Shown here: positions 1 through 42,515 of the stretch, piece after piece
Layout of the letters: each line of letters begins with the position of its first letter
Position numbering within the stretch: position 1 is the stretch's first letter
From: Paracoccaceae bacterium
GTDB taxonomy: Bacteria > Pseudomonadota > Alphaproteobacteria > Rhodobacterales > Rhodobacteraceae
Assembly (NCBI GenBank): GCA_029862205.1
Contig: JAOTXT010000035.1
Coordinates: 1-42,515, forward strand
DNA length: 42,515 nucleotides
Reading direction: 5' to 3'
Made by a program: the position numbers and the translations under genes
Notes under the pieces: generated by a model
The model's database searches: none
What the model saw: the letters and a program-made list of their open reading frames with translations, nothing else
What the model was told of the DNA's origin: nothing

Positions 1-26
1 GCATGGCGCGCCACGGACAGGGGCAT
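1..26 (-). CDS. possible 5' end of a gene following the TadE-like gene (partial)
   Basis: An ATG on the minus strand at 26-24 lies 7 bases after the stop of the TadE-like gene and opens a frame (M-P-L-S-V-A-R-H) that runs out of the window. Tad pseudopilin genes usually come in tandem (TadE, TadF, TadG-like), so a second member here would be normal. Only eight codons are visible, so the identity is a guess from context. Confidence 0.3.
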
Positions 27-33
27 TTTCAAC

Positions 34-513
34 TTATCCGCCATTGCCGCCTCCATTGCCGTTGCCGCCGCCATTGCCATTGCCGCCGCCATTGCCGCCG
101 CCAATAATGCCCGCAAGGTTCGGATCTGCGCGCATCACGACGGTCGAGACAAGGTCATCTCCGATTATCGGGAAGACCAGCGGCCCGAAAATCGCAACCT
201 CGTTGACCGGAACCTTGATTTCGACACCTACCATATTGTCCGCGTCGACCGCCGCGTTGACGGTGTAATTGTAGCCGAACCGGTAGAGCGCGATCTGCGC
301 ATCACTCTCGGCATCCGTGGTCGAAATCGTCGCGCCCGACGATAGCCGGCGCGCCTGGTCGCGCGCGACATTGGTCATCTCGGTATGGGTCAAATAGAGA
401 AAGCTGACATCCGTCACCGTAATGATCAGAAAGGCGAACAATGGAAGCCACGAAACGAACTGAATCGTCTCGGCTCCCTGCTCGTCTTTCAGGAAATGAA
501 TCCAGCTACGCAT
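34..513 (-). CDS. TadE-like pseudopilin with Gly/Asn-rich tail
   Basis: 159 aa. The N-terminus carries the layout of TadE/TadG minor pilins: a short charged leader ending in DEQGAETIQF, then a hydrophobic helix (about residues 19-41) with acidic positions just before it. Such proteins are processed by the TadV peptidase and take part in assembling Flp/Tad adhesion pili at the inner membrane. The middle (about 45-135) is a soluble domain. The last ~22 residues are almost only Gly and Asn (GGGNGGGNGNGGG...), encoded by a GC-rich short tandem repeat at about 37-105. An AAAGGGGG ribosome-binding site sits about 8 bases before the start. The remaining tad genes are not in the window, so the call rests on the N-terminal pattern. 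The polyglycine tail is unusual and may vary in length by slippage. Confidence 0.7.
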   Translation of the reverse strand: MRSWIHFLKDEQGAETIQFVSWLPLFAFLIITVTDVSFLYLTHTEMTNVARDQARRLSSGATISTTDAESDAQIALYRFGYNYTVNAAVDADNMVGVEIKVPVNEVAIFGPLVFPIIGDDLVSTVVMRADPNLAGIIGGGNGGGNGNGGGNGNGGGNGG

Positions 514-796
514 GGGCGGACCCCCTTTAACTCGCGCTTCAATGCGCTTACACCAAAAACGCGAACAATTGCGTTTAGTTGCGACATAACACTGAAAGAG
601 TATAGCGCGAAATAACAGTCAAAGTCGAGTCTCGTTTACACATTCGAAACCATCCGCAAGCTGTTAATAATAAACGGAAAAACAGTTGCAATAGCGGACC
701 TTTGAAATGGGGCGTAAATGCGACTCGATAGAGGCGCTTGAGAACCAATCGCGAACTGTCGCAACCGGGAGGAGAAACGCCTTATGCGCGGCGGGG

Positions 797-1043
797 TTGA
801 AGGCCCTGCAGGCGCCGTTGAAATCGCGCTATCGAGAGGAGCCGGCAGCGGCCCTGATCCGGCTCTCGGCCGAAGGCGGGGTCGGTCCCAGCGGCATGAC
901 CTGCGGGATCGAGACCGGCAAGGCGCTGAATTTCACGATCGGGAACGATGCCGACGCATTTGAAGCTCACCAAACGCTATTGCGTGATCCTGCAGACGCT
1001 GCGCCAGGGTCACGACGTGCAGGCCCGGATCGCCCGGGGTTGA
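797..1043 (+). pseudogene. OsmC-family peroxide-stress protein, internally deleted and frameshifted remnant
   Basis: Two pieces of one OsmC-family protein lie in different frames. The first (797 to about 940) reads LKALQAPLKSRYREEPAAA followed by a segment ending SGMTCGIETGKA, which matches the N-terminal region of the ~180-residue OsmC-like proteins that begin with a LxALQAPLKxRYxxDPxAA pattern. The second (948-1043, the +1 frame) reads LTKRYCVILQTLRQG, the conserved C-terminal helix containing the LTxRYCVxxQT motif. The core between them, including the first catalytic Cys region and roughly 90 residues, is missing, and no single frame joins the pieces. OsmC proteins reduce organic hydroperoxides; this copy cannot. 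The next gene starts 42 bases downstream. The family is recognised from memory of its motifs. Confidence 0.62.
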
Positions 1044-1085
1044 GCGTGCTTGCACCCGGCGCGGCAGGCGACTAGACGGAACCGG

Positions 1086-2594
1086 ATGCTGGAGAGCGCA
1101 CCCGCCTTCCCCGAATTCTCGGATGACCAGACCGCGGCCTGGACCGCGATCACCGCGCGCATGGCCTCTCACGGCATCGCGGTCGCCGAGGGCGAGACCA
1201 CGCCCCGGACCGAGCATTCAGGGCCCGGCGAGGTGGTCGCGGTCACCGGCAAGGCAGGCTCGGGCAAGACAATGCTGCTGGCCCGGCTTGCGGCACGGCT
1301 GAAGGAGATCGGGCTGGCCGCGGTCACCGGCGACTACGAGCCGAAACGGCGGACGCGGCGCTCGTTCGCGGTGCTGGCCCCCACCAACAAGGCGGCCAGC
1401 GTGCTACGCGGGCATGGGGTTCAGGCTACCACGATCCACCGGATCGTCTACACGCCGGTCTACGATCCCGAATATCAGAAGGTCGCCGATTGGCTGGAGG
1501 GCGAGCGCAAGACCCGGCCCGAGATCGACGGCATGACCCAGGAGGCGCTGGACCGGGCCGAAGCCTTCTACAAGGCCCACGGTTCGGTGCCGGGCGCACT
1601 GGCCGCGGCCGGCGTGCGCGGCGCCGATTTCATCACTGGCTGGACCCGGCGCGATGACCCGCTGGACATCGCCCTGGTCGACGAGGCCTCGATGGTCGAT
1701 GCCGAGCAGCTCGATGATCTGAAGGAGATCTTCGGGCTGATCGTGCTTATAGGCGACCCGGCGCAGCTCGCGCCGGTGGGCAGCCGCGGGCAGATGATCT
1801 TCGAGACCCTGCCCGAGGCGCGCCGAAGCAATCTGGGCCGGATCCACCGTCAGTCGGGTGATAACCCGATCCTGGACCTGGCCCATGCGCTGGGCGAGCC
1901 GGATCTGAGCTTCGAGGCGTTCGAGGACCGCGTGCGTGCCGCCGCCCGAGATGACCCGCGCGTTCAGATCGCCAGCCGTGCCGATGCCGAATTGATGTGC
2001 GCGAGCCCAATCCTGGTCTGGCGCAACAAGACCCGGACGCGCCTGATCAAGGCGTTCCGGGATGCACATGATATTCCCGAGACCGAGCTGGTCCCTGGCG
2101 AGCCCCTGATCTGCGATGGGCTGGAGTTGCCGCTGAAGCAGCGCAAGCAGCGCATTGACCTGGAGGCGCGCGGGCTCATCAAAGGGGCGCAGGCGACCTA
2201 TCTTGGCCCTGGCCGCAAGCCCGGCTTCGTCAAGGTCGACATCGCGGGCACCGAGGAGCCCGGCATCTCGGTTGCCTCGATCGTGCAGATCGAGCGCCCG
2301 GACGAGGATGAGCCGGTGCTGGTCTCGGCCGCCCGGTCCGGCGCGGTCTTCCTGCACGGCGCTGCCTGCACGATCCACAAGGCCCAAGGGTCGCAATGGC
2401 CCCGGGTCCAGGTCTTCGCCCCGGATCTCTTCGCCTCGGCGCGGGCTGGGCAGACCGAGGCGGGGATCGCGCTATGGAAACGCCTGGCCTACGTTGCGAT
2501 AACCCGCGCCGAGGAGGAATTGGTCTGGGTGACGCGCTATATGATCTCTCGTCCGCCCGAACCCCTTGGCAGTGCCGCGGCGGAGAACGAATGA
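1086..2594 (+). CDS. RecD-like SF1 ATP-dependent DNA helicase
   Basis: 502 aa from the ATG at 1086; an upstream GTG-type start would only add 12 unlikely residues. The SF1B helicase motifs appear in order: Walker A GKAGSGKT (about 55-62), motif Ia APTNKAA followed by TTIHRI, Walker B LVDEAS (about 197-202), motif III GDPAQLAPVG (about 223-232), motif IV-like LGRIHRQSGDNP, and C-terminal CTIHKAQGSQW and LAYVAITRAEEEL. This is a stand-alone RecD/TraI-type helicase without RecB or RecC partners and is expected to act on DNA in repair or replication restart. There is an insertion of about 75 residues between motif Ia and Walker B. It follows the OsmC wreck and is followed 37 bases later by an unrelated anchored protein, so the two may share a transcript. 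Confidence 0.85.
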   Translation: MLESAPAFPEFSDDQTAAWTAITARMASHGIAVAEGETTPRTEHSGPGEVVAVTGKAGSGKTMLLARLAARLKEIGLAAVTGDYEPKRRTRRSFAVLAPTNKAASVLRGHGVQATTIHRIVYTPVYDPEYQKVADWLEGERKTRPEIDGMTQEALDRAEAFYKAHGSVPGALAAAGVRGADFITGWTRRDDPLDIALVDEASMVDAEQLDDLKEIFGLIVLIGDPAQLAPVGSRGQMIFETLPEARRSNLGRIHRQSGDNPILDLAHALGEPDLSFEAFEDRVRAAARDDPRVQIASRADAELMCASPILVWRNKTRTRLIKAFRDAHDIPETELVPGEPLICDGLELPLKQRKQRIDLEARGLIKGAQATYLGPGRKPGFVKVDIAGTEEPGISVASIVQIERPDEDEPVLVSAARSGAVFLHGAACTIHKAQGSQWPRVQVFAPDLFASARAGQTEAGIALWKRLAYVAITRAEEELVWVTRYMISRPPEPLGSAAAENE

Positions 2595-2631
2595 GCGACC
2601 ACGTCCCAGCCCTAAAAGAAAGGCTTCGCCG

Positions 2632-4140
2632 ATGAAGAAAATTATCCTGGCGGTTGCCGGCATCGCCGTTCTAGCGGCCGCCGGCTGGAGCGCGCTCTGG
2701 TTCACCGGGCGCGGCGAGATCGAGTCCCGGCTGGACGCGGAGATCGCGGCCTTGGCGGCACAAGGGGTCGAAATCACCCATGGTGCGCGGGAGATCGGCG
2801 GCTTTCCGCTGGCCTACAGTGTCCGACATTCGGATGTGACGGTCAGGAACCCGGAACAGGGCTACGCCTATATCCTGCCCGAACTGACGACCGAGGTGAC
2901 CGCCCAAGACGTCGACCGTCTGGTCACGGCCTTCCCGGAGAAGTTCCGGGCCGAGGTGCAGGTGCCCAGCGAGGACGGATCCGGGACCCGGACCATCGCC
3001 ATGGATATCGAGGCGGAGAACCTGATCTTCATCACCGACGGCCTGCCGGGTGCCGAGCAGGAAATCAGCTCGACCTCGGACCGCACCCTGGTGGTCAGCG
3101 CCGGGGCGGACCAGCCGTTCAACTTCGCGATCGACTTCATCGGCTCGGACTACCGTGGCAAGCTGCCGGCCCAGGGCAGCGCCGAGCCGCTAAGCGGCGT
3201 GGCGACGATCGAGCGGGTCGATTATGCCTATTCGGTCGAGGCCCCGACCGGCGGCACCGTCAAAATCGAGGGATCGGTGGACGACACGCGCGTCACCGCC
3301 AGTTCGAACATGCGCGATCAGGCCGATTTCGCGGCTATGTTCTCCAGCGGCGGCGACGCGCTGATGGAGGCTGTCTATCAAACCGGCGCCGCACGGTTCG
3401 CGATGCACTCGGATGACAGCGAGACGGGACAAGGCGGGGTCTATTCCGGCGACAGCGGCAGCACCGCGGGGACGTTCTCGATCAAGGACGGCCGGCTCGA
3501 GATCGCCAGCGAGAGCCGGGCAAACCAGATGACCTTTGCGCCCGAACCGCCGCTTGCCGCGAGTGGCGGCAAACCGATCGGCTGGTCGATGCGCACAATC
3601 GAGGGGATCTACGAGACACCGCTTGTGCCGAGCGACGCGCCCTCGCCGCTGACCGTGCGGTTCGCGCTGGACGAGGTGGTGCCCGACGACGCGCTTTGGG
3701 GCATGATCGACCCGCAAGGCGCGATCGAGCGCACCCCTGCCCGCCTGATCATCGATCTGGACGGAAGCGCGCGGATCACCCGCGAGCTAAGCACCGTCAG
3801 GCCCGGTGAGGCACCGCCAATCGAAATCGGCAACATGTCGGTCAAGGCGTTGGATATGAGCGCGCTCGGCGCGGCGATCACCACCCGCGGGGATGTGGAG
3901 TTCCTCCAGCCAATGTGGATCCCGGAGGGCAGCCTAACGGTGACCCTGACGAATGTGATGGAGGCGATCGACCGGCTGATCGAGGCCGGGATCCTGGTGC
4001 CGGAATACAAACAGACCGCGGCCGTTCTGACCGCGATCTACACGACGCCGGGTGAGAACCCCGGCGAGCTAGTTTCCGAGGTGAAATTGGGACTGGACGG
4101 AATCACGGTGAATGGCCAGCCGGTCTCGGCTGGCCAGTGA
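2632..4140 (+). CDS. DUF2125-type membrane-anchored protein
   Basis: 502 aa from the ATG at 2632, chosen because it gives a clean signal-anchor (MKKIILAVAGIAVLAAAG..., about 4-26) and follows AAAAGAAAGGC; starts further upstream overlap the helicase. After the anchor comes GRGEIESRLDAEIAALAAQG and then the GxREIGGFPLAY pattern typical of DUF2125, a family largely restricted to Alphaproteobacteria. The rest is a long beta-rich periplasmic domain, with repeated strands and the LDGITVNGQPV sequence at the C-terminus, reminiscent of AsmA/YdgA-like envelope proteins. No catalytic motif is visible. The function of the family is unknown; a role in the cell envelope is inferred from topology only. 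Confidence 0.75.
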   Translation: MKKIILAVAGIAVLAAAGWSALWFTGRGEIESRLDAEIAALAAQGVEITHGAREIGGFPLAYSVRHSDVTVRNPEQGYAYILPELTTEVTAQDVDRLVTAFPEKFRAEVQVPSEDGSGTRTIAMDIEAENLIFITDGLPGAEQEISSTSDRTLVVSAGADQPFNFAIDFIGSDYRGKLPAQGSAEPLSGVATIERVDYAYSVEAPTGGTVKIEGSVDDTRVTASSNMRDQADFAAMFSSGGDALMEAVYQTGAARFAMHSDDSETGQGGVYSGDSGSTAGTFSIKDGRLEIASESRANQMTFAPEPPLAASGGKPIGWSMRTIEGIYETPLVPSDAPSPLTVRFALDEVVPDDALWGMIDPQGAIERTPARLIIDLDGSARITRELSTVRPGEAPPIEIGNMSVKALDMSALGAAITTRGDVEFLQPMWIPEGSLTVTLTNVMEAIDRLIEAGILVPEYKQTAAVLTAIYTTPGENPGELVSEVKLGLDGITVNGQPVSAGQ

Positions 4141-4161
4141 TCTCGCCGAAATGGTCGGAGA

Positions 4162-4473
4162 TTAGCCGGTATAGCCCTGCCGTTCCGCGTTGGCCTGGGC
4201 GTCCTTCTTGGACTTGTAACCCTCGGATGAGGCGCCGACGACGTTACCGTTCGAGGCTTTGCGGCGCCAGCGATGCTCGCCCCGCTTGTCCTTGTAGAAT
4301 TCCCACTTGTCGCTTTTGTTCCGACCGCGGTTCATATTGGCCTCGCAGTCCTTCTTTGCCTTGTAGCTCTCGGACGAGGCCCCCACAATCTGTCCATTCG
4401 ACGCCTTGCGGCGCCAGCGATACTCGCCCCGCTTGTCCTTGTAGACCTCGAACTTATCGTTCCTACCGGCCAT
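4162..4473 (-). CDS. YegP/DUF1508 protein with two tandem domains
   Basis: 103 aa consisting of two near-identical copies of the ~45-residue DUF1508 unit. Copy 1 (about 6-47) contains FEVYKDKRGEYRWRRKASNG and copy 2 (about 55-97) contains WEFYKDKRGEHRWRRKASNG, each followed by a VGASSExYKxKKD turn. YegP-like proteins are small basic dimers of unknown role; the double form is the common one in E. coli YegP. An AGGAGGG ribosome-binding site precedes the ATG. The gene is convergent with the DUF2125 gene, 21 bases away, and stands alone. The two domain copies are similar enough at DNA level to recombine. Confidence 0.88.
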   Translation of the reverse strand: MAGRNDKFEVYKDKRGEYRWRRKASNGQIVGASSESYKAKKDCEANMNRGRNKSDKWEFYKDKRGEHRWRRKASNGNVVGASSEGYKSKKDAQANAERQGYTG

Positions 4474-4637
4474 TGATACTTCCCTCCTGGATCAATCTGT
4501 CAGCAGCGATCCGCGCAGGCGCGAATCCCAGCGACTATGCGCATGATCGTGGCGTTGAGCAACTATAAGGCGCGCGCAATGGGGCGATTGGTAAGAAAAT
4601 TGCCGCCCGGTCAGGTCGCCTTGGGATCAACTCGCGC

Positions 4638-4686
4638 GGATTCCGGGGGATTCCGGTTGTGCCGGGCGCCGAAACTTTACTAAAGT
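4638..4686 (+). promoter_or_regulatory. operator-like repeats upstream of the Liv operon
   Basis: Two direct copies of GGATTCCGG (4638-4646 and 4648-4656) sit ten bases apart, one helical turn. Eighteen bases further is a perfect 13-base palindrome ACTTTACTAAAGT (4674-4686). Both lie within the 286-base gap before the binding-protein gene at 4760. Helically phased direct repeats and a perfect dyad at this place fit regulator binding sites, but no regulator gene is linked and no clear -10 box was found. Confidence 0.4.
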
Positions 4687-4759
4687 CCGCCGCAGAAACG
4701 GTCTGGCGAAACCAAGACCGGAGAAATGGAACGAGTCATCAAGGGAGGAGACTCAAGAG

Positions 4760-5986
4760 ATGAGTGTCATCACGAAATTCACCACTGCCGCGGCGTTGGG
4801 TGCGGCCCTCGTTTCGATGCCACTGAGCGCATCGGCCGAGGAATTCATCACGCTCGGCTCGGCGATCTCGCTGACCGGCAAATACTCGACCAACGGCCTG
4901 CACGCGCAGAACGGCTACGATTTCGCGATCAAGAAGATCAACGATGCCGGCGGCGTTGATGTGGGCGGCACGAAATACAAGCTGCGCGTTATCTACTACG
5001 ATGATGAGTCGACCCCGGCGCGCGGCGCTCAGTTGGCGGAGCGACTGATTGCGCAGGACGGCGTGCAATACATGCTTGGCCCCTACAGCTCGGGTCTGAC
5101 CAAGGCGATCGCGCCGGTGACCGAGAAGTACCAGATCCCGATGGTAGAAGCAGAAGGCGCATCGCGCTCGCTCTTCAACAAAGGATACAAGTATCTCTTC
5201 GCCGTGCTTTCGACCTCGGAGCAGTATTTGGCCTCGGCTATCGATCTCGCCGCAGGCATGGCCGAGAGGGAGGGTAAAAGCCCGTCGGACGTGAAAATCG
5301 CCATGGCGTTCGAGAATGATCCCTTCTCGCTCGACGTGCGTGCGGGTGTCGCCGATGACGCCGCCAAATACGGTATGCAGATCGTGGTCGACGACAAGCT
5401 GCCGCGCGACCTGAGCGACATGTCCGCCACCCTGACCAAGGTGAAGGCGCTGAAGCCCGACCTGCTGGTGGTCTCGGGCCACTCGAAAGGTGCCGCCACT
5501 GCCGTGCGTCAGATTGGCGAGATGGGCATCTCGGTGCCGATGCTCGCAGTCACGCACTGCGAAGCCGCGGATGTGACCGGCAAGTTCGGCGACACGGCGA
5601 ACGGCATTCTGTGCTCGACCCAGTGGGCCGAGACGCTGACCTACGAGGACCCGTTCTTCGGCTCGGCGGCGAACTACAACGAGGAGTTCAAGGCCGCCTA
5701 TCCGGAATACGCGGACAAGAAGGTGCCTTATCAGACCGCTCAGGCCTCGGCCGCGGTCTGGGTGTTCAAGGACGCCTTCGAGCGTGCCGGCACGCTGGAC
5801 AAGGAAGCGCTGCGCGACGCGATTGCCGAGACCGACCTGATGACCTTCTACGGCGGCATCAAGTTCTCGGCCGCGGGCAACAACGTCGCCAAGCCGATGG
5901 TGCTGCGCCAGATCCAGGACGGGATCTATAACGTGGTCGCGCCGCCGGAGTTCGCCAGCCACGAGCTGCAGTGGCCACGCCCGTAA
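4760..5986 (+). CDS. branched-chain amino acid/amide-type ABC transporter substrate-binding protein (LivK-like)
   Basis: 408 aa. A Sec signal peptide ends at SASA/EEF (cleavage near residue 26), so the protein acts in the periplasm. The mature part starts ITLGSAISLTGKYSTNGLHAQNGYDFAIKKIN, the signature of Peripla_BP_6 (type I periplasmic binding fold). It continues with the DDESTPARGAQLAERLI and GPYSSGLTKAIAPVTEKY segments that line the ligand cleft in this family. A GGGAGGAG ribosome-binding site lies upstream of the ATG. It is the first gene of a five-gene Liv-type operon and is separated from the first permease by a strong hairpin, the usual way to make excess binding protein. The ligand cannot be read from sequence: amino acid, amide, urea-like or aromatic acid ligands are all found in this family. 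Confidence 0.88.
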   Translation: MSVITKFTTAAALGAALVSMPLSASAEEFITLGSAISLTGKYSTNGLHAQNGYDFAIKKINDAGGVDVGGTKYKLRVIYYDDESTPARGAQLAERLIAQDGVQYMLGPYSSGLTKAIAPVTEKYQIPMVEAEGASRSLFNKGYKYLFAVLSTSEQYLASAIDLAAGMAEREGKSPSDVKIAMAFENDPFSLDVRAGVADDAAKYGMQIVVDDKLPRDLSDMSATLTKVKALKPDLLVVSGHSKGAATAVRQIGEMGISVPMLAVTHCEAADVTGKFGDTANGILCSTQWAETLTYEDPFFGSAANYNEEFKAAYPEYADKKVPYQTAQASAAVWVFKDAFERAGTLDKEALRDAIAETDLMTFYGGIKFSAAGNNVAKPMVLRQIQDGIYNVVAPPEFASHELQWPRP

Positions 5987-6007
5987 GGCCGAGCGACTGA
6001 AACGGAC

Positions 6008-6040
6008 AGGGCCGGCCCGGAACCTGGGCCGGCCCTTCTT
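6008..6040 (+). terminator. intercistronic hairpin after the LivK-like gene
   Basis: AGGGCCGGCCC (6008-6018) and GGGCCGGCCCT (6026-6036) form a perfect 11-base stem with a 7-base loop, followed by TCTT. It lies between the binding protein and permease genes. It probably acts as a partial terminator or 3' stabiliser that raises binding-protein mRNA over the membrane components. Confidence 0.75.
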
Positions 6041-6072
6041 GCAAATCCGAGCGCAATACCGGAGGGGAGCCC

Positions 6073-6978
6073 ATGTGGGCCAATATCGACCTGTTAATCC
6101 AGGTGCCGAAACTGGCCGCCGGCCTTTTCCTCGAAGGACTCCTGATCGGCGCGGTCTTTTCGCTCATAGCCTACGGTTTAGCGCTGGTCTGGGGCGTCAT
6201 GAACGTCAAGAACCTCGCTCAGGGACCGTTCGTGATCGCCGGCGGATACATCTGCTGGTATCTGAGCACGCTGGGGCTGCACCCGGTGCTGGGCATGTTC
6301 GCCGCCGCCGTTGTGATGTGGGGGCTGAGCTGGATCTGCTTCAAGTTGGTCGTCTCGAAGGTCCTGGAGCTGGACATGTTCGTCTCGCTGCTGGCGACCT
6401 TCGGCCTAGCCTACGTGCTGGAGCAATCGCTCAGCCTGGCCTTCACCCAGGACACCCAGACGATCAATCTGGGCTGGGGCTCGCTGGATGTCTTCGGTGA
6501 TGGTCTGGTGCTGCTGGCCTGGCAGAAGGTCATGGCTTTCGCGATTTGCTGCGTGCTGGCGGTGGTGCTGGTCCTGTTCATGAAGCGCAGCCGCATGGGT
6601 CAGGCGATCCGCGCGACCGCGCAGAATGCCCGCGCCGCGCGGGTGATGGGGATCGACACCGACAAGGTCTATTCCTTCACCTTCTGCCTCAACGGCGCGA
6701 TCTGCGGGGCCGCGGGGGCCCTGGTGGCGATGATCTGGGTGATCCAGCCCTTCTACGGCATCACCTACTCGATCCGCGCCTTCGTGCTCGTGGTCGCGGC
6801 GGGCCTCGGCAACCTGCCGGGGGTGATCCTGGCGGGACTCGGCATGGGCGGACTCGAGCAATTCGGCGGCTTCATCATCGGCGCGGAATACCAGCAGGCG
6901 CTGGTCGTCGGCATGTTGCTGGCGGTGCTGGTGGTGCGGCTGTTGCAGCAATCCCGTAAGAGGCAGGCTGTCGCATGA
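6073..6978 (+). CDS. LivH-type ABC transporter inner-membrane permease
   Basis: 301 aa with about eight hydrophobic helices. Family hallmarks include the N-terminal LFLEGLLIGAVFSLIAYGLALVWGVMNVKNLAQG segment (the GLALVxGxMxVxNxAQG motif of LivH) and the coupling region RSRMGQAIRATAQNARAARVMGID, which contacts the ATPases. It forms half of the membrane channel that moves the ligand delivered by the LivK-like protein. The ATG at 6073 is preceded by GGAGGGGA. The stop overlaps the start of the second permease by four bases (ATGA), which implies translational coupling. Confidence 0.9.
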   Translation: MWANIDLLIQVPKLAAGLFLEGLLIGAVFSLIAYGLALVWGVMNVKNLAQGPFVIAGGYICWYLSTLGLHPVLGMFAAAVVMWGLSWICFKLVVSKVLELDMFVSLLATFGLAYVLEQSLSLAFTQDTQTINLGWGSLDVFGDGLVLLAWQKVMAFAICCVLAVVLVLFMKRSRMGQAIRATAQNARAARVMGIDTDKVYSFTFCLNGAICGAAGALVAMIWVIQPFYGITYSIRAFVLVVAAGLGNLPGVILAGLGMGGLEQFGGFIIGAEYQQALVVGMLLAVLVVRLLQQSRKRQAVA

Positions 6979-8009
6979 AGTGGCTCGTCTATATTGCGTT
7001 TATCGCAATTTCGCTGGCCGCGCCGCTGGTCTTTCCGGCCTATACTCAACAGTTCTCGGCCCTTTGGGTGCTGATCATCCTGGCCATGACCTGGGACATG
7101 CAGGGCGGGCAGATGGGCTATAACTCGCTGGGGAACATCTTCTTCTTCGGCTTTGGGATGTATGTGAGCGCGGTCGTGCAAGTCTCGATCGCCCACGATA
7201 TCGGCGAATACACCTATGCGGGCGGCATCAACGTCTTCCAGTTCACCGATGGGCAGTATTTCACCGGCCTGGTGCTGGGGGTCGCAGCGGCTGGGATCCT
7301 TTGCGCACTGTTGGCCTTTCCGCTCGGATGGATTCTCTTCGGCCTGCGCGGACCCTATTTCGCCATCGGCACGTTGGGCGTCGCCATCGCGGCCGGCGAG
7401 ATGGTCGGCACCTGGGAATGGGTCGGCGCCGGCCAAGGAATCTCGATGCCGCCTTTCCCGGGCAATCCCGACACCGCAAAGTTCGTCCTCTACATCATGA
7501 ACATGATTACCGGCATGGTTTGCTTCGCGGTCATCGCCTGGCTCTATTCCACGCGCTTCGGCCTGGCGCTGAACGCGATCCGCGACGACGAGCAGAAGGC
7601 CGAGGGGATGGGGCTGCAGACTCTGTGGATCAAGCGGGTCTGCTGGGCGGTCGCCGCCTTCTTCGTCGGCATTTGCGGGGCGATCTACGGCAATACCGTG
7701 GGGTTCATCGAACCCCTGGAGGTGGCGTTCCAGACCATCTATCTGGGCATCTTCATGGTGGTTGCCGTGCTGCTGGGCGGCAAGGGCACGCTCTGGGGTC
7801 CGGTCGTGGGAGCGATCGTTTTCCATACGCTGAAAGAGGTCACCTGGACCCATTTCCTCGGTTGGCAATGGGTGGCGTTGGGCGTGCTGATCGTCGTCAT
7901 CGTGGTCTATTTCCAGGAAGGCATCATGGGCTGGCTGCAGCGCCAGCGGCCTGAATGGTTCGGCATCCGGGTCGAGTCTCGAGAGCCCGAGGCGGAGGCG
8001 GCCACATGA
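6975..8009 (+). CDS. LivM-type ABC transporter inner-membrane permease
   Basis: 344 aa with about nine membrane helices and a charged cytoplasmic tail (VESREPEAEAAT). LivM features are the N-terminal WDMQGGQMGYNSLGNIFFFG segment, which corresponds to the GQxSLGxxxFFGxGAY motif, and the coupling loop TRFGLALNAIRDDEQKAEGMG. Together with the LivH-like protein it forms the channel. Its start overlaps the previous stop by four bases and its stop overlaps the start of the first ATPase by four bases, so the operon is tightly coupled. An extra loop (about residues 75-95, IGEYTYAGGINVFQFTD) faces the periplasm between the second and third helices. Confidence 0.9.
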   Translation: MKWLVYIAFIAISLAAPLVFPAYTQQFSALWVLIILAMTWDMQGGQMGYNSLGNIFFFGFGMYVSAVVQVSIAHDIGEYTYAGGINVFQFTDGQYFTGLVLGVAAAGILCALLAFPLGWILFGLRGPYFAIGTLGVAIAAGEMVGTWEWVGAGQGISMPPFPGNPDTAKFVLYIMNMITGMVCFAVIAWLYSTRFGLALNAIRDDEQKAEGMGLQTLWIKRVCWAVAAFFVGICGAIYGNTVGFIEPLEVAFQTIYLGIFMVVAVLLGGKGTLWGPVVGAIVFHTLKEVTWTHFLGWQWVALGVLIVVIVVYFQEGIMGWLQRQRPEWFGIRVESREPEAEAAT

Positions 8010-8764
8010 ACGTCGTCAACGGACATGCCGTCATCGAGATCGACAAGGTCACCAAGACCTTTGGCGGGGTCGTCGCCAACAAGGACATCTCGCTGAAGGT
8101 GCAAGAGGGAGCGATCACCGGCATGATCGGTCCGAACGGTTCGGGCAAGACCACGCTCTTCAACTCGATCGTCGGCTTTCACCCGATCGATACCGGCTCG
8201 ATCAAGTTCGAAGGCAACGAAATCTCGAAGCTCCGGGTGCAGGAGATCGCCCGCCTGGGCCTGCTGCGCACGTTCCAACAGACCCGGATCTACGGCAAGA
8301 TGAACTGCGTCCAGAACATGCTGATCTCGATCCCGCACCGCAAGGCGGGGCTTTTGGATATTTTCGCCGATCACCGCGCCGAGGACCGCGAGCGCGCCGA
8401 GCACCTGCTGGAATTCGTCGGGCTCTACGAAAAGCGCTGGCTGATGGGCGGCGATCTCAGCTTCGGGCAGCAGAAGCTGCTGGAGTTTGCCATGGCGCTG
8501 ATGAACGAGCCCTCGGTGCTGATGCTCGACGAGCCGACGGCGGGCATCAACCCGACGCTAATTAATGGCCTGATCGACCGGCTGAAACGCGCCAACGAGG
8601 AGTTCGGCATTACCCTATTCGTGATCGAGCACAACATGCGGGTGATCATGAACCTGGCCGAGCACATCTACTGTCTGGCCCATGGGGAACTGCTGGCCGA
8701 GGGCACGCCGGGCCAGATCCAGAACGACCAGCGCGTTATCGACGCCTATCTGGGAGCCCATTGA
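8006..8764 (+). CDS. LivG-type ABC transporter ATP-binding protein
   Basis: 252 aa from the ATG at 8006, which overlaps the LivM stop by four bases; the frame is open further upstream but that part lies inside the permease gene. Walker A is GPNGSGKTT (42-50). The Q-loop region is RTFQQTRIYGKMNCVQNML, the signature is LSFGQQKLLE (151-160), Walker B is VLMLDEPTAG (171-180), and the switch His is in VIEHNMRVIM. The Gln-for-Gly change in the signature (SFGQQ) is standard for LivG. It powers import together with the LivF-like ATPase. The stop overlaps the next start by one base (TGATG). Confidence 0.92.
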   Translation: MNVVNGHAVIEIDKVTKTFGGVVANKDISLKVQEGAITGMIGPNGSGKTTLFNSIVGFHPIDTGSIKFEGNEISKLRVQEIARLGLLRTFQQTRIYGKMNCVQNMLISIPHRKAGLLDIFADHRAEDRERAEHLLEFVGLYEKRWLMGGDLSFGQQKLLEFAMALMNEPSVLMLDEPTAGINPTLINGLIDRLKRANEEFGITLFVIEHNMRVIMNLAEHIYCLAHGELLAEGTPGQIQNDQRVIDAYLGAH

Positions 8765-9648
8765 TGGCCGCAGAGAACGAAACGGCGAACGAAGAGGCCC
8801 GGAAGAAAGCCAGCGGCTATCACACCGGTGCCGTCGATGTGGTCATGTCGGTCGATGCGGTGGCCCGCGAGGCGGCACAGATCGCGGCGGAAGCGCCGAA
8901 GGCCGAGGAACTGGCCGCCCTGGCCAAGGGCGAGGCGTATCTGACCATCGACAAGTTGCGCGCCGGCTATGGCCGGATGGAGATCCTGCACGATTTCGAC
9001 CTGAGCGTCGGCAAGGGCCAGTCGCTGTGCCTGATCGGCCCGAACGGGGCCGGCAAGTCGACCGTGCTGCATTCGATCTTCGGGTTCACCAACATCTTCA
9101 GCGGCTCCATCACCGCAGGCGGCACTGATGTCACCAAGCTGAAGCCGAACGACAAGCTGAGGACCGCGGGCATCGCTTATATCCTGCAGGACAACTCGGT
9201 CTTCCCGGACATGACGGTCGAGGAAAACCTGCTGATGGGCGGCTACCTGAAGGACACGACCGATCAGGCCAAGGAATCGGCCGAACAGGTGTTCAAGAAA
9301 TACGACCGGCTGGCGGCTAGGCGCGGGCAGCCGGCGCGGGTGCTCTCGGGTGGCGAGCGGCGCCTGCTGGAGATCAGCCGTGCCCTGGTCATGGGGCCGG
9401 AGGTGCTGCTGGTCGACGAGCCCTCGATTGGCCTCGAGCCCCGCTTCATCGACATGGTCTTCGAGATCCTGGACGACCTGCAGCACGGCGAGGGCAAGAC
9501 CATCGTAATGGTCGAGCAGAACGCCAAGAAGGGCCTGGAATTCGCCGATCTGGGCTACGTCCTGGTCTCCGGCCAATTGGCCAAGGCGGGTCCGGGGGAT
9601 GAACTGTTGGCCGACCCGGATGTGGGGCGGCTGTTCCTGGGGGGATAG
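8764..9648 (+). CDS. LivF-type ABC transporter ATP-binding protein with N-terminal extension
   Basis: 294 aa. The ABC domain starts only at about residue 59 (LTIDKLRAGYGRMEILHDF). Walker A is GPNGAGKST (92-100), the signature is LSGGERRLLEISRAL and Walker B is VLLVDEPSIGL, with the switch His replaced by Gln (MVEQNAKKGL), which is usual for LivF. Typical LivF proteins are about 235 residues and begin directly at the ABC domain. Here about 58 residues precede it, rich in Ala and Glu with a probable helix (VDAVAREAAQIAAEAPKAEEL). The ATG overlaps the previous stop by one base. No good internal start with a ribosome-binding site was seen, so the extension is likely translated. Its role is unknown. 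Confidence 0.9.
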   Translation: MAAENETANEEARKKASGYHTGAVDVVMSVDAVAREAAQIAAEAPKAEELAALAKGEAYLTIDKLRAGYGRMEILHDFDLSVGKGQSLCLIGPNGAGKSTVLHSIFGFTNIFSGSITAGGTDVTKLKPNDKLRTAGIAYILQDNSVFPDMTVEENLLMGGYLKDTTDQAKESAEQVFKKYDRLAARRGQPARVLSGGERRLLEISRALVMGPEVLLVDEPSIGLEPRFIDMVFEILDDLQHGEGKTIVMVEQNAKKGLEFADLGYVLVSGQLAKAGPGDELLADPDVGRLFLGG

Positions 9649-9686
9649 TCCAGGACTTTGGACGTCGCTCCGGCTGGAGGTCTTTC

Positions 9687-10265
9687 ATGCAAACGATCTG
9701 CGTCTTTTGCGGCTCGGCCGAGGGTATCGACGAGCGGCACAAGCAATTCGCTCACGAGGCCGGGCGGCGGCTTGCGGCCATGGACATGCGCCTGGTCTAT
9801 GGGGGCGGCGATTTGGGGTTGATGGGCATCCTCGCGCGCGGATGCGAGGAGAATGGGGGCGAGATTGTCGGGATCATTCCAGAATTCCTGAACAAAGCCC
9901 ACATCGTGAAGACCAAGAAGAACAACCACATCGTCACGATCGACATGCACGACCGGAAGATGAAGATGTTCGAGATGGCCGATGCCTTCGTCGCCCTGCC
10001 CGGCGGCGTCGGCACGCTGGAAGAGCTGATGGAGGTCATCACGCTCAAGCAGCTCGGCCAGCACGCGAAACCGATCCTGATCGCGAATATCGGCGGGTTC
10101 TGGGACCCGCTGATCGATCTGATCTCGCATATGCGGGCGCAGGGTTTCGTCAACAAGGATTACGAAATCGACTTTCAAGTCATTCAGTCGATTGAAGAAT
10201 TTGGCTTCGCGCTCCGTGAGATTTCAACGCAGAAAGGCGCCTCGCCAGAGGCCGCGGCCCTCTAG
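9687..10265 (+). CDS. LOG-family protein (TIGR00730; nucleoside 5'-monophosphate phosphoribohydrolase)
   Basis: 192 aa, the usual size. The Rossmann-like fold shows the N-terminal VFCGSAEG, the YGGGDLGLMG loop (38-47) and the diagnostic PGGVGTLEE motif (105-113), which binds the nucleotide phosphate and carries the catalytic Glu. LOG enzymes split the N-glycosidic bond of nucleoside monophosphates, releasing cytokinin-like bases or adenine plus ribose 5-phosphate. GGAGG lies six bases before the ATG. The gene starts 38 bases after the LivF-like stop on the same strand, so it may be the last gene of the transporter operon, which would suit a purine- or ureide-related ligand, though that is only suggestive. 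Confidence 0.88.
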   Translation: MQTICVFCGSAEGIDERHKQFAHEAGRRLAAMDMRLVYGGGDLGLMGILARGCEENGGEIVGIIPEFLNKAHIVKTKKNNHIVTIDMHDRKMKMFEMADAFVALPGGVGTLEELMEVITLKQLGQHAKPILIANIGGFWDPLIDLISHMRAQGFVNKDYEIDFQVIQSIEEFGFALREISTQKGASPEAAAL

Positions 10266-10282
10266 ACATTTGTGCCCCGGCG

Positions 10283-11041
10283 TTACCCGCCAGCAACGCG
10301 GGTCTCGGTCGTTGCGCCGCCGGACGGGTCGAACCGGTGGAGATAGTAGATCGGCCGTCCCTCCATCTGCGCAGGGTAGTCCCCCTTGCGAAGCGTCGTC
10401 GCAACGGCGGTCGCGACGGTGACCGGGATATCGCCCACATGGCCTTCGGTCGGGCGATGCACGTGGCCGCAGAATAGCGCGCTCACGCGCCCCGATTGCC
10501 GCAGCGCGTCGCAGAGCCTCGACATGACCTCCTGGCTCTCGAAATGCATCCGCTCGGGTCCGACCAGAACCTCGAACGGCGGATGGTGTAGGAAGACGGC
10601 AACTGGCCGCACGGGGTCCGCGCCGATCAACCGGTGCAATTCCTCGATCCGCCGGGCGCAAAAATCGCCCTTGTTGCTGCTGATGCTGACGGTGTCGAGC
10701 ATGACCAGGCGCACCGGATGGCCTTCGACGGCGTATTGGATGAAGTCCGATCCCGGGTCAAAATACCCGTCCGCCGAGAACGCCGCGCTCAAGTTCCCCC
10801 GTTCGTCCTTGTTGCCGGCCATTGCATAGACCGGCGCCTGCGCCCGTTCCAGGATCGCACGGGCCTCCGCGTATTCCTCGGCCAGGCCGTTATGGACGAT
10901 GTCGCCCGAATGGACGATCAGATCGGGCGCCGGGTCGAGGGCGTTGATATCGGCGACCACGGCGGCGAAATCCGCGCGCCGCCGGTCCGCATCGGGCGTG
11001 TCCAGGGCGAGATGGGTGTCGGAGATCTGGGCGATGAGCAC
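10283..11041 (-). CDS. CpdA-like calcineurin-type metallophosphoesterase with altered GNHD motif
   Basis: 252 aa with a GTG start 10 bases after the sat stop, so it is the last gene of the sulfur operon. Class III phosphodiesterase motifs are DTH (8-10), GDIVHNG (46-52), GNKDER (76-81), LHHPP (151-155) and GHVH (192-195). Five of the metal-binding and catalytic positions are intact, but the histidine of the usual GNHD/E motif is lysine. Relatives include cyclic-AMP phosphodiesterase CpdA and glycerophosphodiesterase GpdQ. The change may lower activity or shift substrate choice; some relatives are known to vary here. Placement next to sat invites the idea of an adenine-nucleotide substrate, which the sequence cannot prove. 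Confidence 0.82.
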   Translation of the reverse strand: MLIAQISDTHLALDTPDADRRRADFAAVVADINALDPAPDLIVHSGDIVHNGLAEEYAEARAILERAQAPVYAMAGNKDERGNLSAAFSADGYFDPGSDFIQYAVEGHPVRLVMLDTVSISSNKGDFCARRIEELHRLIGADPVRPVAVFLHHPPFEVLVGPERMHFESQEVMSRLCDALRQSGRVSALFCGHVHRPTEGHVGDIPVTVATAVATTLRKGDYPAQMEGRPIYYLHRFDPSGGATTETRVAGG

Positions 11042-11051
11042 GGGGCGAGCC

Positions 11052-12230
11052 TCAAGCCGAATTCAAGCTCGCGTAGTATTCCTTCAGGATCGCGACCACC
11101 TCGGGGCGGCTGAACTCGGGCGGGATCTCGGCGTCGTTCGACAGCATCTCGCGCTGTTCGGTGCCGGAGATCTGGATGCGGTCCTTCGCGCCGTGCGGGC
11201 AAGTCTTGCCGGTGGCCATACCGTAGCACTTGCGGCAATAGAAGGTGATGTCGATCTTTAAGGGCTGGGTCAGCAGCGCCCCGTCCCAAAGCTGGTCGAA
11301 GATGTGATGCGCGTCGAAGGGACCATAGTAATCGCCCACGCCCGCGTGGTCGCGCCCGACGACCAGGTGAGAGCAGCCGAAGTTCTGGCGGATCAGCGCA
11401 TGAAGCAGCGCCTCACGCGGGCCCGCGTAGCGCATCTCGATCGGATAGCCGGCCTGGATCACCGTTCCGGGCCGGAAATAATTGTCGATCATCGCCTGAA
11501 TCGCGCGGGTGCGGACTTCCGCCGGGATGTCTCCCGCCTTCAGCTTGCCCAGCACCTGATGGATGAACACCCCATCGGTCACCTCGACGGCGATCTTTGC
11601 CAGATGCTCGTGGCTGCGGTGCATCGGGTTGCGGGTCTGGAAGGCGGCGACGGTTGACCACCCGTTCTCGAGGAACATCGCACGGGAGTCCGCGGGGCGG
11701 ATATAGAGGTCCGGGTAGTTTGCCGGATAGGCGCCTTCGCTGAGCACCGACACCCGCCCGGCCAAGTTCACATCACCCTGGGCCAGCACCTTGGCGACGC
11801 CGGGATGGGCCGGGTCGGTCGTACGGTAGACATGCTCCGCCTCGACCCGCTTGTCGATCGAGTAGGTCTCGGAGACCTCCATAATCGCCAGGACCTCGCC
11901 GGTCTCGCCGTCGGTCAGCGCCACGTGCTCGTCCGCGCCCACCGCGCCGGCGACCTGAGCATCGATCGGCAGGGTGATCGGGATCGGCCAGAAGACGCCG
12001 CTTGCCAGGCGCATGTCCAGGCAGGACCCGCGCCAATCGTCATGGCCCATGAAGCCGTCGAGCGGCGTGTAGGCGCCCATCGCCAGCATGAAGACGTCCG
12101 AGACCGCGCGGGAATCGAGCACGATCTTGCGCAGCCCCTCGGCCCGCCTCAGCTCCTCCTCCCTTTCAACCTCGGGTACCAGCAGGGGCTTGACCGTATC
12201 GGATCCGTGCGGTGGTACGAGTTTGGACAT
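11052..12230 (-). CDS. sat: sulfate adenylyltransferase (ATP sulfurylase), homo-oligomeric type
   Basis: 392 aa, starting at the ATG for [18 protein letters not shown]; frames open further upstream are non-coding. The N-terminal PUA-like domain (about 1-165) is followed by the catalytic domain with [11 protein letters not shown] (198-208, the HxxH-like active site loop) and GRDHAG (292-297). A small metal-binding-type cluster CRKC...TCPHG (Cys332, Cys335, Cys344) follows, as in dissimilatory and archaeal Sat. There is no APS-kinase domain. In the cytoplasm it interconverts ATP + sulfate and APS + PPi. Beside aprBA in a proteobacterium it most likely runs towards ATP, giving substrate-level phosphorylation during sulfite oxidation. 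It is separated from the 52-aa gene upstream by 172 bases that contain a hairpin. Confidence 0.95.
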
Positions 12231-12253
12231 TGGCAAGTGCTTCCGGAAAGTGT

Positions 12254-12276
12254 CGGGTCTCTTGAGAGGCGACCCG
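12254..12276 (-). other. hairpin in the leader of sat
   Basis: CGGGTC (12254-12259) pairs with GACCCG (12271-12276), and the inside can extend through TCTC/GAGA. It lies 24 bases before the sat start in a 172-base gap that has no gene. It could be an RNA processing or attenuation site separating sat from the apr genes. No run of T follows. Confidence 0.35.
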
Positions 12277-12402
12277 TGAACGTTCGGTTGGCGTGGGCTT
12301 GGGTCAGGAACCCGGATCGGACGCGCGATGCCCACGCACGGCACCGCCAAGCACTCGCGGGGCCCGCCCCGCCTGTGCTCAGGATAGTGCCCGGGATGCC
12401 GC

Positions 12403-12561
12403 CTAGGGCCGCTTGGGGGTCTCGTAGGGTACTTCCGTCTGGAACTCTTCCCAGACGGTTTCGTATCCGACAAAACCCTTTTCGTTCGGTTCTTTCTGCC
12501 GTGTCACGTAGTAAGGCGTCTTGCCGTCAGGAACTTTAGCTTTGGAATCTACGTTACCCAT
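12403..12561 (-). CDS. small unknown protein of the apr-sat operon (52 aa)
   Basis: A 52-residue gene with a GAGAGGTGA ribosome-binding site just before its ATG. The product is hydrophilic and aromatic: after [20 protein letters not shown] it continues with [20 protein letters not shown] and ends ETPKRP. No signal peptide, membrane helix or cysteine is present. I do not recognise the family. It lies between the FKBP gene (48 bases) and sat on the same strand, with codon use like its neighbours, so it is probably co-transcribed and could be a small partner of the sulfur enzymes. It is too short for most gene finders and easy to miss. Confidence 0.7.
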
Positions 12562-12609
12562 GGGTCACCTCTCGTCGTTGCTGTTCATACCATTGCTTAA
12601 GTCGGTGCC

Positions 12610-13119
12610 TCAAGTCGGCCTCATCAACGACGGGTCGACTTGCGGATCGGCAACGATCGCCCCGCCTGCTTGCATTTCTTCATCGGTTGCGTTGCGCACC
12701 GTCAGCACCTCGAGCGTGAAGACGACCTCGCGACCGCAAAGCGGGTTGTTGCCATCGATGGTCAGCGTCTCGTCGTCCATCCGCGTAACCAGGAAAGAAC
12801 GGGTCTGGCCGCTTTCGCTTTCCATGAGGATCGAGTTGCCGATTTTCCGGTATTCTTCGGGCACGTTCTCGATGCGGTCAGTAAAGACCAACGACTCGTC
12901 CCGGTCCCCGTAGATCAGGTTGCCGTCGATCGGCACGTCGATCACGTCCCCGGCGCTTTTGCCTTCAAGCTGCCTATGGACGAAGGGGGCGAGGATTTCA
13001 TTGTGCCCGTGGATATAGCCGAGCGGAAATTCGACATAAGTCAGGACCTGGCCCGACTTCTTGTCGGTCACCTTGTAGGTCAGTTCGACGAATTTTCCGT
13101 CCTCGATGGTGTCACTCAT
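12610..13119 (-). CDS. FKBP/SlyD-type peptidyl-prolyl cis-trans isomerase
   Basis: 169 aa from the ATG at 13119. The FKBP half shows VELTYKVTDKKSGQVL and LGYIHGHNEILAPFVHRQLEG, and the C-terminal return strand shows DGNNPLCGREVVFTLEVLTV then RNATDEE, both typical of SlyD (DGNHPLAGxxLxFxVxVxxVReATxEE). Between them is the insert-in-flap chaperone region (about 70-125). The His/Cys-rich nickel tail of E. coli SlyD is absent. These are cytoplasmic folding helpers and chaperones. Its place inside the apr-sat operon suggests a dedicated role in folding or cofactor loading of Apr or a partner; that is inference. Confidence 0.82.
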   Translation of the reverse strand: MSDTIEDGKFVELTYKVTDKKSGQVLTYVEFPLGYIHGHNEILAPFVHRQLEGKSAGDVIDVPIDGNLIYGDRDESLVFTDRIENVPEEYRKIGNSILMESESGQTRSFLVTRMDDETLTIDGNNPLCGREVVFTLEVLTVRNATDEEMQAGGAIVADPQVDPSLMRPT

Positions 13120-13151
13120 GCCAATACACCAGCCCAATGCCCCCGCGCGCC

Positions 13152-13502
13152 TCAGAAGATGGACGCGCCGAAGATGCGCACTTCGTCATTTTCGAACCCG
13201 AGGACCAGACGGCCCAACCATTCTCCAGGTTTCGAGGTGCTCTTCTGTCGGTAAAGAACGGTCACATGCTCACCCCTGCGGATGGTTCCAATGAAATCCG
13301 CATCCTCCGCCAGGTTCCGCGCAAGCTCGCTATTGGCGAACTGGTGCCCCGCCTCGACCTGGTTCATCGCGCGTGCGAGCGAGCTGGAGAAATTCTTTGC
13401 GAACTCTCCGTATTTGCCCTCGTTCGAGTGCTTGACGAGATCCAGCCACAGCGGTTCGGCGATCGTCATGATCTCCTCGTCGGTTTTGAACACAATGCTC
13501 AC
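13152..13502 (-). CDS. unknown 116-aa protein of the apr-sat operon, possibly NTF2-like
   Basis: 116 aa with a GTG start; a second GTG three codons on or the ATG at codon 12 are alternatives. The sequence has an N-terminal helical part (AEPLWLDLVKHSNEGKYGEF, then FSSSLARAMNQVEAG) and a C-terminal run of beta strands (EHVTVLYRQKS, then GRLVLGFENDEVRIFGASIF). That helix-then-sheet order, with a closing strand ending in GAxIF, resembles small SnoaL/NTF2-like or DUF3887-like folds, but no catalytic residue stands out and the family is not recognised. It lies 118 bases downstream of aprA and 32 bases upstream of the FKBP gene, on the same strand. Confidence 0.72.
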   Translation of the reverse strand: MSIVFKTDEEIMTIAEPLWLDLVKHSNEGKYGEFAKNFSSSLARAMNQVEAGHQFANSELARNLAEDADFIGTIRRGEHVTVLYRQKSTSKPGEWLGRLVLGFENDEVRIFGASIF

Positions 13503-13591
13503 GCGATGTTCTCTTGGGCTGTGTCATACCGGGACCGCTGGCGGCGGCAGAGGCAGGCCCACTGGGGTCTACCGATCTTGATTTGTCTCCA

Positions 13592-13608
13592 CCGGCAGGG
13601 GGTGCCGG
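13592..13608 (-). other. hairpin after aprA
   Basis: CCGGCA (13592-13597) and TGCCGG (13603-13608) form a 6-base stem with a 5-base loop, twelve bases past the aprA stop in the 118-base gap before the 116-aa gene. There is no T run. It may stabilise the aprMBA part of the transcript. Confidence 0.35.
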
Positions 13609-13620
13609 CGGAAAGCTTGG

Positions 13621-15489
13621 CTATTCGCCCTCGCCGACGAGGTGGTAACAAGGTGCCTTTTCCATGGTGTATTTTCCCGATTCGGGATCGCGCCGCGACA
13701 CCGTCAGAACGTGCCAGTTTTCGTCGTCCACCTTCATGTGATCGCCGCGGTAATAGTAGCCCGGCCAGCGCGTTTCCTTGCGGAAAAGCGTATGCTGGGT
13801 CACACATTCGGCCGCGCGGTGGCGGTGCTTCAGCTCCCAGGCGCGCAACAGTTCGTGGATATCCTCGGCGGCAAGTGACTCGAGGTCCTCTTCCATGATC
13901 TTGAGCTTCTTGAGGCCGATATTCAGGAGCTTTTCGTTGGTCATGTAGCTGACGGTCACGCCACCGCAATATTCGTCCATCAACTTCTGCAGGCGGTCGA
14001 GCCCCTGTTTTGGGTTGATGTAGTGTGGGTTAACGTCGCCCGCGACAATCTCGTTGCGGTAGATCCTGTAGTGCTCAAGCGGCTTATAGATTTCTTCCTT
14101 GCGCCCTTCGATCTGCGCCTCGGAAACCACAATGCCCTCGCCCTTGCCGTCATCGATATACTGGCACGCCGCCTTTGCGGCGAGGCGACCTTCCGTAAAT
14201 GAGCCGGACGAAAAAGCGTGCGGGGTTCCGCCGACGGCGTCCCCGGCGCCGAACAGACCTTCGACCGTCGTCATCCGGTTGTAGCCCCAGAAGTACTCGT
14301 CCGGTGATACATCCTCCGGACCCGAGCACCATGCGCCGCTGCCGGTCGCATGAGAGCCCATGACATAAGGTTCCGACGTGGTCAGTTCGGGGTTCTCGTT
14401 CTTGGGGTCCACATCCGTGGAGGCCCACAGAACCGCCTGGCCGATGGTCATGCCGAGGAAGTTTTCCCAGCCGACCTCTTCCAGGTGCGGGTCCTGGAAG
14501 GAATGCATGGTCACCATGTGGATCGGCCCGCGGCCCGCGTTCATCTCGCTGATCATCGCATGATTGCGCAGACAGGTCGGAATAGGCCGGTGTGTCAGGT
14601 GTGATGCTTCCGGATCCAGGTACTCCTTGCCGACCATCTTCTGCAGCTCGGGGAACCACTTGGATTCGTACTCCTCGCCAACGCCGTTCTGGGTATAGGT
14701 CTTGAGGTGCAGGAAGTAGGCACCGACCGGCCCGTAGCCGTCCTTGAAGCGCGCCAAAACGATCCGGTTTTCCATCTGGGTCATCTTGGCGCCAGCGTCG
14801 ATCAACAGCCCGTAGGCCGAGGCCGACGACCACGGCGCGTACCAGGTCCGGCCCGAGCCTTCGCCAACCGAACGCGGCTTGAAGATGTTGGATGCGCCAC
14901 CGGCGCTGCAGATCACGGTCTTGGACTTAAAGACGTGGTAGTTTCCCGTGCGCACGTTGAAGCCGACAGCGCCGGCAACCCGGTTCTCCTTGCTTTCGTC
15001 CATCAACAGGTGGGTGACGCAAATCCGGTTGAAAACTTCGTCAGCCGACTTCTTGGCAGCCTCGGCCACGATCGGCTTGTAGGACTCGCCGTGGATCATG
15101 ATCTGCCAACGGCCCTCACGAAGATATTGCCCCGTTTCCGGATCCTTCATGATCGGCAGGCCCCATTCTTCGAACTGGTGCACCGTGCTGTCCACGTGAC
15201 GCGCCATGTCGAAAAGCAGGTCCTCGCGCACCAGACCCATCAGGTCGATGCGGGCGTAGCGGACGTGGTCTTCGGGATTATTCTCGCCCCAGCGCGTCCC
15301 CATGTAGCAGTTGATCGCGTAGAGGCCTTGAGCGACGGCGCCCGAGCGGTCGATATTGGCCTTCTCGGCAATGACGATCTTCTTGTCCTGGCCCCAATAG
15401 CGGGCCTCGAATGCGGCACCCGTGCCGCCCAGACCCGCACCGACCACCAAAATGTCGATGCCGTCCTCGACAATCGTTTTGTGAGCCAT
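13621..15489 (-). CDS. aprA: adenylylsulfate reductase alpha subunit
   Basis: 622 aa, the normal size. The FAD-binding N-terminus shows DILVVGAGLGGTGAAFEARY (GAGLGG at 17-22) and the fumarate-reductase-type flavoprotein fold follows. It has segments characteristic of AprA, such as CSAGGASNIFKPRSVGEGSG, HLTHRPIPTCLRNHAM and GDAVGGTPHAFSSGSFTEGR, and the long C-terminal domain with HTLFRKETRWPGYYYRGDHM. With AprB it interconverts APS and sulfite + AMP in the cytoplasm; in a sulfur oxidiser it makes APS. Its ATG overlaps the aprB stop by one base (TGATG), so the two subunits are translationally coupled. Confidence 0.97.
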   Translation of the reverse strand: MAHKTIVEDGIDILVVGAGLGGTGAAFEARYWGQDKKIVIAEKANIDRSGAVAQGLYAINCYMGTRWGENNPEDHVRYARIDLMGLVREDLLFDMARHVDSTVHQFEEWGLPIMKDPETGQYLREGRWQIMIHGESYKPIVAEAAKKSADEVFNRICVTHLLMDESKENRVAGAVGFNVRTGNYHVFKSKTVICSAGGASNIFKPRSVGEGSGRTWYAPWSSASAYGLLIDAGAKMTQMENRIVLARFKDGYGPVGAYFLHLKTYTQNGVGEEYESKWFPELQKMVGKEYLDPEASHLTHRPIPTCLRNHAMISEMNAGRGPIHMVTMHSFQDPHLEEVGWENFLGMTIGQAVLWASTDVDPKNENPELTTSEPYVMGSHATGSGAWCSGPEDVSPDEYFWGYNRMTTVEGLFGAGDAVGGTPHAFSSGSFTEGRLAAKAACQYIDDGKGEGIVVSEAQIEGRKEEIYKPLEHYRIYRNEIVAGDVNPHYINPKQGLDRLQKLMDEYCGGVTVSYMTNEKLLNIGLKKLKIMEEDLESLAAEDIHELLRAWELKHRHRAAECVTQHTLFRKETRWPGYYYRGDHMKVDDENWHVLTVSRRDPESGKYTMEKAPCYHLVGEGE

Positions 15490-15968
15490 CAGTAGTACAC
15501 GCCTTTTTTCATCGTGAGCCCGTTCGATTCCAGCGTGTGTAGGTCACCGTCATCCATGCGTAGGTAGTTGGGCTCGCTGTAAAGAAGCTGGCTGTCGCGC
15601 ATTTCCTGGCTGGGCCCGGGAGCCTCGGCAAGCTGCGGGATGTCGCGGCCCCAGGGCTTCGTAGTGATCGGTGAAAGGAAGTTCTTTTCGGTCCCGTCGC
15701 GGAACTTGATCCGCCAAGCGATCGTGCCTTTTTGCTCATCACGATCGACGCGGACGCTGTGACCGAGCGGTGCGAAATCCGCATAACCGCGCACGTCAAT
15801 TGCATTCTGCGGGCAAGCCTTCACGCAGGAATAGCACTCCCAACACATGCTGGGTTCGATGTTGTATGCGCGGCGCGTGGTCTTGTCGATGTGCATGATG
15901 TCCGAGGGGCAGATGTCGACGCAATGTCCGCACCCGTCACATCGGGTCATATAGACGAAAGTTGGCAT
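15489..15968 (-). CDS. aprB: adenylylsulfate reductase beta subunit (2x[4Fe-4S])
   Basis: 159 aa. Two ferredoxin-type clusters are visible: Cys10, 13, 16 and 20 (CDGCGHCVDICP) and Cys42, 45, 48 and 52 (CWECYSCVKACP). In known AprB the longer loop between clusters tunes one potential strongly negative. The C-terminal tail (about 110-159) contains LSPITTKPWGRD and NYLRMDDGDL, the arm that wraps around AprA. It carries electrons between the AprA flavin and the membrane partner. It follows aprM by 58 bases and overlaps aprA by one base. Confidence 0.97.
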   Translation of the reverse strand: MPTFVYMTRCDGCGHCVDICPSDIMHIDKTTRRAYNIEPSMCWECYSCVKACPQNAIDVRGYADFAPLGHSVRVDRDEQKGTIAWRIKFRDGTEKNFLSPITTKPWGRDIPQLAEAPGPSQEMRDSQLLYSEPNYLRMDDGDLHTLESNGLTMKKGVYY

Positions 15969-16026
15969 GAACCGGTTCCCTGTCTTTTCGGATCGTTGTT
16001 GCGATCAGCCGATTAGTAGTGGCGCA

Positions 16027-16857
16027 CTAGTAGTGACGGGGGACTTCGCGCTTGATGCCAAGCCCCATATCCATCGGAGCGTCGCGCAGAAGTTCCATCG
16101 AATGCCGCCGCTGTTGCTCGGGATCGTCACGGGTCAGTGTTGGCAGGTTCATCGCCGAGCCGTTGGCCTTTGCCACCCGCTTTTCGAATGCAGCTGCAGG
16201 CTTGAAGAACATATGCGCGAACTTCGACCAAGGCACCGAGCCAAAGAGCACCGTAGCCGCGATCACGTAGAGGATCAGAAAGATCACCGTCAGCGCACTG
16301 CCACCGACGCTCTGGCCGATACCCCATAGGATCCCAAATGTGACCGTGCCGAGCAGCGACAGGACGAAAAGATCCGCCCGGACCAGCCGGAACGGCGAGT
16401 GCCCTTCTGCAGCGACATCGACCCTGATGAAGAACCAGAACCAATACCCCCCGCCGCAGACCATCAGCGCGCCGACATACCAGAGGAAGATCATGAAACT
16501 GGACGCCTCGGCGCCCCCGAAGACCAGGCTGATCGTTGCGATCAGATACAGAATGAAGCCATACATGGTCAGCAGATGGGCGATCCGGCGGTCCCGGTTG
16601 CAGAACTCGGCCGACGTCAGCACATCCTTCGCAACGGTCTGAACCGCCAGCGAGGCCACCTCGCCGCCGCCGATCGGGCGGGCTCCCTTGTCCTGGGTGC
16701 GGTTCCAGTTGTCGAAGAAATATTTCGCGCTGCCCTTGTGCCAGACATCGTAGAGCGTGCCGCCCACGACCAGCAGGATCATCAGGATCACGTAGGCCTG
16801 CATGAGACCGCTGGGAATCGTGGCGGAAAGCTCGGCGAAGGGATTGGTCGTGAACAT
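16027..16857 (-). CDS. aprM: AprM-type membrane anchor of adenylylsulfate reductase
   Basis: 276 aa from the ATG at 16857; upstream in-frame codons look non-coding. There are five hydrophobic helices (about 19-36, 97-115, 120-145, 163-183 and 188-208), and basic C-terminal cytoplasmic residues. His94 (RRIAHLLTMYGF) and His215 (SKFAHMFFKPAAAFEKR) lie at helix ends in the manner of the heme-binding, NarI/QmoC-related proteins. The gene sits directly before aprB-aprA, the order of the AprM-type loci of sulfur oxidisers, whereas sulfate reducers use QmoABC. The expected role is passing electrons from AprBA to the quinone pool. No strong ribosome-binding site is visible; the operon promoter should lie in 16858-17067. 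Confidence 0.88.
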   Translation of the reverse strand: MFTTNPFAELSATIPSGLMQAYVILMILLVVGGTLYDVWHKGSAKYFFDNWNRTQDKGARPIGGGEVASLAVQTVAKDVLTSAEFCNRDRRIAHLLTMYGFILYLIATISLVFGGAEASSFMIFLWYVGALMVCGGGYWFWFFIRVDVAAEGHSPFRLVRADLFVLSLLGTVTFGILWGIGQSVGGSALTVIFLILYVIAATVLFGSVPWSKFAHMFFKPAAAFEKRVAKANGSAMNLPTLTRDDPEQQRRHSMELLRDAPMDMGLGIKREVPRHY

Positions 16858-17067
16858 TCTTTGATTTCCCGAAGAGGGTTCCCTGATTGGGCGCCACCTT
16901 AGCCAGTGGGTCTCGTGGCGGCAATCTGGAAATCCAACGTTTTGGTATCGATTTTTGCGTTTCCTGAAGGATATATGGAGCCAATTCTCAATGTTGTGCA
17001 GGGCCACTTGCGCAGCCGGGAAAACCAGGGCGCCGAAAGCGTGCGCCGGTTAGAGGCGGCCCCGCGA

Positions 17068-18450
17068 TCAAGCGGCGGCCGACCGGCCGGCGATGGCGCC
17101 GAGCGCCACGGCAGTCAGCAGGCCGTTGCCCGACAGATACCCCTCGACCCGGGCGCCCGAGACACCACAGGCAGCGCCGCCGCCCGCGTAGAGATTGGGG
17201 AGCGCCGTGCCATCGGACCGCAGCACCCGCGCAGCGGCGTCGATCACCAGGCCGCCCTGGGTGTGGAACAAGGCGCCAGTCACCTTGACCGCATAGAATG
17301 GCGCTTCGAGGGCCGGCTTGGTGCTGAAATCGCGCCCGAATGGGTCCGGCGCATCGTCCGCGCGATACGCCGTCACCTCGCCGATCGTCTGCCTCAAAGC
17401 ATCCTCCGTCAGGCCCGTGGCCTGGGCGAGTGCCGCCGCGTCCGGCCCGGAGTGGATGGCCCCCGCCTCGGCCGCCGCACGGTAATCGGGGAAGCCGAGA
17501 CCCATTTGGTGCAATCGTTCGTCGTAGATATTCCAGGCCACGGCGCCGGGCTGGGAGAGCACCTTGACCGCCTGTTCGGAATAGCCCTCGTGCTCGTTCG
17601 AGAATCGGCGCCCTCGCGCGTCGACCTGGATGCCCCCCTCCATCATCAGCGCCCAGGTGATCAGGATGCCGTGGGGATGGGCCAACGACCCGTGGCCCTG
17701 ATAGGCGGTCAGGTCCTTGGTGGCGGCGCCCAGCGCCCTGCCCCAGACCACTGCGTCACCGGTATTGCCCGGATGACCGAAATAAAGAGCGCCGGCGATC
17801 TCCGGAATATTCTCCGACACCAGGCCCGGGTTACCGCCATAGCCGTTGCAGGCGAGGACGACGGCGCGGCAGGCAATGCTCTCGGTCGCGCCGTCCGGGC
17901 GGGTCAGGCTGGCCCCGGTGATGCGGTCGCCATCGGTATGGAGCGTATCCGCCCGCGCACCGGTCACCACGGTCAGCCCCGCAGCTTGCGCCGCTGCCAT
18001 CAAGCGCGTCATCAAGCCGATACCGGTCTTCTCGGGCACCGCGTGCATCCTGTGCGTCGAATGGCCGGGATAGAGGAAATCGTCCAGCACCTGCCATTCC
18101 AGGCCATGGGCGTCCGCCAGCCATTCCAGCGTCGGCCCAATCTCACGGGTCACCGCCTCGACAATGGCCGGATCGGCGCCCATCGCCGCCTTCTTCTGGA
18201 TGTCGCGGGCGAAATCCTGTGGCGTTTCCTCGACCCCGATGGCCCGCTGGAACCGGGTGCCGGGGGCGGGGATGAACCCCGAGGACATCGAGGTCGACCC
18301 CATCGGCCGAGGGTCGCGTTCAAGAACGATGACCTCGGCCCCAGCTTCAAGCGCGCGCAGCCCAGCGACCAGGCCGCAGGCGCCGCCACCGATGATGACA
18401 ACGCCGGTCTCGATGTCATGGGTGTCGAGCGGTGGGGCAATCTCTACCAA
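17068..18450 (-). CDS. FAD-dependent oxidoreductase, fumarate reductase/ketosteroid dehydrogenase family (copy 1)
   Basis: 460 aa. The N-terminal FAD motif is VVIIGGGACGLVAGLRALEAG (GGGACG at 21-26), followed by LERDPRPMGSTSMSSG. The C-terminal FAD lock is LYAGGGAACGVSG with GYLSGNGLLTAVALG, typical of FAD_binding_2 enzymes that reduce or dehydrogenate C=C bonds. The conserved LFHTQGGLVID near 400 places the substrate loop. There is no signal peptide, so it acts in the cytoplasm. It is the last gene of the run lyase-hyuB-hyuA-isochorismatase-flavoprotein, with a REPIN in the 154 bases before it. A paralogue lies at 33399-34745. The substrate is unknown: an unsaturated acid or cyclic amide would fit the neighbours. 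Confidence 0.83.
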   Translation of the reverse strand: MVEIAPPLDTHDIETGVVIIGGGACGLVAGLRALEAGAEVIVLERDPRPMGSTSMSSGFIPAPGTRFQRAIGVEETPQDFARDIQKKAAMGADPAIVEAVTREIGPTLEWLADAHGLEWQVLDDFLYPGHSTHRMHAVPEKTGIGLMTRLMAAAQAAGLTVVTGARADTLHTDGDRITGASLTRPDGATESIACRAVVLACNGYGGNPGLVSENIPEIAGALYFGHPGNTGDAVVWGRALGAATKDLTAYQGHGSLAHPHGILITWALMMEGGIQVDARGRRFSNEHEGYSEQAVKVLSQPGAVAWNIYDERLHQMGLGFPDYRAAAEAGAIHSGPDAAALAQATGLTEDALRQTIGEVTAYRADDAPDPFGRDFSTKPALEAPFYAVKVTGALFHTQGGLVIDAAARVLRSDGTALPNLYAGGGAACGVSGARVEGYLSGNGLLTAVALGAIAGRSAAA

Positions 18451-18468
18451 AGTGCCCGCTCCCGTGCC

Positions 18469-18542
18469 GTAGGGTGGGCTCGCACGAGCTCACCTTGCAG
18501 GGGCTTACGATTCGACGGTGGGCTCTGCCGAGCCCACCCTAC
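18469..18542. repeat. REPIN (two inverted GTAG-headed REPs), GTGGGCTC variant
   Basis: The ends are a perfect 17-base inverted repeat including flanks (18466-18482 against 18529-18545). Each end begins with GTAG on its outward strand and then forms its own hairpin: GGTGGGCTCGCACGAGCTCACC on the left, starting at 18473, and a matching hairpin with CTGC loop on the right. Short palindromes headed by GTAG and paired head to head are the form of REPINs spread by RAYT transposases. It sits between the isochorismatase and flavoprotein genes. Confidence 0.75.
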
Positions 18543-18567
18543 GGCGGCAGCGCGCCGCTCATCGAGA

Positions 18568-18586
18568 TCCCGGGGCAAGCCCGGGA
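18568..18586. repeat. short CCCGGG palindrome
   Basis: TCCCGGG (18568-18574) and CCCGGGA (18580-18586) flank GCAAG. Similar CG-rich dyads occur at 28657 and 33368 in this window. It is 18 bases after the isochorismatase stop, as read on the minus strand, and could act as a hairpin in the transcript. Confidence 0.5.
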
Positions 18587-18604
18587 CATTTGGAGAGATC
18601 ACCA

Positions 18605-19213
18605 TCACCGCCCTTCGATCCAGGCCAGTGCCTCGGCACAAGTCATCACGTTCGAGACCGTGCCCAGATCGGCAATCGCGGTCTCGTGCACCTGCGCGTT
18701 GAAGGCGGCGCAGCCGTCGGAGAGCACGGCGGTGCGGAAATCCCGCACATGGGCGTCGCGCACGGTCGAGGCGACGCCGCCATTGGTGACGATGCCGCCG
18801 AAGATCAGTGTCTCGATCCCGGCGCGGCGCAGCACGAATTCCATCCGGCTCATGTAGAAGGCGGAATAGGCGACCTTCTCGACGTTCAGATCCGCGGGCT
18901 GCAATTCATCGACCAGGGCGTGCCCCCAGCCGCCGGGCTCGAAGTCGCCCTTGGCCAGGAAGGGGCGGAGCTTTTTCAGGTGATCGAGGATGAAGGGCTC
19001 GCCGTCCTTGCCAGGGACCAAGGTAAAATGGGTCGAGACGATCCAGCCATCGGCCTGGCGCAGGGCATCGGCCAGGAGGCCAAGGCGCCCGGGCAAAGCG
19101 GCGATATCAGCCGAGGTCTGCCCAGCCCGGCCATAGGCGCCTTGCGGGTGAAGGAAATCGTTCTGCAGGTCGACCAGCACCAGGGCGGTGGTCGCGGCAT
19201 CAATCGGCTGCAT
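18605..19213 (-). CDS. isochorismatase-family hydrolase lacking the nucleophilic cysteine
   Basis: 202 aa from the ATG at 19213; it overlaps the end of hyuA by 14 bases. The fold is clear: ALVLVDLQNDFLHP (Asp15), NVEKVAYSAFYMS (Lys113) and GGIVTNGGVASTVRDAHVRD. In amidases of this family the loop reads VTNxCV, with Cys as nucleophile; here that position (146) is Gly. Isochorismatase proper (PhzD/EntB type) also works without this Cys, so the protein could be an active hydrolase of a different bond type or a non-catalytic member. Paired with HyuAB one would expect an N-carbamoyl amidase, which this residue argues against. A second family member with the Cys lies at 36197-36892. Confidence 0.85.
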   Translation of the reverse strand: MQPIDAATTALVLVDLQNDFLHPQGAYGRAGQTSADIAALPGRLGLLADALRQADGWIVSTHFTLVPGKDGEPFILDHLKKLRPFLAKGDFEPGGWGHALVDELQPADLNVEKVAYSAFYMSRMEFVLRRAGIETLIFGGIVTNGGVASTVRDAHVRDFRTAVLSDGCAAFNAQVHETAIADLGTVSNVMTCAEALAWIEGR

Positions 19214-21257
19214 CGGCGTCTCCCCGGGTGATTGTGATGTTGCCGAACCGGTCGATCCGACCGACAAGCCCAGGATCGATGAAAATCGTGGTGTCCGGCT
19301 GCTCCAGCAAGGCCGGTCCCGGGATCGCGGCGCCCTCGGGCAGGTCGAGCCGCTCGTAGACGGGCGCGGACATGTCGGCTCCATCGAAACGGATCTGGCG
19401 GGTGCCGCGCTGGCAATTCTCAACCCGGCCTTCGGGCGGGGCGAACACGCGCATGTCGAAATGGGGCCGCCGCCCGGTCACCGAGACACGGTAATTCAGC
19501 ACCCGGGCCGGGATCGCCTTTAGAAGCCGCCCATAGGCGCGCAGGTAAGCGGAATCGAACGCCTTTTGCACTGCGTCTGGCGAAAGCGGTCCGTCGAGGC
19601 TCAGCGGCACCGCCACCGTGTGGGTCTGGCCCAGATAGAGCATGTCGAGCTCGAAGTGTTGATCGATCCGCTCGAACCCGACGCCCGCGCGGCCAAGCAG
19701 CGCCTCGGTCTCCTCGGCGACGGCCCGCATTTCAAATTCGAGCGCGGCGCAGTCCAGATCGCCGAGCAAACGGTTGACCGTCTGCACCCGGTCATGGCGC
19801 ATGTCCGCCACCACGCAGCCGAGCGCCGAAGTGACGCCCGGGAAGCGCGGCACCAGGGCCGCGCCCAGGCCGACATCGTGCATCAAAGCGCCTGCGTGGA
19901 GCGCACCGCTGCCGCCAAAGGGCATGGCCGCGAATTTGGCCGGGTCATGTCCCCGCTCGATAGACACCAGCCGGATGGCGCCCGCCATCTTGGCATTGGC
20001 GACCCGCAGAACCGCCTCGGCGGCATCCAATGGGTCGAGGCCCAGCGGTTCGGCGATATGGGTCCGGATCGCGGCCTCGGCCGCCGCGACATCGAGCCGG
20101 TCGAGCTTGCCGCCGATGGGCCGGTCCGCGTTGATCCGGCCCAGCACCAGGTTCGCGTCGGTCACGGTGGGGCGGTCATTACCGAGCCCATAGCAGGCAG
20201 GCCCCGGATCGGACCCTGCGGATTCCGGCCCGACCTGCAGGATGCCGCCCGCATCGACCCAGGCGATCGAACCGCCACCCGCGCCGATGGTGGTGATCTC
20301 GATCATCGGTGTGCGCACGGCCATGCCGAAATCGATGGCGGTTTGCGCGGCCAGCGCCGCCTCGCCATCGGCGATCAGCGAAACATCGAACGAGGTGCCG
20401 CCCATGTCGCAGGTGATCACGTTCTCGAAGCCGGCGGCCTTGGCGATGGAACGGGCCGCTATTACACCGGCCGCGGGGCCCGAGAGCGCGGTGCGCACGG
20501 GGAACCGCTTCGCGGTCTCGACCGCCATCACGCCGCCATTCGACTGCACGATCAGCACGTCGCCATCCGCGCCGCGCCCAGCCAGCGCGCCCTCGAGCCG
20601 ATCCAGGTAGGACGAGACGACCGGTTGGAGATAGGCGTTTAGCGCCGCGGTCGAGGCGCGCTCGAATTCTCGGATCTCGGGGATGATCTCGGTCGAGACG
20701 GTGACGTAAGCGTTGGGCCAGACCGCGCGCACGGCCTCGGCCGCCGCAGCCTCGTTCGCGGCATTGGCGTAGCTGTTGATGAAAAAGACGCAGACCGCTT
20801 GGCAGCCCGTGTCGCGCAGAATCGCGGCCGCGTCCGCCACACTTTCAGGGTTTATGGCAGTGTGCACCGTGCCGTCCGCGTGGGTGCGCTCCGGGATTTC
20901 CCAGCGCAGATCGCGGCTGATCACAGGTTCGAACTGGCCCCACAGGCCCCAGGTCCGGGGCCGGTCACGGCGGCGCATCTCGAGCACGTCGCCGAAACCG
21001 GCCGAGGTGATCAGGCCGGTCTTGGCGCCCTTGCGCTCCAGCAGCGCATTGGTGCCGACAGTTGTGCCGTGGATCACGGTGGCAATATCGGCCATGTCAC
21101 CGATCTGAGCCGCGATGCCTTGGATAAAGCCCTGCGACTGGTCTTCCTTTGTCGAGGGAACCTTGCCGGTCCGCACCGCTCCCGCAACCTCGTCCCAGAC
21201 AAATATGTCGGTAAACGTGCCGCCCACGTCGACGCCGATGACGTAGCGGCCGGTCAT
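19200..21257 (-). CDS. hydantoinase/oxoprolinase family subunit A (HyuA-like)
   Basis: 685 aa from the ATG at 21257, which overlaps the hyuB stop (ATGA). The N-terminal ATPase motif is GVDVGGTFTD (8-17), followed by VIHGTTVGTNALLERKGAKT, the Gly-rich phosphate loop CDMGGTSFDVSLI and GAGGGSIAWVD. These are signatures of the Hydantoinase_A domain. The length fits N-methylhydantoinase or 5-oxoprolinase A subunits. With HyuB it uses ATP to open a cyclic amide such as N-methylhydantoin or 5-oxoproline. Acetone carboxylase relatives are larger and have a third subunit, not found here. The actual substrate cannot be told from sequence. Confidence 0.9.
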   Translation of the reverse strand: MTGRYVIGVDVGGTFTDIFVWDEVAGAVRTGKVPSTKEDQSQGFIQGIAAQIGDMADIATVIHGTTVGTNALLERKGAKTGLITSAGFGDVLEMRRRDRPRTWGLWGQFEPVISRDLRWEIPERTHADGTVHTAINPESVADAAAILRDTGCQAVCVFFINSYANAANEAAAAEAVRAVWPNAYVTVSTEIIPEIREFERASTAALNAYLQPVVSSYLDRLEGALAGRGADGDVLIVQSNGGVMAVETAKRFPVRTALSGPAAGVIAARSIAKAAGFENVITCDMGGTSFDVSLIADGEAALAAQTAIDFGMAVRTPMIEITTIGAGGGSIAWVDAGGILQVGPESAGSDPGPACYGLGNDRPTVTDANLVLGRINADRPIGGKLDRLDVAAAEAAIRTHIAEPLGLDPLDAAEAVLRVANAKMAGAIRLVSIERGHDPAKFAAMPFGGSGALHAGALMHDVGLGAALVPRFPGVTSALGCVVADMRHDRVQTVNRLLGDLDCAALEFEMRAVAEETEALLGRAGVGFERIDQHFELDMLYLGQTHTVAVPLSLDGPLSPDAVQKAFDSAYLRAYGRLLKAIPARVLNYRVSVTGRRPHFDMRVFAPPEGRVENCQRGTRQIRFDGADMSAPVYERLDLPEGAAIPGPALLEQPDTTIFIDPGLVGRIDRFGNITITRGDADAAD

Positions 21258-22900
21258 CTGGACCGGCTCACGTAGCCGAGTGCCTGGTCGTGGTCCCATG
21301 CCTCGCCGGGCCGGTCTGCCGGATCGCCATAACCGCCGCCGCCGGGCGTCTCCAGCCGCACTCGGTCGCCACGCTTTAGCGGCACGTCGACGATTTTCGA
21401 GGCCATCGGCGGGTGCGTTGGTCCATCCGGCCTGGGGAAAGTGAACCGGGTCATCGCGGCGTCGCCACCGCCCACGACGCCGCGCGGGGGGAACTTTCCC
21501 CGGTCGCCGAACAGGAAGCAGGTCGCCTCCTCCTCGAGCAATTCGATCTCGTAGATCGCGCCCAAGCCCCCGCGATGGCGCCCCTGCCCGCCCGAATCCG
21601 GCCGCAGCGCCCATTGGGTGAACTTCACCGGATAGGCGGCCTCCAGGATTTCCAAGGGCGGGATCGTCGCGGTCGAGATTGGCGCGTTGCCGTGGTTCAG
21701 CCCATCGCCCTGAGGGTGCCCCCCATGGCCGCCGCCGAAGAACGAGAACATGACCCAGCGCCGCCCGTCCTGGCGGTGCCCGGCGATCGAGAGCGCGTTG
21801 ATCGTGCCGTAGGCACAGCCGTTCGAGCGCTCCGGCGCAATCTGGGCCACGGTCTGGAACACCAGATCGATCAGCCGCAGGATCGTCTCGGTATAGCCGC
21901 CGACCGGCTTCGGCGCCTCGGCCGCCAGGATCGAGCCTTCGGCGATGCGGAACTCGATCGGCTCGAGCACCCCCGCATTCGCCGGCACGTCGCCAAAGAC
22001 GTGCTTCAGCGCCACGTAGCAGGCGGCGATCGTGGTCGAGCGCGAGATGTTGACCGGTCCCCGGCAGGACGGCGCCGAGCGGGTGAAATCCATCACCATC
22101 CGGTCGCCGTCGATGGTCAGGTCCAGCGCGACCTTCAGGGGCCGGTCGACGGTCCCGTCATTGTCCAACCAGTCCTCGGCGGAAACCGTGCCATCCGGCA
22201 GGGCCGCGATCTCGGCCCGCATCAGTTGCGCCGCCCTCGCCTTCAGCTCGCCCAAGGCTCCGGCGACCGTGTCGTCGCCATATTCCCCGAGCAGGGCGTC
22301 CATCCGCTTGACGCCCAGGTCCAGCGCATTGATCTGGCCGTTGAGATCGCCATAGGCCGAGCCCGGCAGCCGGGAATTCGCCATCAGGATATCGACTACG
22401 TCCTGGCGGTAGTCGCCCCGGTCGTAGAGCTTTACGGGCGGGATCAGCACACCCTCCTGGAAGCACTCGGTCGCGGCCGGGTTGTAGTTCCCCGGCACGT
22501 TGCCGCCGACGTCATGCCAATGCCCGACCGAGGCGAGCCAGCAAAAGACCTGGCCGTCGCGGAAATAGGGGCGCACCAGGCGCAGGTCGCTGAGATGCGT
22601 GCCGCCGTCATATGGGTCGTTGAAGATCCAGACGTCGCCATCCGCCGGGCCGCCATCGCGCGCGGCCTTGTCGATCACCGCCTTGACCCCGAAAGCCATA
22701 ACACCGACGAAGATCGGCAGGCCGGATTTGCCCTGAACCAGCGTTTCGCCGGTTTCGGCGTGATAGATCCCGTGGCTGGCGTCATGGGCCTCGGCGATGA
22801 TCGGGTTGAAGGCCGAGCGGAAGAGGGTCGCGTCCATCTCGTCGGCGATCTGCTCGAGCCGGCCCTTGAGCACCGCCAGTGTGACGGGGTCGAGACTCAC
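21254..22900 (-). CDS. hydantoinase/oxoprolinase family subunit B (HyuB-like)
   Basis: 548 aa, a normal length. It starts LDPVTLAVLKGRLEQIADEM, the conserved Hydantoinase_B opening. It contains FNPIIAEAHDASHGIY, WIFNDPYDGGTHLSD, GHWHDVGGNVPGNY and the C-terminal GGGYGDPADR, all standard in the family; His and Asp in these segments form the metal site. It is the partner of HyuA in ATP-dependent ring opening of a cyclic amide. It overlaps the lyase gene before it by four bases and hyuA after it by four, so three genes are translationally coupled. Confidence 0.9.
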   Translation of the reverse strand: MSLDPVTLAVLKGRLEQIADEMDATLFRSAFNPIIAEAHDASHGIYHAETGETLVQGKSGLPIFVGVMAFGVKAVIDKAARDGGPADGDVWIFNDPYDGGTHLSDLRLVRPYFRDGQVFCWLASVGHWHDVGGNVPGNYNPAATECFQEGVLIPPVKLYDRGDYRQDVVDILMANSRLPGSAYGDLNGQINALDLGVKRMDALLGEYGDDTVAGALGELKARAAQLMRAEIAALPDGTVSAEDWLDNDGTVDRPLKVALDLTIDGDRMVMDFTRSAPSCRGPVNISRSTTIAACYVALKHVFGDVPANAGVLEPIEFRIAEGSILAAEAPKPVGGYTETILRLIDLVFQTVAQIAPERSNGCAYGTINALSIAGHRQDGRRWVMFSFFGGGHGGHPQGDGLNHGNAPISTATIPPLEILEAAYPVKFTQWALRPDSGGQGRHRGGLGAIYEIELLEEEATCFLFGDRGKFPPRGVVGGGDAAMTRFTFPRPDGPTHPPMASKIVDVPLKRGDRVRLETPGGGGYGDPADRPGEAWDHDQALGYVSRSR

Positions 22901-23769
22901 GTCCCGGCCTCCGGGTCGTATTTCCGGCCGAGCTCCAGCATCTCGTCCGTCCCGATCAGGCCCTGCAGGCCGCCGAAATCGAACATAGCTTCACCCATCT
23001 CCGCATTAGAACCGCTGGCGAGCAGGCTGGCATAGTAGCGCTGCGCCTGGGCGGCAAGCGCGCGCACCGCACCGCCCGGGAAGATCACCAGGGAATAGCC
23101 GAGGTTCTGCAACTCGTCCGCCGGCATGACCGGTGTCTTGCCGCCCTCGACCATGTTGGCCATCAGCGGCGCCACGGCCTTCAGGCGGGACATGATGGCG
23201 CCGATCTGCTCGGCCGATTGCGGCGCCTCGACGAAAAGGATATCGGCTCCGGCCTCGGCGTAGCTGTCGGCCCGGTCGAGGGCGGCGTCGATGCCTTCGA
23301 CTGCGATCGCGTCGGTCCGGGCGATGATCAGGGTCTCGGCGCTGTCGCGAGCATCCAACGCCGCGCGGATCTTGCCCTGCATCTCGGCGGCCGGGACCAG
23401 GGTCTTGCCGTCCAAATGCCCGCAGCGCTTGGGCAAGGTCTGGTCCTCGAGCTGCAGCGCATTGGCGCCCATCCGCTCGAACAGCCTGACAGTGCGCTGC
23501 ACATTCAACGCATTGCCGAATCCGGTATCCGCGTCGACGATCAGCGGCACCTCGACCCGGTCGCGGATCGCGGCCACGGTGTCGGCCACCTCGGTCATCG
23601 AAACGAGGCCGATATCGGGCCGCCCAAAGCGGGTATAGGCGATCGAGGCGCCCGAGAGGTAGAGCGCCTCGGCCCCAGCCTGTTCGGCGATCAGCCCGGT
23701 CAGCGCGTCGAAGATGCCGGGCGCGACCAGGATACGGTCTTCCGTCAGCCGTGTGCGCAGCGCAGCCAT
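22897..23769 (-). CDS. isocitrate lyase/PEP mutase superfamily C-C lyase
   Basis: 290 aa from the ATG at 23769, which has AAAAGGACC upstream; a longer frame exists but enters the divergent promoter. Markers are VAPGIFDALTG, LYLSGASIA, the metal-binding DADTGFG (79-85), LEDQ (107-110) and the active-site loop KRCGHLDGK (114-122). The Cys in KRCGH is the general acid of the lyases (methylisocitrate, 2,3-dimethylmalate, oxaloacetate-type), which separates them from phosphonate-forming PEP mutases. It would cleave a branched malate or citrate-like acid to pyruvate or glyoxylate plus a carboxylic acid. It is first in the lyase-hyuB-hyuA operon and divergent from an MmgE/PrpD gene. Confidence 0.85.
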   Translation of the reverse strand: MAALRTRLTEDRILVAPGIFDALTGLIAEQAGAEALYLSGASIAYTRFGRPDIGLVSMTEVADTVAAIRDRVEVPLIVDADTGFGNALNVQRTVRLFERMGANALQLEDQTLPKRCGHLDGKTLVPAAEMQGKIRAALDARDSAETLIIARTDAIAVEGIDAALDRADSYAEAGADILFVEAPQSAEQIGAIMSRLKAVAPLMANMVEGGKTPVMPADELQNLGYSLVIFPGGAVRALAAQAQRYYASLLASGSNAEMGEAMFDFGGLQGLIGTDEMLELGRKYDPEAGT

Positions 23770-23884
23770 CGCCGGTCCTTTTCCCGGAGTTGTCGTCTCC
23801 GAACGGTTATGAGAATTTTTTGCACAACGTCCATGGCATGGCACCCGCCTGCCGGAAATGGCGGCGATCGGGGAGGATAAGAAC

Positions 23885-25222
23885 GTGGATTATCTGACGG
23901 AAATCGCCGAGTTCGCCGCGAGTTTCCCCAGTGCCGATCTGCCGACGGACGCGGTGAAGCGCACCAAGGTGATCATGGCCGATTGTATCGGCGCGATTGC
24001 CGGCGGCGCGGCCGAGGCGGAACCGGCGGCGCTGGCCCGGCGCCTGGCGACCGGCGGCACGGCCAGTGTGATCGGTACCGGGCTGACTGCGCCGCCCGCT
24101 CAAGCCGCGCTTCTGAACGGCACGGCGGGCACCTGGCTGGAGATGGACGAGGGCAATCAGTTCTGCCGCGGCCACCCCGGGATTCACGCCTTCCCCGCCG
24201 CCTTCTCCTTTGCCGAGGCGCACGGCGCCACTGGCCGCGACCTGATCGCCGCCGTCGCGATCGGCTACGAGATCGGCGCCCGGATCGGCATCGCCGCCAG
24301 CCTGCGCCCGACCATGCATCCGCACGGCACCTGGGGCTCGGTCGCCGCGGCGGTCGCGGTGCAGCGGCTGGCCGGTGCCGACGCGGGCCGGATGCGCGCG
24401 GCGATGAACGTCGCCTCGAATCTGGGGCTCGCTACCAGCCGGCGCACGATGCTGGAGGGCGGCACGGTCCGGAACCTTTTCGCCGGGGTGTCGGGGCAGA
24501 TGGGCGTGCTGGTGCATGACCTGCTTGACGCCGGTGTTTGCGGCGAAATCAACGGGATATCGCATGTTTTTGGCAAAGTCGTTTCGGAACAGCTCGACGA
24601 GGCGGCGATGACCGACGCGCTTGGCACGCGGTGGGAAGTGCTGCGCAATTATTTCAAGATGCATGCCTGCTGCCGCTATAACCACGCCGCACTGGATGCG
24701 CTGGAGATGATCCAGGCCGAGGCCGCCCAACCGCTGGACCCCGACCAGATCGACCGTATCGAGGTCGAGAGCTACTGGCTGGCGGCCGAGTTGTCTGACC
24801 AGCGCCCTAGGAACGTACTGGCGGGCAAGTTCTCGGTCCCCTTCGCGCTGGCCACCACGATCGTAAACGGCAACAGCAGGGTCGGCAGTTTCACCATCGA
24901 CAAGGTGACCGACGAGGCGATCCGCGCGCTGGCCGCGCGCGTGACCGTGCGCGAGGATCCGGCCATGTCGACAGCCCTGCCCGACTTCCGCCCGGCACGG
25001 GTCACCGTGCATTTGACGGACGGAACGACGCTTGCCGCCGAGACCGAAACCAATCGCGGGGATTTCGAGGACCCTTACCAGGTCGATGAAATCAGGGAAA
25101 AATACCTGTCGTTGACGACCCGGCAATGGCCCGAGGCGAAAGCGGCGGAGGTCTGGGACGCGATGATGGCGCTCGATGGAGCGGAGAAGATCACCGGGCT
25201 AAGCCAGACGATCCGCGCCTGA
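23885..25222 (+). CDS. MmgE/PrpD family protein (copy 1)
   Basis: 445 aa. The GTG at 23885 is chosen because GGGGAGGA (23870-23877) lies seven bases before it; an in-frame start at 23858 would include that site in the coding region. Family segments are EMDEGNQFCRGHPGIHAFPA, HPHGTWGSVAAAVA and MHACCRYNHAALDALE. The family includes 2-methylcitrate dehydratase, cis-aconitate decarboxylase and related enzymes acting on branched tricarboxylates, with no cofactor. Divergent from an isocitrate-lyase-family gene, it could dehydrate or hydrate the acid that the lyase cleaves. A second copy is at 34742-36115. Confidence 0.87.
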   Translation: MDYLTEIAEFAASFPSADLPTDAVKRTKVIMADCIGAIAGGAAEAEPAALARRLATGGTASVIGTGLTAPPAQAALLNGTAGTWLEMDEGNQFCRGHPGIHAFPAAFSFAEAHGATGRDLIAAVAIGYEIGARIGIAASLRPTMHPHGTWGSVAAAVAVQRLAGADAGRMRAAMNVASNLGLATSRRTMLEGGTVRNLFAGVSGQMGVLVHDLLDAGVCGEINGISHVFGKVVSEQLDEAAMTDALGTRWEVLRNYFKMHACCRYNHAALDALEMIQAEAAQPLDPDQIDRIEVESYWLAAELSDQRPRNVLAGKFSVPFALATTIVNGNSRVGSFTIDKVTDEAIRALAARVTVREDPAMSTALPDFRPARVTVHLTDGTTLAAETETNRGDFEDPYQVDEIREKYLSLTTRQWPEAKAAEVWDAMMALDGAEKITGLSQTIRA

Positions 25223-25225
25223 ACC

Positions 25226-26212
25226 TCAGCCCTTATGGCTGGCTTCGATCTTGGCGCGGATGTGGCCGCCGGCGGTGATCGGCAGGTATTTCGGCTTCTC
25301 GCCGGGGGCCAGGCAGGTCGGGATGCAGGCGATCTGGGCATCATAGTTCGGATGCATGAAATAGCCGATCGACATCCGCCGGCTTGCCGCGTCGTTGAGG
25401 TTTTCGGGCACCGCCACGCGATGCAGCGTCGAGACCCAGCGGTCATTGGTCCAGCGCTGCATCATGTCGCCCAGGTTCACCACCAATTCGCCGGGGCCCG
25501 GGATAACGCTGAGCCAGGTGCCGTCCGGGCTTTGCGCCTCCAGCCCGCCGCGCGCCTCGGTCGCGGCCAGGATCGTCAACGCTCCGTAATCGGTGTGCTC
25601 GCCGGTGCGCAGCTGGCCCGGCAGGGGCGGCTCGCTGAGCGCCGGATAGTGATGCACGCTGAGGATCGAGAAATGCCGGTCGATCAGCGGCGCGAAATGG
25701 TCCTCGGGCATCTCCAGCGCCACGGCGAAGATGCACAGCAGGTCGGCGGCCAGGCGTTCGTAGGCGCGATAAATGGCGATAAGGGCATCGTCGATTCCGG
25801 CGGGCTGGTCCGGGATCAGGTTCGGCGCGTAGGCTGTGCGCGCTTCCGGGATATGGGCATAAGCCGCCGCGTGGTCGTCGAGCGGGCCCAGGAACAGGCT
25901 TTCGCGCAGATCCTTCGGTGCATCCTTGCCCAGCGTTGCCGAGAGGCCGCGCGTGGCGACCCCGTGATAGCCGCGCTGCTTGGCGTCGCCCGTCGGGTGC
26001 CATCGCTGCTTTACCTCGTCCGGTTGGTCGAAAAAGGCGAAGCCCCGCGTGACCATCCTCTCCACCGTCTCGGCGGGCAGGCCGTGGCCCGAGATCACGA
26101 GGAACCCGATCTCCTCGCAGGCACGGCGGACCTCGGCCGCGACCGCGCTCTTGCCCGCTGGATCGCCGGCCAGAAACGGGCCGATATCGATCGCGGGGAT
26201 ACGTCCGGTCAT
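25226..26212 (-). CDS. isopenicillin-N-synthase-like Fe(II)/2-oxoglutarate-type oxygenase
   Basis: 328 aa. The N-terminal DIOX_N part has IPAIDIGPFLAGD and ACEEIGFLVISGHGLP. The C-terminal jelly roll holds the iron triad His206, Asp208 (EHTDYGALTIL) and His264 (STLHRVAVP), then Arg279-x-Ser281 (RMSIGYF), which binds the 2-oxoglutarate carboxylate in most members. Such proteins hydroxylate, desaturate or cyclise small molecules; bacterial catabolic members often act on pyrimidine- or flavonoid-like compounds. Its start overlaps the stop of the NMT1-like gene by four bases, so the two are coupled. The substrate is unknown; it is not expected to make penicillin. Confidence 0.87.
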   Translation of the reverse strand: MTGRIPAIDIGPFLAGDPAGKSAVAAEVRRACEEIGFLVISGHGLPAETVERMVTRGFAFFDQPDEVKQRWHPTGDAKQRGYHGVATRGLSATLGKDAPKDLRESLFLGPLDDHAAAYAHIPEARTAYAPNLIPDQPAGIDDALIAIYRAYERLAADLLCIFAVALEMPEDHFAPLIDRHFSILSVHHYPALSEPPLPGQLRTGEHTDYGALTILAATEARGGLEAQSPDGTWLSVIPGPGELVVNLGDMMQRWTNDRWVSTLHRVAVPENLNDAASRRMSIGYFMHPNYDAQIACIPTCLAPGEKPKYLPITAGGHIRAKIEASHKG

Positions 26213-27129
26213 GACACGTCCCCCAATTCCGCGGCGCGCCAGAGCGTATCGTCCACGATCCGGTCATAGGGAACATCCCGCGTGATAAGCCCGCCGGACA
26301 AGAGCGCGGCCTTGAGTGCGGCAACTGCGTGGACCGGGAGCTCAGTGCTGTGCGCCCAAAGTCCGGAATCCCGGTAGCCCCGGATTGCGCGGGTCAGGAC
26401 CGGGCGCGGCAGGTCCGGGAAATAACCCGCGATGGCGGCGACAGTGGTCTTCAGGGGCTGGGTATAGAGCGCGTCAACGGCCCGGTGGATGCCGCGCAGA
26501 AGCCCGATGCAGGTCCCGCGGTTCCCCTCGACGAAGTCCCTCGTCGCATAGAACGACGTATATCCCAGATCCCCACGCGTGGCGAAACGCCGCCAGAGGT
26601 GGCCGACCGCATCATGCTGGGCAATCGCTGCGTAGGGCTCGAAGACCTGCACCACGTCGACCTCGCCGCGCGCGAGCCGTTCGAGGTTCCGCGCCATCGG
26701 CGCGTCGGCGGCGCGATTGATCGTGGCTGGATCCATGCCCGCCCGGCGCAGATCGTCCTGGAAGCACATCCAAGGCGTCGGCACCTCGCTGGCGACCGCG
26801 ATGCGCAGGCCCTTCAGGTCGGTCAACTGAAACCGGCGCCGGAAGCGGCGCCCGACCAGCATGAACGGATCGCGGGCCACCACCTGACCGAAGCAGACCA
26901 GCGGACAATCCGGGTCGCGGTCGTGATGCAGCAGCACCCGCATCGGCCCGCCCCATGAGACATCGGCGCGGCCGTCGAGCAGGCCTTGCGCGGTTTCCAC
27001 CGGCTCGGGCGAGAGGCGCACGTCGACCTCGACCCCCTCGGCCGCCCAGTCACCACGCTCGATCGCCAGGTAGAAGGGCGCATAGGCGACCGTGCGCAGG
27101 TTCTCGTAGAGGATGATTGGCCGGGTCAT
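26209..27129 (-). CDS. NMT1/SsuA-like substrate-binding protein without a signal peptide
   Basis: 306 aa from the ATG at 27129. The body is a type II binding fold of the NMT1/THI5/SsuA group: ILYENLRTVAYAPFYLAIER, GVEVDVRLSPEP, the cleft segment DVSWGGPMRVLLHHD and LKGLRIAVASEVPTP. The N-terminus begins directly with the first strand, and in-frame sequence further upstream is not hydrophobic, so no export signal is present and no lipobox either. No permease or ATPase is adjacent. The CCCFC motif of the fungal THI5 pyrimidine synthase is absent. It overlaps the IPNS-like gene. It may be a cytoplasmic ligand-binding or enzymatic protein rather than a transporter part. Confidence 0.75.
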   Translation of the reverse strand: MTRPIILYENLRTVAYAPFYLAIERGDWAAEGVEVDVRLSPEPVETAQGLLDGRADVSWGGPMRVLLHHDRDPDCPLVCFGQVVARDPFMLVGRRFRRRFQLTDLKGLRIAVASEVPTPWMCFQDDLRRAGMDPATINRAADAPMARNLERLARGEVDVVQVFEPYAAIAQHDAVGHLWRRFATRGDLGYTSFYATRDFVEGNRGTCIGLLRGIHRAVDALYTQPLKTTVAAIAGYFPDLPRPVLTRAIRGYRDSGLWAHSTELPVHAVAALKAALLSGGLITRDVPYDRIVDDTLWRAAELGDVS

Positions 27130-27160
27130 GGCCCAAGCTGAGCCGCGTGGGCGGGCGCCT

Positions 27161-27182
27161 GTCAATAACGAGCATGCTTGAC
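27161..27182. promoter_or_regulatory. TTGAC/GTCAA dyad between divergent genes
   Basis: GTCAA (27161-27165) and TTGAC (27178-27182) are in inverted order between the NMT1-like gene and the amidohydrolase gene. On the minus strand the first gives TTGACA, a perfect -35 hexamer. Comparable dyads lie in two other divergent gaps (30198 and 36922). They could be -35 boxes of divergent promoters or a regulator site. Confidence 0.4.
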
Positions 27183-27218
27183 CGGCGGACGCGCACTGGC
27201 CCTCAATGGCAGGCGCAC

Positions 27219-27243
27219 GGTGGGTGCGGAGCACCCACCCTAC
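27219..27243 (-). repeat. single REP palindrome (GTAG-headed)
   Basis: On the minus strand GTAG is followed by a hairpin GGTGGGTGC-TCC-GCACCCACC. It is a lone REP of the same make as the REPINs at 18469, 28747 and 36137, ending 16 bases before the amidohydrolase start. Its presence argues against starts upstream of 27251 for that gene. Confidence 0.7.
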
Positions 27244-27259
27244 ATGGGGATTGAACGCC

Positions 27260-28645
27260 GTGACCGAGATCGAACTGAAGTTGACCAGCGGGACGGTTTT
27301 GTTGCCGGAGCGTGGGCTGGCCGAGGCCGATATCCTGATCGCGGACGGACGAATTGCCGAGATCACCGCACCCGGAGCGGGCGCCGCCGCAGTCGAGGAG
27401 GTGCGGCTTACCGGCCTGACCGTGCTGCCCGGCGCCATCGATGCTCACTTGCATCTGGGCCATGACAACGACATTTCGCGGCCTCGGGTGCCGGAAGACG
27501 CAATCAGCGAAACGGGCGCGGCAGCGCTGGGCGGTGTCACATGTTTTATCCCTTATGTGATGAGCGCCGAGCCCTATGGGGCGGTCTTCGACGAGCTGAT
27601 CGCCGTCACGCAAGCCGGGGCGCGGATCGATTTCGGGCTGCATTTCGTCATCGCCACGGATGCGCAACTGGCCGAGCTGCCGGACTACATTGCGCGCGGC
27701 GTGCCGACCGCGAAGCTGTTCATGAACATCCGGGGCGACGAGGGCGCGCGGCTGGGGCTGCCGGGGGTGGATGACGGGTTCCTCTACCGCCTGCTCGAGC
27801 AGCTGGCCGCGCACGGCGGGATGCTTTGCCCGCATCCCGAGAATATCGAGGTCGCCTGGGTGCTGCGCGACCGGGTGCTGGCGGCAGACCCCGAGGGCAA
27901 GGGCGGGCTCGCCACCTGGAACGCGACCCGGCCACCCTTTGTCGAGGCCGAGGCGCTGAGCCGGGCCTGCTATTTTGGGCGGATCACTGGGACGCCGGTC
28001 CACGGGGTCCACACATCCTCGGCCGAAGCGCTGGAGGCGGCGCTGCGCCAACGTGGCGCCGGCAGCCAGGTGAGCATCGAGACCTGCATCCACTACCTGA
28101 CCCATGACGAGACCAGCGAGCTGGGTGCGATCGCCAAGGTCAATCCGCCGCTGCGGACGGCGCAGGACCGCGAGGCGCTGTGGCGCGGAATCGCGGAGGG
28201 TCATATCGACACGATCGGCACCGACCACATCCACCGGCCCGTCGCCTCGAAGGAGGGCGGCATCTGGAAGGCACAGCCGGGCTTCCCCGGTCTCGACGCC
28301 TTCCTGCCGGCGCTGATCACCGAGGGGCATGTGAAGCGCCGAATACCGCTTGAGCGCCTGGTCGAGATGGTGACGGCAAACCCGGCGCGGGTCATGGGTC
28401 TCGCGGACAAGGGCGCGATCCGGCCGGGCGCGGATGCGGACCTGACCTTGCTCGACATGAACGCCCGCTGGACGGTCGACAAGCCGGCGCTGGCCACCGA
28501 CGCCGGCTATTCGATCTACGAGGGCCACGAGATGGCCTGCCGGGTGATCCATACGCTCAGCCGTGGCCGGTTTGTCCTGCGCGACGGCGCCTTGCAGGAC
28601 GACGCGGTCGGACACGGTCGGTTCGTCGCCCGGCGGTTGGGGTGA
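27260..28645 (+). CDS. dihydropyrimidinase/dihydroorotase-like cyclic amidohydrolase
   Basis: 461 aa from the GTG at 27260; TTG at 27251 is an alternative, and longer forms would read through a REP. The metal site of the hydantoinase/dihydroorotase group is present: HLH (63-65), a carboxylatable Lys152 in TAKLFMNI, His192 (CPHPEN), His248 or His251 (VHGVHTSS) and Asp322 (GTDHIHRP). The C-terminal small beta domain carries GADADLTLLDMNARWTV. These enzymes open cyclic ureides and imides such as hydantoins, dihydropyrimidines and allantoin in the cytoplasm. The spread-out HxH-K-H-H-D set looks intact, so it should be active. The substrate is not fixed by sequence. Confidence 0.87.
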   Translation: MTEIELKLTSGTVLLPERGLAEADILIADGRIAEITAPGAGAAAVEEVRLTGLTVLPGAIDAHLHLGHDNDISRPRVPEDAISETGAAALGGVTCFIPYVMSAEPYGAVFDELIAVTQAGARIDFGLHFVIATDAQLAELPDYIARGVPTAKLFMNIRGDEGARLGLPGVDDGFLYRLLEQLAAHGGMLCPHPENIEVAWVLRDRVLAADPEGKGGLATWNATRPPFVEAEALSRACYFGRITGTPVHGVHTSSAEALEAALRQRGAGSQVSIETCIHYLTHDETSELGAIAKVNPPLRTAQDREALWRGIAEGHIDTIGTDHIHRPVASKEGGIWKAQPGFPGLDAFLPALITEGHVKRRIPLERLVEMVTANPARVMGLADKGAIRPGADADLTLLDMNARWTVDKPALATDAGYSIYEGHEMACRVIHTLSRGRFVLRDGALQDDAVGHGRFVARRLG

Positions 28646-28656
28646 TCCTCTCCTTG

Positions 28657-28675
28657 CCCCGGACTTGATCCGGGG
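28657..28675. terminator. CCCCGGA palindrome after the amidohydrolase gene
   Basis: CCCCGGA (28657-28663) and TCCGGGG (28669-28675) flank CTTGA, eleven bases after the stop. This is a CG-rich hairpin of a kind dispersed in alphaproteobacterial genomes. With the REPIN beyond it, it could end transcription between two convergent genes, although no T run follows. Confidence 0.45.
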
Positions 28676-28746
28676 CCTCGCCAAGCTGTTGGAACGTTGC
28701 CCATCGGCGTCCGGGATCAGGCACGGGAAATTGGAGGCGGCCCACC

Positions 28747-28810
28747 ATAGGGTGCGCATTCATGCGCACCCTCCCCAGCGCACCATGGTGCGCATGAATG
28801 CGCACCCTAC
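28747..28810. repeat. REPIN, GGTGCGCATTC variant
   Basis: Two perfect 23-base inverted copies (28748-28770 and 28787-28809) are separated by 16 bases. Each copy is itself a hairpin, GGTGCGCAT-TC-ATGCGCACC, preceded by TAG or GTAG outward (the left head is ATAG). The same element with one difference is at 36137-36200. It fills the gap between two convergent genes and ends six bases from the stop of the fusion gene. Confidence 0.82.
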
Positions 28811-28815
28811 GGGAG

Positions 28816-30147
28816 TTATGGACGGATACATCTGGCGGCGAAGAGGCGGCCGAAGAAGCGGCGGTTTCCGGTGAGCATCTCGGCGTCTTCCACCGCCTGG
28901 CGGCCGATGCCGACTTCCCTTTCGATCTGGAACCGGGCAGCGAGCCATTTCCGCAGGCGAAATGCGGGGATCGGGTGAAACGGCCCTTGGTTCGGGATCT
29001 GGGCCCGCCGCTCGATCCGCGCCCACCGCCAGCCGTAACGCGACAGGAGGTTGCGGGCGCTGATCACCAGCGCGCCGCCGGGTTTGAGCACGCGGACGGC
29101 CTCGTCCAGCATCCGCTCCGGCGCGGGGCAATGCTCCAGCACCTGAGGTAGGATCACCGCGTCCATCGAGACGTCGGCCAGGGGCAGCACACCGTTCTTG
29201 ATCAGCCCCTCATGGCGTACTGGCTCCAGCCCCTCCTGGCGCATCCGTTCGTCGATGAAGCTCAAATTGTGCTGGGACAGCTCGGCTAGGTGGATGTCTA
29301 TGTACGGCCCCAGATGCCGGCGAAGCGCCGCCGTGTAGGTGCCTCCCCAGGGCATGACCTCGGCGATCGCCGCGCCCGGTTCGAAATGTGGCAGCAAGCC
29401 CAGTTCCACTTCCGTCGCCGCGCCCTGGCGGCGCGAGACATAGACGCCGGCCAAAGGTGACTTGGCCCAGACCGAAAGCCCGCGAAAGTCGCCGAGCGCC
29501 TCGCAGCTCCACGACCCTGGGTTCCACTGGGCGAAAGGGTTGTCATCGTTGCGGATGCGAAAGAACGGATAGCGCCGGGCCGGTTTCACTGGATAGACGG
29601 AGCGCGAGGGCCGCTTGAACCGTTCCCAGGAATGGACCTCGGCAAAGGGCCGGCGCGGGGCCTTCATCGGTGGGGCGCTGGGTTTCGCCCGGCCAATGGC
29701 CAACGCGCCCTGCAGCTCGAAGATCTCCGGCAGGTCCAGCATCCGGCGCAGCGAGCCGTGATTGCCGATCCCAGCATTCCAGATGCATTGGAACCCGCGC
29801 AGATGCGCGCTGAGCATCATATGGTAACACGCGCCCGCAACTGATTGGACGATCGAGAAATTTCCGTGCGTCCAGCCCTTCTGGAACGTCAGATAGATCA
29901 ATGCCGAGCATTCGGCGAAGTGGTGGTTCCCGCCGCTGATCTCGCAGGCCTCGGTAAGCCGGTCCCGGTCGGTTATGATGATAAAATGCCAGTTCTGCTG
30001 GTTGCAGGACGACGGCGCCTCGGTGCCGTCGCGCACGATCGCCGCCAGTGTCTCTTGGTCGATCGGCGAGCCATCGAAATCGCGGCAGGACCGGCGCTGG
30101 GCCAGCCGGTCGAGGACAACCCGCCAATCGACTTCTTCGCTGTTCAC
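28816..30147 (-). CDS. nitroreductase-SAM methyltransferase fusion protein
   Basis: 443 aa from the GTG at 30147 (GAGGG four bases upstream); a GTG at 30213 would add 22 residues but starts inside an inverted repeat. Residues about 8-152 are a nitroreductase domain: VLDRLAQRRSCRDFDG, then EAPSSCNQQNWHFIIIT, FMN-binding patterns of the family, ending GALAIGRAK. After a basic linker (about 155-200), residues about 235-440 form a class I methyltransferase: MDAVILPQVLEHCPAPERML and VLKPGGALVIS are standard post-motifs. However motif I reads IAEVMPWGGTY rather than the Asp/Glu-x-Gly-x-Gly loop, so SAM binding may be altered. I know no common protein with this architecture. It is divergent from the TRAP operon. 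A role in reducing and methylating one substrate is plausible but unproven. Confidence 0.82.
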   Translation of the reverse strand: MNSEEVDWRVVLDRLAQRRSCRDFDGSPIDQETLAAIVRDGTEAPSSCNQQNWHFIIITDRDRLTEACEISGGNHHFAECSALIYLTFQKGWTHGNFSIVQSVAGACYHMMLSAHLRGFQCIWNAGIGNHGSLRRMLDLPEIFELQGALAIGRAKPSAPPMKAPRRPFAEVHSWERFKRPSRSVYPVKPARRYPFFRIRNDDNPFAQWNPGSWSCEALGDFRGLSVWAKSPLAGVYVSRRQGAATEVELGLLPHFEPGAAIAEVMPWGGTYTAALRRHLGPYIDIHLAELSQHNLSFIDERMRQEGLEPVRHEGLIKNGVLPLADVSMDAVILPQVLEHCPAPERMLDEAVRVLKPGGALVISARNLLSRYGWRWARIERRAQIPNQGPFHPIPAFRLRKWLAARFQIEREVGIGRQAVEDAEMLTGNRRFFGRLFAARCIRP

Positions 30148-30197
30148 ATCGCCCTCGTGATCGGTGCGTCCCGCGTCTTTTGCATACCCGGCATTGC

Positions 30198-30234
30198 GTT
30201 GACAGAGGCACACAAGCCTCGCAAGACTGTCAAC
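30198..30234. promoter_or_regulatory. nested inverted repeat in the fusion/TRAP divergent promoter
   Basis: GTTGACAG (30198-30205) and CTGTCAAC (30227-30234) form a perfect 8-base dyad. Inside is a second one, GAGGC-ACACAA-GCCTC (30205-30220). Each arm contains TTGACA, a -35 consensus, pointing outward to one of the two divergent transcription units. No convincing -10 box follows at 17 bases. It is a good candidate for a shared operator. Confidence 0.5.
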
Positions 30235-30326
30235 CCAACAGCCGCTGCCGTGCCGGACCAGGCCGGCTCGCGCAGCGATGTGCCGGGTCTAAGGCCCCAA
30301 GGACCAACAGAAAAAGGGAGAGAAAC

Positions 30327-31343
30327 ATGATCACGAAGACCATGAAGGCCATGGCCGCTTTCGGTGCGCTGGCGATTGCCGCAAGCTCGGCACACGCTCA
30401 GGAGTTCAAACTACGCTGGGGCCACTATCTGCCGAACACCCCCTTCGTCCAGGTCGAGAAGGACTTCGCCGCCGCAGTCAAGGAGCGCACCGGCGGCCGT
30501 GTCGAGATCGAGATTACCTTCGCGGGTGGCCTCGGCAAGGGCAACGAGCTGATGACGCTCGCCGGGCGCGGCGCCATCGACATGGCGGCCGTGGTGCCGG
30601 GCTATTACCCGGACCAGCTTCTGTTCTGGAAAGCCTACCAGGTGCCCTTCATCTTCAACTCGCCGCGCCAGGCGATGGAGGTCTCGGCCGCCGCCTACAA
30701 GGCGTTGCCGGTCTTCCAGGAGGAGCTCGACAAGTTCAACGTAAAGTTCCTTTTCCATCAACCTCTTGGCTCTTACTACATGACAGGGCCCGATGGGACC
30801 TGTGATACGGTTGAAGGGCTGCAGGGAAAGAAAATCCGCAGCTTCGGCGCCGACATTCCGAAGATCTTCGAGGCGGTGGGCGCGGTCCCGGTTTCGGTCG
30901 GCTTCGGCGACATCTACGAGGCGGTGCAGCGGGGCACGCTGGACTACTCCTTCATCAACCGCGGCAACATCAACGCGATCAAGGTCTACGAAGTCGGCGA
31001 GTTCAGCTGCGGCCCCGCCATGTCGATCACCGGTCACCTGCTGGTCATCGGTCAGAAGACCTGGGACAGCCTGCCGGCGGACATCCAGGCGATCATGCTG
31101 GAAGAGGCCGAGAAGGCGGGCAAGGCCTATATCTCGGACATCGAGGCGGCCGAGGAAGCGGCGGGCGAGGCGATGATGGCCGCTGGCGCCGTGATCAAGC
31201 CGATGCAGGACGGCGAGATGGAAAAGTGGCGCGCCGCCGCGCCCGACATGCTGCAGACCTGGGTCGATGCCCGCGCCGCCGAGGGCGAGGGCGATCGGGC
31301 CCAAGAGGTCGCCGACTTCTGGCGCGGCATGATCGGCAATTGA
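30327..31343 (+). CDS. TRAP transporter substrate-binding protein (DctP family)
   Basis: 338 aa from the ATG at 30327 with AAAGGGAGAG upstream. The signal peptide ends AHA/QEF (after residue 24). The mature protein shows the DctP pattern: LRWGHYLPNTPFVQVEKDFA, GRVEIEITFAGGLGKGNELM and the helix-spanning GFGDIYEAVQRGTLDYSFIN, which carries the carboxylate-binding region. It catches an organic acid or related ligand in the periplasm and hands it to the DctQ/DctM permease encoded next. A terminator-like hairpin follows it, so it is probably made in excess. The ligand is not predictable; sulfonates, keto acids and aromatic acids are all known in the family. Confidence 0.92.
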   Translation: MITKTMKAMAAFGALAIAASSAHAQEFKLRWGHYLPNTPFVQVEKDFAAAVKERTGGRVEIEITFAGGLGKGNELMTLAGRGAIDMAAVVPGYYPDQLLFWKAYQVPFIFNSPRQAMEVSAAAYKALPVFQEELDKFNVKFLFHQPLGSYYMTGPDGTCDTVEGLQGKKIRSFGADIPKIFEAVGAVPVSVGFGDIYEAVQRGTLDYSFINRGNINAIKVYEVGEFSCGPAMSITGHLLVIGQKTWDSLPADIQAIMLEEAEKAGKAYISDIEAAEEAAGEAMMAAGAVIKPMQDGEMEKWRAAAPDMLQTWVDARAAEGEGDRAQEVADFWRGMIGN

Positions 31344-31361
31344 GCGCGCTCGGATGAAATG

Positions 31362-31390
31362 GCGCGGCGGCCCGGTGTCGCCGCGCTTTT
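31362..31390 (+). terminator. hairpin with T run after the TRAP binding protein
   Basis: GCGCGGCG (31362-31369) pairs with CGCCGCGC (31379-31386) across a 9-base loop and is followed by TTTT. It lies 18 bases after the dctP-like stop and 109 bases before the small permease gene, and probably acts as a leaky terminator within the operon. Confidence 0.75.
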
Positions 31391-31430
31391 CGTTCCGATG
31401 AACGAAATCGCGAGTCCAACATTGTTGCCT

Positions 31431-31467
31431 GGCTTGACCGGGCAATCCGGGATGCCCCGGTCAAGCC
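31431..31467. repeat. inverted repeat GGCTTGACCGGGCA
   Basis: GGCTTGACCGGGCA (31431-31444) and TGCCCCGGTCAAGCC (31453-31467) match except for one extra C, around an 8-base centre. It lies just before the DctQ-like gene. It looks like a dispersed CG-rich palindrome rather than a gene-specific operator, though it would form a strong hairpin in the mRNA. Confidence 0.55.
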
Positions 31468-31498
31468 GTGGCATGACGTGGTGGGGCGACCTGGCCCC

Positions 31499-32047
31499 AT
31501 GAAGCTGATCTCCGCAATCATCGAGCGCGTGGCCCTGGTCGTCCTCCTGATCGGCGGGCTGGGAATGCTGCTGTCGATGTTCCTGGGCGTCGCCGACATC
31601 GTCGGCACGCAGGTGCTGCACGTCCCCGTTCCGGGCCCCTACGAGATCACCGAATCGACCATGGTGCTGATCGTCTTCGGCGCGCTGACCTATGCGCAGA
31701 TCCGGCGCGCCCATATCCGGGTCGAGCTGCTGCATGCGCGCGTGGGGCCGCAGGCCCAGGCTGCGATGGACGTGTTTGCCGACGTCGCCGCGCTGGTCTT
31801 TTTCGGGCTGCTGCTGTGGCAGGCCAAGATGGAGGCGGAATACAGCTATCAGATCAACGAACGCACGGTCGGCCTGGTGCGCTTCCCGCTCTACCCAGCG
31901 CGGATCGTGCTGGCGGCGGGGACGGCGCTGTTGATGTTGCGGCTGGCCCTGGACCTGATCATCGACATCCGGCGGGTCTTCACCGGCGAGCCGCTGGAAC
32001 AGGACGAGTCGGTGATTCCGGGCCTTGAACCCGGCGGGCAGGACTGA
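31499..32047 (+). CDS. TRAP transporter small permease (DctQ family)
   Basis: 182 aa from the ATG at 31499; a GTG at 31478 would add seven residues with no better ribosome-binding site. There are four membrane helices (about 8-32, 49-67, 84-105 and 126-148), as normal for DctQ. The central PGPYEITESTMVLIVFGALTYAQIRRAHIRVELL region is the family core. It forms the small integral-membrane part of the TRAP system, pairing with DctM encoded five bases downstream. The C-terminal tail is acidic and cytoplasmic. Confidence 0.88.
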   Translation: MKLISAIIERVALVVLLIGGLGMLLSMFLGVADIVGTQVLHVPVPGPYEITESTMVLIVFGALTYAQIRRAHIRVELLHARVGPQAQAAMDVFADVAALVFFGLLLWQAKMEAEYSYQINERTVGLVRFPLYPARIVLAAGTALLMLRLALDLIIDIRRVFTGEPLEQDESVIPGLEPGGQD

Positions 32048-32052
32048 GGCGC

Positions 32053-33363
32053 ATGCTCGACCCCGGCACAACTGGCGTGATCGTCCTTGCCATGATGGGC
32101 TTTATGCTGGCCATGGGAGTTCATATCGGCGTGGCGCTGGGCCTGGGCGGGCTGACGGGTATGTATCTGACAATCGGGCCAAACGCGGCCTGGGCGCAGC
32201 TCGCCACCCTGCCCTTCTCGACCACCAACAATTTCGACCTGGCGGTGATCCCGCTTTTCATCCTGATGGGGGCGCTGGCGACCCAGGCGGGGTTGACGAC
32301 CGACCTCTACAAGGCCGCGCATGACTGGCTGGGGCGGTTCCGGGGCGGGCTGGCCATGGCGACGACGGTGGCCTCGGCCGCCTTCGGCGCCGCCTGCGGC
32401 TCGACCATCGTGAACGCCGCCGTCTTCACCAAGATGGCGATGCCCGAGATGACCAAGTTCGGCTATGATAAACGCTTAAGCGCGGGCTGCATCGCGGCCT
32501 CCGGCACGCTGGCCTCGCTGATCCCGCCCTCAATCCTGATGGTGATCTACGCGGTGATCACCGAGCAATCGGTGGCGCCCTTGCTGGTGGCGGGGCTGAT
32601 CCCGGGCCTGCTGTCGGCGGCAATCTATCTGGGCGGGATCCATGTGCGCGCCCGGCGCAACCCGGAGATCGCACCGGTGCCGGACATCCATGTGACGACC
32701 GCCGAGAAGTGGCGCTCGCTGAGAGGGGTTTGGGGGATCAGCTTCCTGTTCCTCTTGGTGATCGGCGGCATCTATCTGGGCTGGTTCGTGCCGACCTATG
32801 CGGGCGCGGTCGGGGCCTTCGGGGCGTTCCTGATCGTGATCGCCAAGCGCCGGTTCAACCGCCGGACCCTGCTCGAAACCTTCAAGGATGCGGGCATTAC
32901 CACCTCGACCATTTTCATCATCGTGATCGGGGGAATGCTGTTCGCCCGGTTCCTGACCTATACGGGGCTGGTGGCGGATATCTCGGACTGGCTGCTGGCG
33001 CTGGACATGCCGCCCTTGCTCTACCTGATGGCGTTCGCCCTGATCTACCTGGTCCTGGGGATGCTGATCGACCCGATCGCGATCATGGTGATGACCCTGC
33101 CAGTAATGTTCCCGATCATGACAGGCGTCGGCTACGACCCGATCTGGCTGGGGGTGATCGCGATCAAGCTGGCGGAGATTTCGCTGATCACCCCGCCGGT
33201 GGGGTTGAACGTCTATGTGGTGCGCTCGGCCTCGCCGGTGCCGCTCAGCCTGGAGGATGTCTTCGCGGGGGTGCTGCCCTTCCTGCTGTTGGACGTGATC
33301 ACCTTGGCGCTGTTGATCGCGTTCCCCGGGATCGTGCTGTTCCTGCCGAATCTGATGATGTGA
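32053..33363 (+). CDS. TRAP transporter large permease (DctM family)
   Basis: 436 aa with about twelve membrane helices. DctM signatures include FDLAVIPLFILMGALATQAGLTTDLYKAA, the cytoplasmic GLAMATTVASAAFGAACGST, the AASGTLASLIPPSILMVIYAV loop and the C-terminal AEISLITPPVGLNVYVV motif, which lies near the sodium and substrate site. It moves the ligand brought by the DctP-like protein, driven by an ion gradient. It begins five bases after the DctQ stop. It converges with the second flavoprotein gene 35 bases further on, with a palindrome between. Confidence 0.93.
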   Translation: MLDPGTTGVIVLAMMGFMLAMGVHIGVALGLGGLTGMYLTIGPNAAWAQLATLPFSTTNNFDLAVIPLFILMGALATQAGLTTDLYKAAHDWLGRFRGGLAMATTVASAAFGAACGSTIVNAAVFTKMAMPEMTKFGYDKRLSAGCIAASGTLASLIPPSILMVIYAVITEQSVAPLLVAGLIPGLLSAAIYLGGIHVRARRNPEIAPVPDIHVTTAEKWRSLRGVWGISFLFLLVIGGIYLGWFVPTYAGAVGAFGAFLIVIAKRRFNRRTLLETFKDAGITTSTIFIIVIGGMLFARFLTYTGLVADISDWLLALDMPPLLYLMAFALIYLVLGMLIDPIAIMVMTLPVMFPIMTGVGYDPIWLGVIAIKLAEISLITPPVGLNVYVVRSASPVPLSLEDVFAGVLPFLLLDVITLALLIAFPGIVLFLPNLMM

Positions 33364-33367
33364 CGGG

Positions 33368-33385
33368 CCGGGGCACCAACCCCGG
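33368..33385. terminator. CCGGGG palindrome between convergent genes
   Basis: CCGGGG (33368-33373) and CCCCGG (33380-33385) flank CACCAA in the 35 bases between the DctM stop and the flavoprotein stop. A short bidirectional hairpin here could end both transcripts. No T run is present. Confidence 0.45.
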
Positions 33386-33398
33386 ATCGCGAGCGACC

Positions 33399-34745
33399 CT
33401 ATCCCTTGGCTTCCGCCGCGGCGCGGCGGCCAGCGATCCAGCCGAGGCCAAGCGCCGTCAGTAGCCCGTTGCCCGAGGCATAGCCTGCCGCCCCCGCGCG
33501 CCCGCTTATCCCGGCCGCAGCACCGCCACCGGCGAAGAGATTGCGGATGATCCCGCCGTCGGCGCGGCGGACTCTTGCGTGTTCGTCGACCAGAAGCCCG
33601 CCCTGGGTGTGAAAGAGACCCGGTTTGACCGCCGCGATGCCGAAGGGCGGCTCCAGCGGGGCGAGCGCGAAGGCCTGGCGCCCGAACGGGTCCGGCAGAT
33701 GGCCACGCGCCGCCGCGTTGTAGGTAGTAACCGCCTCGGTCAGGCCGAGTGGGTCGATCCCGGCATCCTCGGCCAGCGCGCGGGTGTCGTCGGCCCAGCG
33801 GATCGCGCCCATTCCCGCCATCTCGGCGTATTCCTCCTCAGCCAGCGCCACCTGGTGGATACGCTGGTCGATCACCGCCCAGGCCGTCTCGCCTTGGCCC
33901 ATGACCTGGGGCGCGAAGCCGGAATAGCCCGCATCCTCGTTTCCAAACCGCCGCCCGTCTTCGCCGACCAGGATTCCGCCCTTCTCGATCGTGGTCCAAC
34001 TCAGCAATTGGCCCTGCGGATAGGCGACCGCCGCATAGCCCTGATAAGCGGCCATATTGCCCAAGGCGGCGCCAAGCCGCATGCCCCAATCCACCGCCTC
34101 GCCGGTGCTGCCGAGGGCGCCGTAATAATCCGCCTCGGCGATCTCGGGGCAGTTCGCCCGCACCATCTCGCGGTTCGCCGCGAAGCCGTTGGTCGCCAGC
34201 AGGACCTTGGCGGCACCGATCGCCTCGCCTGCAACGATGGCCCCGGTCACGGCGTCGCCGTCATCGGTCAGCCCGTCGACCGCGTTCCCGACCGCCAGGG
34301 GAACGCCACGACCCGCGACGCAGGCCAGGAGGTCATCAACCAGGTCCTGCCCCCGGCGCGAGCGCGGCGCGTGCAGGCGCTCGACCGAATGGCCCACATG
34401 GCGGTAGGCGGTGATCAGCTCCATGCGGCAGCCCAGATCCTCGATCAGCCATTCGCAAAGCGGTGCCGAGATCCGGGCCATCAGCCGGGTCAGGCCGTCC
34501 GCGTCGTGGGGACCGCTGACCGCCATCAGGTCGGCGATCATCCGATCGGGGGAGTCCTCGATCCCGGCGGCGCGCTGGTATTTTGACCCGGCCCCGGGGA
34601 TCGATCCGGTGGAAAGCGCCGAATTGCCCCCGGGGCGGTCGCGCTTCTCGACGATGGCGACGCCGAGCCCGGCATCATGGGCCGCGATGGCCGCGGCCAG
34701 ACCGCAAGCCCCGGCGCCGATCACCAAAAAGTCGAGGTCGGTCAT
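33399..34745 (-). CDS. FAD-dependent oxidoreductase, fumarate reductase/ketosteroid dehydrogenase family (copy 2)
   Basis: 448 aa. N-terminal FAD motif LVIGAGACGLAAAIAAHDAG, then VEKRDRPGGNSALSTGSIPG. The C-terminal lock is NLFAGGGAAAGISG with GYASGNGLLTALGLG, and LFHTQGGLLVDEHARV mirrors the same region of the copy at 17068-18450. The two copies are clearly the same subfamily but differ throughout, so this is an old duplication or separate recruitment. Its start overlaps the MmgE/PrpD stop by four bases. It should act in the cytoplasm on a C=C or C-C bond of an unknown acid. Confidence 0.83.
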   Translation of the reverse strand: MTDLDFLVIGAGACGLAAAIAAHDAGLGVAIVEKRDRPGGNSALSTGSIPGAGSKYQRAAGIEDSPDRMIADLMAVSGPHDADGLTRLMARISAPLCEWLIEDLGCRMELITAYRHVGHSVERLHAPRSRRGQDLVDDLLACVAGRGVPLAVGNAVDGLTDDGDAVTGAIVAGEAIGAAKVLLATNGFAANREMVRANCPEIAEADYYGALGSTGEAVDWGMRLGAALGNMAAYQGYAAVAYPQGQLLSWTTIEKGGILVGEDGRRFGNEDAGYSGFAPQVMGQGETAWAVIDQRIHQVALAEEEYAEMAGMGAIRWADDTRALAEDAGIDPLGLTEAVTTYNAAARGHLPDPFGRQAFALAPLEPPFGIAAVKPGLFHTQGGLLVDEHARVRRADGGIIRNLFAGGGAAAGISGRAGAAGYASGNGLLTALGLGWIAGRRAAAEAKG

Positions 34746-36115
34746 TCAACCATCGCATCGACCGTGTCGCGCCAAGGCTGCGCCAGGACCGTTTGGTCGA
34801 GTGCCAGGAGTTGAAGCAACACCGGGCCCATATTCGGATAGGGCTGCGCGACGATGCCGGTTGCCTTCCCGGCGATCTCCCCGGGCGCGAACGGCCGGTC
34901 CGGTCCGCCGCGCGCGCTGAGGCACTCGGCCGATAGCACCCGCCCATCGGTCAAGTGCCAGCTCACGCGCGCGGGGCGATCGTTCGGCGCGGGGAGCTCG
35001 GGCTCCCAGGCACCGATGCTGATCTTGGCGCGCAGCGCGGCGATGCGGGGGTCGTCGAGGGTCGCCGCATGGAACGACTCGGCGCCCGCATGGCCGTGGA
35101 TGGCCGTGGTGGCGAGCGCATGCTGCATCGAGAACTTGGCCGCCAGGGTGGTTGCCGGTTCCACATTCTCCAAAGTCCGGCCACGCCAATGTGTGTCGAT
35201 GTGGATGCGGTCGATCTGGTCGGCACTCGCCTGTGCCAGAAGCTCCAGTGTCGCCTCGACGGCGGCATGGGCATACTGACAGCAGGCATGGAGCTTGTGA
35301 TAGCCGTCCGCCAGCCCCCATTCGGTGCCCAGATCCGCGCTCAGCGCCCGTGGCGCGCAGGTGCCGCCAAAGGCGCCGGCGAAGACGTCGTGCAGGCTGC
35401 CGGGGGTGCCGGTGATCCCGGCCTCGACCCAGTCGACGGCGCGCATCCCGGCCCAGGCGCCGATGCCGGGCCAGACGTTGCGCACCAGTGCGCCCTTGAC
35501 CGCATGGCTGTAGGGCCCGGGCACGACCAGGGTCGCTGAGGTGTTGATGATGGCCGCCATCCGGTCCGCCGGCAGGCGCCTCAGCGCGCCCACCGCCGTC
35601 GCCGCCCCCACCGCCGCGAGGCTGCCATGGGGGTGCAGCACCAGGCTGTCCCACGAGAAACAAAGCGCGATCCGCGCCACGGTTTCGTAGCCGATGACAA
35701 GCGCCCGCAGCAGGTCTTCGCCGCTGGCACCCGTCGCCTCGGCCTCGGCCATCAGCGCGGGCAGGCAGTAGATGCCTGCATGGCCGATGGCGCGGCGGTA
35801 GCCCTCGTCGAGCTCGCACCAATCGGACGCCCCGCCATTCGCCACCGCCGCCGAGTAGCGGTCGAGGCGCGTGGCGCGCGCGTTGAAGACGGTCGCCTCG
35901 GCCGGTCCAGATGACCGTGCCAGCCCGTCCTGAAAGGCGATCAGTTCAGGCTCGCCGCGCGCCGCGACGATGGCGGCGAGATCGTCGCAGAGGACAAGCG
36001 CGGCGCGGCGGCGGATTCCCTTGGGAACGGCGGTCCATTCGAGTGCCGTCGCCCAGTGCGCGAGGGCGATCAAACGCTCGCCAACATCGCCTTCAATTTC
36101 GATGGCGCGGTCCAC
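34742..36115 (-). CDS. MmgE/PrpD family protein (copy 2)
   Basis: 457 aa. Family landmarks are WCELDEGYRRAIGHAGIYCL, VLHPHGSLAAVGAATA and KLHACCQYAHAAVEATLEL, matching the same blocks in the copy at 23885-25222 at low overall similarity. Such enzymes dehydrate or decarboxylate branched tricarboxylate-type acids without cofactors. The gene is followed with a four-base overlap by a FAD oxidoreductase and preceded by an isochorismatase-family gene with a REPIN between them. In both places in this window a PrpD homologue lies near a FAD_binding_2 and an isochorismatase homologue, which suggests a common pathway type. Confidence 0.86.
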   Translation of the reverse strand: MDRAIEIEGDVGERLIALAHWATALEWTAVPKGIRRRAALVLCDDLAAIVAARGEPELIAFQDGLARSSGPAEATVFNARATRLDRYSAAVANGGASDWCELDEGYRRAIGHAGIYCLPALMAEAEATGASGEDLLRALVIGYETVARIALCFSWDSLVLHPHGSLAAVGAATAVGALRRLPADRMAAIINTSATLVVPGPYSHAVKGALVRNVWPGIGAWAGMRAVDWVEAGITGTPGSLHDVFAGAFGGTCAPRALSADLGTEWGLADGYHKLHACCQYAHAAVEATLELLAQASADQIDRIHIDTHWRGRTLENVEPATTLAAKFSMQHALATTAIHGHAGAESFHAATLDDPRIAALRAKISIGAWEPELPAPNDRPARVSWHLTDGRVLSAECLSARGGPDRPFAPGEIAGKATGIVAQPYPNMGPVLLQLLALDQTVLAQPWRDTVDAMVE

Positions 36116-36136
36116 TCTGTATCCCCTCCATTGGCT

Positions 36137-36200
36137 GTAGGGTGCGCGTTCATGCGCACCGTCTGGCGAAACGGGTGGTGCGCATGAATGCGCACCCTAC
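36137..36200. repeat. REPIN, GGTGCGCATTC variant (second copy)
   Basis: Two 23-base inverted arms (36138-36160 and 36177-36199) with one mismatch and a 16-base centre, each headed outward by GTAG. The right arm is identical to that of the element at 28747-28810. The right-hand CTAC (36197-36200) supplies the TAG stop codon of the isochorismatase gene. Confidence 0.82.
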
Positions 36201-36892
36201 GCCGGAATCGCCTCCAACAGTCCCATCGCTTCGGCCACCGGCATCACATCCGCGTATTTCGCGTTCATGTCCCAGAGGTTCACCGTGTGGCTGGTCAGGC
36301 TGCGGTCGTAGACACATTCCTCGGGCACGACGACCTTGAAATTATAGGCGAAGGCGTCGGTGACCGAGGACCGGATGCAGCCGCTGGTGGTGCAGCCGGT
36401 GACGAAGAGCGTATCGACGCCCAAGTCGATCAGGTGGCTGGTCAACGGCGTCCCGAAGAAGGCCGAAGGGTGCTTCTTGGGCAGCAGCACTTCGCCCGGC
36501 CGGGGCGCGACCTGCTCGACGAAGTCATAGCCCTTGGCATCTATCCCCATGATCGACGGGATCTTTTCGGCCAGCCGGCCCGCGTCGGTCTGGGCATTCT
36601 TCGGCGCCACATGCGGGTAGAACACGGGGAAGCCGCCCGCCCGGAAGGCCGCCAGCAGCGGACGGATGGCCTCGACCGCATTCCAGCCCTCGTCGCCGCA
36701 CGAGGTCGGGTATTCCTCGATGGCCTGCCAATAGGGTTTCGGCTTCGTCCCGACCGTCCGGTATTGGACGTCGATGATCAGCAGACCGGGCCGGGTGCCC
36801 ACGCCGCCCGCGCCGCCGAAGCCCGCCGCCTGGTAGCGGCGCTCCTCCTCCTCGGTGATGATGCCGGACCAGGGGCGTTTCGGGGGGCGCAT
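36197..36892 (-). CDS. isochorismatase-family amidohydrolase, N-carbamoylsarcosine amidase-like
   Basis: 231 aa from the ATG at 36892; longer frames upstream run into the divergent neighbour. The catalytic triad is complete: Asp41 (LLIIDVQYRTVG), Lys139 (PKKHPSAFFGTPL) and Cys172 in VTGCTTSGCIRSSVTDAF. The SAFFGT and TTSGCxRxxxxDA patterns and the later VVPEECVYDR are those of N-carbamoylsarcosine amidase-type enzymes, which hydrolyse carbamoyl or amide groups to acid, CO2 and ammonia. The stop codon is provided by a REPIN. It leads the operon isochorismatase-PrpD-flavoprotein and is divergent from the PuuE-like gene. Confidence 0.88.
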   Translation of the reverse strand: MRPPKRPWSGIITEEEERRYQAAGFGGAGGVGTRPGLLIIDVQYRTVGTKPKPYWQAIEEYPTSCGDEGWNAVEAIRPLLAAFRAGGFPVFYPHVAPKNAQTDAGRLAEKIPSIMGIDAKGYDFVEQVAPRPGEVLLPKKHPSAFFGTPLTSHLIDLGVDTLFVTGCTTSGCIRSSVTDAFAYNFKVVVPEECVYDRSLTSHTVNLWDMNAKYADVMPVAEAMGLLEAIPA

Positions 36893-36921
36893 GTGCCGCC
36901 TCCGTCGTTCGGAATTCCGCT

Positions 36922-36961
36922 GGCCAGTTGACGAGCCGCATTTCCCCTTGTCAAGCTGGCC
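36922..36961. promoter_or_regulatory. dyad GGCCAGTTGAC / GTCAAGCTGGCC in a divergent promoter
   Basis: GGCCAGTTGAC (36922-36932) and GTCAAGCTGGCC (36950-36961) are inverted copies with one bulged base, filling most of the 71-base gap between the isochorismatase and PuuE-like genes. On the minus strand the right arm gives TTGACA. It shares the TTGAC/GTCAA core with the dyads at 27161 and 30198. Confidence 0.5.
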
Positions 36962-36963
36962 AC

Positions 36964-37851
36964 ATGGAGCTGAAGCGCCACGACCGCTATGCCTACAGCG
37001 CCCTGCCCGCCCGACCGGTCTACGCCTGGCCCGGCGGCAAGCGGCTGGCCTTCTTTGTGGGCAACAATATCGAGCATTTCGCCTATCTGGACGGGCTGGG
37101 CACCGATCACACGGTGGTGGCTGCGCCGCAGAGTGCGCGCAACTATGCTTGGCGCGACTACGGCAACCGGGTCGGTCAGTGGTATCTGTTCGACATGCTC
37201 GACGAGCTGGACCTGCCCGCCTCGCACAATGTGAACACGGCGGTACTGGATTACTGCCCGGATATCGTCGCACGCATCAAAGAGCGGGGCGACGAGGTGG
37301 TCGGTCACGGCCGCACCAATTCCGAGCGCCAGGACGTGCTGCCCGAGGCGGAGGAGGCGCGGCTGATCGCCGAGTCGACCGACGGGATCGTCCGCCATTT
37401 CGGCGCGGCGCCCAAGGGTTGGCTGGGGCCCTATCTGGCGCAATCGCCGGTCACGCTCGATCTGCTGAAGGAGGCTGGATACGACTACGTGATGGACTGG
37501 CCGGCGGATGATCAGCCGTTCTGGATGCGGACGAGGTCAGGACCGATCCTGTCGGTCCCCTACTCGATCGAAGTGAACGATTCCCCTGCCCTGGTGTTCC
37601 GCCACTTGAGCGCGCGGGACTTCGAGGAGATGCTGATCGACCAGTTCGACGAGCTGCTGGCCCAATCGTCCAAGTATCCCCTGGTATTCAATGTGATCAC
37701 CCATCCATTCGTGGTGGGCCAGCCACACCGGTTGCGGCCTTTGAGGCGAGCGCTGGAGCACATGATGACCCATCGCGAGCGCCTCTGGATCACCACGCCC
37801 GGCCGGATTGCGGATTATTGCGCGGAACTGCCTGCGGGGACGGTTCCCTAG
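36964..37851 (+). CDS. polysaccharide-deacetylase-fold protein, PuuE-like
   Basis: 295 aa from the ATG at 36964; a TTG at 36928 is a weaker option. It has the shape of the allantoinase PuuE branch of the NodB/CE4 family: the first motif is LAFFVGNNIEHFAY instead of TFDDG, and the second reads EVVGHGRTNSE instead of HSxxH, so the usual zinc triad is missing. The C-terminal ITHPFVVGQPHRLRPLRRALEHM is typical of that branch. PuuE opens allantoin without a metal. Whether this relative takes allantoin or another cyclic ureide or amide is open. It is divergent from an N-carbamoylsarcosine amidase-like gene, which would act one step later on a carbamoyl product. Confidence 0.78.
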   Translation: MELKRHDRYAYSALPARPVYAWPGGKRLAFFVGNNIEHFAYLDGLGTDHTVVAAPQSARNYAWRDYGNRVGQWYLFDMLDELDLPASHNVNTAVLDYCPDIVARIKERGDEVVGHGRTNSERQDVLPEAEEARLIAESTDGIVRHFGAAPKGWLGPYLAQSPVTLDLLKEAGYDYVMDWPADDQPFWMRTRSGPILSVPYSIEVNDSPALVFRHLSARDFEEMLIDQFDELLAQSSKYPLVFNVITHPFVVGQPHRLRPLRRALEHMMTHRERLWITTPGRIADYCAELPAGTVP

Positions 37852-38268
37852 GGTCAGGACCCATCAACTTAGCGAAAGCGTCGGATGACTGCTCCGAGCC
37901 GATACTGTTGAAAAACTCCCTTTCCAGTCCGGATTGGAGAATTTTTCGGCCGTGCAGGCGCAGCACTGATTTTTGGCCGAGGGGATCGCAAATTTATGGC
38001 TCTCGCTATGTGGGATTCGCTGAGAGCCTGTGGGGGTGAATCCAGACCCAATTCTCGGAAACTCATTCTTCGAGCGGAAATTCCGACGCCCTCAGATTTC
38101 CACTTTTCCAACAATATCAGCCGAATGAGACCTTACGCACAGAGTGTCCGTAGTTTGCTCGATGACAGACGTTTGGCACAGCCGGTCAAAGGTCTCGATT
38201 GTGACAGAGGCCGACGTTAGGAGGGGCAAGACTCTCCGTCCAAAGGGCTAATCACCTCGTAAGCCGGA
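37852..38268. other. gene-free, AT-richer stretch, probable insertion-sequence debris
   Basis: This 417-base stretch has no credible gene; its reading frames are short and lack ribosome-binding sites. It starts right after the PuuE-like stop with the palindrome GGGTCAGGACCC (37852-37863), the type of sequence seen at the tips of IS5-like elements, followed by CATCAACTTAGCG. A segment with CGATACTGTTGAAAAACTCC (about 37899-37918) resembles non-coding pieces that flank IS elements in alphaproteobacteria. No matching second end or transposase fragment was found, so this is at best a decayed remnant. Confidence 0.4.
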
Positions 38269-39654
38269 CTAGATCGGAACGAAATCGTCGGCATGCAGAT
38301 CGTCCGCGTCGACGCCCAGCAGCGTGATGCTGTCATCCACGTTAAAGGTCAGGACCGCGTTGCCACCCGCGTCCTCGCCGAGCACGGTCCCGAAATTGCT
38401 GCCATCGATGCCGTAGTCGGTCACGTCGAGCATGTCATCGCTGCCGGCGCCTGCCCGGAAGTCGGTGATGACATCCTCGGCAGATCCCTCGAGGAAGAAG
38501 AACGTGTCGTTCCCGGCCCCGCCCGTGAGCAGATCATTGCCACCGGTAATCGTCGAGACTTCGTCGACCGACGCGGCCTGAAAGTCGCCGACGATGAAAT
38601 CGTCGCCGGAGCCGCCGTTTATCGTGTCGGCACCGGCCTCTATTTGCGCGCCGAAGTTGTCACCAACGGTGAACGCATCCGCGGACAACGCATCACCGAA
38701 GAGAAAATCATTCCCAGACCCGCCGGAGAGGGTGTCGTCTCCTGCAAGAAGATCAAACGGAGTTTCGGAGGCGCTGATGTGTTCGCCGTCGCCGAAGATC
38801 CAGTCATCACCTCCCCCGCCGGACAAGCGGTCATTTCCAGCGGTATAAACTTCCACCAGGACGCTGGAACGTAGTTCACCCCCATCCCCATAAAGTTCGT
38901 CGTTGCCGGCACCGCCCCGCAGATCGTCATCGCCCAGAATGAATACACTATCTTCACCAGCAAACAGATCGATGCCGTCGCCGAACAGCATGTCATTGCC
39001 AGTGCCGCCGAACAGGCGGTCCGAGCCCGTTGTTAGACTGCCACTTTCGTCGACACCGTTCATGCGCTCGACATCGCCGGACAATAGGTCGTCCCCGCTC
39101 CCACCCCTCAGCAGGTCGTCTCCCATTACCACGTCCTCTGCACCGACCATGCCAGTAGCGCTGATCCGAACATCACCGAAGATTTGATCATTCCCCCTCC
39201 CGCCACTCAGAGAATCGTCTCCTCCAGAGAAAGTGGCGCCGATGAAGAACGCGCCAAATTCGACATCCCCGATCAAAAGATCAGCGCCTGCGCCACCGGA
39301 CAGGACATCATCCCCGCCGCCGAAATGCTGCTGGGTGTCAGGAGTGCCAGAATCGACGACGTCGCCAACCAGATAATCGCCGCCATCTCCGCCAGACAGA
39401 CGGTCATCACCACCGAAGTAACTCTCGCCCGAAGGGGGGAAAGCGAAGGTTACATTCTCCGAGTCGCCGACTACGATGTCGTCACCCTTGTCTCCGGTGA
39501 TACTGTCATCGCCGGCCTGAAAATCCGCACCGTCCAACACGACGTCCGGTTCTCCGAAGAGATCGTCATCGCCGTCGCGGCCCTTGATGAGATCATCGAC
39601 GAGCGTGCCGATGAGAATATCGTTGCCATTGGTTCCTGAAATCGGTTGGGCCAT
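38269..39654 (-). CDS. RTX calcium-binding repeat protein, secreted
   Basis: 461 aa made almost wholly of RTX material. About eleven modules follow one plan, GxDxLxGGxGxDxLxGD (for example GGDDSLSGGRGNDQIFGD), and are separated by 20-30 residue spacers. It opens with GTNGNDILIGT and closes with NDTFFFLEGSAEDVITDFRAG and a DMLDVTDYGI block, the usual type I secretion end. There is no N-terminal signal peptide and no enzyme domain. Such proteins leave through a TolC-type exporter and fold on binding calcium outside the cell. No exporter genes are nearby. It may be a surface-layer or adhesion protein; that is inference from composition. Confidence 0.87.
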   Translation of the reverse strand: MAQPISGTNGNDILIGTLVDDLIKGRDGDDDLFGEPDVVLDGADFQAGDDSITGDKGDDIVVGDSENVTFAFPPSGESYFGGDDRLSGGDGGDYLVGDVVDSGTPDTQQHFGGGDDVLSGGAGADLLIGDVEFGAFFIGATFSGGDDSLSGGRGNDQIFGDVRISATGMVGAEDVVMGDDLLRGGSGDDLLSGDVERMNGVDESGSLTTGSDRLFGGTGNDMLFGDGIDLFAGEDSVFILGDDDLRGGAGNDELYGDGGELRSSVLVEVYTAGNDRLSGGGGDDWIFGDGEHISASETPFDLLAGDDTLSGGSGNDFLFGDALSADAFTVGDNFGAQIEAGADTINGGSGDDFIVGDFQAASVDEVSTITGGNDLLTGGAGNDTFFFLEGSAEDVITDFRAGAGSDDMLDVTDYGIDGSNFGTVLGEDAGGNAVLTFNVDDSITLLGVDADDLHADDFVPI

Positions 39655-39898
39655 TGTTCAAACTCCTGCACGCACAGAACTTCTTTGGCGCGTCTGAAAT
39701 GCGCCACGCGAACGTCACCCTCGCTGAAATGTTCGCGACCTAGTCTCGGTGTTGGCCGGAAGCCTTTGGTTGCTTCGCAAGCAGCTCGACTGTCCCTGTA
39801 CACTCCCCACAAGCTCCGGCTCATGACCAAGATCAATTCAAGGCGCCGGCCCAGATCGAGGCCGATGCTTCCGGGTATGGAAATGACAAGAAAGCCGA

Positions 39899-39915
39899 AG
39901 GGCCGCCGAGGCCCT
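39899..39915 (-). terminator. hairpin downstream of the peptide ABC operon
   Basis: AGGGCC (39899-39904) and GGCCCT (39910-39915) form a 6-base stem with a 5-base loop. Read on the minus strand it lies 27 bases after the stop of the fused ATPase and is followed by TCGGCTTTCTT, a weak T-rich tail. Confidence 0.5.
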
Positions 39916-39941
39916 CCGGTCGAACTAGCGGAAAGTGTGGC

Positions 39942-41573
39942 TCAGTTCCCCGCCGCCGCCATCTTGCGGCTTGCGAGCGCCTTTTCGAGCCAGCCGAGTT
40001 CCATCTCGGGCACGGATTTCAGCAACAGGTCCGTGTAGTCGTCGAAGGGCGGGTTCAGAACCTTCGACTTCGGCCCGAAACGCACGACCGAGCCCTTGAA
40101 CATCACCGCGATCGAATCCGAGATCGCACGCACGGTCGCGATATCGTGGGTGATGAAGAGGTAGCTGACCCCGGTCTCGGCCTGCAATTCGAGCAGCAGC
40201 TTCAGGATCCCCTCCGCAACCAGCGGGTCCAGCGCCGATGTCGGCTCGTCGCAGATCAGGAGCCGTGGCTGTGCCGCCAGCGACCGGGCGATGCAGACGC
40301 GCTGCTTCTGCCCACCGGAAAGCTCGGCCGGATAGCGGTCGGCGAAGGGGTCGCCCATCTCGATCAGGTCCAGAAGTTCGGTCACCCGGTGGCGCCGCTC
40401 CTCGCCCTTCAAGCCGAAATAGAAGGTCAGCGGGCGCCCGATGATCTCGGCAACCGTCTGGCGCGGGTTCATCGCCACATCCGCCATCTGGTAGATCATC
40501 TGCAGCTCGCGAAGCTGCTCCTTCGTGCGGTCCTTCAGCGCCGGCGGCAGGGGCTGGCCGTCAAAATAGACCGTGCCCTTGGTCGGCGGCAAAAGCCCGG
40601 TGATCACCCGGGCCGTGGTCGACTTGCCCGAGCCGGATTCGCCCACCACCGCCAGGGTCTGGCCCTTGGGCAGGTGCATGTTCACGTCGAACAGGACCTT
40701 GGCATTGGGGCCGTATTCGGCATCCACGCCCTCGATCCTGAGAAGCGCGTCGCTTTGATCCGGCGCCTCGGGCTTGATGTCCGAGCGGATCGAGATCAGT
40801 TCGCGGGTATATTCCTCCTTCGGCGCCTCGATGATCTGTTCGACCGACCCGTATTCGACCGTGTTGCCGTGCCGCAGAACCATGATGTCGTCCGAGATCT
40901 GGGCCACCACCGCCAGGTCATGGGTGATGTAGATCGCGGCCGTGTCGGTCTCCTCGATCGCATGCTTGATCGCCGCCAGAACGTCGATCTGAGTGGTCAC
41001 ATCCAACGCGGTTGTCGGCTCGTCGAAGATGATCAACTCCGGCCGCGAGCAAAGCGCCATGGCGGTCATCGCCCGTTGAAGCTGGCCACCCGAGACCTGA
41101 TGCGGGAACCGCCGGCCGAAATTGTCCGGATCGGGCAGTCCCAGCACGCCAAAGAGGTAGCGCGCCCGCTCGAGCGCCTCCGACCGGCTCATGATGCCGT
41201 GGAGCACGGTCGCCTCGACAACCTGGTCGCCGAGACGCATGGCCGGGTTGAATCCGGCCGCCGCGGATTGTGCCACATAGCAGACATGGCGCCCGCGCAC
41301 GTCGCGGATGCCGGCCTTGGTATAGCGCAGGATGTCCTTGCCTTTCAGCAGGACCGTGCCGCCGGTGATCCGCACCCCGCCACGGCCATAGGCAAGCGCG
41401 GCGAGGCCGATGGTCGACTTTCCGGCGCCGGATTCACCGATCAGGCCGATGACCTTGCCCTTTTCCAGGTCGAAATCGACGCCGTGGACGATATCGATGT
41501 CAAAGGGGTCCTCGCCCGGCGGATAGACCGTCGCGCCGATCTGCAGGTCGCGCACTTGAAGCAGAGCAGCCAT
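39942..41573 (-). CDS. fused peptide/nickel-type ABC transporter ATPase (DppD-DppF)
   Basis: 543 aa with two complete ABC domains. Domain 1 (about 1-265): Walker A GESGAGKST (46-54), signature VSGGQLQRAMTAMAL, Walker B LIIFDEPTTALD and switch YITHDLAVV. Domain 2 (about 285-535): GESGSGKST, LSGGQKQRVCIARSL, LLICDEPTSALDPL and FITHDIATV. This is the single-chain form of the DppD/DppF pair that drives uptake of di- and oligopeptides, nickel or related solutes. Its start overlaps the permease stop by one base. The binding protein and first permease must lie beyond the right edge of the window. Confidence 0.93.
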   Translation of the reverse strand: MAALLQVRDLQIGATVYPPGEDPFDIDIVHGVDFDLEKGKVIGLIGESGAGKSTIGLAALAYGRGGVRITGGTVLLKGKDILRYTKAGIRDVRGRHVCYVAQSAAAGFNPAMRLGDQVVEATVLHGIMSRSEALERARYLFGVLGLPDPDNFGRRFPHQVSGGQLQRAMTAMALCSRPELIIFDEPTTALDVTTQIDVLAAIKHAIEETDTAAIYITHDLAVVAQISDDIMVLRHGNTVEYGSVEQIIEAPKEEYTRELISIRSDIKPEAPDQSDALLRIEGVDAEYGPNAKVLFDVNMHLPKGQTLAVVGESGSGKSTTARVITGLLPPTKGTVYFDGQPLPPALKDRTKEQLRELQMIYQMADVAMNPRQTVAEIIGRPLTFYFGLKGEERRHRVTELLDLIEMGDPFADRYPAELSGGQKQRVCIARSLAAQPRLLICDEPTSALDPLVAEGILKLLLELQAETGVSYLFITHDIATVRAISDSIAVMFKGSVVRFGPKSKVLNPPFDDYTDLLLKSVPEMELGWLEKALASRKMAAAGN

Positions 41574-42515
41574 CAGCCACGCCCTCCTTTAAGGCTGGAG
41601 GTGCGGTTCAAGAGCCAGTCCACCACCATGTTGACACTGACCGCCAGGATGGCGATCGCGGCGCCGGGATAGAGCGCCGCCGGCACCAGGAAGATGATGC
41701 CGTCCTTGTTGTCCTTGACCATGCCGCCCCAATCGGCCTCGGGCGGCTGGATGCCCAGGCCCAGGAACGAGAGCGTCGAGAGGAACAGGATCGCGAAGGC
41801 GAAGCGTAGGCCGAACTCGGCGATCAGCGGGGTCAGCACATTCGGCAGGATCTCGCGGAAGATGATCCAGAACCAGCCCTCGCCGCGCAGCCGCGCGGCC
41901 TCGACGAAGTCCAGCACCACAATGTCGACCGCCACCGCGCGGCCCAGGCGGAACACGCGGGTCTGGTCGATGACTGCCATCACCGCGATCAGGATGAAGA
42001 TGTTCTGAGGCAGCGCCGCCAGGACGACCAGGGCGAAAATCAGGGTCGGGATCGCCAGCATCAGGTCGTTGAACCGGCTGAGCACCTGGTCAACCCATCC
42101 GCCGATCACAGCGGCCGTGAAGCTGAGGAACATACCGATGGCGAACGACAGCACGCCCGCGGCCAAGGCCACAGCGATGGTGGTCTGCGCCCCGTAGATC
42201 AGCCGCGAGAACATGTCCCGGCCAAGATTGTCGGTGCCGAGCAGGAAGGTCGCATCCGCCGATTGCCATACATCGCCGACGATCTGGCGTTCGCCGAACG
42301 GAGCGATCACGTCGGCGAAGAGCGCCAGGATCAGCATGACGATGATGACGAGAAGGCCGAACGAGGCCGTCAGAGGCGCTGATTTCATGAATCGCGATGC
42401 GCCGTCCGGCAATAGCATTACCATATAGGCGCGGAAGCAGTAACCGAGACCCGCCGAAGCGAAGATGATCATGAAGATAGTCGCGATAGCCCAGAACGCG
42501 ACCTCGCCCCAAAGG
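41573..42515 (-). CDS. DppC-type ABC transporter permease (5' end outside window)
   Basis: 313 codons are visible and the frame stays open to the window edge. From about 42388 it is an ordinary DppC: a membrane helix (FGLLVIIVMLILALFADVIAP), then LLGTDNLGRDMFSRLIYGA, and the coupling loop DFVEAARLRGEGWFWIIFREILPN with FLGLGIQPPEADWGGMV. Upstream of the MKSAPLTASF start the frame encodes another hydrophobic helix (WAIATIFMIIFASAGLGY), so the gene may begin outside the window, with an extra N-terminal membrane segment. Possible starts inside are 42472 and 42388. It is coupled to the fused ATPase downstream. Confidence 0.9.
   Translation of the reverse strand, partial: LWGEVAFWAIATIFMIIFASAGLGYCFRAYMVMLLPDGASRFMKSAPLTASFGLLVIIVMLILALFADVIAPFGERQIVGDVWQSADATFLLGTDNLGRDMFSRLIYGAQTTIAVALAAGVLSFAIGMFLSFTAAVIGGWVDQVLSRFNDLMLAIPTLIFALVVLAALPQNIFILIAVMAVIDQTRVFRLGRAVAVDIVVLDFVEAARLRGEGWFWIIFREILPNVLTPLIAEFGLRFAFAILFLSTLSFLGLGIQPPEADWGGMVKDNKDGIIFLVPAALYPGAAIAILAVSVNMVVDWLLNRTSSLKGGRG

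Follow-up and report, generated by a model that had tools for sequence, protein, structure and literature searches.

The APS reductase (Apr) of Archaeoglobus fulgidus has been described structurally (PMC2211403). For AprM-type enzymes the proposed direction is from sulfite and AMP to APS (PMC2211403, PMC3779200), and a 2008 paper called the native partner for electrons in lineage I Apr unknown (PMC2211403). In the passages available from published locus descriptions, the genes named for AprM-type loci are aprM, aprBA and sat only, with qmo in other loci. The tag that follows aprMBA (Alvin_1119–1121) in Allochromatium vinosum, Alvin_1122, is entered as a 'conserved hypothetical protein' in the available part of its source (PMC11267869). 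A. vinosum can also oxidize sulfite by another route (PMC3779200).

We analyzed a 42,515-nucleotide stretch of DNA from a Paracoccaceae bacterium (hereafter, the window), which has aprM, aprB and aprA in the same order as the A. vinosum sat-aprMBA locus (SOB Apr lineage I), with sat nearby. Four of its genes go beyond the published pattern: p116, the SlyD-like gene, p52 and one for a phosphoesterase. All eight genes lie on the minus strand in the order aprM-aprB-aprA-p116-SlyD-like-p52-sat-phosphoesterase, and their positions and lengths agree with the first-pass annotation, which had described an apr-sat block on one strand. AprA (13621..15489, 622 aa, alpha subunit) scored above the TIGR02061 cut-off (1088.7 versus 641.75), as did AprB (15489..15968, 159 aa, beta subunit with 4Fe-4S domains, PF12139) above that of TIGR02060 (204.3 versus 135.65 bits). 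AprM (16027..16857, 276 aa, a predicted membrane protein with a long C-terminal tail) gave QmoC/TcuB family matches, all below cut-off. In the Pfam/NCBIfam scan of ten window proteins, within which the presence of qmo was judged, aprM directly precedes aprB in place of qmoABC. The family assignments identify the predicted enzyme as a dissimilatory APS reductase of the AprM type (SOB lineage I), which by its family would work in the oxidative direction in vivo. A promoter scan found one site against 1.8 expected, every terminator-like site on the minus strand was inside a gene, and an Rfam search gave no match.

The gene directly after aprA, p116 (13152..13502, 116 aa, pI 5.35), is conserved. 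A genome scan with p116 found 101 loci, of which 80 were kept, and aprA was directly upstream of p116 in all 80, far above chance. The gap between the aligned ends was 34–296 bp in 76 loci, and in the other four the end of aprA was at a contig edge. SAR11-type loci made up 59 of the 80 and Burkholderiales loci 17. Among 398 Pseudomonadota genomes, aprM was found in nine (a further genome, whose weak match of E=1.6e-9 had no neighboring apr gene, was left out of the count), and all nine carried both p116 and p52. The small genes are thus conserved neighbors of apr in other genomes, so the possibility that they never adjoin aprA elsewhere falls away. Five further genomes of the 398 had p116 with no aprM match; in two of these (G438 and G386) the hits were on contig fragments beside aprA or slyD/p52, and in the other three they were distant relatives away from apr, indicating that the fold has other uses. 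A plasmid search with p116 found none, and among viral contigs 56 pattern matches included no relative.

The association is not general to aprM loci. In a class sample of 289 alphaproteobacterial genomes, 274 of which were searched for p116 by the single window sequence only, p116 was found in four, all within the 15 genomes with aprA. Nine of the 13 aprM-bearing genomes had no p116 (a weak match in one genome, G238, with E=0.08 and on a contig other than that of its aprA, was scored absent), indicating that not every AprM-type enzyme needs p116. These nine were also without p52 (best E=0.76), and their SlyD-like matches did not exceed 46 bits. In an AprA tree of 45 rows, the p116 loci and one p116-less genome, G001, formed one clade (support 100/100), which takes in SAR11, the window, Burkholderiales and others, and the slyD/p52 loci formed a sub-clade within it (support 100/100). 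G001 is inside the clade yet has no p116. p116 is a mark of one AprA clade. The length of the AprM tail after an NLP motif followed the same division: 37–40 residues in 27/27 entries of the slyD/p52 sub-clade (group X), 21 residues in 54/54 SAR11 entries and also in G001, and 14–19 residues in 8/8 other p116-less loci. The longer tail agrees with the slyD/p52 sub-clade, an agreement that represents one or two tree branches, not independent events.

The SlyD-like FKBP protein (12610..13119, 169 aa) showed a profile match to solved SlyD over residues 9–153, with E-values from 3.4e-20 (2k8i) to 2.7e-16 across 2k8i, 2kfw, 8g01, 3cgm and 4odm; we take the first three to be E. coli SlyD and the last two to be Thermus thermophilus SlyD. 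SlyD consists of an FKBP part and an inserted (IF) part, and the E. coli protein has a C-terminal His-rich metal-binding tail that is not general among SlyD. The window copy lacks this tail. It also misses the NCBIfam SlyD cut-off (PRK10737, 66.7 bits versus 174), and this shortfall makes prolyl isomerase activity uncertain. No His or Cys occurs in its last 30 residues, or after alignment column 140 in ten aligned members, and the GNH of 2k8i is GNN in all ten. In all six group X genomes tested, the apr-linked copies scored 265–321 bits and other matches at most 74 bits; by these scores they form a separate, high-scoring subfamily. The product of p52 (12403..12561, 52 aa) is hydrophilic and conserved, has no Pfam or NCBIfam match and, in the window copy, contains neither Cys nor His. 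Group X comprises 34 locus entries, with the SlyD-like gene in 32 and p52 in 31; the entries that miss one reach a contig end there or come from short contigs. These entries represent fewer than 34 genomes, since L106/L142 and L143/L144 each stand for two contig pieces of one genome, and L040/L134 and L041/G194 each enter a single locus twice, from two collections.

In seven pairs, dN/dS was 0.02–0.16 for p116, 0.11–0.15 for slyD and 0.11–0.32 for p52, and all three align end to end with their relatives; they behave as real genes under purifying selection. The window block does look common with Burkholderiales as one unit, as would be expected if the small genes had simply moved along with aprMBA and had no role in Apr function. 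We consider such neutral hitch-hiking very improbable, given the purifying selection, the retention of p116 in SAR11, and the linkage of p52, which in other genomes can also be encoded on the other strand or lie ahead of aprM and still keeps its apr neighborhood.

The remaining two genes behaved differently. Sat (11052..12230, 392 aa) scored above the NF003166 and TIGR00339 cut-offs, and its nearest solved structures were 1jhd and 4dnx. Its nearest relative was in the same class (G326, 74%), whereas AprA was 93% identical to Burkholderiales-type AprA. Overall, the nearest relatives of aprB, aprA, p116 and slyD were from Burkholderiales and those of sat and the phosphoesterase gene from alphaproteobacteria, indicating that the window is a mosaic, in which sat is a neighbor outside the Burkholderiales-type block. 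Of the Burkholderiales scan loci, 13 had a sat that was found, and in 12 of these it lay on the opposite strand. At the 59 SAR11 scan loci, p116 was kept and slyD, p52 and sat were unmatched in the locus DNA, and the complete SAR11 genome G207 had no slyD-like gene and no p52 anywhere. The genome of Pelagibacter ubique is described as lacking sat in the available passage (PMC5069961).

The first-pass annotation had proposed a maturation or assembly module for Apr or Sat, and these results leave only the Apr half standing; a module belonging to Sat was rejected on the differing strand, absence and nearest relatives of sat. It is very probable that the module serves Apr rather than Sat. The SlyD-like protein and p52 do sit between aprA and sat in the window, and canonical SlyD is a general chaperone, as would suit a role in Sat maturation or general folding with a place in the cluster by chance. 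We give this idea little credence, because both genes accompany aprMBA even at loci that have sat on the other strand or no sat match nearby, the apr-linked SlyD is a subfamily of its own, and the window sat has different nearest relatives.

The CpdA/SpdA-like metallophosphoesterase (10283..11041, 252 aa) shares PF00149 with CpdA/SpdA phosphodiesterases and matches SpdA (NF050112) over residues 25–209, but it is apr-linked and scores far under the cut-offs for SpdA (95.8 versus 400) and 3',5'-cAMP phosphodiesterase (55.2 versus 225). Of 14 alphaproteobacterial genomes with aprM that were tested, 10 had such a gene at most about 4 kb from an apr gene. The gene also occurs in p116-less loci and had no match in the locus DNA of the scan, either for the 17 loci of Burkholderiales or for the 59 of SAR11; its inclusion in the p116 module, as a built-in part of the cluster, was therefore rejected, and it is a separate, wider neighbor association of alphaproteobacterial aprM loci. 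Description of the locus as one cluster is thus too simple: aprMBA and p116 keep together, whereas sat and the phosphoesterase gene vary in presence, strand and ancestry.

We also considered whether the contig might be a mis-binned Burkholderiales piece. This was rejected on tetranucleotide distance to the bin, which was 0.145 for window positions 1–15000, compared with 0.12–0.20 for the bin's own pieces and 0.51–0.71 for Burkholderiales loci, though the rejection is less firm for some parts, as the apr stretch (7.1 kb, 0.236) and positions 15001–30000 (0.399) were both outside the bin's own range.

The three small genes travel with one Apr branch in many bacteria, one of them also in SAR11, and so probably form part of the enzyme or assist it. 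Linkage, co-occurrence, purifying selection, the Burkholderiales-type relatives of aprB, aprA, p116 and slyD, and the AprM tail agreement, all directly observed, lead us to propose, with a probability of about 0.5, that p116, the SlyD-like protein and p52 constitute an accessory module and that this module is specific to the AprM-type APS reductase of one clade. On sequence grounds, p116 is most likely an Apr subunit or a docking/assembly factor so far undescribed, acting together with a SlyD-like chaperone of atypical kind and with p52 as a small partner. That p116 physically associates with AprBA/AprM seems somewhat more probable than the proposal as a whole, and for its task the odds of docking or assembly, rather than regulation, are roughly even.

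Two other roles for p116 were weighed. The first is that p116, perhaps with p52, is a permanent structural or electron-transfer subunit of Apr, overlooked since the crystallized enzymes are from organisms with a different Apr type, with the SlyD-like protein alone as chaperone. The strict linkage of p116 to aprA and its persistence in chaperone-free SAR11 loci would suit such a subunit, as would the solved AprA relatives found, 2fja, 1jnr and 3gyx, which are titled adenylylsulfate reductase and are presumably enzymes of sulfate reducers. Window p116, however, has no Cys and no recognized cofactor family, making electron transfer through it unlikely, and AprM-type loci without p116 exist; we put this at about one chance in four. 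The second, which we judge less probable still, casts p116 as a small protein that binds a ligand or has a regulatory task (AMP, APS, sulfite or redox state) and so tunes Apr rather than building it. Scanned against Pfam and NCBIfam, the window copy gave no match up to E=0.1, and no solved relative was found. DUF3887 was considered; the window copy did not match it and it was not one of the six families that a search with 20 members listed, and one distant relative gave a DUF3887 match under cut-off (15.5 versus 31.8 bits), which is in keeping with regulation. So are the distant relatives off apr in three genomes, in two of which a BLUF-like gene is next to the relative or two genes away. The BLUF assignment is our reading of those genes. 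No ligand motif was recognized in p116, however, and the aprA linkage and the AprM tail agreement are better explained by a structural partner.

Published expression data bear on the proposed module in two ways. In the available part of a Thioalkalivibrio thiocyanoxidans study, the hypothetical gene G372_RS0102895, whose tag adjoins that of aprA (..2900), was up together with aprA and aprB (logFC 1.93, 1.77 and 1.65), and sat (..2915) was about unchanged (−0.5) (PMC5744179). Judged by its position, this gene may be p116. In the main text of an A. vinosum report, the pyrite table includes Alvin_1122 and Alvin_1118 to 1121 (sat, aprMBA) were not found, which does not favor co-regulation.

In the mechanism that we propose, p116 would bind AprBA and help to dock or stabilize it on AprM, giving the two electrons released as sulfite and AMP become APS a way into the quinone pool. 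The SlyD-like protein may act as a chaperone that folds or holds AprBA or p116, and p52 as a short partner of extended form that accompanies the lengthened tail of AprM, which is predicted to be on the cytosolic side. Sat would make ATP from APS independently of the module. More speculatively, the AprM-type Apr of the large clade that includes SAR11 might comprise more than three genes, with p116 as an obligatory fourth subunit coupling AprBA to AprM, and a later clade might have added p52, its own SlyD-type assembly chaperone and a lengthened AprM docking tail.

Lying beside aprA in all of the kept scan loci, most of them of SAR11 type, p116 is a concrete candidate for the component missing from the electron exit of AprM-type Apr. 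Its presence splits AprM-type loci into two kinds, and aprMBA of the p116 clade expressed in another host may fail without it. The first-pass annotation's view that this is not a described system held up in full-text literature searches, whose listings and passages contained no study of the small genes and no description of a p116/SlyD-like/p52 module. One parallel comes from Desulfovibrio vulgaris: Zane et al. (2010) reportedly dealt with a promoter-distal hypothetical gene of its qmoABC operon, which we take to be QmoD. By description only, the two are alike in being uncharacterized and in going with the electron-transfer partner of Apr, but that partner is Qmo for QmoD and AprM for p116.

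The apr-sat cluster at 10283..16857 of the window is encoded on the minus strand in the order aprM (16027..16857), aprB (15489..15968), aprA (13621..15489), a gene for a 116-aa protein (p116, 13152..13502), a SlyD-like gene (169 aa, 12610..13119), a gene for a 52-aa protein (p52, 12403..12561), sat (11052..12230) and a metallophosphoesterase gene (10283..11041). All eight genes were confirmed in the place, on the strand and with the lengths reported in the first-pass annotation. AprA, AprB and Sat passed curated family cut-offs, and a family profile search returned no match for p116 or p52. The window is contig C95 of a 4.44-Mb genome in 160 contigs (G000), in which one copy of p116 was found. 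Elsewhere in the window, two FAD-dependent fumarate-reductase-like proteins were observed (17068-18450 and 33399-34745, the second read by eye), the gene of the first lying immediately 5' of aprM on the same strand. A 461-aa protein at 38269-39654 showed many RTX-like glycine-aspartate repeats when read by eye.

When named genomes were scanned with p116, 101 relatives emerged, the best 80 of which were used for the linkage counts: 17 titled Burkholderiales or Betaproteobacteria (a Bordetella parapertussis record, L027, included), 4 titled Rhodospirillales or Alphaproteobacteria, and 59 of the SAR11 type (58 titled Pelagibacteraceae and one, L086, titled Flavobacteriales). In all 80, aprA was located immediately 5' of p116, with 34-296 bp between the aligned ends in 76; the other four lay at a contig edge, with the end of aprA present there. 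The SAR11 loci carried aprMBA, as far as the contig extended, together with p116; neither the SlyD-like gene nor p52 was seen at these 59 loci among the best 80, and no match to either was obtained in a complete SAR11-type genome (G207). Group X comprises the window, the Burkholderiales loci and the remaining non-SAR11 p116 loci, 34 locus entries in all with some genomes entered twice. Of these entries, 32 had p116, 32 the SlyD-like gene and 31 p52; each absence fell at the end of a contig or on a short one. Two MAG contigs, L086 with its SAR11-like apr locus and L027, titled Bordetella parapertussis, with a Burkholderiales-like one, are probably mis-binned or mis-named.

We also counted the genes in sampled genomes. 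In 398 Pseudomonadota genomes, aprM was matched in 10, of which one (G646) was a weak match without apr nearby, leaving nine real cases; p116 and p52 were present in all nine, the window's genome included. Beyond these nine, p52 occurred only in G386 (10/398). The other five p116-positive genomes (14/398 in total) were G386 and G438, which gave no aprM match and whose contig pieces bear slyD together with either p52 or part of aprA, and G339, G428 and G454, which hold distant relatives with no apr gene close by. Of 289 alphaproteobacterial genomes, 15 carried aprA; p116 was found in four of these and in none outside them, and nine of the 13 with aprM had no p116. Thus, p116 nearly always implies apr, and AprM-type apr does not imply p116. 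Two of the distant relatives that lie apart from apr have a BLUF-like gene, recognised by eye, in their vicinity: two genes off in L156 (7976-10085) and adjacent in L158 (7600-8489).

In an AprA tree of 45 rows, whose root was drawn and not inferred, the p116 loci formed one clade (support 100/100) that included G001, itself without p116. The loci with the SlyD-like gene and p52 grouped as a sub-clade with 100/100 support and a long branch (0.59); within the p116 clade, G001 joined this sub-clade at 91/85, a fork that was not starred. G001 would either have lost p116 or descend from a lineage that split off before p116 arrived. This genome holds two Apr types (L122 and L123), the AprM type without p116 and a second AprBA grouping with aprM-less loci. 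The NLP motif of AprM was followed by 37-40 residues in 27/27 group X entries with complete aprM, by 21 in 54/54 SAR11 loci and in G001, and by 14-19 in the other eight p116-less loci (8/8); therefore, the longer tail accompanies the SlyD-like gene and p52. Tail length is a clade marker, not an independent change that was repeated.

A sat gene was found at 13 of the 17 Burkholderiales loci among the best 80 relatives; 12 of these had it on the opposite strand, and L026 had it 5' of aprM. No sat match was obtained in the available DNA of the 59 SAR11 loci; PMC5069961 states that sat is absent from the Pelagibacter ubique genome. The window's aprB (90%), aprA (93%), p116 (79%) and slyD (80%) were closest to Burkholderiales, and p52 leaned as aprA did (77% versus 69%). 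The best matches of sat (74%; at most 60% in Burkholderiales) and of the phosphoesterase (56%; no match in Burkholderiales loci) were in a genome of the same class, G326, which has the window's gene order with p52 inverted; aprM was undecided between the two sources (67% versus 65%). This split indicates that a Burkholderiales-type aprBA-p116-slyD block adjoins alphaproteobacterial sat and phosphoesterase genes. Window positions 15001-30000 had a tetranucleotide distance of 0.399 to the rest of the bin, versus 0.12-0.20 for the bin's own pieces, and are possibly an acquired stretch. A 21.8-kb record labelled as a Klebsiella pneumoniae plasmid (NZ_CP061967.1) encodes an AprA that shares 48% identity with that of the window; this DNA may be foreign to that assembly.

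Fourteen aprM-bearing alphaproteobacterial genomes were tested for a CpdA/SpdA-like phosphoesterase gene near apr: ten had one at a distance of about 4 kb or less from an apr gene, and in G027, G288, G001 and G207 it was not close to apr. The search model was built from seven of the ten positive genomes, G185, G279 and G511 being independent of it. Further copies at other sites of these genomes scored at most 216 bits versus at least 250. The gene directly adjoined aprA in four of the p116-less genomes, and it recurred near alphaproteobacterial aprM with or without p116 (window 10283-11041, L125, L127, L129, L130, L136, L038, L039 and L040). The phosphoesterase is an association separate from the p116 set. 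The embedded small genes had been proposed as a dedicated maturation or assembly module for Apr or Sat; what stood was a conserved, Apr-dedicated set with p116 foremost, Sat lying outside it and the phosphoesterase apart. Maturation is one possible role among several.

In the open-access full texts covered by our search, no description of p116, the SlyD-like gene or p52 was found. According to PMC5744179, a hypothetical gene of Thioalkalivibrio thiocyanoxidans, placed next to aprA by its tag, was upregulated with aprA and aprB, and sat was not. Alvin_1122 of A. vinosum, placed after aprMBA likewise by tag, is listed in PMC11267869 as a conserved hypothetical protein whose expression changed in a pyrite experiment; this says nothing for co-regulation, because the tags of sat and aprMBA were not found in the main text.

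Seven pairwise comparisons indicated purifying selection on p116, the SlyD-like gene and p52. The window's p116 has no Cys and a pI of 5.35; its alignment shows the conserved stretches RRGxxxTxL and ExLGRLVxG, and a structure-database search returned no solved relative. Because one distant relative matched DUF3887, which we take to be NTF2-like, below the cut-off, we would guess at a small, cone-shaped (NTF2-like) fold. The p52 protein is hydrophilic and, judging from this composition, probably unfolded when alone; the strand of its gene and its side relative to apr differ among genomes. The SlyD-like protein forms its own subfamily: it scored 265-321 bits in all six of the group X genomes tested, and no other match exceeded 74 bits. 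Its match to solved SlyD spans residues 9-153; it is without a His-rich tail and has GNN at the position of GNH in 2k8i.
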